Shown here piece after piece: positions 1-64,000 of a stretch of DNA of 64,000 nucleotides. Source of the DNA: Daphnia pulex (lineage: Eukaryota; Arthropoda; Branchiopoda; Diplostraca; Daphniidae). The stretch lies in assembly GCF_021134715.1 (NCBI RefSeq), contig NC_060026.1, positions 7,679,001 to 7,743,000 of the forward strand, read 5' to 3'. Under the pieces are notes generated by a model, which saw only the letters and a list, made by a program, of their open reading frames with translations, searched no databases and had not been told where the DNA came from. Within the stretch, counting starts at the first letter, position 1. Every line of letters starts with the position of its first letter. A program made the position numbers and the translations under genes.

Positions 1-9
1 TATAAATCC

Positions 10-37
10 TGTAATAATAATAATAATAATAATAATA
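10..37. repeat. (TAA)n microsatellite
   Basis: A run of TAA/ATA triplets precedes the first tRNA unit. It marks the left edge of the visible array, although the array may continue outside the window. Confidence 0.85.
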
Positions 38-218
38 GAGTTATAATAGAATAGAGTTTGTAGTTAAGATTATTCAAAAAACATGGTTTTCAAGAGTGAG
101 ACGATGTCCACAGACGGTAATCTCTATATGTTTATATAACATGGGACGTTTGGCTATCTTCTAGGAAAAGCCTTGCAATATAACGTCATTCCTCGAATAG
201 GAGATTCAACATTACCCA

Positions 219-291
219 GCCTTTGTTGCCTAATGGATAAGGGACCGGCCTCCTAAGCCGGGGATTGCGAGTTCGAGTCTCGCCAGAGATA
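219..291 (+). tRNA. tRNA-Arg (CCT), unit 1
   Basis: Cloverleaf with loop CTCCTAA between CCGGC and GCCGG and T-loop TTCGAGT. The 3' acceptor strand reads CAGAGAT, giving a C-A mismatch at the second pair, and the A box begins TTGCC rather than TGGCC. Probably weaker than the copies ending CAGAGGT. Confidence 0.85.
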
Positions 292-414
292 GCGAGCAAC
301 CGAAACTATAATTATCGAAAATCGTCGTTAAATTGGCAATTACTTTAATATTGTTTTACTGTTTTCAAGCAAAAATTTTCATTTGTCCAAGTGTTGGGAA
401 ATCGCTGAAATGGC

Positions 415-621
415 ATGCTTAAACTTGGAAACCTTTTCCAGCGACAATTACTTGGCAGCGGAACTTCTTCTGCTGTTTTACAGGTGAACTCTGACCTTCT
501 CATCCTCCTCTGCCGTCTTCACTGGTTCCTGGAGCAACAACGCGCTGACTTCAAGACGCTGGTCATGATGGTAAGGTGTATTCTCGGCAACGTGTACTTG
601 TTGTCTCTCATCTACTTTTAG
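415..621 (+). other. Conserved 68-69 codon ORF in every unit, exon-like
   Basis: An open frame present in all seven units: 415-621, 3617-3823, 6053-6259, 8537-8746, 11025-11234, 13707-13913 and 16397-16603. The only length change is an in-frame 3-base insertion in units 4 and 5. Inside is a stretch flanked by a good 3' splice signal (TGCTGTTTTACAG) and a 5' splice signal (ATGGTAAGG), so it could be a captured exon of about 87 bases. I do not recognise the peptide. Unit homogenisation alone could keep the frame open, so coding status is doubtful. Confidence 0.3.
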
Positions 622-936
622 AAACTATCTAAACCTTGGTTACGATCACAGACCTCGACTTCGATGAACCTGACTGTTCTTACCACTCCAACGGACCATT
701 GTTGAGAGCATGCCTTATCCAGGGTCACCCCGTTGCTTAGTTTGTCTTGTCTTGACTTTTCTTGTCCAGGACCATCACATATACAAAGACCTAAAGACCT
801 TTCGTTCTTCTCTCACTGTGTAATCCTCCTACTGATTTTAAACTTGGATGTTCTCCAAAAAAATGACTATAAATCACTTCTGGCTTCACTTGATCAAATG
901 TTTTGTAGTTACATTCACCAATAAAATGCCACAAAA

Positions 937-1018
937 CGCAGATAGTAGGATTAGAACCTACGCTCCAAGATGGAAACTGATTTCGAGTCAGTCGCCTTAA
1001 CCACTCGGCCATATCTAC
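937..1018 (-). tRNA. tRNA-Ser (CGA), unit 1
   Basis: Class II tRNA of 82 bases with variable arm; the anticodon loop has CGA and the stem is CTGA/TCAG. The T-loop reads TTCTAAT where TTCGAAT is expected, so the B box is GGTTCTA. A T-run directly follows the 3' end and can serve as terminator. Confidence 0.85.
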
Positions 1019-1095
1019 ATTAAATACTCTAGCAAAATATTTAGAAACTATCAGTACCTTTTGAGAGTGGAAAATATTTAATGGAAGTATTACAG

Positions 1096-1169
1096 TGGCC
1101 CGTAAGAGGATCGAACTGATGACCTCCGCGTTATTAGCACGGCGCTCTAACCAACTGAGCTAACAGGCC
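1096..1169 (-). tRNA. tRNA-Ile (AAT), unit 1
   Basis: Loop CTAATAA gives anticodon AAT. Acceptor GGCCTGT pairs with ACGGGCC. This copy has ATCAG in the T-stem where the others have ATGAG, adding a mismatch. Confidence 0.85.
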
Positions 1170-1445
1170 TAAGAAATCATAATTTATTTATTAATTTATT
1201 AATCAAAGGTTCATTCATCATCAGTTAGATATACTCTGTGTGTCTTTAGAGAGAATGATTTAAGTTATCTACCAAGCAACGCTATATCAGCAGCCAATTT
1301 CAATCGTCACTGTGAAGGCAATGCAAGCCAGTGATATTCATTGAGTGTTCGAGATATATTTGTAGTTTTATTGATCTGACATGATTCCCCATGGTTTGTG
1401 GTTAACTACTACTCATCATGAACTAATAATTTCGTCATATGCTAT

Positions 1446-1529
1446 TATTCGTGGCGGGACTCGAACCTGGAATTTTCGGATAACTACTTTCATGGAAGTC
1501 CGACGCCTTATCCATTAGGCCACACGACC
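1446..1529 (-). pseudogene. tRNA-Arg-type relic with TCC anticodon, unit 1
   Basis: Same body as the Arg-TCT genes, including the 11-base intron position, but the anticodon triplet reads TCC, a glycine anticodon. The T-stem is CCAGG against CCCGC with two mismatches, and the acceptor has a further mismatch. Most likely a dead copy; a mischarging tRNA is less likely given the broken T-arm. Confidence 0.75.
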
Positions 1530-1648
1530 TACACTTAAACAAAGTGCTAGGATTTTGCATCTCTCATTCAACCTGCTCTTCAGTAAGGTAAAACAGAAAT
1601 TTTGGTAAACCAAAATAATTATTATTACTAGATTGTCTGAAATTTCGG

Positions 1649-1730
1649 GCAGTTGTGGCCGAGTGGTTAAGGCGATAGACTTGAAATCTATTCCTCTCTG
1701 AGGGCGTAGGTTCGAACCCTACCAATTGCG
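1649..1730 (+). tRNA. tRNA-Ser (TGA), unit 1, first copy
   Basis: 82-base class II tRNA. Anticodon stem ATAGA/TCTAT encloses CTTGAAA (anticodon TGA). Acceptor GCAGTTG pairs with CAATTGC. The B box GGTTCGAACCC is canonical. Confidence 0.93.
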
Positions 1731-2099
1731 GTGAATTGCCATCTGTTTCACGTGCTAGTATTTTCTAGTGGAACAACTCATTTTCAATCGTTTACTATTA
1801 TCTGAAATTTACGCATGATTACAAATATGAACTGTGCAGTCATGGGTATCCTAGGTCTCAGGATCTATCTCGGAACCGTGGAGCCATGACCTGTCTAACC
1901 TAAGTAAACCTAAGTCTAACCTATAATGTTAAGTCTAAGTACTATAATTGTATTCGTGAGTGTTTTCGACAAACACGCCCGCTACCTTCTTACTCCTATT
2001 TTCTAAACTAACAAAGACTAGAAAACTTTACAAGTCCGTAGGTTATAGAAAACAAAAATCATAAGCTATTTCATAGATGTCTATCAATTTAATAAGTCA

Positions 2100-2166
2100 A
2101 ATGGTCTAGTGGTTAGCGAGATGAGTTGCCAACTTCAGAATTGAAGGTTCGATCCTGGCCCACGTC
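2100..2166 (+). pseudogene. tRNA-like relic, Gly/Glu-like D-arm
   Basis: Has an A-box-like TGGTCTAGTGG, a TTGCCAA loop (would-be GCC anticodon) and a good B box GGTTCGATCC, followed by seven Ts that would stop pol III. Acceptor and anticodon stems do not pair well. Found only in unit 1. Either a decayed tRNA or the head of a tRNA-derived SINE; no body or tail of a SINE is evident. Confidence 0.5.
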
Positions 2167-2365
2167 GAATCTTTTTTTGTCGAAGTCTTTTAACAATGAT
2201 AGTAATAAAACTGCATTTTTTATTGAAGAAAAACTACAGTTATTTGAACTAAAAAAACTATAGTTTTGCGGCCAAATTACTCTAGTAATGGAAACTATAG
2301 TTAAACTACAGTTAAACTGAAGTTCTTTTTTAGCTGGGTTATTACTAGATTGTTTGAAATTTAGG

Positions 2366-2447
2366 GCAGTTGTGGCCGAGTGGTTAAGGCGATAGACTTG
2401 AAATCTATTCCTCTCTGAGGGCGTAGGTTCGAACCCTACCAATTGCG
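2366..2447 (+). tRNA. tRNA-Ser (TGA), unit 1, second copy
   Basis: Identical in its 82 bases to the copy at 1649 and carried by the internal duplication of unit 1. The flanks are also near-identical, so the duplication is recent. Confidence 0.93.
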
Positions 2448-2847
2448 GTGAATTGCCATCTGTTTCACGTGCTAGTATTTTCTAGTGGAACAACTCATTT
2501 TCAATCGTTTACTATTATCTGAAATTTACGCATGATTACAAATATGAACTGTGCAGTCATGGGTATCCTAGGTCCCAGGATCTATCTCGGAACCGTGGAG
2601 CCATGACCTGTCACTTGGCGTTTCCAGAAACGTGTCTTTTTTTCAGAGGCCAGTCCCGAAATGCATTATGGCGGTCTTTAAGTGTAGTTTACAAACATCA
2701 AATGTAGTCAGAGACAAATTATATGATGAAAAAATGTGTACCCATTTTGTTTACGAAGAATAGAAAAACGTCCGTAAAAGATCTATAAGAAATCGTAAAA
2801 TTTAAAAATGAACTCTAACGGAAAACTATTGCAACACCAATTATTAA

Positions 2848-2919
2848 GCCCGGTTAGCTCAGACGGTAGAGCGCGGGACTTTTAATCCTGAGGTCAAGGG
2901 TCAAGTCCATTATCGGGCG
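2848..2919 (+). pseudogene. tRNA-Lys (TTT) with T-arm deletion, unit 1
   Basis: Matches the Lys-TTT genes of other units up to the T-arm. One T of the T-loop is missing (GGGTCAAGTCC instead of GGGTTCAAGTCC) and the T-stem has a C to A change. At 72 bases it is one short and probably not functional. Confidence 0.75.
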
Positions 2920-3420
2920 ACTAGCCTTTTGATTTAAGTTAGTATTGGTGGTTTTCCACCATAAATTATCAAGTTAATATCGTTTGAAATCATTCACCAT
3001 TATGGGCAGAATTCATAGATGTTCATAGACGACCAAACGAGTTCTCATGGTGTTTCTTTATTTTCCTTCGATGTAGGGAAATTGCGAACCAAAAGGAAGT
3101 ACATTCGGATATAGGTCGTGGAACATACACAAATAATGAAATGAGATAGTGAGAAAGAGTATCCCTCATTGTGAGAGTAGAAAGCCTTGCTATTTGATAC
3201 AACTAATTGCAATAGTAAATGTATGTCCACTTATAGAACTCGAAAGCTGTAAATAGAGTTTGTAGGTAAGATTATTCAAAAAACATGGTTTTCAAGAGTG
3301 AGACGATGTCCACAGACGGTAATCTCTATATGTTTATATAACATGGGACGTTTGGCTATCTTCTAGGAAAAGCCTTGCAATATAACGTCATTCCTCGAAT
3401 AGGAGATTCAACATTACCCA

Positions 3421-3493
3421 GCCTTTGTTGCCTAATGGATAAGGGACCGGCCTCCTAAGCCGGGGATTGCGAGTTCGAGTCTCGCCAGAGGTA
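3421..3493 (+). tRNA. tRNA-Arg (CCT), unit 2
   Basis: 73 bases with acceptor GCCTTTG/CAGAGGT fully paired allowing G-U. The A box begins TTGCC, a pyrimidine where TFIIIC sites usually have a purine. Confidence 0.9.
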
Positions 3494-4139
3494 GCGAGCA
3501 ACCGAAACTATAATTATCAAAAATCGTCGTTAAATTGGCAATTACTTTTCTGTTGTTTTACTGTTTTCAAGCAAAAATTTTCATTTGTCCAAGTGTTGGA
3601 AAATCGCTGAAATGGCATGCTTAAACTTGCAAACCTTTTCCAGCGACAATTACTTGGCAGCGGAACTTCTTCTGCTGTTTTACAGGTGAACTCTGACCTT
3701 CTCATCCTCCTCTGCCGTCTTCACTGGTTCCTGGAGCAACAACGCGCTGACTTCAAGACGCTGGTCATGATGGTAAGGTGCATTCTCGGCAACGTGTACT
3801 TGTTGTCTCTCATCTACTTTTAGAAATTATCTAAACCTGGGTTACGATCACAGACCTCGACTTCGATGAACCTGACTGTTCTTACCACTCGTACGGACCA
3901 TTGTTGAGAGCATGCCTTATCCAGGGTCACCCCGTTGCTTAGTTTGTCTTGTCTTGACTTGTCTTGTCCAGGGCCATCAAATATACTAAAGACCTAAAGA
4001 CCTTTCGTTCTTCTCTCACTGTGTACTCCTCCTACTGATTTTAAACTTGGATGTTCTCCCAAAAAATGACTAGAAATCACTTCTGGCTTCACTCGATCAA
4101 ATGTTTTGTAGTTACATTCACCAATAAAATGCCACAAAA

Positions 4140-4221
4140 CGCAGATAGTAGGATTCGAACCTACGTTCTAAGATGGAAACTGATTTCGAGTCAGTCGCCT
4201 TAACCACTCGGCCATATCTGC
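4140..4221 (-). tRNA. tRNA-Ser (CGA), unit 2
   Basis: One of only two copies with the canonical T-loop TTCGAAT. The acceptor begins GCAGATA, so the second pair is C-G instead of U-G. The best-looking Ser-CGA gene of the window. Confidence 0.93.
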
Positions 4222-4298
4222 ATTAGATTCTCTAGCAAAATATTTAGAAACTATCAGTACCTTTTGAGAGTGGAAAATATTTAATGGAAGTATTACAG

Positions 4299-4327
4299 TG
4301 GCCCGTAAGAGGATCGAACTCATGTCC
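4299..4327 (-). pseudogene. tRNA-Ile 3' remnant, unit 2
   Basis: Only the 3' acceptor strand and T-arm of the Ile gene remain before the deletion junction that joins this sequence directly to the Arg-TCT upstream spacer. Confidence 0.85.
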
Positions 4328-4404
4328 TCTTGATCTGACATGATTCCCCATGGTTTGTGGTTAACTACTACTCATCATGAACTAATAATTTCGTCATATG
4401 CTAT

Positions 4405-4488
4405 TAATCGTGGCGGGACTCGAACCCGCAATTTTCGGATAATTACTTTCATAGAAGTCCGACGCCTTATCCATTAGGCCACACGACC
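4405..4488 (-). tRNA. tRNA-Arg (TCT) with 11-base intron, unit 2
   Basis: 84 bases. Stem TCGGA/TCCGA encloses CTTCTA, an 11-base insert and A, so the intron sits one base 3' of anticodon TCT, the standard position in eukaryotic tRNAs. The T-arm GCGGG/CCCGC is perfect. No T4 terminator lies close downstream. Confidence 0.9.
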
Positions 4489-4607
4489 TACACTTAAACA
4501 AAGTGCTAGGATTTTGCATCTCTCATTTAACCTGCTCTTCAGTAAGGTAAAACGGAAATTTTGGTAAACCAAAATGAATATTATTACTAGATTGTTTGAA
4601 ATTTAGG

Positions 4608-4689
4608 GCAGTTGTGGCCGAGTGGTTAAGGCGATAGACTTGAAATCTATTCCTCTCTGAGGGCGTAGGTTCGAACCCTACCAATTGCG
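4608..4689 (+). tRNA. tRNA-Ser (TGA), unit 2
   Basis: Canonical copy with all arms paired; the first T4 lies about 35 bases downstream. Confidence 0.93.
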
Positions 4690-5088
4690 GTGAATTGCCA
4701 TCTGTTTCACGTGCTAGTATTTTCTATGGAACAACTCATTTTCAATCGTTTACTATTATCTGAAATTTACGCATGATTACAAAAATGAACTGTGCAGTCA
4801 TGGGTATCCTAGGTCCCAGGATCTATCTCGGAACCGTATGGCCATGACCTGTCACTTGGCGTTTCAAGAAACGTGTCTATTTTTCAGAGGCCAGTCCCGA
4901 AATGCATTATGGCGGTCTTTAAGTGTAGTTTACAAACATCAAATGTAGTCAGAGACAAATTATATGATGAAAAAATGTGTACCCATTTTGTTTACGAAGA
5001 ATAGAAAAACGTCCGTAAAAGATCTATAAGAAATCGTAAAATTTAAAAATGAACTCTAACGGAAAACTATTGCAATACCGATTATTAA

Positions 5089-5161
5089 GCCCGGTTAGCT
5101 CAGACGGTAGAGCGCGGGACTTTTAATCCTGAGGTCAAGGGTTCAAGTCCCTTATCGGGCG
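5089..5161 (+). tRNA. tRNA-Lys (TTT), unit 2
   Basis: 73 bases. Acceptor GCCCGGT/ATCGGGC, loop CTTTTAA, T-loop TTCAAGT. A T4 terminator follows within about ten bases. Confidence 0.93.
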
Positions 5162-5662
5162 ACTAGCCTTTTGATTTAAGTTAGTATTGGTGGTTTTCCA
5201 CCATAAATTATCAAGTTAATATCGTTTGAAATCATTCACCATTATGGGCAGAATTCATAGATGTTCATAGACGACCAAACGAGTTCTCATGGTGTTTCTT
5301 TATTTTCCTTCGATGTAGGGAAATTGCGAACCAAAAGGAAGTACATTCGGATATAGGTCGTGGAACATACACAAATAATGAAATGAGATAGTGAGAAAGA
5401 GTATCCCTCATTGTGAGAGTAGAAAGCCTTGCTATTTGATACAACTAATTGCAATAGTAAATGTATGTTCACTTATAGAACTCGAAAGCTGTAAATAGAG
5501 TTTGTAGTTAAGATTATTCAAAAAACATGGTTTTCAAGAGTGAGACGATGTCCACAGACGGTAATCTCTATATGTTTATATAGCATGGGACGTTTGGCTA
5601 TCTTCTAGGAAAAGCCTTGCAATATAACGTCATTCCTCGAATAGGAGATTCAACAATACCCA

Positions 5663-5735
5663 GCCTTTGTTGCCTAATGGATAAGGGACCGGCCTCCTAA
5701 GCCGGGGATTGCGAGTTCGAGTCTCGCCAGAGATA
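5663..5735 (+). tRNA. tRNA-Arg (CCT), unit 3, first copy
   Basis: Carries both the CAGAGAT acceptor mismatch and the TTGCC A box; the same allele is found at 219 and 16007. Confidence 0.83.
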
Positions 5736-5856
5736 GCGAGCAACCGAAACTATAATTATCGAAAATCGTCGTTAAATTGGCAATTACTTTTCTGTTGTTT
5801 TACTGTTTTCAAAAAATATAACGTCATTCCTCGAATAGGAGATTCAATATTACCCA

Positions 5857-5929
5857 GCCTTTGTGGCCTAATGGATAAGGGGCCGGCCTCCTAAGCCGGG
5901 GATTGCGAGTTCGAGTCTCGCCAGAGGTA
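5857..5929 (+). tRNA. tRNA-Arg (CCT), unit 3, second copy
   Basis: Fully paired acceptor and TGGCC A box. AAGGGGCC replaces AAGGGACC before the anticodon stem. Likely a functional allele. Confidence 0.92.
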
Positions 5930-6573
5930 GCGAGCAACCGAAACTATAATTATCGAAAATCGTCGTTAAATTGGCAATTACTTTTCTGTTGTTTTACTGT
6001 TTTCAAGCAAAAATTTTCATTTGTCCAAGTGTTGGAAAATCGCTGAAATGGCATGCTTAAACTTGCAAACCTTTTCCAGCGACAATTACTTGGCAGCGGA
6101 ACTTCTTCTGCTGTTTTACAGGTGAACTCTGACCTTCTCATCCTCCTCTGCCGTCTTCACTGGTTCCTGGAGCAACAACGCGCTGACTTCAAGACGCTGG
6201 TCATGATGGTAAGGTGCATTCTCGGCAACGTGTACTTGTTGTCTCTCATCTACTTTTAGAAATTATCTAAACCTGGGTTACGATCACAGACCTCGACTTC
6301 GATGAACCTGACTGTTCTTACCACTCGTACGGACCATTATTGAGAGCATGCCTTATCCAGGGTCACCCCGTTGCTTAGTTTGTCTTGTCTTGACTTTTCT
6401 TGTCCAGGACCATCACATATACAAAGACCTAAAGACCTTTCGTTCTTCTCTCACTGTGTAATCCTCCTACTGATTTTAAACTTGGATGTTTAAAAAAAAA
6501 TGACTAGAAATCACTTCTGGCTTCACTTGATCAAATGTTTTGTAGTTACATTCACCAATAAAATGCCACAAAA

Positions 6574-6655
6574 CGCAGATAGTAGGATTAGAACCTACGC
6601 TCCAAGATGGAAACTGATTTCGAGTCAGTCGCCTTAACCACTCGGCCATATCTAC
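6574..6655 (-). tRNA. tRNA-Ser (CGA), unit 3
   Basis: Acceptor GTAGATA; T-loop variant TTCTAAT. Confidence 0.85.
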
Positions 6656-6732
6656 ATTAACTACTCTAGACAAATATTTAGAAACTATCAGTACCTTTTG
6701 AGAGTGGAAAATATTTAATGGAAGTATTACAG

Positions 6733-6806
6733 TGGCCCGTAAGAGGATCGAACTCATGACCTCCGCGTTATTAGCACGGCGCTCTAACCAACTGAGCTAA
6801 CAGGCC
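6733..6806 (-). tRNA. tRNA-Ile (AAT), unit 3
   Basis: 74 bases with complete arms except one T-T mismatch in the T-stem, shared by all Ile copies here. Confidence 0.92.
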
Positions 6807-7082
6807 TATGAAATCATAATTTATTTATTAATTTATTAATCAAAGGTTCATTCATCATCAGTTAGATATACTCTGTGTGTCTTTAGAGAGAATGATTTAA
6901 GTTATCTACCAAGCAACGCTATATCAGCAGCCAATTTCAATCGTCACTGTGAAGGCAATACAAGCCAGTGATATTCATTGAGTGTTCGAGATATATTTGT
7001 AGTTTTATTGATCTGACATGATTCCCCATGGTTTGTGGTTAACTACTACTCATCATGAACTAATAATTTCGTCATATGCTAT

Positions 7083-7166
7083 TAATCGTGGCGGGACTCG
7101 AACCCGCAATTTTCGGATAATTACTTTCATAGAAGTCCGACGCCTTATCCATTAGGCCACACGACC
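7083..7166 (-). tRNA. tRNA-Arg (TCT) with intron, unit 3
   Basis: Same sequence as the unit 2 gene, with anticodon TCT and an intron beginning TGAAAG. Confidence 0.9.
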
Positions 7167-7285
7167 TACACTTAAACAAAGTGCTAGGATTTTGCATCTC
7201 TCATTTAACCTGCTCTTCAGTAAGGTAAAACGGAAATTTTGGTAAACCAAAATAAATATTATTACTAGATTGTTTGAAATTTAGG

Positions 7286-7367
7286 GCAGTTGTGGCCGAG
7301 TGGTTAAGGCGATAGATTTGAAATCTATTCCTCTCTGAGGGCGTAGGTTCGAACCCTACCAATTGCG
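7286..7367 (+). tRNA. tRNA-Ser (TGA), unit 3
   Basis: Loop base 32 is T (ATAGATTTGAAA) instead of C; otherwise canonical. Confidence 0.92.
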
Positions 7368-7766
7368 GTGAATTGCCATCTGTTTCACGTGCTAGTATTT
7401 TCTATGGAACAACTCATTTTCAATCGTTTACTATTATCTGAAATTTACGCATGATTACAAAAATGAACTGTGCAGTCATGGGTATCCTAGGTCCCAGGAT
7501 CTATCTCGGAACCGTGGGGCCATGACCTGTCACTTGGCGTTTCCAGAAACGTGTCTATTTTTCAGAGGCCAGTCCCGAAATGCATTATGGCGGTCTTTAA
7601 GTGTAGTTTACAAACATCAAATGTAGTCAGAGACAAATTATATGATGAAAAAATGTGTACCCATTTTGTTTACGAAGAATAGAAAAACGTCCGTAAAAGA
7701 TCTATAAGAAATCGTAAAATTTAAAAATGAACTCTAACGGAAAACTATTGCAATACCGATTATTAA

Positions 7767-7839
7767 GCCCGGTTAGCTCAGACGGTAGAGCGCGGGACTT
7801 TTAATCCTGAGGTCAAGGGTTCAAGTCCCTTATCGGGCG
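7767..7839 (+). tRNA. tRNA-Lys (TTT), unit 3
   Basis: Identical to the unit 2 Lys gene. Confidence 0.93.
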
Positions 7840-8340
7840 ACTAGCCTTTTGATTTAAGTTAGTATTGGTGGTTTTCCACCATAAATTATCAAGTTAATAT
7901 CGTTTGAAATCATTCACCATTATGGGCAGAATTCATAGATGTTCATAGACGACCAAACGAGTTCTCATGGTGTTTCTTTATTTTCCTTCGATGTAGGGAA
8001 ATTGCGAACCAAAAGGAAGTACATTCGGATATAGGTCGTGGAACATACACAAATAATGAAATGAGATAGTGAGAAAGAGTATCCCTCATTGTGAGAGTAG
8101 AAAGCCTTGCTATTTGATACAACTAATTGCAATAGTAAATGTATGTCCACTTATAGAACTCGAAAGCTGTAAATAGAGTTTGTAGTTAAGATTATTCAAA
8201 AAACATGGTTTTCAAGAGTGAGACGATGTCCACAGACGGTAATCTCTATATGTTTATATAACATGGGACGTTTGGCTATCTTCTAGGAAAAGCCTTGCAA
8301 TATAACGTCATTACTCGAATAGGAGATTCAACATTACCCA

Positions 8341-8413
8341 GCCTTTGTGGCCTAATGGATAAGGGACCGGCCTCCTAAGCCGGGGATTGCGAGTTCGAGT
8401 CTCGCCAGAGGTA
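8341..8413 (+). tRNA. tRNA-Arg (CCT), unit 4
   Basis: TGGCC A box and paired acceptor; a good allele. The 3' flank reads AACAGGAAC where unit 5 has AACCGGAAC. Confidence 0.92.
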
Positions 8414-9060
8414 GCGAGCAACAGGAACTATAATTATCGAAAATCGTCGTTAAATTGGCAATTACTTTTCTGTTGTTTTTCTGTTTTCAAGCAAAAATTT
8501 TCATTTGTCCAAGTGTTGGGAAATCGCTGAAATGGCATGCTTAAACTTGGAAATCTTTTCCAGCGACAATTACTTATTGGCAGCGGAACTTCTTCTGCTG
8601 TTTTACAGGTGAACTCTGACCTTCTCATCCTCCTCTGCCGTCTTCACTGGTTCCTGGAGCAACATCGCGCTGACTTCAAGACGCTGGTCATGATGGTAAG
8701 GTGCATTCTCGGCAACGTGTACTTGTTGTCTCTCATCTACTTTTAGAAACTATCTAAACCTGGGTTACGATCACAGACCTCGACTTCGATGAACCTGACT
8801 GTTCTTACCACTCGTACGGACCATTGTTGAGAGCATGCCTTATCCAGGGTCACCCCGTTGCTTAGTTTGTCTTGTCTTGACTTTTCTTGTCCAGGACCAT
8901 CACATATACAAAGACCTAAAGACCTTTCGTTCTTCTCTCACTGTGTAATCCTCCTACTGATTTTAAACTTGGATGTTTAAAAAAAAATGACTAGAAATCA
9001 CTTCTGGCTTCACTTGATCAAATGTTTTGTAGTTACATTCACCAATAAAATGCCACAAAA

Positions 9061-9142
9061 CGCAGATAGTAGGATTAGAACCTACGCTCCAAGATGGAAA
9101 CTGATTTCGAGTCAGTCGCCTTAACCACTCGGCCATATCTAC
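9061..9142 (-). tRNA. tRNA-Ser (CGA), unit 4
   Basis: T-loop variant TTCTAAT. This is one of few differences from unit 5, which has the canonical base. Confidence 0.85.
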
Positions 9143-9219
9143 ATTAACTACTCTAGAAAAATATTTAGAAACTATCAGTACCTTTTGAGAGTGGAAAATA
9201 TTTAATGGAAGTATTACAG

Positions 9220-9293
9220 TGGCCCGTAAGAGGATCGAACTCATGACCTCCGCGTTATTAGCACGGCGCTCTAACCAACTGAGCTAACAGGCC
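9220..9293 (-). tRNA. tRNA-Ile (AAT), unit 4
   Basis: As unit 3; acceptor fully paired. Confidence 0.92.
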
Positions 9294-9569
9294 TATGAAA
9301 TCATAATTTATTTATTAATTTATTAATCAAAGGTTCATTCATCATCAGTTAGATATACTCTGTGTGTCTTTAGAGAGAATGATTTAAGTTATCTACCAAG
9401 CAACGTTATATCAGCAGCCAATTTCAATCGTCACTGTGAAGGCAATGCAAGCCAGTGATATTCATTGAGTGTTCGAGATATATTTGTAGTTTTATTGATC
9501 TGACATGATTCCCCATGGTTTGTGGTTAACTACTACTCATCATGAACTAATAATTTCGTCATATGCTAT

Positions 9570-9653
9570 TAATCGTGGCGGGACTCGAACCCGCAATTTT
9601 CGGATAATTACTTTCATAGAAGTCCGACGCCTTATCCATTAGGCCACACGACC
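9570..9653 (-). tRNA. tRNA-Arg (TCT) with intron, unit 4
   Basis: Canonical body and 11-base intron. Confidence 0.9.
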
Positions 9654-9772
9654 TACACTTAAACAAAGTGCTAGGATTTTGCATCTCTCATTTAACCTGC
9701 TCTTCAGTAAGGTAAAACGGAAATTTTGGTAAACCAAAATAAATATTATTACTAGATTGTTTGAAATTTAGG

Positions 9773-9854
9773 GCAGTTGTGGCCGAGTGGTTAAGGCGAT
9801 AGACTTGAAATCTATTCCTCTCTGAGGGCGTAGGTTCGAACCCTACCAATTGCG
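9773..9854 (+). tRNA. tRNA-Ser (TGA), unit 4
   Basis: Canonical gene. The downstream flank has CACGTACTAG, shared with unit 5 only. Confidence 0.93.
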
Positions 9855-10254
9855 GTGAATTGCCATCTGTTTCACGTACTAGTATTTTCTAGTGGAACAA
9901 CTCATTTTCAATCGTTTACTATTATCTGAAATTTACGCATGATTACAAAAATGAACTGTGCAGTCATGGGTATCCTAGGTCCCAGGATCTATCTCGGAAC
10001 CGTGGGGCCATGACCTGTCACTTGGCGTTTCCAGAAACGTGTCTATTTTTCAGAGGCCAGTCCCGAAATGCATTATGGCGGTCTTTAAGTGTAGTTTACA
10101 AACATCAAATGTAGTCAGAGACAAATTATATGATGAAAAAATGTGTACCCATTTTGTTTACGAAGAATAGAAAAACGTCCGTAAAAGATCTATAAGAAAT
10201 CGTAAAATTTAAAAATGAACTCTAACGGAAAACTATTGCAATACCGATTATTAA

Positions 10255-10327
10255 GCCCGGTTAGCTCAGACGGTAGAGCGCGGGACTTTTAATCCTGAGG
10301 TCAAGGGTTCAAGTCCCTTATCGGGCG
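10255..10327 (+). tRNA. tRNA-Lys (TTT), unit 4
   Basis: Canonical gene. Confidence 0.93.
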
Positions 10328-10828
10328 ACTAGCCTTTTGATTTAAGTTAGTATTGGTGGTTTTCCACCATAAATTATCAAGTTAATATCGTTTGAAATCA
10401 TTCACCATTATGGGCAGAATTCATAGATGTTCATAGACGACCAAACGAGTTCTCATGGTGTTTCTTTATTTTCCTTCGATGTAGGGAAATTGCGAACCAA
10501 AAGGAAGTACATTCGGATATAGGTCGTGGAACATACACAAATAATGAAATGAGATAGTGAGAAAGAGTATCCCTCATTGTGAGAGTAGAAAGCCTTGCTA
10601 TTTGATACAACTAATTGCAATAGTAAATGTATGTCCACTTATAGAACTCGAAAGCTGTAAATAGAGTTTGTAGTTAAGATTATTCAAAAAACATGGTTTT
10701 CAAGAGTGAGACGATGTCCACAGACGGTAATCTCTATATGTTTATATAACATGGGACGTTTGGCTATCTTCTAGGAAAAGCCTTGCAATATAACGTCATT
10801 ACTCGAATAGGAGATTCAACATTACCCA

Positions 10829-10901
10829 GCCTTTGTGGCCTAATGGATAAGGGACCGGCCTCCTAAGCCGGGGATTGCGAGTTCGAGTCTCGCCAGAGGT
10901 A
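10829..10901 (+). tRNA. tRNA-Arg (CCT), unit 5
   Basis: Good allele: TGGCC A box and paired acceptor. Confidence 0.92.
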
Positions 10902-11548
10902 GCGAGCAACCGGAACTATAATTATCGAAAATCGTCGTTAAATTGGCAATTACTTTTCTGTTGTTTTTCTGTTTTCAAGCAAAAATTTTCATTTGTCCAA
11001 GTGTTGGGAAATCGCTGAAATGGCATGCTTAAACTTGGAAATCTTTTCCAGCGACAATTACTTATTGGCAGCGGAACTTCTTCTGCTGTTTTACAGGTGA
11101 ACTCTGACCTTCTCATCCTCCTCTGCCGTCTTCACTGGTTCCTGGAGCAACATCGCGCTGACTTCAAGACGCTGGTCATGATGGTAAGGTGCATTCTCGG
11201 CAACGTGTACTTGTTGTCTCTCATCTACTTTTAGAAACTATCTAAACCTGGGTTACGATCACAGACCTCGACTTCGATGAACCTGACTGTTCTTACCACT
11301 CGTACGGACCATTGTTGAGAGCATGCCTTATCCAGGGTCACCCCGTTGCTTAGTTTGTCTTGTCTTGACTTTTCTTGTCCAGGACCATCACATATACAAA
11401 GACCTAAAGACCTTTCGTTCTTCTCTCACTGTGTAATCCTCCTACTGATTTTAAACTTGGATGTTTAAAAAAAAATGACTAGAAATCACTTCTGGCTTCA
11501 CTTGATCAAATGTTTTGTAGTTACATTCACCAATAAAATGCCACAAAA

Positions 11549-11630
11549 CGCAGATAGTAGGATTCGAACCTACGCTCCAAGATGGAAACTGATTTCGAGT
11601 CAGTCGCCTTAACCACTCGGCCATATCTAC
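11549..11630 (-). tRNA. tRNA-Ser (CGA), unit 5
   Basis: Canonical T-loop TTCGAAT with a GTAGATA acceptor. Together with 4140-4221 it is one of two copies with an intact B box. Confidence 0.93.
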
Positions 11631-11707
11631 ATTAACTACTCTAGAAAAATATTTAGAAACTATCAGTACCTTTTGAGAGTGGAAAATATTTAATGGAAGT
11701 ATTACAG

Positions 11708-11781
11708 TAGCCCGTAAGAGGATCGAACTCATGACCTCCGCGTTATTAGCACGGCGCTCTAACCAACTGAGCTAACAGGCC
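11708..11781 (-). tRNA. tRNA-Ile (AAT), unit 5
   Basis: The last acceptor base is T instead of C, so pair 1-72 becomes G-U; otherwise normal. Confidence 0.88.
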
Positions 11782-12057
11782 TATGAAATCATAATTTATT
11801 TATTAATTTATTAATCAAAGGTTCATTCATCATCAGTTAGATATACTCTGTGTGTCTTTAGAGAGAATGATTTAAGTTATCTACCAAGCAACGTTATATC
11901 AGCAGCCAATTTCAATCGTCACTGTGAAGGCAATGCAAGCCAGTGATATTCATTGAGTGTTCGAGATATATTTGTAGTTTTATTGATCTGACATGATTCC
12001 CCATGGTTTGTGGTTAACTACTACTCATCATGAACTAATAATTTCGTCATATGCTAT

Positions 12058-12141
12058 TAATCGTGGCGGGACTCGAACCCGCAATTTTCGGATAATTACT
12101 TTCATAGAAGTCCGACGCCTTATCCATTAGGCCACACGACC
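12058..12141 (-). tRNA. tRNA-Arg (TCT) with intron, unit 5
   Basis: Canonical body and intron. Confidence 0.9.
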
Positions 12142-12260
12142 TACACTTAAACAAAGTGCTAGGATTTTGCATCTCTCATTTAACCTGCTCTTCAGTAAGG
12201 TAAAACGGAAATTTTGGTAAACCAAAATAAATATTATTACTAGATTGTTTGAAATTTAGG

Positions 12261-12342
12261 GCAGTTGTGGCCGAGTGGTTAAGGCGATAGACTTGAAATC
12301 TATTCCTCTCTGAGGGCGTAGGTTCGAACCCTACCAATTGCG
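12261..12342 (+). tRNA. tRNA-Ser (TGA), unit 5
   Basis: Canonical gene. Confidence 0.93.
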
Positions 12343-12742
12343 GTGAATTGCCATCTGTTTCACGTACTAGTATTTTCTAGTGGAACAACTCATTTTCAAT
12401 CGTTTACTATTATCTGAAATTTACGCATGATTACAAAAATGAACTGTGCAGTCATGGGTATCCTAGGTCCCAGGATCTATCTCGGAACCGTGGGGCCATG
12501 ACCTGTCACTTGGCGTTTCCAGAAACGTGTCTATTTTTCAGAGGCCAGTCCCGAAATGCATTATGGCGGTCTTTAAGTGTAGTTTACAAACATCAAATGT
12601 AGTCAGAGACAAATTATATGATGAAAAAATGTGTACCCATTTTGTTTACGAAGAATAGAAAAACGTCCGTAAAAGATCTATAAGAAATCGTAAAATTTAA
12701 AAATGAACTCTAACGGAAAACTATTGCAATACCAATTAATAA

Positions 12743-12815
12743 GCCCGGTTAGCTCAGACGGTAGAGCGCGGGACTTTTAATCCTGAGGTCAAGGGTTCAA
12801 GTCCCTTATCGGGCG
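12743..12815 (+). tRNA. tRNA-Lys (TTT), unit 5
   Basis: Canonical gene. The 5' flank CAATTAATAAG is shared with unit 6, unlike units 2-4 (CGATTATTAAG). Confidence 0.93.
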
Positions 12816-13316
12816 ACTAGCCTTTTGATTTAAGTTAGTATTGGTGGTTTTCCACCATAAATTATCAAGTTAATATCGTTTGAAATCATTCACCATTATG
12901 GGCAGAATTCATAGATGTTCATAGACGACCAAACGAGTTCTCATGGTGTTTCTTTATTTTCCTTCGATGTAGGGAAATTGCGAACCAAAAGGAAGTACAT
13001 TCGGATATAGGTCGTGGAACATACACAAATAATGAAATGAGATAGTGAGAAAGAGTATCCCTCATTGTGAGAGTAGAAAGCCTTGCTATTTGATACAACT
13101 AATTGCAATAGTAAATGTATGTCCACTTATAGAACTCGAAAGCTGTAAATAGAGTTTGTAGTTAAGATTATTCAAAAAACATGGTTTTCAAGAGTGAGAC
13201 GATGTCCACAGACGGTAATCTCTATATGTTTATATAACATGGGACGTTTGGCTATCTTCTAGGAAAAGCCTTGCAATATAACGTCATTACTCGAATAGGA
13301 GATTCAACATTACCCA

Positions 13317-13389
13317 GCCTTTGTTGCCTAATGGATAAGGGACCGGCCTCCTAAGCCGGGGATTGCGAGTTCGAGTCTCGCCAGAGGTA
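13317..13389 (+). tRNA. tRNA-Arg (CCT), unit 6, first copy
   Basis: TTGCC A box with the paired CAGAGGT acceptor. Confidence 0.9.
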
Positions 13390-13510
13390 GCGAGCAACCG
13401 GAACTATAATTATCGAAAATCGTCGTTAAATTGGCAATTACTTTTCTGTTGTTTTACTGTTTTCAAAAAATATAACGTCATTCCTCGAATAGGAGATTCA
13501 ACATTACCCA

Positions 13511-13583
13511 GCCTTTGTGGCCTAATGGATAAGGGACCGGCCTCCTAAGCCGGGGATTGCGAGTTCGAGTCTCGCCAGAGGTA
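13511..13583 (+). tRNA. tRNA-Arg (CCT), unit 6, second copy
   Basis: TGGCC A box and AAGGGACC; a good allele. The downstream flank is AACTGGAAC. Confidence 0.92.
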
Positions 13584-14227
13584 GCGAGCAACTGGAACTA
13601 TAATTATCGAAAATCGTCGTTAAATTGGCAATTACTTTTCTGTTGTTTTACTGTTTTAAAGCAAAAATTTTCATTTGTCCAAGTGTTTGGAAATCGCTGA
13701 AATGGCATGCTTAAACTTGGAAACCTTTTCCAGCGACAATTACTTGGCAGCGGAACTTCTTCTGCTGTTTTACAGGTGAACTCTGACCTTCTCATCCTCC
13801 TCTTCCGTCTTCACTGGTTCCTGGAGCAACAACGCGCTGACTTCAAGACGCTGGTCATGATGGTAAGGTGCATTCTCGGCAACGTGTACTTGTTGTCTCT
13901 CATCTACTTTTAGAAACTATCTAAACCTGGGTTACGATCACAGACCTCGACTTCGATGAACCTGACTGTTCTTACCACTCGTACGGACCATTGTTGAGAG
14001 CATGCCTTATCCAGGGTCACCCCGTTGCTTAGTTGGCTTGTCTTGACTTTTCTTGTCCAGGACCATCACATATACAAAGACCTAAAGACCTTTCGTTCTT
14101 CTCTCACTGTGTAATCCTCCTACTGATTTTAAACTTGGATGTTCTCCAAAAAAATGACTAGAAATCACTTCTGGCTTCACTTGATCAAATGTTTTGTAGT
14201 TACATTCACCAATAAAATGCCACAAAA

Positions 14228-14309
14228 CGCAGATAGTAGGATTAGAACCTACGCTCCAAGATGGAAACTGATTTCGAGTCAGTCGCCTTAACCACTCGGC
14301 CATATCTGC
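14228..14309 (-). tRNA. tRNA-Ser (CGA), unit 6
   Basis: GCAGATA acceptor as in unit 2, but with the T-loop variant TTCTAAT. Confidence 0.85.
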
Positions 14310-14386
14310 ATTAACTACTCTAGCAAAATATTTAGAAACTATCAGTACCTTTTGAGAGTGGAAAATATTTAATGGAAGTATTACAG

Positions 14387-14460
14387 TGGCCCGTAAGAGG
14401 ATCGAACTCATGACCTCCGCGTTATTAGCACGGCGCTCTAACCAACTGAGCTAACAGGCC
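14387..14460 (-). tRNA. tRNA-Ile (AAT), unit 6
   Basis: Canonical for this array. Confidence 0.92.
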
Positions 14461-14736
14461 TATGAAATCATAATTTATTTATTAATTTATTAATCAAAGG
14501 TTCATTCATCATCAGTTAGATATACTCTGTGTGTCTTTAGAGAGAATGATTTAAGTTATCTACCAAGCAACGCTATATCAGCAGCCAATTTCAATCGTCA
14601 CTGTGAAGGCAATGCAAGCCAGTGATATTCATTGAGTGTTCGAGATATATTTGTAGTTTTATTGATCTGACATGATTCCCCATGGTTTGTGGTTAACTAC
14701 TACTCATCATGAACTAATAATTTCGTCATATGCTAT

Positions 14737-14820
14737 TAATCGTGGCGGGACTCGAACCCGCAATTCTCGGATAACTACTTTCATAGAAGTCCGACGCCTT
14801 ATCCATTAGGCCACACGACC
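14737..14820 (-). tRNA. tRNA-Arg (TCT) with intron, unit 6
   Basis: Anticodon TCT. One intron base differs (TGAAAGTAGTT), and the first variable-loop bases after TCCGA are GAATT rather than AAATT. Confidence 0.9.
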
Positions 14821-14938
14821 TACACTTAAACAAAGTGCTAGGAGTTTGCATCTCTCATTTAACCTGCTCTTCAGTAAGGTAAAACGGAAATTTTGGTAAA
14901 CCAAAATAAATATTATTACTAGATTGTCTGAATATTCG

Positions 14939-15020
14939 GCAGTTGTGGCCGAGTGGTTAAGGCGATAGACTTGATATCGATTACTCTCTGAGGGCGTAGG
15001 TTCGAACCCTACCAACTGCG
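14939..15020 (+). pseudogene. tRNA-Ser (TGA) with altered anticodon arm, unit 6
   Basis: The anticodon arm reads ATAGA CTTGATA TCGAT. Base 37 is T instead of A and the stem has an A-G mismatch; the variable arm also changes (TTACTC for TTCCTC). The B box is intact, so it may be transcribed, but decoding is doubtful. Confidence 0.7.
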
Positions 15021-15432
15021 GTGAATTGCCATCTGTTTCACGTGCTAGTATTTTCTAGTGGAACAACTCATTTTCAATCGTTTACTATTATCTGAAATTT
15101 ACGCATGATTACAAAAATGAACTGTGCAGTCATGGGTATCCTAGGTCCCAGGATCTATCTCGGAACCGTGGAGCCATGACCTGTCACTTGGCGTTTCCAG
15201 AAACGTGTCTATTTTTCAGAGGCCAGTCCCGATATGCATTATAGCGGTCTTTAAGTGTAGTTTACAAACATCAAATGTAGTCAGAGACAAATTATATGAT
15301 GAAAAAATGTGTACCCATTTTTTTTACGAAGAATAGAAAAACGTCCGTACTTCCGTCCGTAAAAGATCTATAAGAAATCGTAAAATTTAAAAATGAACTC
15401 TAACGGAAAACTATTGCAATACCAATTAATAA

Positions 15433-15505
15433 GCCCGGTTAGCTCAGACGGTAGAGCGCGGGACTTTTAATCCTGAGGTCAAGGGTTCAAGTCCCTTATC
15501 GGGCG
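15433..15505 (+). tRNA. tRNA-Lys (TTT), unit 6
   Basis: Canonical gene. A 12-base expansion (ACTTCCGTCCGT) lies about 80 bases upstream, specific to this unit. Confidence 0.93.
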
Positions 15506-16006
15506 ACTAGCCTTTTGATTTAAGTTAGTATTGGTGGTTTTCCACCATAAATTATCAAGTTAATATCGTTTGAAATCATTCACCATTATGGGCAGAATTC
15601 ATAGATGTTCATAGACGACCAAACGAGTTCTCATGGTGTTTCTTTATTTTCCTTCGATGTAGGGAAATTGCGAACCAAAAGGAAGTACATTCGGATATAG
15701 GTCGTGGAACATACACAAATAATGAAATGAGATAGTGAGAAAGAGTATCCCTCATTGTGAGAGTAGAAAGCCTTGCTATTTGATACAACTAATTGCAATA
15801 GTAAATGTATGTTCACTTATAGAACTCGAAAGCTGTAAATAGAGTTTGTAGTTAAGATTATTCAAAAAACATGGTTTTCAAGAGTGAGACGATGTCCACA
15901 GACGGTAATCTCTATATGTTTATATAGCATGGGACGTTTGGCTATCTTCTAGGAAAAGCCTTGCAATATAACGTCATTCCTCGAATAGGAGATTCAACAA
16001 TACCCA

Positions 16007-16079
16007 GCCTTTGTTGCCTAATGGATAAGGGACCGGCCTCCTAAGCCGGGGATTGCGAGTTCGAGTCTCGCCAGAGATA
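16007..16079 (+). tRNA. tRNA-Arg (CCT), unit 7, first copy
   Basis: Same weakened allele as 219 and 5663, with a C-A acceptor mismatch and TTGCC A box. Confidence 0.83.
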
Positions 16080-16200
16080 GCGAGAAACCGAAACTATAAT
16101 TATCGAAAATCGTCGTTAAATTGGCAATTACTTTTCTGTTGTTTTACTGTTTTCAAAAAATATAACGTCATTCCTCGAATAGGAGATTCAATATTACCCA

Positions 16201-16273
16201 GCCTTTGTGGCCTAATGGATAAGGGGCCGGCCTCCTAAGCCGGGGATTGCGAGTTCGAGTCTCGCCAGAGGTA
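16201..16273 (+). tRNA. tRNA-Arg (CCT), unit 7, second copy
   Basis: Same allele as 5857, including AAGGGGCC; likely functional. Confidence 0.92.
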
Positions 16274-16867
16274 GCGAGCAACCGAAACTATAATTATCGA
16301 AAATCGTCGTTAAATTGGCAATTACTTTTCTGTTGTTTTACTGTTTTCAAGCAAAAATTTTCATTTGTCCAAGTGTTGGGAAATTGCTGAAATGGCATGC
16401 TTAAACTTGCAAACCTTTTCCAGCGACAATTACTTGGCAGCGGAACTTCTTCTGCTGTTTTACAGGTGAACTCTGACCTTCTCATCCTCCTCTGCCGTCT
16501 TCACTGGTTCCTGGAGCAACAACGCGCTGACTTCAAGACGCTGGTCATGATGGTAAGGTGCATTCTCGGCAACGTGTACTTGTTTTCTCTCATCTACTTT
16601 TAGAAAATATCTAAACCTGGGTTACGATCACAGACCTCGACTTCGATGAACCTGACTATTCTTACCACTCGTACGGACCATTGTTGAGAGCATTCCTTAT
16701 CCAGGGTCACCCCGTTGTTTGGTTTGTCTTGTCTTGACTTGTCTTGTCCAGGGCCATCACATATACTAAAGACCTAAAGACATTTCGTTCTTCTCTCACT
16801 GTGTACTCCCCTACTGATTTTAAACTTGGATGTTCTCCCAAAAAATTCTATTTTGTTTTTTTTTTAG

Positions 16868-17263
16868 CACGAATGACAGTAAAATTTTATACTAGGCAGT
16901 GCCAGGAAGTCTTCGGTTACTCGGAGAAGGATTTGTCTATCAAGAAGACAGTGATCCTAAACATTCGTCACATCTTTGTCGAGGATATTTAGAAAGAAAA
17001 GAAAAATTAGGTAGACAAATGAATTCTCGCCTAATTATTATTTCTAAAATTTGTTATTTGAGTCTAGGAGGGTTAAAGCCATGGTTTGGCCTCCTCAGAG
17101 CCCGGATTTAAATCCTATTGAGCAGGTCTGGGATTTTGTAAAATCTAGGCTAGAAGAATCCGACCGAGTCACCGTGAAAACCATTTGGATGGAACTCGAG
17201 AAAGCATGGAATATGATTACGCCCGAATTAATTCAGCGATACATCGGCACAATGGCTAGGTAG
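16868..17263 (+). pseudogene. Tc1/mariner transposase relic (3' half)
   Basis: Two pieces in different frames. The first (about 16899-17020) has YQEDSDPKHSS, the block around the second catalytic Asp of Tc1 transposases. The second (17051-17263) has WPPQSPDLNPIEQVWD, the block holding the third acidic residue, and runs on to the usual C-terminus. The N-terminal DNA-binding domains and first catalytic block are absent. It abuts the end of the tRNA array. Stops and frame changes show it is dead. Confidence 0.88.
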
Positions 17264-18840
17264 GCTGGTAGCAACAGCCCGTATCTTGCAGTGCCTCTGG
17301 TGGCGACAGCGCCAGTTATTATTTTGCCGTAAAAATGTTGAAGTGGAAAACTTTAGGGTATAGGGAAGGGTTCTCTGAGTTGATTTTATTGTAAATCATT
17401 CTTTATATTCGTATAGAGTGAGGAATTGTGCATCTTTTGGCACAAAGAAAAAGATGTTAGCTTTACTTTTAGTATTTTTTGTAAATTTTTGAAAACGCCG
17501 TATTTAACACGGCGCATATGGGGGAAAACGGGTGTACCTAATAAACTGAACGATACCGTAGCGCCATGGGAGTTAATCCTACGACAACTTCATGTGTTAA
17601 AAAAATGTAGATCATCATTAGATCTACTCAGGGAAAAAAGGAAAAAATCTAGCCCAAGCGGTTCAAGAGTTATTGAATTTTTTCTAGGACACGTAGTGCC
17701 ATAAGAATGCACTGAAAAAAGGGGGGTGTACCTAATAGTTTGGTGGGTATAATTTGCAAAACTCTTTGGTTCTTTAATGATCTAAAATCGTAACGCGCCG
17801 CGTGAACTTAAACAACTGCTAGCGCCTGGCGACGGCTTTTCACCAAAAATGAGTGCGGCACAGACTTTAGCTTTTATTGTTTTTTTGCCCCACGTGTTGT
17901 GTGTGCTAGTTGAAAATGAGGAGGCTTGTGTTCATACATTGATTTGCTTCTAACATTACAAGAAATATTTGACCTTGTATTTGCGCCCAAATTAACTGAT
18001 TTATTTTGGCATATTTTTCTTCTCTAATTACATACTTCCTTCATTTCCAAATTTAAAGCTTGCTATCCACACGAAAATATAAGGCCAAAAATTCATTTCC
18101 TAATCCATTATCCTTCCGTAGTAAAAAAATGGTCCCTTAAGAAATTTTTGGTGCATGAACTTGAGCGCTTAAATGGTGCCGTCAAAGTTCCTTTGAATGC
18201 CATGAAAAATTTTAAAAATCCTTTATTCACTAAAGCTTACAAAAGGCAATGCGCGGCACTCTCTTTGCTTTAAGAGAGAAAAACAAGTCGCGATTTCGTT
18301 TCTCGTCCGAAAAGGGCAAGCGACATTAAAGGATTGGGTCTCAACCGCTGAGAACTTCTCTCAATATGATTTTGTAAAGGACAATATAACAATCGAGGAA
18401 GCGTCGTAATCAATGGCACGACCTATAACAGAAATTCAGTACTCGTTATGGGATGGGGGAAATACGGTTTCGTTTTTGGCAAAATTTTGTTTATCATTTT
18501 TGAAAGCGTAAAGGATCAAATTTTCATAGTTCAGTTGGTTGTCACCGTCAAATTTCATTCCCCGTTGCATAGATATTTCTTAATGCCGAAAGCTCCTGCC
18601 ATTTCAAGACTTTACACTATCAAAGTCATTTGCGACTACCATCCTCTCGATATGTACATAAGAAATGAAAATTATTTTATTCGATTTTTGTGTGGAGCTT
18701 CGCTGTCAGTCCGAACCGAACCCTTCCCTGTCAGTCCAATCCAAACCCTTCCCTCCAGAGAAAAACCTTTTTGTTTTTTTTTGTACTTTTTGTTAGTCAT
18801 ATTCTGAATCTAGCAAGTGATATATCTCTTTTGTTAAATT
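17264..18840. other. Non-coding stretch with two Tc1-end-like motifs
   Basis: Short open frames here (17426-17704, 18448-18807) show no recognisable domain and look like chance. The 14-mer GGGTGTACCTAATA occurs at 17530 and again at 17724 in the same orientation. TGTACCTAATAA is typical of Tc1 terminal repeats, so this may be the remains of the right end of the neighbouring transposon or of a related MITE. Confidence 0.5.
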
Positions 18841-18844
18841 GAAA

Positions 18845-18934
18845 AACTATCAGAGCAAATTTTCAGTGTTATCAGTGCAAACTATCAGTGTTATAAATGC
18901 AAACTATCAGTTTTATCAGTGCAAACTGTCGGTG
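18845..18934. repeat. Minisatellite, period about 22
   Basis: Three to four imperfect copies of a unit containing ACTATCAGTGTTAT and AGTGCAA. It lies directly upstream of the coding-like exons starting near 18988. Confidence 0.7.
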
Positions 18935-18987
18935 CAGGCCGTGTGTTAGTTACCGTTAGCCGTCTTCTCTTAAAAAAACCCAAATAA

Positions 18988-20382
18988 CATGTTGAAACAC
19001 TTGTCAAATTAGTTGTCAAATTATTCGACTTTGCTCGTGAAAACACCAGAGCTAAATTGTTTTGTGTCTCCACACTGGCTGAGCTTCTTTCAAAAGGTAA
19101 GTAGTTGTCAATGGAGAATTTCCTATTACACTGCTTGCTGGCTTATGCGTAATTTTGTCTTTTAATTTTAAGGTGCCACTGCGTTTTTTCTTGAAAGCAA
19201 GTGTGAAATAATCACATCATCTGAAGACATTCTCTCGGATTATGAAGCAATAATGCTTCTTTACTGGAATTTGTTGGCGTCGTGACAAATGAGCTTGTTG
19301 CACCTGCTGCGACTAAAGAAAATGAGCCAATCCAGTTTATTGTTATTGCAGCAGAGCCTACATTTCAACTGAATCAAGAAATTATTGGGCCACTTGTTGG
19401 GCCAGTTGAGGAAGGAGTTGCGGAACGTATTCAGCCGGTATATATATTTTGTCTAATTCACTGTTATCATTCTGTTAGGAATTAAAATCATTCTCATTTG
19501 CTCAGGGGCGTGTCAAGTAAGTTATCCGAACTATCGCGATTCCCATAAGGCTCCATGTAAATTATACTTCCTAAGTTTTCCCGTTGGGAGGCGTGTGCTG
19601 AATTCAAGCAATCGGTGTTCAAACGACACGGTAGCGTCTACGTCTCAATAAATAAATACCTGTGAAGCTATCAATGGTGTAGTTTTGTTGTGGATTACAC
19701 TTTGTTTAATATATTCTTGGTAAGTAATTTTGTTATATATTTTCTTGGCAATTCAACCGATCAAATGCTCTTTTACATTTTGAAGATTTGTAAAAAACAT
19801 GGAAATGTTTGTTACACTGACACAGCCACACAAAGTGAGGTTATGTTTTACTTAATTTTACTTTTACAAGACTGAGTTAGTATGAGTGCTTCAAATAGAG
19901 GAATATGCTGAAGGTAACTTTACCAACCTCAAAGTAAAGCGAGCAAGTAAAACATAGTCGACATTACAAAAATATTTTCCTTTCTAGGCTTGGTGGTTTG
20001 GCAAAAATTACTGCTAGGCGGCAGTTAAACCCCGTTATACAACTGCTTAGGATTGTTGGAATGTGTTCATCCTCAGAGAAGGGTCACTTTGCTGAACATT
20101 TCAAATAACTCAGTCGCAGTAACGGAATTCAAGCTTGCCAACCTCTCCTGTTGTTGCCTTCCCCTCTGCTTGCTCTCAGCAAACACCAGTCATTGTGAAA
20201 GAGTAATGTGAGTTTTCATTTAACAATTGAATAACCAAAATTATGAACTGACGATCACTGGATATTCTGTGTTATTCTAGAACCACCGATGTCATAACCC
20301 CCGTTACTACGGACAAAAGAAGAACCGGCAGTCTCGGCAGCAATGACGCCGCTTTTTTTGCTGGCATCTTAAATATCCTCAC
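18988..20382 (+). pseudogene. Unidentified spliced coding fragment A
   Basis: Four coding-like exons with good splice sites: about 18988-19096 (donor GTAAGT), 19173-19437, 19988-20107 and 20281-20382 (donor GTAAGC). The first two join in phase. Visible peptides include KLFDFARENTRAK, LGGLAKITARRQLN and SNDAAFFAGILNIL. There is at least one frame change inside exon 2, and exon 3 runs into a stop, so it is probably a decayed gene or transposon ORF. I do not recognise the family. Between exons 2 and 3 (19438-19987) I see only AT-rich sequence. Confidence 0.45.
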
Positions 20383-20570
20383 GTAAGCTTCGATACATTG
20401 TTTCTTTTGAACTATTCCAAACAATGTATGTTAACATTTAGATCACACGTCCGTTCAGTATGTATATTGGGCTGGCTTTAGGAAATCATTTGAATTGTCT
20501 AACAAGTGGAAAGCAGTGACCTATTTATTAGAAATCATGGTACACAATTTGGTTTTTCGGAATTAGAAAT

Positions 20571-21534
20571 TCATTTCCGAGTAGCTAGGGCTTCGATGGC
20601 CAAAGCTTTTTTTGTCATCGCTTCAATTTTCCCGAGTTGGGATTTTGCGATACTTTCGAGGGCCGCGGCTCGTTTTCGTTCAATTTCTACCATATTTGTT
20701 TTGAGGGAAGTGGCAGCATTTTCCATTCTCTTTGACTTTCCCTTTTACATAGAAGTAATTGCAATGTGAGTTTGAACATTATAAAAGCTAGTGTTTACCC
20801 TTTTTTTTACGGAGTCAACAACATCAGTGACATGTTCTAATGTCACCGTAGGATTGTTTGCCATCAGCTTTTCCATACTCTCCATGTATGGCCAGCGAAT
20901 TCGTTCTTTAGGATCTGTGCCAGGCACACATAACTGCAGGTAGACTCGCTTCATGTTTCTCCATTTGACACTGCAATCCATAGCGGATCGACTGTACTGT
21001 TCCTCATTTTTCATAAGCCGTTCCACCTAGCAGATAATAGAATTGATTAGTTACAAATGTTATCCAGTAAAGGCAGCTTGTTACATATTCCCATTTTTTT
21101 TATTTTTATTTTTGAAATGGAATTTAATTCTTCAAGCATTTCTTTCATGATGAAGAGTAGGCACTCGATCTCTTTTGTAGTCCACGTGCGGTTGTCGTCG
21201 CCCAAATCATTATTTGCTGCAGTCTTCGCCTTCTTCGCCTCTTTTTTCTTTCTGGGTGCAGCCACTTTATCTTCGACTCCATTTTCAGATTCACTTGACG
21301 TGACGTGTTTGGTTTTTTTTACACTGTTGCTCTTCTTCTTAACAGACGGGGCCAGTTGATCTTTTTTTTACGTTTCAACCCTTTTTTGGGTGGTTGTTTC
21401 GGCAAAACACCATTCGTGCCCCCCGAAAAAAATACTCTAGAAGCCGCTCCGGTTCCGGAACAGGACGGAACGTCTGATGAATCGCTATCGATTACAATCG
21501 TTTGATGCGGCATCACTTCGTCTTCTTCATCCAA
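20571..21534 (-). CDS. Myb/SANT-like DNA-binding protein, 3 exons
   Basis: Starts at 21534 (MDEEDEVMPHQT), with an acidic-then-basic N-terminus. A trihelix/SANT-like segment follows (DDNRTWTTKEIECLLF ... CSVKWRNMKRVY), then a basic coiled-coil-like tail (VEIERKRAAALESIAK) ending at 20571. Exon 3 is 20571-20741, exon 2 is 20799-21026, with a 57-base intron and perfect phase. Exon 1 ends near 21085. The frame changes at A8 runs near 21090 and 21365, so it is either newly decayed or the runs are miscounted. Such proteins occur as accessory ORFs of PIF/Harbinger transposons and as host regulators. No Harbinger transposase is seen nearby, so the choice is open. Confidence 0.6.
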
Positions 21535-21859
21535 TTCTATTGGGGCTGGCTCATTCTCGTCCCATTCACGCTGGATCCGCTATTACTCTTCCCATTCACG
21601 CTCAGCCAATTCTCTCTCGACCCTCTCGCTCTCCAATATTTATCCAATATTACTCTCCAATTTATCTTATTCGTTCGTATCTTATTCGTATTTCATTAGT
21701 CATTACCATACCTTCATTTTATGTTAGGTATCACAAAATACTCCTGATCGCCTTCTGTCTTCGAGTCATCTCTTTTATTTTGCGCCATGCTTACGCTAAC
21801 ATTGGCAAGGATCGGGTTGTTAAGGCCCTATCGCAGTGACATCGGGGCCTTGTTTATAG

Positions 21860-23040
21860 GTACATCATGGACTGTGGTATCGTCAAGTGCAATAACGGTA
21901 TGTTTATTTTACATCTCCACGCATTTTTTTTTCAATCTGAATTAAAAGTTTTGTTCTACACCAGCTCAAGTATGGTGGATGTACCTTCTATAAGGATATA
22001 GAAAGTATTCCGTCGGTTTCATTCACATCCTGGCACCCCAAGCTTTCGGTATGTTCTTTTCTTCTTTTTATGTTTTTGTTCAGTTTTTTGCTTTGCTGTG
22101 GTTGTAATACAGGCTTGGGATTTCAAGAGATCTAGACTGTTTTGCGATGCGGTGTTTGGTAACAATATCCTACTTTCCGGGAGTCATCAAACTCGAGCCT
22201 CTCAGGGACAAGGCGGCCCTGAGGGGCCCTGGAATGCCGCTAGAAAATGAGGTAAAAAATGTCTTTTTTCGACAACCTCATATTTTAATCGTGCGCAAAA
22301 ATAGTGATTGTTGATTTTCCTTTATTTTTCCCATTCTACCAGGCCTCTTGGTGAATGTTGTCAGTATCATAGTTACTGTATTGTTCTAAATGGTGACACC
22401 GTTAAAAGTAATCTACGAAATTTAATTAAGCATAAAGGAAATGATGACCTTGCTTGAACTGTGGATGTTTCGAAAAATTTTGGTGCTCCAATTGGTGGAA
22501 AAAGAAAAATGGCTTTAGTTTCCCAGCAAACAGCAGCCCGGCATCAGCAGCCAGCACCGCCGATTCATCGTCAAAATCCCCAAACAACAACAACAACTCG
22601 TCTTCTTCTTCAACAGCAGCCACAACAACAACCTCAAATGCTTCAATGACATCCAGCAGTAGTTGCCCGGCTAGTTGCACCCAGTGCGATCACATGACGT
22701 GAACCACCGCCAATCATTTCACGTCCAAACTTCCAGCAGCGGCCTAGGCCTGACGAGTTCGACGGCGGCGCGGTCTTCGAGTTTGGCGATGAGGACGTCG
22801 ACGTCGTAAACCATCGTAACGCTGGCTTCGACTTGACTCTGCTGGTATACGTACGTGATGCAAAGTACGTGAAAAAATTGTCAGACAAACGTACTAAAAG
22901 GTAAAAACTTGTTGTCTTTTAGAATTTTATTTAAGTGTCTTACATTAAGAATATTTTGTAGGCAGCGTACAACGGTCATGTTTCCAGAAAGCGAATCTTA
23001 CGCAGACCGAGGAATACATGAGGTTTACGCCTTTATATTC
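21860..23040 (+). pseudogene. Unidentified spliced coding fragment B, Gln-rich
   Basis: A chain of coding-like exons: about 21866-21897 (MDCGIVKCNN, donor GTATGT), 21965-22048 (LKYGGCTFYKDIES), 22113-22250, 22343-22458 (PLGECCQYHSYC), then a CAG/CAA-rich stretch (22505-22650) and a segment ending at 22900 (EFGDEDVDVVNHRN, donor GTAAAA), resuming at 22972. Several stops interrupt the longer pieces. The Cys/His-rich parts could bind zinc. I do not recognise it; decayed gene or old transposon ORF. Confidence 0.4.
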
Positions 23041-23145
23041 ATATGATACAAGAAATCACAATCGCAACGAAATGCTACGTTTGATGAATATTACTTATCA
23101 AATCCGACGCGATTTTTATTGCGTGCATTTATTTTTTATTTTTAC

Positions 23146-23174
23146 GCGAAATTGGTACAGTGTACCAATTTCGC
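23146..23174. repeat. Perfect 29-base palindrome
   Basis: GCGAAATTGGTACA and its exact complement flank a single G. The right arm TGTACCAATTTCGC recurs at 23341-23354 in the same orientation. This looks like abutting transposon termini. Confidence 0.85.
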
Positions 23175-23543
23175 CCGCTATTAGCATTGCGCTACAAGAT
23201 TTTAGTTTTTATTTTTTAATTAGTAACCTAGTTGCTGTTGTCTTAAGTTTTTCGGAGGGGGGTTCAAAACATAACTGGGAACATAAAAAATGCGCCATCC
23301 CTTTATTTACATTTCTCTACCCCCTGGAACTGGCGCCAACTGTACCAATTTCGCCGAGCGAAAGTTGGGGCGGTTGCCGTGCTTTTCTTATGGCGCTGCA
23401 AAAAAAGGACCTTGTTTTAAAAAATAATAAAAAATGGCCGCTAGACTTACGCCCTTCTTGATTTTAGCAAAAGATGAAGAATAAGTTCATCTTCATTTTA
23501 AGTAATTCAATTTGTTTTGTTTTTTTGTTTAAGTTTAGGGGTC

Positions 23544-23677
23544 AAAAAAGAATATTTAGAAAAAAACGGCTTAATTTCCCGTCTCTGAACAAGAAGTTTC
23601 TATGCCTACTAGGCTACTAGAGAGACTCATCATTCGGGGAAAATTTTGCCGTTTTTTTCTAAATATTCATTTTTTTG
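23544..23677. mobile_element. Short foldback MITE
   Basis: Arms GAATATTTAGAAAAAAACGG and its complement (23649-23677) enclose about 80 bases. No coding capacity. The surrounding stretches 23041-23543 and 23678-23847 hold no gene I can see. Confidence 0.65.
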
Positions 23678-23847
23678 CAACATAAGTTAAAGTTAAACAT
23701 AAGGTTATGAACAACACTAAACATATGTAAAAATTGTCATCTGAACACATCCACCCTGCAATAAAAGTATTTACTTTTTGGCCTACTCAATAAACATACG
23801 ATTTAAAGTTGAATCACGGTCTACCAGGAGAGGTAGCCAAACGCCCT

Positions 23848-24112
23848 ATCTGTGTGGTCAGCCAGAATAGCCAAGGGACCTGGAAGCTTCAATGAAAATG
23901 CCGCTTTGATCGTGGACGTAGCTTGGTCACTAGCTGTGTGTGACACATTGTCTTCCCCCCTTCTGTGTATTCGTGGAATCCCACCCTCATCCGCCAGCGG
24001 CAATTGGCAGCAAAAGCAGCATTGAAGAGTTGTGACCAAGCTACGTCCACGATCTTAGCGGCAAATCAGAAAACTTCAACGTCCCATGGATATTCTGCTA
24101 CCATGGCGTTCG
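23848..24112. mobile_element. Foldback element with diverged arms
   Basis: A nearly perfect inverted pair at 23901-23930 and 24032-24061 (core GTGGACGTAGCTTGGTCAC) extends outward with lower identity for about 50 bases on each side. Confidence 0.55.
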
Positions 24113-24657
24113 GCTCAACTTGGAATCAGGCAACGCGGTGGACCCTTTCACAGAATTTGACACAGAAACCAGGGGTTTGTTAAGTGCTAACTCTAAACTG
24201 CTCACTGTGAGTGGTATGCGATGTTGCCAAATAAGATTTAACAAGCCGTCTACGACTCAAAGAGATCGTTTTAGGGGTTTTCGATTTTGCGGAAATCATC
24301 GCTGGGGGTCCTAAAAATACAAAAATATAAGGGTTTTGTGCGAAATTTTTCGCTTAGTCGATGGTAAATTCGCAATCCTCTAGCTTTTTTAGTTTAAGAG
24401 ATATTGAAAAAAAAAACTGAGAAGGGTTGGCCAAAATTTTGACTTTTTTCGGTTTTTGTGCAGCAGTTTTCTCGTCAACTGCTGTACAAAAAAATAATAT
24501 AATTGGTTTAAAATGATAGGATAGCCCATTTCTTCAAACAATTTTTATAATTTTTAAATACTCGGCTTAGAAGCCGAGAAATTAATGATTGATATTTTGG
24601 ACAAAAATTCCCAAAATTTCTTCGTTTTTTTGCCATGCCGGGCTTCATCCTATAAGC
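24113..24657. other. Non-coding interval
   Basis: AT-rich, without recognisable coding sequence. A perfect 18-base hairpin (CTCGGCTT AG AAGCCGAG) lies near 24561. Confidence 0.4.
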
Positions 24658-24818
24658 CACCTAGCGCTCGCGAAAACAACATTTCCCCCTCTTTGCCTTT
24701 AGGGTCTCTTGGGCTGGTCTCCCTCATAACGTCAGTGTACACCTATCGAGGGGGGTGGTCACCCCAACAGACCCTAAAGGAAAAGAGGGGGGGATGTTGT
24801 TTTCGCGAGCACTAGGTG
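24658..24818. mobile_element. 161-bp MITE with long terminal inverted repeats
   Basis: Ends CACCTAGCGCTCGCGAAAAC and the matching GTTTTCGCGAGCACTAGGTG; the arms run about 55 bases each with few differences. No clear target duplication. Confidence 0.75.
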
Positions 24819-24937
24819 CTTTCACAGAGGGATTAAAGCAACCTTGACACAATCAATATCAACCTTTTCTCTCTATGTCATCAAAAAATCTTTTGTTATT
24901 ATTTAGAAATAATTCGTATGAATTAAGCATTTATTCA

Positions 24938-25232
24938 TAGCTTTAGATACTATCTGGGAAGTAGCTGGTTTGTCTTTTGGATGTTGACTCCAGTAGCACA
25001 AAACCATTATATCAAGTAGATACCTACGAAACATAGCATCCTAAAGGACAAAATAACATAACCATAAAAAATATAGTCAAAATACAAGAAACTCACCCAT
25101 GGAGAGAGTTTGAAGGTTTATATCTTTCCAATATGAACTCATTGACGTTTTCATGGCTTTCGAAAGGCTGGCACAAAGTGAGTAATTCATATGTATAGAA
25201 ACATTCGAAAAGAGCAACAATCCTTCTTTAAA
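24938..25232 (-). pseudogene. LRRK kinase fragment, two exons and their intron
   Basis: Matches the minus-strand LRRK gene at about 56885-57170 along its whole length, by eye near 80 percent. It covers the end of the exon for the kinase C-lobe (peptides like LLLFSNVS...NYSLCASLSKA against CFSFGMFLYELL), the intervening intron, and the start of the next exon. Because the intron is kept, this arose by DNA duplication, not through mRNA. The frame is degraded and no other LRRK exon is nearby. The source could be this LRRK gene or a paralogue outside the window. Confidence 0.8.
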
Positions 25233-26900
25233 TATTTTATTAATTTGATGCTTTATTAATTGACTGCAGAACAAAATTTAGATTATCTGAGCTTCAGGGA
25301 AAGTAAAAAAAGGTAAATTGTGGATTTTTGGGTTTGACTTTAAACATTGCTACCATCAATTTAATTGCTTCTTTCCATTATCTGCACACATGGCATTTAA
25401 AATTGTTTATACAATCAAATTACACTACAAAAATTTTACTTGTTTATCCTCTGTGTTAAACGATTTACTGCATGTTTGCATAAAATCGAAGCTTCAGTAA
25501 GACTTTGGCTTGATTTATAGGTTGCTTAGTTTTCAGTCGAAATGAGGTCGAAGTGAGTTGGGGTTCAGCAGTAATTGTGTTGATGATGATGATGATGATC
25601 TCGATGATACTCTTGATGATTGTGGCACTGGTGGTGCTGGTGAAGGCGTTAGGGCTGGTATTGGGACTGGTTTTAGGTTCAGCCCAAATAAATTTAAAGT
25701 GTTTGTAGGTAGATCGTTCAAACTAATTTAAAAAATTAAGAAAACTGGGGGTAGAGCATCTAACCGACTAATTCAAAAAATTCTTCAAATAAAAACTATA
25801 TCTTATAATTTTAATCAACCCTGACCACGAACATCTTTCAGCTATCAATTAACATAAGAAAGAAGATACAAAAAAACAGACTCTACCCTAGTGTTACACA
25901 ACCACAAATGTAAGAAAAGGTCTCTTTCGGTCTCAAGTAAAGCCAAAATGATAGCCATATTTTTTTCCTGATATTAATAATTCTTATAGGTGGCGCATCG
26001 TAATGACATGTTTTTTTTGTAGTCAGCAAAAAAGGTGGTAATTTTACAGAGACAAACTTCGGTAATCAACATCCATACTTTAACTTCGGGATTTTTTAAA
26101 CCAATATTATCAATCGTACATTCTAGATTTGACGCATTTCTCTTTCAGTTTTGCCAATCTTCAGACCAAGTATAAATCACCCTTCTAATTTTTTTAGTGC
26201 CCCAAAGACCAAGGTCTGTCTGGGTTTTTAATCCTTACTCAAGGTCAGACAGGGAGAGAATCCGAAAGCCACATGTTGGTGGGAACCATGTTCAGCTTTT
26301 TTGTCCAATTTGGGGGTAGGAACAAAGCAAAAGGTGGGGAGAAAGATAAAGGAATAATAGGGTCATTAAGCCACTTGTCATGTATTTCCAACCCCAAAAA
26401 TTATGAATAAAAAATGAAATTTGACAGGCTGTCTGGAACTTTCGTAGTCGTACAATGAATAACCGCATTTCGATTTTTTAAGTATAAAAGCAAAAACTGG
26501 AAAGGCTGTTAAAATCCTGCATCTAAAGCAAAAAAATCAAAGGATCTCGAACCCAAACAACATTAAAAAAAATTATTAAATACTTTATTTTTAAAAAAAT
26601 TATAAAATAAAACCACCCCCTTAAACCAAAAGAAAAACCTATCAAACAGTTATCTGGGTTTTATAACAATATTTATAGAAGCATCAAAAACATGAAAAGC
26701 GTCAAAAATATTTTTTCCGATTCCCATTTTTGTATTTCCCATAAACTCAAAAATTAATCAGAATATCAATAAAAGAAGTTTAAAGTATAAATAAAACATA
26801 ATTTAACATAACATGTATTTATTTCATATTTTTTTACAAATTGTAGCCTATATCTGAAAATTGTCCAGTACATTATAGCCTAATTCCCACGTAGCCCCGG
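25233..26900. other. AT-rich non-coding interval with (GAT)n microsatellite
   Basis: A GAT/TGA triplet repeat lies at about 25579-25620 and explains the Ser-rich open frame on the minus strand there. The rest is AT-rich with homopolymer runs; I see no gene, RNA or repeat structure. Confidence 0.5.
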
Positions 26901-28960
26901 TCTCCCATAAACTAAACAGGTAGTCCATTTATGGCCTATCAGCACTACATCCATCATCCGTTGGAACGCTCCGGGAACTGAGCATAGTCTCATCGCCATA
27001 ACCTTAAATTGTTACAGGCCGTTCGCTGTCACGAACACCGTGTTTGGACGATCAGCTTCTTTGATAGGAACCTTCCACTGCCTAGATTGTAAATCCATGA
27101 TCAAAAATATTTTTACCCCCTTCAGGCGTGCCAATGTCTCTTCAATGCTGGGTAACGGGTAAACGTCACTAATTATAACTACGTTTGGGCGCCTATAATG
27201 CACGCAGGACCTCCAGGTTCCGTCCTTTTTTTGAACTATTACCACACTCACTCCCCGCGGCCTATTCGGAGGTTCTTCGCACAGGCATCCTCCAATTCTA
27301 TACAGTGATCTTCAACCATTACTCGCTCCTTCCATCATTTGGCGTGGGGAGCTTGTCGAATGGGTTTAACGTCCCCTATCTCAATCGTGTGTTCCACCAC
27401 CGTGCACTTTCCTAGTTTGTCTCTTTTTCCTGCAAAACGGTAGTCGTATTCCAAGAGAGAGTGCAAAATTGTCTTACGCTGACTCACACTTAATCCTTCG
27501 AAGATCCTTTTGTCAAAATCCTCTTCTCAGTGTTTGTTTCATTTTTCTGCCATCATTTCTGCAATAACTGCTTCCGGTGAGTCTCCATCCGCTATCTTGT
27601 CTATTTCGTGAATCTCTCCTAGCACAATTCCTGCCTCAAGCCACTGTTGCTGCTCCGATAGATTGGTGATTGCTATTTGCTTCAGTACTCCTACGAAACA
27701 CAAAGCTTTTCCAGTCGATATTTATTTTGAGGCCAGAAATTTATCCGAGGACTTGACCAGCACACATTCCCCGTATTTCATCAATTTCAGGGGCTGATTG
27801 CGACTACCTTTAGCTAGGGATATTTCCGGTACCCAGCATCCGTGCTGAGTCACTAGTTTTTGGACACTCTCAGTTTTCTCTTCCGCTATCACCCGATGGG
27901 CATCTCGCCGATGGATATCTCCGGCAATGCACCGAATTCCAATAGATCAGGTCTCTCCGTCCAATAATACCAATTGGGTCACTCCTTCTGGTATAATTTC
28001 TTTCCCGTCCACTGAAACTAGACGATTCACCCTCCATGGTCTCACTGATAAACTTAAGCTCAACTAATTTAGGTGAAGACACGGATACTGCTGGCGGCTG
28101 TCCACGTGTCAATCACGGTCAGGATACGCCCTTCTCCACATAGGACGTCTTGGAACACCAGTCGTTTTCGATTTTCAGTACCGACCATGCCTTCTCCTTC
28201 ATGTTTCCGTCCTCTGTTCTGACCAGGCAAATCAGTTGCTGATTGGCCCCACTCTGTCGCCGATGTGGTGTCCTCCAGAGCAGAACCATTACGTGTTCCC
28301 GGCTCCGCCACCGCCAAAGCACACTATTTGGTCATCAGGAGTCCATCCGTGGTCAGTTTGTTGCGGCCGATTGGCCCTCGGGCAATCCCTCATGAAGTGA
28401 CCTTCCGTCCCGCACTTGCTGCACGCTGGCCTCCGCGTACTGAGTCCATCGCGAATCGATAGGACTTTTTCCTTGTCCCTGCCAGGCCAATCTTCGTTAA
28501 GTGTTGCCGGTCTTCCACCCCTGCTGAGGTGGATTTTACGGTTTCTTTGCTGATGTCGCCCCAAGCAGTCGTTCTCGGCGTCGGTAGTAGACTAAGGCGC
28601 CGATAACGATGACTATCAGCAAGATGTACACGATGAGACCGTTTATGAGACCGTCGTGATTGGCTGGCACGATCGGCCAGCCAAGGTAGTGATCGGCTTG
28701 CCCAATTGACTCTAGTCGCAACTGTAGAGTAAATGGCATTGTCACATTTAATCAAAAATGTTGAAACAAACATTTGCGTAACCCAGCATCTCACAGTGAC
28801 TCATGCAGTGCTGGCCTAAATATCCTTCAGGGCATATTATGAGCAAAAAGGGGTTCAATCAAGTGAAGTGTCAAGTTAAACATTTGTACAGAGTTTCGTT
28901 TAATTACTTTCGTTGCATTGGGGGCCCATCCAGTCGTCGTCCGATTAATCTTCGTTGTCG
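26900..28960 (-). mobile_element. Broken Ty3/gypsy-like retrotransposon fossil
   Basis: Minus-strand order is gag then pol. A CCHC zinc knuckle (CSKCGTEGHFMRDC) lies within 28289-28564 and a reverse-transcriptase fingers/palm segment (QKKDGTWRSCVHYRR, DVYPLPSIEETL) within 27012-27251. Stretches between are unreadable as a single frame, with several breaks. RNase H and integrase are not seen. A TGGCGACAACG stretch near 28955 on the minus strand could be a primer-binding site, but no LTR pair was recognised. Broken and old; it lies just left of the MULE insertion. Confidence 0.75.
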
Positions 28961-29243
28961 CCACTTCAATCCAATGTCAGACAGGATATAGCACTGCATG
29001 GTTATCACGGTCCGAACGTCTCCTTAATACTGGTGGATAATTGTTGACAGACACGAGGGAAAATTATACAAACCGGAATGTGTTTGCAGGGGTTCAAGGG
29101 TGTGCTGAAGTAGATACTCCTTGTCTATTCTTTTAAGTTCCTTAGGTTAAAAAGGAATTTTCGTGATGACTGCTTCATCATTATAGTGGGCAAGGTAACA
29201 AAAATAGATAGAAAAAACAAGTGTCACTTGCATTTTTATGCAA

Positions 29244-29252
29244 GGTGTAAAA
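29244..29252. repeat. 9-bp target site duplication of the MULE, left
   Basis: GGTGTAAAA, repeated exactly at 35033-35041. A 9-bp duplication is characteristic of the Mutator superfamily. Confidence 0.9.
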
Positions 29253-30259
29253 GGGTTCCGGACATCTCGTACCCAAAAATTCTCGTACTCATTTTTTCAA
29301 CCATCTCGTACCAGAGTACGAGATGGTGGTACGAGGTGGCATCTGGCGGTAGAGAACAGTACCGGCTGGTACGAGGTGGCTGGCATAATCTTCCGGCTGG
29401 TACGAGTTGGCTGGCAGAAGTTTCCGGCTGGTACGAGATGACTGGCAGAAATTTCCGGCTGGTACGAGATGGCCGGCAGACATCTCCATTCTAGAGGGAG
29501 CCAAAGGGGAGTGCCGAGCTGGATGTCCGGATGAAGTCCGCCTTGAAGAGCGCCTAGCCAGTGACTGATAACTTAGTACGGCCGCGGCGACCTTATATAC
29601 TGCGGCTCGAGCATGCGCCACCTTGTGGTCAGTACGAGATGGCAGTACGAGATGGTCGATAGAAAGGCAACCAGCTAAGTATCCCAGCAATTATGCCATG
29701 GTATAGGATGATTATGCTTGTAATTATTCACCCTTCAATAAACTTTTTAAGAATTTTTTTATTATGTTAGCAGTGTATTTCATATTTTTCCTCAAACTTC
29801 TTTTAATGCAGGAATTATGGTTGCTGTATTGGTGAACCACACGATTGCAGACTAAAAAAGATCGTTTACTTTGTAAACATTTCGTGTGCTGCATAGAACA
29901 GGTAAAGATTGGTCCTAATTTGAATATTTTCATTAATGCAATACATTTTTCACAGAGCAGGCAACATCCCAATCCATCAGCTTCATGTTATACGGCCTCA
30001 AAGCTTGTATATACCAGACCAGAAGGTATTCCTCCAATACCTAATCATTGTACGTAAGCTCATTTTTCAGCTTATTATGGCATTCTTAACATTTCATTTT
30101 TACTTTGTTTAGATAAAGACTGAGAAAATGCTAGCCAGAAGCAGAAAAGGCATTATTGCCCTCGATTGTACTACATGCTCTTTCTTGGATTGTTTGTTTT
30201 CATTAGTTAACTCGTTGGCTGCCTCCAGTCTAAAAATTTGGTCTCGTTGCCAATTTAGT
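29253..30259 (+). repeat. Left terminal inverted repeat of the MULE
   Basis: Its outer 250 bases contain four to five imperfect copies of a roughly 30-base unit built on CCGGCTGGTACGAG(A/T)TGGC (29330-29480), likely transposase-binding sites. A CTTATATACTG block near 29592 is the complement of a TATA-like TATATAAGG facing outward. Confidence 0.88.
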
Positions 30260-31130
30260 TTTGGCACCATACTTTCCTGCCAGAAGCCATTCTATAGTGA
30301 TCTGTTGGAGGAGGTTGATCCAAAATATTCAAGTGAGACGCAACAAATATTATTTTTTTTAAGACATAACTTTGACAGATAGATTCTCATTATGATTTAC
30401 TCTTTTGGTTCTTTTCAGATTCACCGGCCGATTTGCACGAAATGTGGTAACCCCTTTTTGGAGATCGAGAGCCTTGCTGTGCTTATGCAAATGTTACAGT
30501 TCTGTTGATCGTTCGACATTCCAAGGTCTTTTTTCGGGACAGGTAAAGTTGAAAATTTAAGTGATCGAGAAAGTTTTGGATTTACTCTTACATTTTCTTT
30601 GCAGGCTAAAAGGAAGTGTGTGGCACTGGCAAATGATGCCAGATTATGACAAACAAATCAAGCCTAGACGCACATTTATTCCACACCCATCTCCTTATCC
30701 TTCGTGATCAGGTTGTAACCATGTCATATTTCCCTTTTTTAAAGCGCTGGTCATAATTCATCGTTATCTTGTTTATTGACAGATTACTCCTTTTCAAATC
30801 GACTTTGTCGGCAAGAAAATCAGTCTGGATTTCAGTTAGAACAAAAATTAGGACAAATCTTCAAGTAAGACGAAAAATTCTTATTGGTGTTTAAGCTTCT
30901 TTTTAATTTCTAATTCGTTTTTTACAGCACTCCATTTGTTACGTCCCTGAACTCGAGAGTTTACCGCTTCTGTGCTGTTAAAAAGCCGTGGTATTGTTTT
31001 CGACACAACAGCTTTGTTCTTTGATCATTGATGTTATTTTGTGTGATTTTGCGGTATGATTGTTATGCTTTGGTTCCAATAAATTGTTTTTTAGGCTTCC
31101 TAGCAATTTGGCTCTTACTTTCAATTCACA
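30260..31130 (+). other. MULE interior, upstream part
   Basis: Mostly non-coding with several possible small exons; one near 30421-30540 contains PICTKCGNPF, a CxxC pair, before a GTAAAG donor. I cannot link it confidently to the transposase. Confidence 0.35.
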
Positions 31131-31132
31131 GG

Positions 31133-33814
31133 GTAGTAAAAGGCGGCATGCGGCATGTTATTCATGGAATCAGAAATTCCCAGAAATCTCGTTACCCTCT
31201 CACCCTTCAACATGACCTGACCAAAGGGTATATAAAAAAAAAACATGATTCATTTTTTCAGTTCCTCCACATAACTCGTCAAGAATGGATTGCCTTACTT
31301 GGAAAACTGCCTTTAAAAAAGGAGATCAAAAATTTGCTTGTGCCAAATGTGCCAAATGGGAACACCGACGTTGTCACTCTTGTAAGAATATTTTTAATTT
31401 TATTTAGTTTTCTTATCTGTTGTTATATTCAGTATACTGTCTCAAAGTCTTGCATATTTTTAACTCATCGATTTATTGAAACTATTTTTCTTCAGGGATC
31501 AGCAAGGCTGACTATCAATTTCAAAAGGAAATGGGTTTTATTTGTTCCCTTTGTCGATTAAGAGATACACCGTCTCCCTTCTAGGACGTTTCTTCGGCAT
31601 AAAAAAAAACTGATCAATCTCGAACCAAGAGAAAAATCAACAAATCTACTCCATTCACGCCATCACCAGCACGGAAGAGAGCTAACCGGAGAGCACCCCA
31701 TAATAAAGCAACAAAATTGCCTGTTCGTGAAACCCTGCCAACTCCTACGCCAGAAGTTAGTGTTTCACTCCAGAACCAGGGGCTGATTGCTACCTCTGAC
31801 TTCTCGTTTACGGAATCTCTTCTGGATGGATCGTTCGGAGACCTTCAATTCTCCCCATCAGCATTCCAGGCGTTTGATGCGATTTTAGATTTGCCACCTC
31901 ACATTCCTGATGCCAATTTAGACATTAACTTTTCACCATCTGGAATGAATACCAGGTAAAATTGCTTAAATTCCTAGTGTTTTCAAAAAATAATTGTTCT
32001 TAATTCTAATTGTTTCTTCTTGAAAAGCGAAACTCGGGTAAACAGCACGCCAGTTGTTGATAGAGAAGCGGATTTCGTTATGGCCGAATTAGACTCTTCC
32101 TTCTCTCCATCACAGCGCCAGCAACCACCTACTACTGACCTTAGTGACACACGGTAATATATTTATATTGATGATTCTTTCAACTTCAATTACGCTTACT
32201 AATGCTCACTCTTTTTCCTTAAAGGTTGATCGAAGAAGAACGTGCTATTGCTCGCCACGCAGTCACCCCAGTTCTCGTTCGAGAGAGAAGTTTGTTGTCT
32301 CCCACGCCCACTGCACCCAACCCATTGATAGAACGTTTTGAAATTGTTGAGGGGGCATCCACAAGGGCAAAGAATCAGTTATTAGATGGGTTAGGTAATC
32401 GTTACGGCTTAAAGAAATCGGTTTCAACAAAGGGTGGGGTATTTACCTGGCTATGCACTAGACGAGGAAGAAAAAATGGAGTTTCATGTGCCGCCTACGT
32501 AAAGCCATTAGGGGACGTTTTCACAGAAGGTGCCACAGCTCATTGCCATGAACCAAATCCTGAACTAAATCTGAAGGTTCCCTTAGTCAAGCAAATTAAG
32601 GATGTTGCTCTTAAGAATCTCTTTGAATCAGCAAATGCTCTTGCGGAAGATCTTATTGTCCCGGTTGTAAAAGAAAACCCTTCAGCTATAATTCCACCCA
32701 TACAAAATCTTGCGCGTGCAGCCAACAGAAAAAGGGAACACGAAAGGCCCTTGCACCCAACGGATCTCTTTTTTGAATTGAAACCGGAACATCTACCAAA
32801 AGATTTTTATCGTGGTGAGGTAGTTGTGGTAGAGAAATGTCATCTTCTTTTTGCCACTGACGACCAGATCAAAGATCTTCAAAAAATGAGAAGGTGGTAC
32901 GTTGATGGCACTTTCCATGTAGCTCAGCTACCTTTTTCCCAGCTTTACAGTATCCACGGTTTTATAACAAAAGACGGCAAATCAAAGCAGATTCCCCTTC
33001 TTTATATAATTTTGTCCGGCAAAGAGCTGAGTGATTACGACGCCGTTTTAAAATAAATCAAAACTTTTTTCGATCCAGATTTCCCCATAGCATTAGAAGA
33101 AGTAGTTCTTGATTTTGAAACCGCAGTAAAGAGTGCATTTCTGCACAATTTTGAAGGCGTAAAAGCATTCGGTTGTTCTTTTCACTGGGTTCAAACCGTT
33201 TACCGGCACCTCAAGAGTCTTGGGCTTTCTTCCGCTTATAAATCTGATTCTAAAATCCAGGAAATAGTAAGGGAAGTTTTAAGTTTACCCATCATCCCAT
33301 GACAACAAATAGAAACCTGCTTCAAAGATTTAAAACAGCGATCGGAAGAGTTGCGTGCTAGCCTCGTGAAGCTCAACGACAAACGGGCCGAAGAAAATAA
33401 AGCGCCATTGACCGTAATTGATTTGAGACCATTCATGGATTACGTGGAAAAGACTTGGATAAAGAACAGAACCTGGCCACCCAAAACATGGAGCGTCTAC
33501 TTCCAAGAGGTCCGCACAAACAACGACGTTGAGGGGTGGCACCGGCGCCTCAATTCAAAAGCAACAAGAAACGGTGACTCAATTTTTATAATTTGGTGGG
33601 GCTTCTATTGAAAGAAGCGGAAAAGAACCTTGTCAAGAAACAACTCATTCAAGGAAAGACACTAAGAGCAGAGAACAAAAGTTACAAAAGAACCAGCGAG
33701 AGAATGAAGAAAATCCGGGAGAAATATAGAGCCGAGGAACTTACGGTGCATGAAATGTTGAAGTATTGCTCCAATACTTACAAGATGCCTAATGAGTATG
33801 AATTGCAGAAATAG
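31133..33814 (+). pseudogene. MULE transposase: PHD-like, FLYWCH and DDE domains
   Basis: Exons read 31133-31228, about 31262-31381 (FACAKCAKWEHRRCHSC), 31496-31590 (GFICSLCR), about 31600-31955, 32028-32153 and 32225-33814, with introns near 70 bases and matching phases for the last three. The two Cys-rich exons together resemble a PHD-type finger. A FLYWCH-like zinc segment follows (32340-32550: GLKKS, WLC, CAAYVKP, AHCHEP). The MULE catalytic core has D in WYVDGTF (32900), D in VLDFETA (33105), the CSFHW block (33178) and E in NNDVEGWH (33520). Frame faults: TAA at about 33053, TGA at about 33300, and shifts near 31600 and 33570. Otherwise well preserved, hence recently inactivated. Confidence 0.85.
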
Positions 33815-34028
33815 TAAAGTCTAAATTTTTCTTATTATATTGTTGCGATTGATTTGGTTCAAATCTAATATGTCGTAAACTGTTTTTCTCTTACCCAGAG
33901 GTGTATTTTCAGAATCTGTAACATGAACAAACATGTGTTAAACCAATAAATGTGTTTGCCTTTATATTGCAATAGTAAATTCTTTCTTAATCCATCACAT
34001 GGTCCAGGCCGTGGTGAGTTACTACAAG

Positions 34029-35032
34029 CTAAATTGGCAACGAGACCAAATTTTTAGACTGGAGGCAGCCAACGATTTAACTAATGAAAACAAACAATCC
34101 AAGAAAGAGCATGTAGTACAATCGAGGGCAATAATGCCTTTTCTGCTTCTGGCTAGCATTTTCTCAGTCTTTATCTAAACAAAGTAAAAATGAAATGTTA
34201 AGAATGCCATAATAAGCTGAAAAATGAGCTTACGTACAATGATTAGGTATTGGAGGAATACCTCCTGGTCTGGTATATACAAGCTTTGAGGCCGTATAAC
34301 ATGAAGCTGATGGATTGGGATGTTGCCTGCTCTGTGAAAAATGTATTGCATTAATGAAAATATTCAAATTAGGACCAATCTTTACCTGTTCTATGCAGCA
34401 CACGAAATGTTTACAAAGGAAACGATCTTTTTTAGTCTGCTATCGTGTGGTTCACCAATACAGCAACCATAATTCCTGCATTAAAAGAAGTTTGAGGAAA
34501 AATATGAAATACACTGCTAACATAATAAAAAAATTCTTAAAAAGTTTATTGAAGGGTGAATAATTACAAGCATAATCATCCTATACCATGGCATAATTGC
34601 TGGGATACTTAGCCGGTTGCCTTTCTATCGGCCATCTCGTACTGCCATCTCGTACTGACCACAAGGTGGCACATGCTCGAGCCGCAGTATATAAGGTCGC
34701 CGCGGCCGTACTAAGTTATCAGTCACCGGCTAGGCGCTCTTCAAGGCGGACTTCATCCGGACATCCAGCTCGGTGCTCCCCTTTGGCTCCCTCTAGAATA
34801 GAGATGTCTGCCGGCCATCTCGTACCAGCCGGAAATTTCTGCCAGTCATCTCGTACCAGCCGGAAACTTCTGCCAGCCAACTCGTACCAGCCGGAAGATT
34901 ATGCCAGCCACCTCGTACCAGCCGGTACTGTTCTCTACCGCCAGATGCCACCTCGTACCACCATCTCGTACTGGTACGAAATGGTTGAAAAAATGAGTAC
35001 GAGAATTTTTGGGTACGAGATGTCCGGAACCC
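34029..35032 (-). repeat. Right terminal inverted repeat of the MULE
   Basis: Complement of 29253-30259, with the same subterminal repeats (34810-34980). TATATAAGG near 34689 faces the outer end, followed about 25 bases on by a TTATCAGTC initiator-like site. The long open frame across it is a by-product of the repeats. Confidence 0.88.
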
Positions 35033-35041
35033 GGTGTAAAA
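35033..35041. repeat. 9-bp target site duplication of the MULE, right
   Basis: GGTGTAAAA, exact copy of 29244-29252. Confidence 0.9.
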
Positions 35042-35133
35042 CCATCACTGATTATCTACCGTTTCAAAGCATGACCAATCTCACCCATTCAGATCCGTAA
35101 TAGTCATATTCAATAAAACAAGTGTAAACAAAA

Positions 35134-35375
35134 TTGCAACAAGTATGCAAAAGCTGCATGTAATTACATAATATAGACGTGTTGCGGATGCTTAGTTGGA
35201 CTATTTCGTAATTTAGCCCAATCCATCTGGTGTATCGGTCCCCATCTTGGACTCTCGTAAAAACAGTTTTTTATTCCTGGAATTATGACAATAACAGTTT
35301 CATAGTTATTTATAATTTTAGCTTTTAGTTTAATTTATTGTGATTTGATACAATAATCACTATATCTGCTTCGTT
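35134..35375 (+). repeat. Left TIR of the Helitron-like element
   Basis: Starts TTGCAACAAGTATGCAAAAG and matches the complement of 47925-48165 at roughly 80 percent by eye, including a shared TGTAATTACA palindrome and CCAATCCATCTGG. The extreme end can fold as a small TTGCA/TGCAA hairpin. Confidence 0.8.
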
Positions 35376-35973
35376 TCTTTTACAAAATTGATTAGCGGGT
35401 GTTGTTTAAACTCGAAATCATCAGCTGACAGCTTCTAAACACTAAAAAGTAAGTAGAAGTGATATGGCATCTTTCGTGGCAGAGGTTTCCCTTTGTAATA
35501 CGTTTGAACTGTTCAAACTCTCTCATTATTCAAAAATTGTAGTAGCTTCATTTGCCGGTTTAAGTAAATGAGGCTACTGTACATCACTCCCAATCACTAA
35601 ATACCAAAGAAGTTTGGGTGGTAATTAAAAGTTGGCACAACAAATCTATCATAGCAGCACACTGTCATTGCACACCAGGGTAATAAAAAATAGTTAATAC
35701 AACCAAACTTTAAATTTGGTAATAATTGCTGTGATGTCGGGGCAGTTTTGTAATCAAATCATCATCATATGCAACGAATGTATACCTAGCTTGTACTGCC
35801 AAAGAGAAACAGTGGTTAGAAAAACATACAAAAAGATCACATCGTGAGTATTCATATTGAACAACATAATGATTCTACGTAATTGTGTCAGGTTCTCATA
35901 AATCAGCTGTGTCAACTAAAAACATCACGATTAAGATGGGTGCTGGAATCCCGTCAAGAAGATTAAAATTATC
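35376..35973. other. Non-coding leader between TIR and duplicated promoter
   Basis: No coding signal. AT-rich; presumably the upstream region of the THAP-Rep gene. Confidence 0.4.
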
Positions 35974-36343
35974 CCTGAGAGATTTCCTCAGGAAATCCGA
36001 GGGCCCACTCGTCTTTATTTGCTGATACGTCCCTTGGGAATACTTTCACTGTCCGGCAGCGCCATCTGTTGACCGTAAGTGGAATATCCTCTAGACCAGT
36101 TTAGTTTGTTTGCGATTCTTTGTCAGATTCATGTTGTCGATGTTGTTGATAGACAATACCTGAGAGATTTCCTCAGGAAATCCGAGGGCCCACTCGTCTT
36201 TATTTTCTGATACGTCCCTTGGGAATACTTTCACTGTCCGGAAGCGCCATCTGTTGACTGTAAGTGGAATATCCTCTAGACCAGTTTAGTTTGTTTGCGA
36301 TTCTTTGTCAGATTCATGTTGTTGATGTTGTTGATAGACAATA
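35974..36343 (+). promoter_or_regulatory. 185-bp tandem duplication, putative promoter of the THAP-Rep gene
   Basis: Two nearly identical head-to-tail copies (35974-36158 and 36159-36343), each starting with the palindrome CCTGAG AGATTT CCTCAGG and ending about 25 bases before the first ATG for the second copy. Each copy has GCGATTCTTTGTCAGATTC, with an initiator-like TCAGATT. Position and symmetry suggest a doubled promoter or regulatory site; not proven. Confidence 0.6.
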
Positions 36344-36368
36344 CTGATTTCTAGTTCTTTATTACATA

Positions 36369-39300
36369 ATGAAGCCATTTCGTTGTTTCATTTGTGGTTA
36401 TAAGACTTTTGATGACGACAAGAGTCAGTTACCGATGTTTGTAGTTACCAAATCTAGAATGCCATTATGGGAAAAAGTTCTTACTCGAAAAGGGTTGAAA
36501 GTGGGAATGAAGCTGTGTGGTGATCATTTTGACGATGCTGACATTCTTGGAGGAAAAGTTCTTTCTGGCAAATGTTATGCTTATCGAAGGCTCAGATTGA
36601 GAACTGGTGCTTTGCCGAAACATTATATAGGTTTTTATATCATTCGTTTAGATTCATAGTTCATGTTCTTGATTGTCTTTTTCGTGTGTTTAGATGGATC
36701 CACAGGTCAAGTGACTAAGGTCTTAAATTCTGATGGCCCACCATCTGTAAATCTTTGTTTGGGTAACGACACAGGTGTTTAAGTTGCTGAATTTCTAGAA
36801 GACATATTGTAATTTTTTTCCAGATCCATTGAATGATGACACTAGGATTGTACGTCATAATGATAGAAAAAAAGAGATACTTCAATCAGGAACTTCAATA
36901 GGTATGTCACTTGTTTTCTTATCATTAGAAAAAAGATTCTTTATTTACTTGATTGCAGTCTTATGTCATTTTCTTTTTCCTTTTGTTTGTATAGATGGAT
37001 CCGCGGGTAAAAAAGCTAAGGTACCCTCTTCTAATGGCAAACGAACTGTGAATTACAAAACTGTAAATCATCGTTTGTGTAACGAATTCGGTAAGAAAGT
37101 TGTTTGATTTGAAAGAGACAAGTTGTTTATTTGAGTTTTGTAGATCCATTGACAAATAAGAAGGCTGAGATCGCATCCTATAGAAATCAACATAGTGGTG
37201 CTTTGGAATCATGCAGTAAGGAAGGTATAGAAGATGTTTTCTAATGAAAGTAATTTTCAAATCATATAATTTACTTTATGTTGTTTTGCTAGAAATGTTG
37301 CGAGGAGAGAGTGAAGACAGTAAGAATGTATCCATGAAGGAGAGAAGAAAGGGAAGTTTTCACTCCAACATTGAGACAGGTGTGTAACTTGTTTCCTTAC
37401 CATAATTAGAGGGACAGTAATCAGTTCTGTTTTCTGCAGTATGCAGATTACATAACTTTAAGCAAGTTTATTTTAATGCTAAACAAAGAATTTTGGTTGT
37501 CATCGTTTTCCTAGATATGTTGCCGAGGAAAACTATAGACCCTAAGGCTTCCTCCAATGGTGGAATGGAAAAAGTGACTATTCAGGCAAATAATGCAAAA
37601 GGTATGTATTTTTTTACATAGTAATAAAAGCGAAAAACAGAAAGCCATTTTTTTACTAGTATGTGAGTTACAGCTATTTAAACTTTTATTAATTAACTAA
37701 CAATCATGTTTTTCTCTGTAGATGGAGAATTAGATTTCAATTATGTGAAAGTCAAAAGACTTAAAATGAATCACAATGCCTATCAACAGAGATACAGTCC
37801 CCTCCATAAGTATGGGATCACCCCGCGCCGTTCCATAAGGCGGCGTGTATTTTTCTAGTTGGTTTTTCGGGTGGTAAAAAGTGAAAAAATGACATAAATT
37901 CACAAAACTTGGAATTTATGTCATTTTACCTCTTTTGTTTTGTCTGAATTTTTTCAGATTTTTTCGTTCATGGGATAGGCCTCTAAAAGTGGCTCCGAAA
38001 GTATCGGATCACTCCGACGCCAACCATGTTATCTTATGACCCGAACTTGTTTTTCACATAGCTTTTTATATATTTAATTTTTAAGAAGGAATTTTTATTT
38101 TCAAACCGTGTATACACTACCCTTTCATAAACTAACTGTGAGTTTTGCATAATGATCCGAATTTTTTTCGAATTTTCCCAGATTTATTCGTTTCCCAAGT
38201 TTCTGAAATCAGAGACTACAGAAGACTTCATTTACGGTTTACAACCTCTATCAGCTGGCGTAGGCAGGAAAATTAGTGTCGTTTTTATACGCCCCTTAAG
38301 TAAAAAAGGTAGCAGAGCGCCAGTGGTGTATAGAAACGACTACTAATTTTCCTGCCTACGCCAGCTGATAGAGGTTGTAAACCGTAAATGAAGTCTTCTG
38401 CAGTCTCTGATTTCAGAAACTTGGGAAACGAATAAATCTGGGAAAATTCGAAAAAAATTCGGATCATTATGCAAAACTCACAGTTAGTTTATGAAAGAGT
38501 AGTGTATACACGGTTTGAAAATAAAAATTCCTTCTTAAAAATTAAATATATAAAAAGCTATGTGAAAAACAAGTTCGGGTCATAAGATAACATGGTTGGC
38601 GTCGGAGTGATCCGATACTTTCGGAGCCACTTTTAGAGGCCTATCCCATGAACGAAAAAATCTGAAAAAAATTCAGACAAAACAAAAGAGGTAAAATGAC
38701 ATAAATTCCAAGTTTTGTGAATTTATGTCATTTTTTCACTTTTTACCACCCGAAAAACCAACTAGAAAAATACACGCCGCCTTATGGAACGGCGCGGGGT
38801 GATCCCATACTTATGGAGGGGACTGTACTCTCGGGCAAAGAAGAAAAGCAAGAATGTCAAGGTAGTCCTTAATAGTTACAGTGAGCCACTTTCGTTGGAA
38901 ATGTGTCAGCCACCAATAGCCGAACAGTTACTCCATTTTGAATCGGATCCCATCGCTGCACTGATGAACCTCGTAACAAATACGGGGTTGGATCGGTTTC
39001 GAGATACTGATCGTTTGATGTATTGATGTGTTTGATAATTGGAGTGAAGCTGCCTTGGATCCGAACCCACTTCCTGATTACTTGAATAATCTAGCCCAAG
39101 AAATAATTAGTAACGTTACAGAAGAAGATCTTGCCGTGATTTCTGAAACGTTTCTAAGTATTTGGGATATTGAAGCACAAATGTTGGCATGTGCTAGTTG
39201 CGGAATAAAAGATTTTGATATGGGTTCATCAAAATTCCACACCGTTTCCCTTGATCAACTAAGCAAACTGCTCTTTTCCAAACAAGAAATTATTGAATTG

Positions 39301-42300
39301 GAAAATATCTCTGAAGAATATAGGTATTTGTTTCTTCATTCTTATCATGTCATATTTGCGTTCCATAGTAACCAGTGGTTGACTTTCTTTTCTTTAGATC
39401 AGTTGTTAGTTACTATCACTCACCAGTTAGTAGAAAATATTACTACCTTCATCGAGAATTTGTCACACAAAAGAAGCAGCTAACTTCTGATGGAGAGGAC
39501 ACCGAAACTATTCTTTGCAATGAATGTTTCCAAGCTGTGATTCGTCAAAACAAAGTGCCTACTTATTCGCTTGCGTCAGGAATCGATTATGGCAATGCGG
39601 ATCGCATTTTTTTACCGAAATTAACACTAGCTGAAGAACACGTCATTGCTTTAGCACGAATCTTCATCGTGATAATTAAATTGACTGGATACCAACATGG
39701 CGAACGGCAATGTGGAAAACTAGGCCACGCCATTGCTTATGCACAATACGGAGAGCATCTTGAAGAAATGATAAATGAAAAAAGACGAAATAGAACTAAC
39801 CGGAAATTCCCTTACATTAACGATTTTTACGATGCGCTGAGCATCGTTTTCGTTGGATCTCATTTGCAATGGGCAGCACTTGTAGCTGACAAGCACCACA
39901 GAATTTGGCACCCTATTCAAGTCCGTAGCGAGGTCATCTTCTTGTGGTTGGGCGCATTGAAACACTTCAACTCACGTTACAAAGACATTGTCATTGACGA
40001 TTCACAAGAAATGAAGATGGCCTTAACCAAAATTCCAGATGAATTAATATATCGTGCTTCAATTGCGGAACACGATACAGAGATAAAAATAGATCAAATC
40101 GTTTCTCAACAGTCGTCTGATGTAGATGCAGCCAACGACCAAGACACAGAAACTACGATCGAAGACTCCAGCGGAAAACCAAATCTCTATCCCATGTCTT
40201 TCCTTACTAGAACTTCACCAACCAACTCGAATGAACTGTCCTCCAGTGAGGCAGCATTGAAAGGTATCACATAGCTCAACGTAATACTTCCTCATTCCTA
40301 TTGTAAATACATGCATTTTCTTACTAGGAATATCGGAAACCCTGGCTCAACCTGATGGATTTCGATACCTCAGACAAAGCAAATACAAGAAGGGCTGGAA
40401 TGCATTCAATGAGGAAGATTTTGAAACCGCGCCTAAATTAACTAATCAATCGAAAACTCAAAAATGGAGTTATGACCATTAAACCGAAGATTGTATCACC
40501 ATTAAGAAGGTGAACCATTAAATGAATTTGAACAAAACGATCACTTGATGTATTCAGCTTTCCCCCATCTCTTCCCTCTTGGTAGAGGAATAAGGAAAAA
40601 TGGAAGCATACCTATTAAAGATATGCGACACATGGAATTGCAATGGCATGGAAAATTTGCTAATTGCATGCGATTTCTCTTTCTGCTCTTCGACCAATGG
40701 CAACGACATATCACGTGCCGATCAATTCAGACTACCGTTAGGACAAACAAATTGTCAATGGAAACATTCAGTCAAATGGTTTCGGATCCGAAATTTCTCA
40801 GCCAATTGGAAGAAGCGAAGAATAGGCCCAATCATCCCAAATCACTGAAACTTCTTTCAAAAATCACGCCTCAATTGTCTTTAATCAGTAAAAAAGTTCC
40901 ATATTCAGTAGCAGCAAGATCTGCTACCGTAGGTCATCTCATGAGCATGGTTCGCTATTTTGGACCACCTTCCATCTTCTACACCCATTCTCCAGATGAC
41001 ACTAACGGATTACTCAATTTACGATTTACTCTTCCTATGACAAACAATTGGTCTTTTCCGGCAACAGAAAGCGGTTTTGCCGAAGCCATGCGTAATCACC
41101 AGACAGATTTCCATGGCATCTCATTTAGTGAATCGGCAAAAAAAAACAATGTTAGCCCTTGGTCCAATTTTCGCTGCCCGAATGTTCCAAATCATGACTG
41201 AGGCTTTCTTCGTTCATATGTTGGGAACACCACCTGACGGAACAAGCAAAAAAAAGTATTCCTTTATCTAAACGTCAAGCAGGAATATTCGGTACACCAG
41301 TGGCGTCCTTCGGCTGTACAGAAGAACAAGCTCGTGGTTCTCTTCACATGCATATTTTGTTTTGGGGTGGATTAACGCCTAACCTACTGCAAACTACAGG
41401 TGGCATCCCGGGTTTGAAAAGATACATTGCCGAGGCAATCAACCGTGTGGTTTCAGCACAACTAGATCCGACTATTCATTTGAAACACTTATTACGAGAT
41501 TTGAACAACGAGAAACCACCTCATGCTGCGTTTTTCAAACCACATCATCCTGTCCGCGAGAAGCAGCAATACATTCAAGATTTCCAACGAACCGTCGACT
41601 TATGCAACATACACCAACATGGTCTCACATGTTTCAAGAAAAAGATAGGGAAGACATGCTGTCAACGAGGACGTGGCGTACATCTACGAGAGGAAACTGG
41701 TTGCTTGCAAATCGTAGCCAAGAAAACCGATCCAAGTCAACCAGAAGTGTCTTTTGAAGTACTTCCTTTCATCCTTCCACCAGACGAGGCAGTGACATCA
41801 AGAAGTAATTTTTCACAACTACCTGTTGCAATGCGAGATAAGCGAATGATAATGTACTTTTTAATTCGACCAGCCATTCTACCACCATTGCCAACAGAAG
41901 ACGGTCGCAAATCTCCACCTACATTGATTGAAAAAATGGTTTTACCATCAGAATTGCAAGAACAATTTGACTTGTTAGCGGAGGAAGACAAAAAAAAAGT
42001 TTGCAAAACTTTGCAAAAACGAAACGCAATGAGTGTCGAATACAACCCTCTAGCCTCTGCCGTATTGGGATGCAACACCAATGCAGCACTCCTTGGCAGT
42101 GATGTGCAAAGCAAGAGCGCATTGTGTTACTTAATAAAGTACGTTAGCAAACCTCCGGCAGAATTGGCACATTCTCTACCGCTTCTTTACCACGCCAGAA
42201 AAACCATCGACCAGTATCCATCGAAAGCAGATGACAGCGGCAACATCATTCGTACTGGAATACACTATCTTAACAAAATAGCTAACGATCTGAGCGGCGC

Positions 42301-45300
42301 GATTGAAATATCGGGACCAATGGCAGCAGCTGCTATTCTCGGCATGCCTGCTGAGACAAGTTCAGAAACTTTTTGGGTGACCTATATACATGCAGCAATT
42401 TCTTATGTAACTGAACACCCAGAAACTTCAAGTTCGTGTCCAAAAAGGCGAAACGAAGAATTTGCTGATCTTTGGGGAAATGAATTACCTAGAGAGCATC
42501 AAGACGAAGAAATCAACGAAATCAACGTCGCGAATTCTATCTACAATGAAAGCCGTCAAGGAAATGATGAATCAAGTGACAACGAAACAACCATCCAAGA
42601 GGACACCTCAAATCCAGACAAGGATCCTAACATCTTCGAGGAAACGTTCATTTAAAAAGATCCCTTGATTCTTGGATCAACGCTTCAACATAGAGACGAA
42701 AACGTTAATTCTACAGCAAATATTTATGTCACACCCCGGAAAATTATCGCCGTACCTCAACATCTTCACTACGCTTATAGAGGAACTCAATTACACGAAC
42801 TCAGTCTTTACGAGTACACAGCTCTAATTGACATTGTTCCATGGCGAGAAAAGAAGGGCACAAAGTCAGAGGGATACAACGAGCAAAGTGAATCAGGAAG
42901 ACCAGCCAACGGAACTTTTGATTTCACGAACGCTCATCCCCTACACGGTAACAAATAGCTAATTCGCTCCCATATCACGAAAACATCAACACTAACGTAT
43001 GCTGATTTTCCATACTTCATTTCTCTAGGTTCATACATACAAAGATTGCGATCGAAAACGAAGGTTCCAATTTTAGTGGGACCACCACCAGCACCACCAG
43101 CACCGAAACCGTCAACATTAACCGACGCCTGGCGATCGCAAGCTCGAAAATTTGCGAATCATTTCCTTATACTTTATCGACCATGGAAAACGATGACTAC
43201 AGATGGCGGAACACTTCCAGGACCAACGACATGGACTGATTTTTGTTCGTTCATGTATAACTTGGTAAAAGGAAACAACAATGGAGTCACGACGTGTTTG
43301 AATCGTGTCCGATCACAATGGATTCACCACGCAGCTCACGGATTACGTATGGCAGGTAGCGATCAAACAGCTGTCTCGAAATGGCGACATGAGTGTGCCG
43401 ACCGATGGAACGACACTGATAATCACTCACTAGCTGGAGTTAATATGCGAGACAAAGGAGATTTTCAAGCCAATTCCACAAAAATTCAAGAAGAAATGGC
43501 AGCCATCGAGGCTCAGAAAAACATCGACCTTTTACGAAACAAAGCTGCTGCTGACGACCTATTTCATCGTCCTAAGAATAGCTGTGAGGAATACTATCAA
43601 GCAACGAAACTAGCCTTAGATCATCTCTTTCGACCGGCACAACGCAAAACAAGCCATTCAAACACAATGACGAAAGCTAAACAAATAGTTCAGCCTTCAA
43701 ACAGAGTAGATGAATTGGCTGGAACAGTGTTTCTTATGAAATTAGATTCAGCTTACCAAGAAGCAAAAGAAACCAAAAAAGATACCGTTTCCAACAAACC
43801 ATCTGACTCCAAAGCACCTGCAAGTAGTCGGCCATGTCTAGCAGAGGAACTTAACGATGAGCAACTGAAAATCTGGACAACAGTAAAAACGTTCTTCTCT
43901 GATTTAAGAAAATTCAAAGATGGAAGAGGATCTCACCCGCAACCATTCCGCATCCTAGTGCATGGAGGACCAGGAACCGGCAAATCTTTCTTAATAGGAA
44001 GCATCCTCCAAGCAGCATTTGATGTCAACTTAACTGTCGCCTGTATTGCTCCCACAGGAATTGCAGCCAGCAAATTACCAAACGGGAGAACAATTCACAA
44101 TTTCTTCTCCTTTCCAATTTTCCACGACACCAGAGTATACCTATCGAAACCTAATCATTTCAAGCTGGCTACACTTCAACAACAAGCTAAACATCAATCA
44201 CTGGCATTGCTGGTTATCGATGAAATCTCCTACGTCGGACCAGAAATGCTGGCTCAAATTGAACTCAGGCTTCGACAAATAATGGAAAACGATTTACCGT
44301 TCGGGGGAATTGCTCAACTATACCTGGGAGACTTCTTCCAATTTCCGACAGTATCTCCAACTGAAACTCTTTACCACGCTTTGCTAAACATGTCTACTGA
44401 AGACATCGGACAAAATCCACAAACTACATTCACTAGTCCTGCCAAACAAGGAGCAAGATTGTTTGCTACCTTCCAAAAAGTAGAACTTACCCAACAGATG
44501 AGAGCAGCCAAAGATCCCGATCACATGTCTTTCCTCAATCAGCTCCGTACGTCAGCAGCAAAAGGAAGGACCAAGACATTTGAACCTCTCGAAAAACTAA
44601 AAGTACTGACGAGACAAGATATCAAAAAAGAACCGGATTGGATGAACGCGCCCAAAGTAGTCACAAGCAACGAGGAACGTTATCGAATTAACGAGCATCA
44701 ATCGTCTATTTTTGCCAAACAGCAAAACTGGCCGCGTATAATTTGGTACCAACCAATACTGGGTCTAGTGGCTAACGCCATTGATCAGGATCAAGTAAAT
44801 TATCTATACGCAACTTGCCACAGACTGAAAGGCATTTTCGTTCACGGAGCTCCAGGATTTCTTACCGAAAACATTAATCCCACACACGGACTGACAAACG
44901 GAACGGCAATCACCTACCACTCCTTAGTCTTATATCCGAGAGAAGACAGAGAGCGTGTGTTGACAGCCATTTGTAGTAGCCGAGAAGTTATCGTCCTCCA
45001 ATACAATCCCGTCTACGTACTAGTAAACGTAACAAATTCCAAACATGAACATTTCGTCGGAATCACGACAGAGAAAGATCAAGTCTTCATACCGTTACCT
45101 CAGACGCACATCAGTAAAACGTTCAAAAGTCAAATTCCAAGCAAAGATGGGAAAATTAGCCTTCAAACGAAAAGTCACGGAGTGGAACTAGGATACGCAA
45201 TTACTCTTCACAAAATCCAAGGACAAACTTGCAAACGACTAATAGTCGATCTCAACTTTAGACCTTTCAAACCACAAATTTCTTTTCCAGGATTTTATGT

Positions 45301-45673
45301 CGCTGTGTCCCGTGTTCGAAAATCGCAAGATTTAAGAATCATGCCGATACAACCAAACACTTCCAATTTAAAATGCATTAAAAGTTTAACACCACCTGAG
45401 AAGCTGACAACTTGGCTAACGGGATACGACAACGACGGATTTTGGGACCCAAGGCGGGTACCACTAACAAAAAAATACGACTCTAAGGAAGAAACAACTA
45501 CGACTTCAACAAGCAGAAAATCAACAAGAAAAAGGAAAGCCACGGAACAAAGTAACTATCTCTTTAAACAAAATTCACCGAGAAATCATTTTCATCTAAT
45601 GATTGGACTTAGCCAATTAGGTAACAAACAACAAGTACCGGAATGTTCCAGGCAAAAAAGAAAAAAAAAGTAA
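36369..45673 (+). CDS. THAP finger + Rep (HUH) + PIF1 helicase, multi-exon transposon gene
   Basis: Exons: 36369-36630 (THAP: CFICG, KLCGDHF), then six mini-exons 36694-36774, 36824-36901, 36995-37090, 37144-37224, 37293-37379 and 37515-37601. Next is 37722-39323 (split by a MITE at 37795-38825), then 39398-40263, 40328-42947 and 43029-45673. The N-terminal Helitron (DUF6570-like) region has LCNECFQAVIRQ and RQCGKLGHAIAY; a conserved block follows (YSAFPHLFPLGRG). The Rep HUH motif is GSLHMHILFWGG (41339) and the Rep tyrosine block is CYLIKYVSKPP (42124). The helicase has Walker A GGPGTGKS (43966), Walker B LLVIDEIS (44212) and motif VI HKIQGQT (45210). Rolling-circle replication and transposition are inferred from the family. 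Frame changes lie near 39025, 40480-40510, 41150, 41250 and 42655, several at A-runs. Some may be sequencing errors; otherwise recently dead. Confidence 0.85.
37793..37794. repeat. TA target duplication, left of foldback element 1
   Basis: TA precedes CAGTCCCCTCC; the partner TA is at 38826-38827. It interrupts the codon for Tyr in YQQRY of the THAP-Rep gene. Confidence 0.8.
37795..38825. mobile_element. Foldback MITE 1, 1031 bp, Tc1/mariner-type ends
   Basis: Starts CAGTCCCCTCCATAAG and ends with its complement, flanked by TA on both sides. Arms of about 487 bp (37795-38281 and 38340-38825) are nearly perfect complements around a loop of some 58 bases. CAGT...ACTG with TA duplication is typical of Tc1/mariner-mobilised elements. 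No coding capacity. Near-perfect arms mean a young insertion. Confidence 0.9.
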
Positions 45674-45890
45674 AGACATCTAGTTCAGGCAATCAAAATG
45701 GGGAAAAAAAGCTGTCAAATCCTCACTTCGAATAAGGACAACATAGATTTCACTAAGAGTTCTCAGATAACCCCGTGTCCTTTTCAAAACAGACTAAATA
45801 AAGAGAGACAATTAATTAAAGGAAAGTTTAAAAAAAAATTATTTAATCAAGAAAAATTAATACACTGCAATTCCATTCACAACAAAACCA
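45674..45890. other. Convergent 3' region between helicase and RPA-like genes
   Basis: About 200 bases with AATAAA-like motifs on both strands (for example AATAAAGAGA on plus). Probably the shared 3' flank; no separate gene is supported. Confidence 0.4.
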
Positions 45891-45899
45891 TAAAAATCT

Positions 45900-47231
45900 T
45901 GATTCCCCATTAGAAAAGAAGGCCGAGAGTAGCCTAGTAAAGGACACACATAACTTCGGTGTTGTAATAAAAAAAACAAAGAAGACATTCAGGTAAGTTT
46001 TAAACAAGTTTCTGAATCTTCTCTGAACGTGATCACTTTTCCTTTTAGTTTCACCTACATCTTTGAATTTCTTCGCCTTCCAAAGAGAAACAACTCTAGA
46101 TTCAGTAGAATCACACTCAACTTTCGCAATCTTACAATTAAAAAAAAAAGAAATAGATTTAAAAAATGGTAAACGTATCAAGAATACTTTAAAGACGGAA
46201 GCCTTCGACGTCTGAATATATTCCCGCTGCAAGTATTCATTACAAGTAGCATCCTGAATCGAAAGTTTGTAATAAAATTTTCGCAAATCCAAAAGACTAA
46301 CGAGCTCAATATCATCGTTCCACAGAGTCACTTTCACCTACCAAACCAGACACGAAAGTTTAAAAAAAAAAAGAAAACAAATAAAAATAAAGCGGAAATT
46401 CCATTCCAGTACCGTTTCACCAGGCTTCATCGAAGCGTCAAAAACTTCGAGTTCAAGTTTACGTAATTCACCTTTTCGAACGTCCACAACGCAACCAGCT
46501 TTATAAACAATGACTTCAATATCTAACATAAAAAAGAAAAATAAATGAAAAGAAAAAAAAAAAAAAACAATAAAAAAAGATACCAAAGAAAGTGCCATGA
46601 GGAAGATCGCGAACTTTCTTCAAATCGTATTTCACAACTTTCAACCTTGGGAAAGTATCATCTTGTTCCAAATGCTCAACCTACGAATAAAAACAAAAAC
46701 TAAATAAATCAAAACAAAAAAGGAGATTTCATTTCAAACAAAGATCATAGGCTACCTCACTCTCCTTTGCCAAAATAACTTCAAATTTTAGAGGAAAAAT
46801 ATTATTTGGATTCTTGGCAACAGAAACACGAGCATACTCAATAGAAAAAATTTTCCCTTCTTCAACAATCCCATAATACTTCTCAGCATCTTCATAAAAT
46901 GCCTTAACTTTCAATAGACCAGATGAATCCAGAAGACCAAAATAAAACATATTACGATCTCCTTTAAAGGGAAACAAACGGGAAATACGAGAAACTCTGC
47001 CTCGTATTTTCCATCTGAAATATAACACATTACGAAAACAAATCAATAAAGAACCAGAAAAAAAATTCATACATATATAAATTACCTACGAAGATCAGGA
47101 GAAAGTTTATTCACATCAATAAAAACCTCTTTGACGACAGATTGACCAGACACAGGCTCTTCATTAACCTCTGTGCTCACTTCTTTACCAGAAACGTCGC
47201 TATCCGATTCAGAATCACTATCACGCAGCAT
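45900..47231 (-). CDS. RPA70-like single-strand DNA-binding protein, transposon-borne
   Basis: Start ATG at 47231 (MLRDSDSESDSD). Exons 47086-47231, 46756-47014, 46584-46680, 46413-46522, 46188-46337 and about 46050-46130, all with GT-AG borders and consistent phases; the C-terminal end near 45900-46050 is uncertain. Exons 1-2 give an OB fold like RPA1 DBD-A (VNKLSP, WKIRGRVSRIS, FYFGLLDSSGLLKVKAF, GKIFSIEYARVS). Exons 3-5 give linker and DBD-B-like sequence (ELRKLELEVFDASM, VKVTLWNDDI). No stop in the first five exons. RPA-like genes are well known from plant Helitrons. It likely coats the displaced strand during rolling-circle transposition. The acidic N-terminus replaces the RPA70N domain. 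Confidence 0.82.
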
Positions 47232-47924
47232 TCTTGACAACAACTAAAGAGCAACTGCGAACGGAACAAAATTCTAACTCACAATAACGAAGACAAAGCG
47301 ACGACACAGTCAATAGACCAACGACCACTAAAAAACTCAACCAACGTCGACACTTCGAAAAAGAAATAGCTACATGGAAAACGACATCGTACAGGGACAC
47401 GACAAAAAAAAAGAAAAACCTAAACAAATCTCGAAGGCAACCACGCCAGTGGTCTGGTTTCAACATCCACAATTCCAATAATGAATGCCGAAGAATTTGT
47501 TCATGCATTGCATTAAATTGAATTACAAGCTTGTTCCTCTTTATTCAGTTAAGTAGTATGTCCTTATATTGAATATGCTGATAAATTCCTTCCATCAGAT
47601 CTTCCTATTTCAATATCTAATATTTATAACTCATCATTCATAAACAAACCACCATAAAGGCAGAGATTGATAAAATTCTGAAAGATAATGTATTATTATC
47701 AATAATAATAAACATAAATAATTAAGTATTATCAATAATTCTAGCTAGAATAGAATAGTTTTTTGGTACCCTTTGATGCAACAAACATAAAACATAATGA
47801 ACAAATTAAATAGTTGGTGTAGCACGAACTGACAGAAAGCAAAACGAGAAAAATTGAAGAAGCGTTTGATTTTCCGTGTAAAATATCCTTTTTTAAACAT
47901 TAATTTAAAACAAATAAAAGAGAT
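47232..47924. other. Upstream region of the RPA-like gene
   Basis: Presumed promoter and leader. A Phe/Val-rich open frame at 47221-47508 overlaps the leader and has no recognisable domain. (TAATAA) runs lie near 47695-47720. Nothing else seen. Confidence 0.4.
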
Positions 47925-48165
47925 ATGGTGATTGAAAATTATTGTAATAAATCACAAATAAATTCAAATAGAAGCTAAAATTATAAGTAACTATGAAATT
48001 GTTTTTGTCATAATTCTAGGAATAAAAACCCGTTTTACGAGAGGCTAAGATGGAGACCGATACACGCCAGATGGATTGGACTGAATTGCGAGTTAGCGCA
48101 ACTAAAAATCCGCAAAAACTCGTCCGTATTATGTAATTACATGCAGCATTTGCATACTTGTGCAA
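47925..48165 (-). repeat. Right TIR of the Helitron-like element
   Basis: Complement of 35134-35375. Ends TTGCATACTTGTGCAA, which folds as a short hairpin at the very terminus. Flanking bases GGTGCAGG do not repeat the left flank. Confidence 0.8.
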
Positions 48166-48529
48166 GGTGCAGGTAATTCTTTTTCTGATATTTTATAGTA
48201 TTTAAAGATTTTTTAAAGTTATTTGCAATAAGAATCTTTATTGTTTGGTGTTATTTGACTAGGTTGTATTGAGTGGAACCTCGAGTGATTTAGCCCTTCA
48301 TTTGCTGAATGGATTTTCCTAAATTTAACCTTCTTTTATATTCACAAAATTATTTCTGCACACCAACCAAACCTACCAAAAACCAAACCCATTAGAACGA
48401 GAGAATGAACCACAATTATTATTATGATTTATTGAAATTAATATTAAACGGACCAGACTTCTTCCATTGGGTGAATGTTTCTGGAGGGTGTAATTCAGAA
48501 AGTTAATTGAAGTTAGTTGCAAAGGGTTG
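48166..48529. other. Non-coding interval
   Basis: AT-rich flank between two Helitron-type elements; no feature recognised. Confidence 0.4.
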
Positions 48530-50160
48530 CAGGGCTAGTAAACGCAAGTGGCTATACATGTTCAAACGTATGAAAGACTGAAAGAGCAACATAAAGATCA
48601 TGATAAACTTGTAAAGGTTTGAAGAGGCGTTAATTTATTTCCAATATCAACCGAATACATGTTTGGCCTTGCATTTTATGGATAGTAATAGCAAAATCCA
48701 AAACTACAGCATGTGCCTTCACTTTAACTGTTAAACAGTTATTTTGGCTTTCATAGGGAAATAAATGTTATGTTTTTCTGCCTGAGATTTCAGTTTTACC
48801 GAAATAACAACTTTATCTTTGAACAAAGATTTATGTTGAAATAAATCTTGATCCAAATTAGGAACCTCGTGTATATATGGTGGTGGAAATTTTAGCAAGA
48901 TATCTGACACGTCATTATTTATCACCATTTCCATTATACACTGTGTAAGTCTTCTAGTGGACTCAAAGTCATTGAATGATAAATAATTGGGGTCTCATTT
49001 GATAGTCCAAGATACGGATTAATATTCTGCGTATTTAACCTTTGAAAGTCAGTAGAAAATATTTTTACATACAACTTATGCTGTTGTTATTAGATTACCT
49101 GGGGTACCAGCTACAAAACAACCCATTAGTGCGGGATAGTTTTTGTAAATATGTTGATGGATGGGAATTGATGATCTGGGCCAGATGAAGCTCTGCGTTT
49201 TATTCTGCAAAGACCAGCATTTTGATTGCAAGTTTTTAATGAGAACACGTTTTGCTAGTGACAACAACAGGATCGAGTCCATTGCCACAATTTGTCTTCT
49301 AGGATGTCTTTGTTTGTCAAAATCTTTATTAAGGCGAAGTGTTTATGCAGGATGCAGAATTTATGTTGGAACACCCAGGATAAGGAGTTCTCATTTTATT
49401 AAGCATCGCAGTGTGAGTAGCGTCTTCTGAAGCCCTCATCTGTTGTGAAAGCTCAAATTTTATTAATTGGCTAAAAAGATGACCTCCTCTAGTTCTTTGA
49501 TCAGGGTCACCATTTTCAATTTCTTTTCGGTCTACGAGAAGTTTTATAGTTACACTATAGAGATTGTAAGGTTCGGCAACATGTGGTAACTGATAAAAAT
49601 CACCCATTAAAACAACGGTGATCCCACCAAAAGGAGATTTTGGTTCCATTATAGTTGTCAAAGACGGTTGTCAATTTGGCCAAAAGCTTCATGTGAAATA
49701 TATGATATTTCATCAATTACCAGCAATATAAGCTTGGACCTGGTAAGACGGGAACGAAGTTGTTTTAATTTATCCATTGACAAGTCTGGGACAAAAGTCG
49801 ATTTATTGAAGTCATTGCTGATTGATTGAAGTGATTATTGTGTATGGTTCTACCATTATGCAAATAAGCAGCTGCAATACAAAAAAAAACAATGCACATT
49901 ATATGCTGTACTCCAATTCTTCTGCAGCATTGTTTATGCAGTGTGTCAAAAACGATTTTCCCGTCCCCGGTCCGCTATGAACAAGAATATGAATAGGATT
50001 CTGAATTTCATATCCATGCAGATCTGCTTCGCGTTTTGTGTAGACAATTATGAAACGGTTAATAGCATGTTAATTTCAGGAAGTGACTAATAGCTGACAT
50101 GAATAGTTAGTTGAAGTAAAAATTGAGCAATTTATCGCTAATTAACAAATATTTGCCGAA
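48530..50160 (-). pseudogene. Second Helitron-type PIF1 helicase, decayed
   Basis: Minus-strand helicase blocks in order: Walker A PGTGKSFLTHC near 49950-50000, Walker B LLVIDEISYISHEAFGQ near 49680-49735, FGGITVVLMGDFYQLPHV (49600-49661), FELSQQMRASEDATH (49410-49460), then FAITIHKMQGQTCIRL near 48640-48710. Stops and frame changes separate the blocks. The sequence differs clearly from the helicase at 43029-45673, so this is another, older family lying in opposite orientation. Confidence 0.85.
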
Positions 50161-50514
50161 CTAATTACACTCATGCTGTCGTTCCATCTAGAGATAAAAA
50201 GTAGAAAAAAGATTACAGTCAAATATATCTGAAAATATGTTTTGCAGGAATCAAAAACTAGATTTTGATTCTTATTCAGTAGGTTTTCATCAGCCACGTT
50301 ACATTTGTTACTGAAGGTACTTGGTTAATCTGATGTAATTAGTACATCATCACTCACATTTAGCGTTAGCTCATCAATGTCTTCATTTTCCTGTATGCAA
50401 AATATACCAAATTAAAAAATTAGGCGATCTAAAATATATGTTAGAAACTTTATAAATTCCTATAATTGATATAGATTTTCTTACCTGAAAGTTACAACTA
50501 AATTTTTGTAGAAT

Positions 50515-51830
50515 TTTCAGAAATATCTGGTTCTAACTCTGGATATGCATGAATCATCCTTTGTGCTTCAGTTAAATTATGCAAAGGATCGAAATTTTCA
50601 AACTCTATACCGCCATGAATTTTTTCAAGAGCCGTTTCGGTCACTTTGAGATTTTCTTTAAAATTTGAATGACTCGTTTGGTCATCTGCAGCAGCTTCAG
50701 ATCGTAGGTAATCAATGGCTAATTGCGCTGTTTCAATCGAAAAGGTTTCTTCCTCATGTACAGTGGGTACCTAAAGTATCCGTACGGCTGAGAGGAGCAG
50801 TACGGAAAACGCGTTTTTCAAAACGCTCCCATAAATTGAATTCTCGTTGGAATGCAATAAAATTTTTTTGTAAGGTTAAGATTAGGGTGGGGTTTCATCT
50901 GATTTTTTTTGGGAATTTTTCAACAACGCGATATGTGGTTTTTATCGCGTTGCGAAAGTATCCGTACGGCAGAGAGGCCTAGTAGGGAAATGGGCTTACT
51001 TTGGAGGCCTCTTATTCGGTAAATAAGTAACATTAAAGGGTGGGAAAGTTCTTAAAAAAAAGAGCTGCATTAGCTCTATATGTGGTCATAAGATCACATT
51101 TTTTAAGTTTCATTTATAGTAATGAAATCAAAAATGAAAACACGAATTATAAGTTTTCCGTTTTCTTCCCCTCGATTCCCCATCACCAGTGTTGCCATAT
51201 CAAAAAATATTTACCCTTTCTCTTTCTCCCTCTTCCGTCCAAGAGAAGAAAGAGATTTTGGGATATGGCAACACTGGTGATGGGGAATCGAGGGGAAGAA
51301 AACGGAAAACTTATAATTCGTGTTTTCATTTTTGATTTCATTACTATAAATGAAACTTAAAAAATGTGATCTTATGACCACATATAGAGCTAATGCAGCT
51401 CTTTTTTTTAAGAACTTTCCCACCCTTTAATGTTACTTATTTACCGAATAAGAGGCCTCCAAAGTAAGCCCATTTCCCTACTAGGCCTCTCGGCCGTACG
51501 GATACTTTCGCAACGCGATAAAAACCACATATCGCGTTGTTGAAAAATTCCCAAAAAAAATCAGATGAAACCCCACCCTAATCTTAACCTTACAAGAAAT
51601 TTTTATTGCATTCCAACGAGAATTCAATTTATGGGAGCGTTTTGAAAAACGCGTTTTCCGTACTGCTCCTCTCAGCCGTACGGATACTTTAGGTACCCAC
51701 TGTATATGTTCCTCGATGTATTCCAATCTTCCAATTGGTGTCGAAGAATCAGGTACTATATGGGGAATATAGTACGGTACTGTTAGTAAGAAGACCATGA
51801 CCCATATTCAAGATCCAGCGTAACCGAACG
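50515..51830 (-). pseudogene. N-terminal piece of the second Helitron helicase, split by a MITE
   Basis: On the minus strand PDSSTPIGRLEYIEEHI (about 51715-51770) is followed, beyond the foldback element at 50761-51702, by ETFSIETAQLAIDYLRSEAA and ELEPDISENSTKI (50515-50757). It reads as the region just before a Helitron helicase core and probably belonged to the relic at 48530-50160. Confidence 0.6.
50761..51702. mobile_element. Foldback MITE 2, 942 bp, TA-flanked
   Basis: Begins CAGTGGGTACCTAAAGTATC and ends with its complement; TA at 50759-50760 and 51703-51704. Arms of about 445 bp surround a loop of some 50 bases (51211-51260). The motif AAAGTATCCGTACGGC occurs twice in each arm, at the end and about 190 bases in. 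Different family from MITE 1 despite the same design. Confidence 0.9.
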
Positions 51831-51992
51831 AAATCCGCAGATGTATTTGTATTATATATTAATCTGCTGTAGAACCTTGATTTCCTTTTTTTTTTATTTT
51901 CAGCGGTAAAATAATTGCCCGAAGGAAATTGCCGAAGGAATCTTGTTTATTTTGTGATGTGGTTACTGCATGTTATTTACTGTGTTAATATA
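51705..51992. other. Interval between foldback MITEs 2 and 3
   Basis: Left part holds the Helitron-relic peptide; the right part is AT-rich with no feature. Confidence 0.4.
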
Positions 51993-52980
51993 CAGTACCT
52001 ACACAAAGTTTGGAAACACGGCGAGTGTTTCCGCGCTTCTAACACGGCGGCTTACGGCCAAAGTGTCTCCCTTTTTTTCGCGATAACTCACGTTTGAGTT
52101 ATCGCACAGCAAATTTAAAAAAATCTTCTTGGTGAGGAAAGAATTTCCTTTCACCATGATTTTTTGTAGATTTTAGTGAATTGAAGTTAATCCGCAAAAG
52201 AGTAGATATAAAGTTTGGAAACATCGGCGCGCTCGCCATATGTTTCCAAGCTAAAGTGTATGCTAGTTAAAAAATCGTAATAAATTGAAATTAATCAATT
52301 TTTACTTGAAACTTTTACCAACGGTAGACGACATAGTCGTCTACATTTGGACAAAGTTTCAAATTTTTTAATGAAACTCTGATTTTTCCCGATTTTTTAA
52401 AAAACAATTCCGATCAATCTTTCGTGGCGCAGGGACGAAATCCTAGCCCGGGGGAAGAATAGAGGGAAGAGAATAGGGGAGAACAAAGGGGTCCGGCGGT
52501 TTTCCCTCTTATATTCTTCCCCCGGGGCAGGATTCGTTCCACGCGACGTGAGAAGAAAAATCAACATTTAATAAAAAATCGGGAAAAATCAGAGTTTCAT
52601 TTAAAAAATTTAAAACTTTGTCCAAATGTAGACGACTATGTCATCTACCGTTGGTAAAAGTTTCAAGTAAAAATTGATTAATTTCAATTTATTACGATTT
52701 TTTAACTAGCATACACTTTAGCTTGGAAACATATGGCGAGCGCGCCGATGTTTCCAAACTTTATATCTACTCTTTTGCGGATTAACTTCAATTCACTAAA
52801 ATCTACAAAAAATCATGGTGAAAGGAAATTCTTTCCTCACCAAGAAGATTTTTTTTAAATTTACTGTGCGATAACTCAAACGTGAGTTATCGCGAAAAAA
52901 AGGGAGACACTTTGGCCGTAAGCCGCCGTGTTAGAAGCGCGGAAACACTCGCCGTGTTTCCAAACTTTGTGTAGGTACTG
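51993..52980. mobile_element. Foldback MITE 3, 988 bp, TA-flanked
   Basis: Starts CAGTACCTACACAAAG and ends CTTTGTGTAGGTACTG between TA dinucleotides (51991-51992 and 52981-52982). Arms run about 470 bp. The motif GTTTGGAAACA recurs at the end and about 220 bases in. A GC-rich centre (CCGGGGGAAGAAT and complement) extends the pairing. Confidence 0.9.
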
Positions 52981-52982
52981 TA

Positions 52983-53590
52983 GTTACTACCGGTACTACG
53001 ATATTTGAACGTTCTGATGGTGATTGTGATTTTTGACGCGATAATGACTGGCTTTGGTATGAGCCAAAACGTTAGATATATTGTAATTGTCTTTGCCATA
53101 ATGAATTATAATCAAAGATGGAAAACATTAAATTAAAATTCTTTTTATATTAAAAATTTGTAGATGTTTGTCAATGTTTAAAACAGAAATGAAACTCTCA
53201 ATTATCAAAATTACCTATACCCACAAAATGAGATTTTCTATGACCGTAGAACACATGAGGAGCCGTTCTAGATTTTGCAGTCAAATAGGTGGCAGTTGAG
53301 TTTTCTAGAACATAGTGTCAAGTTCGCATACAGAAATGGACGTAATTATAAGCAAACTGAAAAAGGTAGTGCAAATTAAAAATCAATTTCGTGGACTTCT
53401 CGTTTTTTAATAGAATGTGCCTTGAAAACACTGAAACAAGTGATCTAGGTTCCATGTTGTTGGAATAAGATAGACTAAGTAGGCCTACACCATGTTTTTT
53501 TTTAACTTTCATTTTGTTCAAGTGTTTCACTTGTGTATTGTTTACCTTCTCATTTGATTTGCAGTGCAAGACAAAGAGGCAACATTACAT
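52983..53590. other. Non-coding interval
   Basis: No coding, RNA or repeat signal recognised; moderately AT-rich. Confidence 0.4.
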
Positions 53591-53599
53591 AGATTATCA

Positions 53600-54230
53600 C
53601 TGAAAGAAAGTGACTATTGAAAAATAGACACTGGGATTGTCGAAAAGATAAACGTTTACCGGGAGCCACACGGACTTAATTGCACCAATCCCGCACATCA
53701 AGGTTCCGTTTACTCTTGTATCATTTTTTTCCAGCCGATACATCCGATCCTCTGTCAGTGGTGATTTTTTTACTCCCTCCAGTCGACACTCGGCTCCAAT
53801 CATCTACATGGGCACCTCAGCTTGTCGGTGGGTTGGCTCTTCGGCTGAGGTCCAGTACGTCGTAGAAGTACTCTGTTGTCGGTTCCTCGGCTTCCTGCTT
53901 CCAAGTCCTAAGTTTTTTCTGCGTTGTACTCGTCCTGAGTGACTGGGTGAAACTGCGTCAGGATTTGGGTCCTATCCCCTGGGATGGTTTGGGGATCCTG
54001 CTTGGTGTCCTGCCATTCGGTAGCCAGTTGTTCTGCCACGTCTTTGAAGGTCAACCACGGTCTCTCAAGAGTGACATCTCGAAGTGGTCTTGCAGGGTAT
54101 CCTCTAACCAGCGATTGATTCTTCCTATCCTTTCGTATCGGTGCATCCACTGCACCACATCCTCGTCCTTCCCCCTGTTCCTCACGTAGTATCCGTTGTT
54201 CCTTGACCTTCTCATTCGCTAAACCACGCT
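53600..54230 (-). mobile_element. Broken Ty3/gypsy-type gag fossil
   Basis: Minus-strand peptides DEDVVQWMHRYERIGRIN and EPTTEYFYDVLDLSRRANP are typical of the capsid region of gypsy-class gag. About 600 bases remain, with a few breaks. No pol or LTR is recognised. Not obviously the same family as 26900-28960. Confidence 0.6.
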
Positions 54231-54700
54231 CACCAACACAACGCTAAACGACACCGGTTGTTGTAGGTCGCAGAAAAATCACCCAGTTTCCCACACAGCT
54301 AGAAAATCGCGGATTTTACCATTCGGTTTTTCTAAAAAATTCCGAATAAAATGGTTTATTTGGGGACTGGCTGCAATGCCTAGTCAGCGTTTCCCAAAAA
54401 ATGAAAACACCCCAAATCCCCGAATCCGGCCTTGATCCTTGAGTGGTGGAATAATTGTTAATTCTTTTCTTATCATCGGCATAGCTTCCAGAAAATTTCG
54501 GGGTTTTGCGATTGGAAACGTCATACTGGCTCTGCGCGTTGTAGTTCGTGTAGAATGACTGTTATAGGTTCCTCCGTCTGTCGCTACTGGGTCAATCAAA
54601 AAATTTGATTTTATCGAAAATCATATCATCAATTGGATCGGTATTCGTAAATCGTAATTAGTGAAAGAATTAACATCCTATACACATTACACAGAACGAC
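54231..54700. other. Non-coding interval
   Basis: A minus-strand open frame at 54384-54599 has no recognisable domain; nothing else seen. Confidence 0.35.
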
Positions 54701-54977
54701 TATATAGTGGTTCGAGATTGCCATCTTGGATGACCGGATTTCCCAGATTGGAGCAACCTCAAACCGGAGGCATTGATATTGTCCATAGGAAGAGGCGGGA
54801 AGAGGGTACGAATGGAAGGACAGTCAAGGAAGGGAAGAAAGGGGTCGGTCCCTCTTTTTTTCACTCTCCCTTTGTCTTTCCATTCGTACACTTTTCTTAT
54901 GGATGGTGTCAATGTTTGAGGTTGCTCCAATCTGGGAAATTTGACTATCCAAGGTGTCAACCTCGAACCACTATATA
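54701..54977. mobile_element. 277-bp MITE with about 120-bp inverted arms
   Basis: Ends TATATAGTGGTTCGAG and CTCGAACCACTATATA. Inner arms include CCCAGATTGGAGCAACCTCA. A weaker GAACGAC/GTCGTTC match continues just outside. Confidence 0.75.
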
Positions 54978-55255
54978 AAAATGTCGTTCTCAGTCGTTTT
55001 AAAAATAACTTCAGACTTTCAAAGTTTTATTTACTAATGAATACACAGGAATAAATCATGACATGTAAAGACAAATTTTACGGTGAAGTTTTACAAAGTG
55101 GTATCAATAACTGACTAATCGAAAACAATCGAATTTTTAAAAGAATAGCTTCGTCGGTTTGATCGAGAAACAAAGGTTAAAAAATAAATAAAAAAGTAAA
55201 TACATGATTTTGAAATATCTGTCTGTCTGTCTGAAAATTGAAGTTAGTTTCGAAC

Positions 55256-58200
55256 TTAAATCCAGTCACCAGCTCTCCATAAGAGGACTTGCATATTTCG
55301 CTGTCGCTCTGACATACTAGGAGCTGAAGAACTCTTAAGATGTGACCAAGATCCATAACGATGCAAAAGATTTCGATAGCCTTTGCCAATTGTTGCAACT
55401 AGTACAGACTGTTTTTCTTTGTCTCTGTCATAAGAACTAAGAGGAAGAATGAGACGGACTTCATCTTCATATGGGCGGAACACTGTTATTGGACGCAGGG
55501 ATGACGCTTCAGCCACGATAAGGCAACCCCAAGTGGTTCCTATGTATAGTTCCCGACCTTGAACGGCAAGACTCGTTACCTGAATGCAAGCGAACCAAGT
55601 TAAACTTTTCGAATGTTCGAAAAATGTTTTAATGAATCCGTACCTGACATCGTCCTGGACTAAGATGCTCTTCAATGCTTATCGACTGTAGTGATTCAGA
55701 ACAAGGGGCTGATTCAAGAAAACGAAAAATTATTTATACTACAAAAATAAACAAAAATAATGTTAACAAACCAAGTTTGGAACAGTCAAGACGATGAAGA
55801 ATACGGCGAGTATTTGCACACCAACGATATACGACACACCCGGGATAAACGTACGACCACACTACTGGACTGGTAGTCTCTGCTAGATTTTCGTAATGAG
55901 TTTCTTCGTCATAATCGAAGACGTCAACATCGTTTTCGATTAACAAATTGTCGACAGCTACCATTTGGAGCACTTCCAACCCAGGCAAGACCGGATCGTA
56001 ATGATTTATCACTTCTTGCCCCGTTACAACGCCTTCTCCCAAAACGAATACGCATATGCTACCCTGTGATTGTCCGCACCACAACTCCACTTTTCTATAT
56101 GAATCGTGATAGCAGATTACTAAGTGAAAATATACTGCCTCTTATTATAATTCACAGTATATTTACCCCTTGGTAGTGGAGTAAATTGCAGCCATGCAGT
56201 GGAGTGGTGCCCCACTTCCACCAAGTCCGAGTTCAGTCATGACGAATGTTCCTTCACCTTGCGTCGACATTAACGGAATGAAATCATCGCGGCATAAAAA
56301 AAGACGACCATTAGCCAAGGCAACAGCTACTCGATGTAACAAAGGTAGATGTATAAGTCGTCGAATTGACGCAGTGCTAGAAGAATCTGGTTCAAGGGCG
56401 TAGCGGAAAAGACATTGGTATGTCCGAGTGCTAGACATTTCAATAAAGGATTCAAAGATCAATTGAATATTACAAATTAGTTTACGTGATATTAGAGATA
56501 TCATACCTGAAACAGAAAATTTGTCCTCGAGCGTCTCCAAGCCACACAGAATCACCGACAAGACATGCAGCAGTAATTGGCTGATCTACTTCACTTTGAA
56601 GAGAATAATAATCCAGCCAAGAACCACATCCGTTTGCGATTTCGGGAGGCTGACTTGATGCAAGTAGAAGGTCAACCTAGATTGCTTTTTCCTATTAGCC
56701 ACAACGTATGTATTAATATGCTAGTACTTCAGTAACATTACCTGGCAAGCGGTACTGCTCAACCAAAGTTCATGAAGAGATTCATCTGTGGTGTTGGGTA
56801 CGGGGACAGCAACACCGTCCGTGCAAAATCCACTGTGGTTTAATGAGACGACATCCAACAAGTGAGTAAATTCAGGTGCTGAAGCGATAGATACTATCTG
56901 GGAAGCAGTCGGTCTGTCTTTTGGTTGTTGACTCCAGCACAAAACCATTAGATCAAGTAGATACACAGGATACGTTGCATCCTAAAAGATAGCAGAAAAT
57001 AACATAACAATAAAAAAATTTTAAAATAAATACAAGGAACTCACCCGAGGAGAGATCGAAGGCCTTCCCCCTTCCAATATGAACTCTTTGACCGATTCAT
57101 GGCTTTCAAAAGGTTGGCGCAAAGTGAGTAACTCATACAAAAACATTCCAAAAGAGAAACAATCCACCTGTAACGATCCATTAATCATGAATACTCAATG
57201 AAAAAGAAAACATTCAAATTTGTATACTTTGTCGGTGTACTCTTCTTCGCCATTAAATCGCATTATTTCGGGTGCCATGAAACCTTCAGTTCCTCCAAAA
57301 CCTTTCATAATTTAAATCTCTCGTCTGAATTTTTAGCTTTAAATAACTTATCAAATATGTCCAACCTTTAGCTCCGGTAGGCAATGAAAGCCGGGAAATA
57401 CCATAGTCGGCTAATTTTACATCAACTTTAGCGTCCGTTTCCCTTTCGCCGGGACCAGGTAAAGCCCACACTAGCACATTTTCTGATTTGAGATCGCGGT
57501 AGATGATTCGTTGTTGGTGCAAATACTCTAAAGCTTTTGCAATCTGGAGAGGAATTATGAGGATGATTGCGTTCATTAGAAAAAAAAAATATTGGAAATT
57601 CCACGTTAAAACGGACAAACCTTGCCACGGTCATACTCCCGATTTAATTGTTTTATGATAATCTTTTAATATAGGTTAAAATTAGATTTTTTTGTCAAAG
57701 GGTTTTGAAAAATAAGGGGATGTGCGGACGTAGCATCAATCTATATTTTTCGTGCACAGCTGATACTGTATTCATTTTCATTGCAATTTTTTGTATTTTA
57801 AACTAAAAGAAAAAAAAAACTAATGATCACAATGTGTTAGCGGAATTATAACTTTTAGAAAAAAATTGCGTAGATATCCAACCACCAAGGTGGCAGCACC
57901 ATCGTTCCAAACGCTAGCTTTGAACTATGCGCTAGTTATGACATCGCATATTTTTTAAAATTTTTTATAACGGATCATTGTAGTCCGACATACAACAAAG
58001 ATGGTTACCCTAGCTTCAGTTTTTAAAAAATAATTAATTCCATAAAATGCAAAGTGTCAAAATCATCGTTCTTTGAAAACTCACAGAAAAGAGGTTGATT
58101 TTTTTTTGCTTGAAAATGACACATTTTATAGCTGTATTATTTTTTTTTTATCTGCATTTTCCTGTGACACTGTAACATTAAATTTTAAATGGGACTTGTC

Positions 58201-61200
58201 GCTACCCAAAATCAATCCAAAAATATGCGCATCGTTGAAGGGTTTCACACTTCATTGGCAACAAAATTTAAAAAAAAGTTATAAGGAAATTAAACCAGGT
58301 AATTCTCGGTGTTTCAAATGAAGTCCATGTTATTGATCTTGAGGGAAAAACAACGAAATATCAATATAAAATAATTAAAGTGACGAAATCCACATGGCCA
58401 AGAAAAGAGGTGTGGATTTCTTTGTTTTTTTTTAGCGTACGGTGAGCGATTTTAGGGTGCGCTGTGCCTGGGCACCGCGCCCCAAAAAAAGGAAATCCAT
58501 ACCCCTTTTTTCTTTGCCATGTAGATTTCCTCACTTTCTTTAATTGTTTTTAAATATTTCGGCATTTTTTCCTTAAAATCAATAACATGAACCTTGGGAA
58601 ATAAATAATTCTACACATTTGAAATTTTGAAAATTAAAAAACAAATTACATCAAATCGAAAGCTTCAAAAAGGTAAGACCCCAAGTTAAACTAGGCCCTC
58701 TAGTTACACACCCGACCAGAGTTGCCGATAGTTGACGATTCCAGTTTTCGTCCCTTTTTGGCAGTCGGTGGCTCTGGAAAAGTACGTGTACCATATATTC
58801 CTATAACATGGCAATGAAGTCGTAGATAATCCTTCAACCATACGCATATTTTTGGTTAGATTTTGGACAGTGTTAAGTCCCATAAAAAATGTTATGATAG
58901 TGTCACGGGAAAATGCAGATTTCAAAAAAAAAAATTACACTCCTCCAATTTTTAATGTTTTTGAGGACATACTAAGTTAAACAATGTGTCATTTTCAAGC
59001 GAAATAAATATCAACCTTTTCTGTGAATTTTCAAAAAAGGGTGATTTTGACACTTTTTGCATTTTGTGGATTTAATTAAATTTTTCTACTTCAGTTGGGA
59101 TCAACATCTTTAACGTACTTAAACAACAAGTGTTGTAATACAAATAATCCGTTATAAAAAATATGAAAAACTTGTTTAGTCTACCTAGCGCATAGTTCAA
59201 AGTAGGGTAAGTTTAAGTGTTCGGAAAGATGGTGCTGCCACTTGGGTCGTTCGATACCGACGCGATTTTTTCTAAAATTAAGTTTTTAATTTATTACTCC
59301 ACTATCGCGTTTTGATCAGTTGTTTTCCTTTTGTTTTAATTTAAAATGCCAAAAATTACAATTAAAATGAGTACGGTATCAGCAGACAGCAGTGTACGAA
59401 AAATATAAATCGATGCCGCGCCCACCCATCGTCTAATTTCTTCAAACCCTTAAAACAAAATCTTATTTTACCTATATTATAGAATTATCATTTAAAAAAT
59501 TAAATCGGGAATATGATAGCGGCAAGGTTTGCCCGTTTTGGAGTGGAATGTCCCATACATTAATAATATATAATTAATGCTTAACACACCTGAATTACGA
59601 TTTGTTGAACAACAGTGAGATTTAATTTAGCTCCAGATCTTCGGTAATTCCTTAAATTAGAATCCAATGCCCCTAAAGGTGCGAGGTCTAAAACTAGCGC
59701 CAAGGGTTCGGTACACAAACCAACTAGAGGGACTATATTCGTGTGACGCAACGTTAACAGAATTGCCAATTCCTGTCTAGCAGTACAATAGGCCTTGCAC
59801 GCATACCTGTAAATTTATATACTCAGATGCAATAATGAAAAACAAGTAGTATAAATGCACAACAATACTCACTGTAAAGGGTCTCTTTCCCATTGATTGA
59901 TAGCAGCCTGAATTACAACATACAATATCATTACATGACAATAAATTGAATTAAAATGTTAAGATTACTTTGTATATTTGAATGACTGAAGGTCTGGCTT
60001 CATGGCCAGGATCAATGGGCTGAAGCATTTTTACTGCTACCTCTGCATTCGGATTTCCGTTAATATTTGCTGTAGCACGATAGACAAACCCGAACGCTCC
60101 TCGACCTAGGAGGGTGCCTCTTTTTAGATTTTGACCGTTGACAATATTCCGCTCTCCAATGTCCATGAACATCTTGTATGTGACAAAATCATTGGAAAAT
60201 CAATCAAGATCATTTTATGTTAAGAATTCTTAATTTTACCGTATCCGGTGCCACTTGAGCTAAGTGAATATCGTTGTGAATAGGGCAATGCACATGGCGA
60301 TTTTCGTGGCTCTGCAAAATGCACTCCTCTATGGTGAAAGAGTAAACTGTTTCAGAATGCGAGGAATGAGGCCGAAGTAATTCATGGATGTTAGAATGGT
60401 CCTCCGTTGAGGTTTTACGACTAAAAAATTACAGTATAGCTTAAAATGATGGAATCCACTTTTTTTTAAATCCGTACAAGCTACCTTAGTACTGGAGATT
60501 CTTGACCCACACCAGAGTCAGCACCATCTGATCTGGCACTATTGCGGGATCCACGCGCAACTGGTTCGGTTTTTGGCGGAAAGAACTGATGGTTTTCTTG
60601 AGGGCGTTCATGCGGACTGTCGGCAGGTGGATGCACGCCACAGAGGCACATGGGACATGGAACTACGCGTGTGACAAGATATTTTCCTTCAGAAGTGTGT
60701 ACAAATCTGGTACCTATTTTCAAGCAAATGGCAATTTAAAGAAAATGGGGTGCAGCTGGCTCGCAAGTGGAAGCGCAGGCGGAAAAAGTTCACAGGAAAT
60801 ACCTAATATGGGATACCAGTCTTCGAGGAGAGTATCAATATGATCAACAGCAATTGTCAAAAGTTTCGTGACGCTACAATAAAAGTAAGTAAAGTTATGA
60901 GAATCCCGACTATTCCGACTAAGAAATGTTTAGCATTTTACCTTTCTACGGATGGTTCTAATGCAAACGTTTGATAGCCTTGGACAGAGTTCTTTTGGAA
61001 TGGTTGGACATCGGGTCTATCAAAAATAGGTTTACGTATTGCAATGGTTTCATTGGGAAGAAAGATTTCAATCATAGCTGTTGAAGAAGTATCCAATTCA
61101 GACCAATGACCCTCTTGTTTTGCAATAAATCTGAGAGAGGGAAAAAACGTTGGTTTAATTCACTAGAAATAAGCATTTGAAACTGACCGAAATGCCCGGT

Positions 61201-64000
61201 AATCAAACGGACTGACACCGACGCGATTAGCGACTTCTTTAATTCGGAGCAATGTAGTGCCGAGGTAATGTAACTCAATGCCAGTTTGCCAACATCGCCA
61301 TTCAGCTTTCCATTCCAAACTTTGTGTTAACTCAGCGTCCACCTAGACGTTAAGACATGATTGAAAACTTTCTAATCAGGCAAACCACAAATTGTTATGA
61401 ACTTACATGACGAGGAACATTAAAGTACGAACGGAGTGTATCAACAATGTTATCCTCAGCTAATAATCGAGTTATAAGACGCGACCAGAACCCTGTGGGG
61501 ACGTACGAAAGCAGCAGCAACCTATAGATAGCTGTTTCCATATCAGACTGGAAACTTATTTCACATCTGTCATCCGTAACTTCAGAGACAAGAAAAATGT
61601 AATATTAAACATCAAAACTTGCTTCCTAAAATATGACAAAAGTGTGTATGTCTTTTCTTGTCCTTACCTGATTCTTCGGCAGAAAATACTTTCGCCCCAT
61701 GGGCTGCTGCTGCTGCTGAACCGGGTCTGGATGGCATGGAAACAGCTCTGTTAAATCTAGGACCCTTCCTCGGTCGCGATGCTCTTCCCCTTGATCGAAC
61801 CGGAATCTATTAAAATTATGAAAAATGCAACTTTATTTAATTGGGAAAAAATTATTTAATTTAATTTTGCAAGCAATTTTACCTTAACACGAACATCAGA
61901 ACCCGGTAAACCATAAGCTGTCTGATCTTCAGTAGGTAACAACGAAGGAATAAGTAAAGTTCTTGAGTCCCAAGTTAACGCTACTTCAAATTTGTTCAGC
62001 AGGTTAACGACATAAGCTTGAGCTTCTGTAGGAGCACTGGTCGATGATCGAAAAACCAGCTGCAAATCCTCCAGTCTCATAATACCTGTTTTGAGATAAC
62101 GTTATATTGGGGTTGTAATAAGTTAAAACAAATAAAAGATTTATGGACCATTTGGTGCAAAAGGGTTGATTTCTCGAATGGTGACTACATGGGCAAGCAT
62201 ATCGCATAGCCACTGTGGGTCCAGAAAATAGAGATCCTTTAGAGTTGCATCTTCGTAATGAAGCATAACACCATTTTCGTGGAGAAACGCTGTGGCCTAA
62301 AATTAAATATTTTAATTAATAAATAAACATAAAAAATGACTACAATTTAAATCATCATCGTACTTGATTTAATTCAGCCGTATCTCTGAAAGACATTCGA
62401 AATCGCGAGTTCATTATGTGAGCCACACCAATACGGTATCGCTCGGAAGAAAGGACAGGATCACGACCATTATTTTTTTGTTCGGTAGCGAGAAGACCAA
62501 TGACGTCTTCTAACGCCAGATAAGTTGCAGGAATACGCTGCTCCAACATGCGTTCTTTACTACCTAGGAACACAAAATTTGATTTCCAATTTAATTTCGA
62601 AAGAGATATGCCATCTGCAAAGGGAAAAACCTTAACTTACCTGGGAGTTTCAAGCTGAAAACTGCATCATAAATCAGGTTGCATAAAAGACGAACGTTAT
62701 GTCTTGTGCGGCAACTGATCTCTATGGTATCTAAAACTCGAGGTAAACCACATTTTTCTGCATCCACTATGTTAATAAATCTGAGACAACAAAAAAATCA
62801 GAAATATTCGTAATATACAGTTAATTGCAGTCATTACCGATCACGAACAAGCTGTTGGAGATCCTCGGAATATGAAGAGGGAAAAGTGTCCTTTACCAAG
62901 TCGAAATGGGTCCCAACAATCAAAACGGGTGAATTGGGTGCTCTTGCCTAAAATAATTGTCTTTTGTAAACACACATGGCAAGACGCAATTTTTTTGTTT
63001 AGAGTTACTTGAATATTGACTAGCCAGTGAAATATTTCGTCGATTCCTTTTACTCCATCGGTGATGCGCCACAAGACAAGATAAAGACTACGTTTAGACA
63101 GGAAGTACTGATGAGTGGCATAATACTCTTTTTGACCAGCGAAATCCCAGGTTCTTCAATCAAAAGAAAAAAGAATTCAAATTAAAAATATTGAATGAGT
63201 CTATCAAAAAGTTGATACCGGAATGTGACGGGGCCGTGCCCTTTTACTTTCTTCTCATAAGTCCAATCACTAATGTCTACACCGACAGTAGATAAGTTCA
63301 CTCCACGCGGTGTTCGAGAATGAATATTCCTGTTGCCCATTCTTTTAGCCCAATGTTCTGGAGGCTTCTTTTTGTATGAGCCTGTGCCTTCTTGGCGTAA
63401 TTGTTCAAGTAAAGAAGTTTTTCCAATACCCTGAACCCCGACAAGCATGAGTCTACACAAGAATTTAGAAACATACAATATTAGGTACTCCATAAATTCT
63501 GCCGGATTGCAATAATACTTCATTCGGGCATAGGGGCGTGCATCTTCTAGTACGGATTTCAGATACCCCACAACATCCATTGTTTTATACTTTTTACTTT
63601 CGATCATTGAACGTAGTGGCTCTTGCAAATTACAGCCTCTTGTATTTAGATTCCACAATTTTGACAATAATCCCATTCGTGGCGGTAATTCAACTATGTC
63701 TATAAAGAAAATAAAAAATTCAGATAATCTGGCATATTTCATTTCATGTGGGAATAAGGGCGTACTGACCAGGATTTCCGCTGACGTTGAAAACGGAAAG
63801 ATTGTTTAATTCGTGAATCGCATTCGGAATTTCTCTAATCTTGTTGTTACTCACATCTAAAGCGCTTAAATTAGGAAAGAGCAGCTTAGATTTGTGAGAA
63901 GAGGACACATGCGTGTCCACATCGTCTTCAAATCCTTCGTCGAACCAGAGATGGATACCCGTCAGCTGATTATCTCCGAGGATTAAAGTGCGCACATTCT
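55256..64000 (-). CDS. Lrrk: LRRK: leucine-rich-repeat kinase, Roc-COR-kinase-WD40 (5' end outside)
   Basis: 28 exons. LRR 63770-64000; 63519-63699; Roc 63219-63452, 63009-63153 and 62838-62947 (P-loop GVQGIGKTS, TWDFAGQ, GTHFDLV); COR 62641-62780, 62364-62563, 62148-62296, 61883-62085, 61668-61806, 61407-61579, 61188-61342, 60942-61130 and 60803-60873; linker with paired Cys 60485-60713 and 60240-60420; kinase 59969-60172 (GRGAFGFVYR, VAVKM), 59873-59907, 59590-59806, 57366-57543 (IIYRDLKSENVL, DYG), 57228-57301 (APE), 57045-57167 and 56742-56981; WD40-like C-terminus 56507-56676, 56167-56430, 55772-56089, 55644-55708 and 55256-55579, stop at 55256. DYG in place of DFG and YRD in place of HRD are LRRK hallmarks. 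Exons join in phase with no stop seen. LRRK proteins act at membranes and microtubules, phosphorylating Rab GTPases in mammals. Confidence 0.95.
57598..59549. mobile_element. 1.95 kb inverted-repeat element inside an LRRK kinase intron
   Basis: Arms 57598-58125 and 58984-59549 pair at roughly 80 percent, starting ATTCCAC and AAACGGACAAACCTTGCC. They fill nearly the whole 2.05 kb intron between the exons ending at 59590 and starting at 57543. No coding content. Target duplication not evident. Divergence of the arms implies an old insertion tolerated by splicing. Confidence 0.75.
58326..58589. mobile_element. Nested 264-bp foldback in the LRRK intron
   Basis: Begins CATGTTATTGAT and ends ATCAATAACATG, with arms of about 110 bases (AAATCCACATGGC / GCCATGTAGATTT). 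It sits in the loop of the larger inverted-repeat element, and could be its own centre rather than a separate insertion. Confidence 0.6.

Follow-up and report, generated by a model that had tools for sequence, protein, structure and literature searches.

The locus described here lies in a 64,000-nucleotide stretch of Daphnia pulex DNA (the window, whose coordinates are used throughout), in which inverted repeats enclose a THAP-exon chain, a DUF6570 domain, an HUH Rep, a PIF1 open reading frame and a convergent RPA70-like gene. The question it raises is whether these parts belong to one transposon and whether the repeats are its ends.

Gene content of the enclosed block

The element spans approximately 13.0 kb and is a single copy, considered damaged because of a miniature inverted-repeat element (MITE) in exon 8 and three frame breaks in Rep. 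It comprises a THAP-Rep-helicase unit and an RPA unit, each starting at most about 1 kb from a terminal inverted repeat (TIR), both directed inward, with their tails meeting at about 45.7-46.0 kb; little noncoding DNA separates TIRs from genes, about 0.7 kb and 1 kb. A tandem duplication of 2 x 189 bp (97%; 35971..36344, + strand) separates the left TIR from the THAP start codon. Exon 1 (36369..36630, +) contains a C-x2-C-x40-C-x2-H pattern, HF and a GALPKHY box, which we take to be the THAP signature; PF05485 matches at E=0.0013 and 19.9 bits, under the 23.9 cut-off, with the signature residues present. From 36369 to the MITE there are eight exons with GT-AG sites and phase 1 junctions, namely the THAP exon, six symmetric phase-1 mini-exons that are partly tandem duplicates (36694..37601, +; 36694-36774, 36824-36901, 36995-37090, 37144-37224, 37293-37379 and 37515-37601) and the interrupted exon 8 (37722..37793, +). 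The six internal exons are all multiples of 3 in length, and the splice signals connect the THAP-type finger and mini-exons in phase to the Rep-helicase N terminus. The chain is disrupted by the three Rep frame breaks and by the MITE, a 1.03-kb foldback inserted at a TA (37794..38827, unstranded) with arms 99-100% complementary and a relative (87-88%) at C10:10705253-10705806.

The Rep protein continues with an N-terminal region (38828..39324, +) bearing one frame break near 39020, a DUF6570 exon (39398..40262, +; PF20209, E=6.6e-20) and the HUH Rep itself (40506..42652, +), which occupies two frames (40506-41198 and 41198-42652) and matches PF14214, Helitron_like_N, in two pieces in these different frames (E=9.9e-10 and 2.8e-4). 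Its HMH and CYLIKYVSK tyrosine motifs are present, and in this broken frame the HUH (HxH) and tyrosine (Y..KY) motifs align with Helitron-type proteins. A linker with a homologue in family B, described below (42656..42955, +), leads to a PIF1-like helicase with an intact 904-aa open frame (42959..45670, +; PF05970, E=1.3e-20; solved structure 7lcc, Helraiser, 1.2e-12). The locus thus has the features of Helitron-like elements in the broad sense, an HUH Rep domain with its tyrosine motif followed by a PIF1-type helicase. No AP endonuclease is among the 14 Pfam families listed for the 904-aa frame, and no transposase of another type, including the DDE type, was recognised when 10 of the 35 open reading frames of at least 80 aa overlapping 33000-51000, and then one more, were scanned against Pfam. 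In a separate scan of viral contigs by helicase alignment, 162 pattern matches yielded 72 loci, the best at E 2e-21 and 35% identity.

The convergent gene (46026..47231, -) lies between Rep-helicase and the right TIR. A splice model gives it about six exons encoding DBD-A and DBD-B OB folds (Pfam OB fold, E=5.4e-8) and an altered C terminus; the model is 99% identical over 96% of the query to an annotated Daphnia pulicaria protein, from which its C terminus differs. The RPA1 identity was scored on that D. pulicaria protein, P0121 (TIGR00617, 1.2e-24; PDB 1jmc, 1.3e-9).

These results bear out the original prediction of a THAP-to-Rep-to-PIF1 splicing chain, through Pfam domains and phase-1 GT-AG exons, and of a convergent RPA70-like gene, through the OB fold and the D. 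pulicaria match; the MITE and the frame breaks are additions to it. A degraded relative at C5:5.237-5.243 Mb, which is without the MITE, retains a THAP exon (C5:5.24 Mb), mini-exons and Rep at 70-80% DNA identity. Since the order of these parts is kept there, we judge from sequence that the THAP-Rep link is real, and the proposal that THAP is this lineage's own module gains from a second locus at which a THAP exon has been passed on together with Rep. Database comparisons were less informative: none of 18 solved-structure matches to the THAP exon is a chain named THAP, and a further protein search, in which only proteins of about 1390-4410 aa were detectable, gave 2 matches, neither with a THAP domain. 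Among 52 Rep and 137 THAP matches in the genome no THAP lies within 10 kb of a Rep (nearest, 15.3 kb), a comparison of low sensitivity because the THAP exons of the window and of the C5 locus are both missing from its list. THAP as an unrelated neighbour was rejected.

Inverted repeats and flanking sequence

The repeats, predicted at about 240 bp, do enclose the gene block: 35134-35382 aligns with 48165-47906 at 81.7% identity over 262 aligned positions. The terminal bases of this alignment are part of a flanking TGCAA, so we place the outer edges at 35139/35140 and 48160/48161, which leaves a left TIR at 35140..35382 (+), starting (A)CAAGTATGCAAAAGCTGC, and a right TIR at 47906..48160 (-), both defined by alignment and genome search. 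Both ends start with ACAAGTATGCAAA, so that the element reads ACAAGT...ACTTGT with TGCAA on each side (35135..35139 and 48161..48165, unstranded, read from the sequence), a candidate target-site duplication (TSD); the chance of a 5-bp flanking repeat, when the boundaries may shift by +-2, is 0.8% (20,000 random point pairs, positions 20000-60000 of the window). The left TIR contains the 12-bp palindrome ATGTAATTACAT at 35158-35169, and the right TIR a palindrome at 48131-48142. Identity per 40-column block, from the outside inward, is 93, 70, 85, 88, 88 and 72%, then 57 and 55%, and a chance inverted repeat was rejected. The ends fold into terminal hairpins no better than shuffles (z 0.57 and 0.05).

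A search of the whole 133-Mb genome with up to 3 mismatches allowed places the outer 35-mer at two sites and no others, one forward and one reverse (reversed control, 0), and both TIRs share this private outermost part, the same stop base and the same flanking 5-mer. Subterminal TIR sequence alone matches six other loci in stretches of about 100-230 bp at 76-84% identity, with no Rep nearby. The TIR-bounded form therefore rests on one copy, and since the outer ends are absent elsewhere in the genome, the search turned up no non-autonomous copy possessing the two of them. Further copies with the same ends and gene set, which had been proposed as a check, did not materialise in this genome, nor did the several copies with shared ends and TSDs by which a TIR transposon is recognised. 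Empty sites fared likewise, none of 8 matches to a joined-flank query in this one genome being uninterrupted. The 18% divergence between the TIRs fits awkwardly with the intact helicase frame.

Relatives and known transposons

The best-preserved relative, family B, has four copies, of which the one at C10:15159972-15176640 shares DUF6570 and is 51-60% identical to the window element over Rep and helicase. It differs in ends, TSD, RPA and N-terminal module: the C10 copy shows neither long TIRs nor an RPA match, the two of four copies whose ends were compared (C10 and C9) are inserted at A|T without a TSD, and the family carries a papain-family protease fragment and a different, zinc-type N-terminal module homologous to the N terminus of a reading frame in another TIR-flanked element. 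Rep/helicase copies with other boundaries had been named as evidence that would contradict the prediction; family B fits this and counts against it, but it is a different family. In an unrooted tree of 12 rows the window Rep/helicase groups with family B (support 99/98; P0024 in this group is a family B protein, with which a solved-structure search gave nothing useful), and the wider clade is split 100/100 from P0087/P0099/P0110/P0116 and from L119, the Helitron reference from the same genome (C2:11.909 Mb), which sits on a long branch and which we take, from its motifs, to be a canonical-looking Helitron. Domains and tree together support the predicted Helitron relationship. No similarity to the window is detectable in the C5 relative ahead of the THAP start codon. 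This relative also has no convincing TIR: scores as high as those on its left side arose in 69 and 90 of 100 shuffles, and as high as those on its right side in 51 and 3 of 100; one weak 49-bp TIR match (E=2e-4) lies on its right side in the correct orientation.

P and Kolobok elements are TIR-bounded and combine a THAP DNA-binding domain with a catalytic DDE/RNase-H-type transposase; the window element has TIRs and a candidate THAP finger, scored under the Pfam cut-off but with the signature residues and a homologous exon at C5, and no such transposase was recognised in the frames scanned. Helentrons of mite and Culex (PMC4067079) likewise pair an HUH Rep with a PIF1 helicase in arthropods, and some have an RPA gene, matched here by the RPA70-like gene. 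Unlike the window element, they have a C-terminal AP endonuclease and, in place of long TIRs and TGCAA, a TT target lacking a TSD together with subterminal repeats, and they lack the N-terminal THAP; plain Helentron membership was rejected. Helitron2 and FoHeli elements (PMC5148889) resemble the window element in their terminal inverted repeats and endonuclease-free Rep-helicase, but their TIRs lack symmetry and are short, 13-16 bp for one group of FoHeli, against the symmetric ~260 bp here, and where they have terminal hairpins the ends here fold no better than shuffles; plain membership was rejected. Canonical Helitrons (L119 and the HeliDaph families; PMC2884549) have Rep, PIF1 and Helitron_like_N in common with the window element, from which L119 is far removed in the tree. 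PMC4067079 gives canonical Helitrons 5'TC/3'CTRR ends and an A|T target without TSD, and both these and Helentrons short terminal motifs without target duplication; if the TIRs are the ends, the window element departs from the canonical pattern. The same paper describes mite Helentrons whose separate RPA gene encodes DBD-A and DBD-B. An RPA has thus been reported before in Helentrons of arthropods, and the suggestion of a combination new to arthropods is too strong for RPA; our literature searches listed no report of a THAP-Rep fusion or of long-TIR Helitrons.

Competing explanations

We lean, with slightly better than even confidence, towards an HUH-Rep/PIF1 rolling-circle-type transposon, of a divergent Helitron-like clade, that acquired both THAP and RPA and works with long TIRs, and we favour the TIRs as the element's own working ends. 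In its favour are the TIRs with their TGCAA flanks and unique outer ends, the THAP, mini-exon and Rep order kept at C5, the grouping of Rep and helicase with family B and the split from L119, the aligned HUH and tyrosine motifs, the RPA identity and the convergent layout. Mechanistically, the TIRs would double as promoters and ends, THAP would grip the ends, the HUH Rep would make the nick, PIF1 would peel one strand away, the element's own RPA would coat it, and insertion would produce the 5-bp duplication. That there is a single TIR-bounded copy and no empty site in this genome counts against this explanation. Family B (no long TIRs or RPA match in its C10 copy, no TSD in C10 and C9) and the C5 locus without a convincing TIR also count against it, as do the subterminal TIR sequence at six loci with no Rep nearby, the 18% TIR divergence beside an intact helicase frame and the THAP score under the Pfam cut-off.

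Some of the same observations would be expected if a TIR-less THAP-Rep-helicase rolling-circle element, with or without RPA, had inserted into a non-autonomous TIR element mobilised in trans. We regard such nesting as unlikely, though a serious contender: the TIR-less family B ends, the TIR-like sequence away from Rep and the unshared upstream region of C5 favour it, but inner Helitron-type ends were not recognised by eye, little noncoding space lies between TIRs and genes, and no two-ended non-autonomous copy or outer end occurs elsewhere. The solo subterminal stretches would also suit TIRs of secondary origin, either two dispersed promoter-like repeats of ~200 bp or one end duplicated in inverted orientation, flanking a Helitron-like element by chance; the private outermost part, stop base and 5-mer common to both copies make this improbable. 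Least credible of all is that the THAP finger, RPA or both are host genes or bystanders beside a Rep-helicase fragment. The genome does contain many THAP domains (137 matches), and four regions, with five RPA-like paralog matches between them, show no Rep/helicase match in the 20 kb taken, but the THAP/mini-exon/Rep order recurs at C5, splice sites and phases put THAP in frame with Rep, and RPA sits between Rep-helicase and the right TIR.

The preferred transposon reading might be extended to a new eukaryotic group, in which a THAP-fused Rep/PIF1 protein and its own RPA move long-TIR DNA and leave a TSD, a proposal we consider tentative and rather doubtful. If true, rolling-circle enzymology would be combined with cut-and-paste-type ends, the end-recognition part would be exchangeable between the two kinds of transposon, and Rep-directed end recognition would become testable. 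Within this one genome, the same Rep-helicase clade carries either THAP, in the window and at C5, or the different zinc-type module of family B.

Coding units between the inverted repeats

The original prediction of a THAP-to-Rep-to-PIF1 splicing chain with a convergent RPA70-like gene inside terminal inverted repeats (TIRs) is borne out by exon phases and domains. Exon 1 (36369-36630) carries a C2CH finger of the THAP type, which Pfam recognizes weakly (19.9 bits, below its cut-off of 23.9), and is followed by six mini-exons of 81, 78, 96, 81, 87 and 87 bp and then by an eighth exon. The mini-exons and the eighth exon share phase 1 and GT-AG borders, and several mini-exons are tandem duplicates of one another; at 36660-37720, mini-exons together with their introns are partly tandem duplicates of about 70% identity. 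Coding exon 8 contains an inserted 1.03-kb foldback MITE (37794-38827) with near-perfect arms of 329 bp and 162 bp, after which come, in order, the Rep N-terminal region, DUF6570, the Rep domain and the helicase. The Rep domain, with its HxH and YxxxY motifs, is split over two frames, while the helicase frame is intact (904 aa) and is matched at 98% identity over 80% of its length by the database protein P0001. The RPA70-like gene runs on the opposite strand from 47231 to about 46026. An annotated protein of D. pulicaria, P0121, agrees with its splice model at 99% identity (96% of the query), and a D. pulex model does so at 91%; P0121 is scored as RPA1 and aligns with solved RPA70 chains for DBD-A and DBD-B. 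Protein matches to these two species point to a water flea of the D. pulex group as the likely host. The coding units begin at most about 1 kb from the TIRs, face inward and lie tail to tail near 45.7-46.0 kb, an arrangement from which we infer that the TIRs probably carry both promoters.

Terminal repeats and their distribution in the genome

Inverted repeats do enclose the element, as had been proposed: 35134-35382 and 47906-48165 are 81.7% identical over 262 aligned positions, with identities per 40-column block, from the outer edge inward, of 93, 70, 85, 88, 88, 72, 57 and 55%. Both TIRs start with (A)CAAGTATGCAAA and contain a 12-bp palindrome, ATGTAATTACAT, from position 20; single-strand folding of the element ends was no better than that of shuffles. 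The sequence TGCAA is common to both flanks directly outside CAAG...CTTG, and at least five matching flank bases, with a play of two positions either way, occurred in 0.8% of 20,000 random point pairs.

Further genomic copies sharing exactly these ends had been proposed as a check on the element; in the genome (133.19 Mb, 13 contigs, with the window at C10:7679001-7743000) the outer TIR 35-mer is present at these two ends only. Searching the DNA with the right end yielded eight matches: both ends of the element, and six loci elsewhere, 76-84% identical, that align with the subterminal part of the TIR and lack the outer end. The outer ends are thus private to the element, and the subterminal part, present at six other loci, is a dispersed sequence of greater age. 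Within the 10-20 kb of DNA retrieved at each of these loci there was no Rep, helicase or RPA match, a single 20-aa match at C10:10.705 Mb belonging to MITE sequence, and the closest Rep match on the same contig lies 242 kb to 2.6 Mb away. A relative of the MITE is located at C10:10705253, about 0.7 kb from one of these solo TIR-like sequences. The reading of the element as a transposon that ends in TIRs depends on a single copy.

Related Rep-helicase elements

A search of the genome with Rep-region DNA returned 21 matches, including the element itself and members of family B, the best-preserved related Rep-helicase family. A further relative on contig C5 is matched at 5238492-5239684 (70% over 1.2 kb), 5239691-5239791 (77%) and 5239793-5239883 (80%), and two short matches lie at C8:1.958 Mb. 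Upstream of the C5 Rep match is a THAP exon in the same order as in the window (61% over 56 aa; DNA 71% over 378 bp against window 36358-36710), and the last mini-exons are also kept (70%), with the MITE absent. This relative is degraded, with stops in the THAP, and the 2.7 kb past its helicase fragment held no further helicase or RPA match. TIR searches there were not convincing: of 100 shuffled queries, 69 and 90 reached the scores on the left, and 51 and 3 those on the right; blastn gave one 49-bp TIR match on the right side in the expected orientation (E=2e-4). The shared order of THAP exon, mini-exons and Rep upholds the view of THAP as part of the Rep element and, judged from these sequence comparisons, indicates that the THAP-Rep association is older than the window insertion; the same comparisons give no such sign of age for the association of the TIRs with Rep.

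Family B has four located copies (C10, C9, C8 and C5). Identity between the C10 copy and the window is 51-60% over DUF6570, Rep and helicase, and 47% in the short N-terminal pieces. Its extent, C10:15159972-15176640 (TCAGAG...GGGGCTTGA, preceded by A and followed by TT), was deduced by comparing two of the four copies, those on C10 and C9, whose flanks are unrelated and which show no TSD. The sole inverted repeat found in the C10 copy is an internal pair of 162 bp, there is no RPA match, and matches to the window TIRs reach at most 25 bp; the final 151 bp of this copy are present again, by themselves, 1.9 kb away. A papain-family protease fragment near its left end (L115:1043-1213, minus strand, at C10:15.160 Mb; PF00112, E=2.6e-14) resembles Helitron gene capture. 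The upstream ORF, taken as the N-terminal exon, encodes a zinc-type module that is not THAP and has no Pfam match. Over 142 columns this module shares 39% identity with the N-terminal part of a 528-aa ORF on C3, carried by a 3.2-kb element (L031:1503-4659) with 257-bp inverted repeats that are 98% identical. The two cases suggest swapping of DNA-binding modules as a pattern of the clade, such N-terminal modules likely having been exchanged between TIR-type elements and Rep-helicase proteins.

The helicase protein search scored 8000 candidates and yielded 294 proteins; among the best 120, the relatives P0002-P0018 show 32-52% identity, and proteins with both Helitron_like_N and PIF1 reach only E of about 1e-12. 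A helicase tree of 47 rows places the window in a 7-row group (support 100/97) nested in a 34-row side that is split (99/96) from 13 rows including cellular PIF1, P0087, P0099, P0110 and P0116. In a 12-row Rep plus helicase tree, the window groups with family B and its protein P0024 (99/98), and the wider clade is split at 100/100 from those four proteins and from L119, a Helitron of this genome (C2:11.909 Mb) that looks canonical by its motifs, though the joining of L119 with P0116 may be false. Both trees are unrooted, have long branches and include no reference row labelled Helitron2 or Helentron. A new Rep/Hel transposon variant, THAP-fused, RPA-bearing and belonging to a divergent clade, is well supported. 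The original observation stands, and its interpretation as a Helitron-related lineage that gained TIRs and a THAP module holds in part: the clade and the THAP-Rep union are upheld, and the TIR-ended form, seen in a single copy, is favoured.

The combination of Helitron, THAP and long TIRs is unreported in the titles and abstract openings covered, a coverage outside which most subscription journals fall. A D. pulex survey describes four HeliDaph families, with termini aligned with those of other species (PMC2884549), and a fungal study describes asymmetric TIRs in Helitron2-like elements (PMC5148889).

Proposed mechanism and neighbouring sequences

In the simplest mechanism, which we propose here, THAP would bind the element ends, the HUH Rep would then nick, the PIF1 helicase would unwind, and the element's own RPA would coat the unwound DNA; a role for RPA in binding ssDNA during transposition has been proposed for Helitrons and Helentrons (PMC4067079). 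If TGCAA is a true TSD, the target would be cut in a staggered fashion, unlike in Helitrons.

A second helicase of the same clade, decayed and oppositely oriented, lies immediately beyond the right TIR (48464-50015, minus strand). About 107 bp to the left of the element is the right edge of a neighbouring element, whose inverted repeats (29253-30261 and 34026-35032; about 1009 bp) are 98.5% identical and whose ORF (32223-33056) has no Pfam match. A long tandem array of near-identical units (96-99%) occupies 50-16846, and its several offsets include one of about 2.5 kb. At C3:5147257, C4:7325387, C12:4301576, C5:2981915 and C5:2985944 there are RPA-like paralogs that share 36-43% identity with the RPA of the element and about 75-92% DNA identity among themselves; the C3 and C4 copies have about 7 kb in common, in which one ORF gives a weak ankyrin match. 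Near the C12 paralog, ORFs at L036:5719-8633 (minus strand; C12:4.307-4.311 Mb) encode what we take to be relatives of parvovirus-type capsid proteins, perhaps an endogenous viral element.
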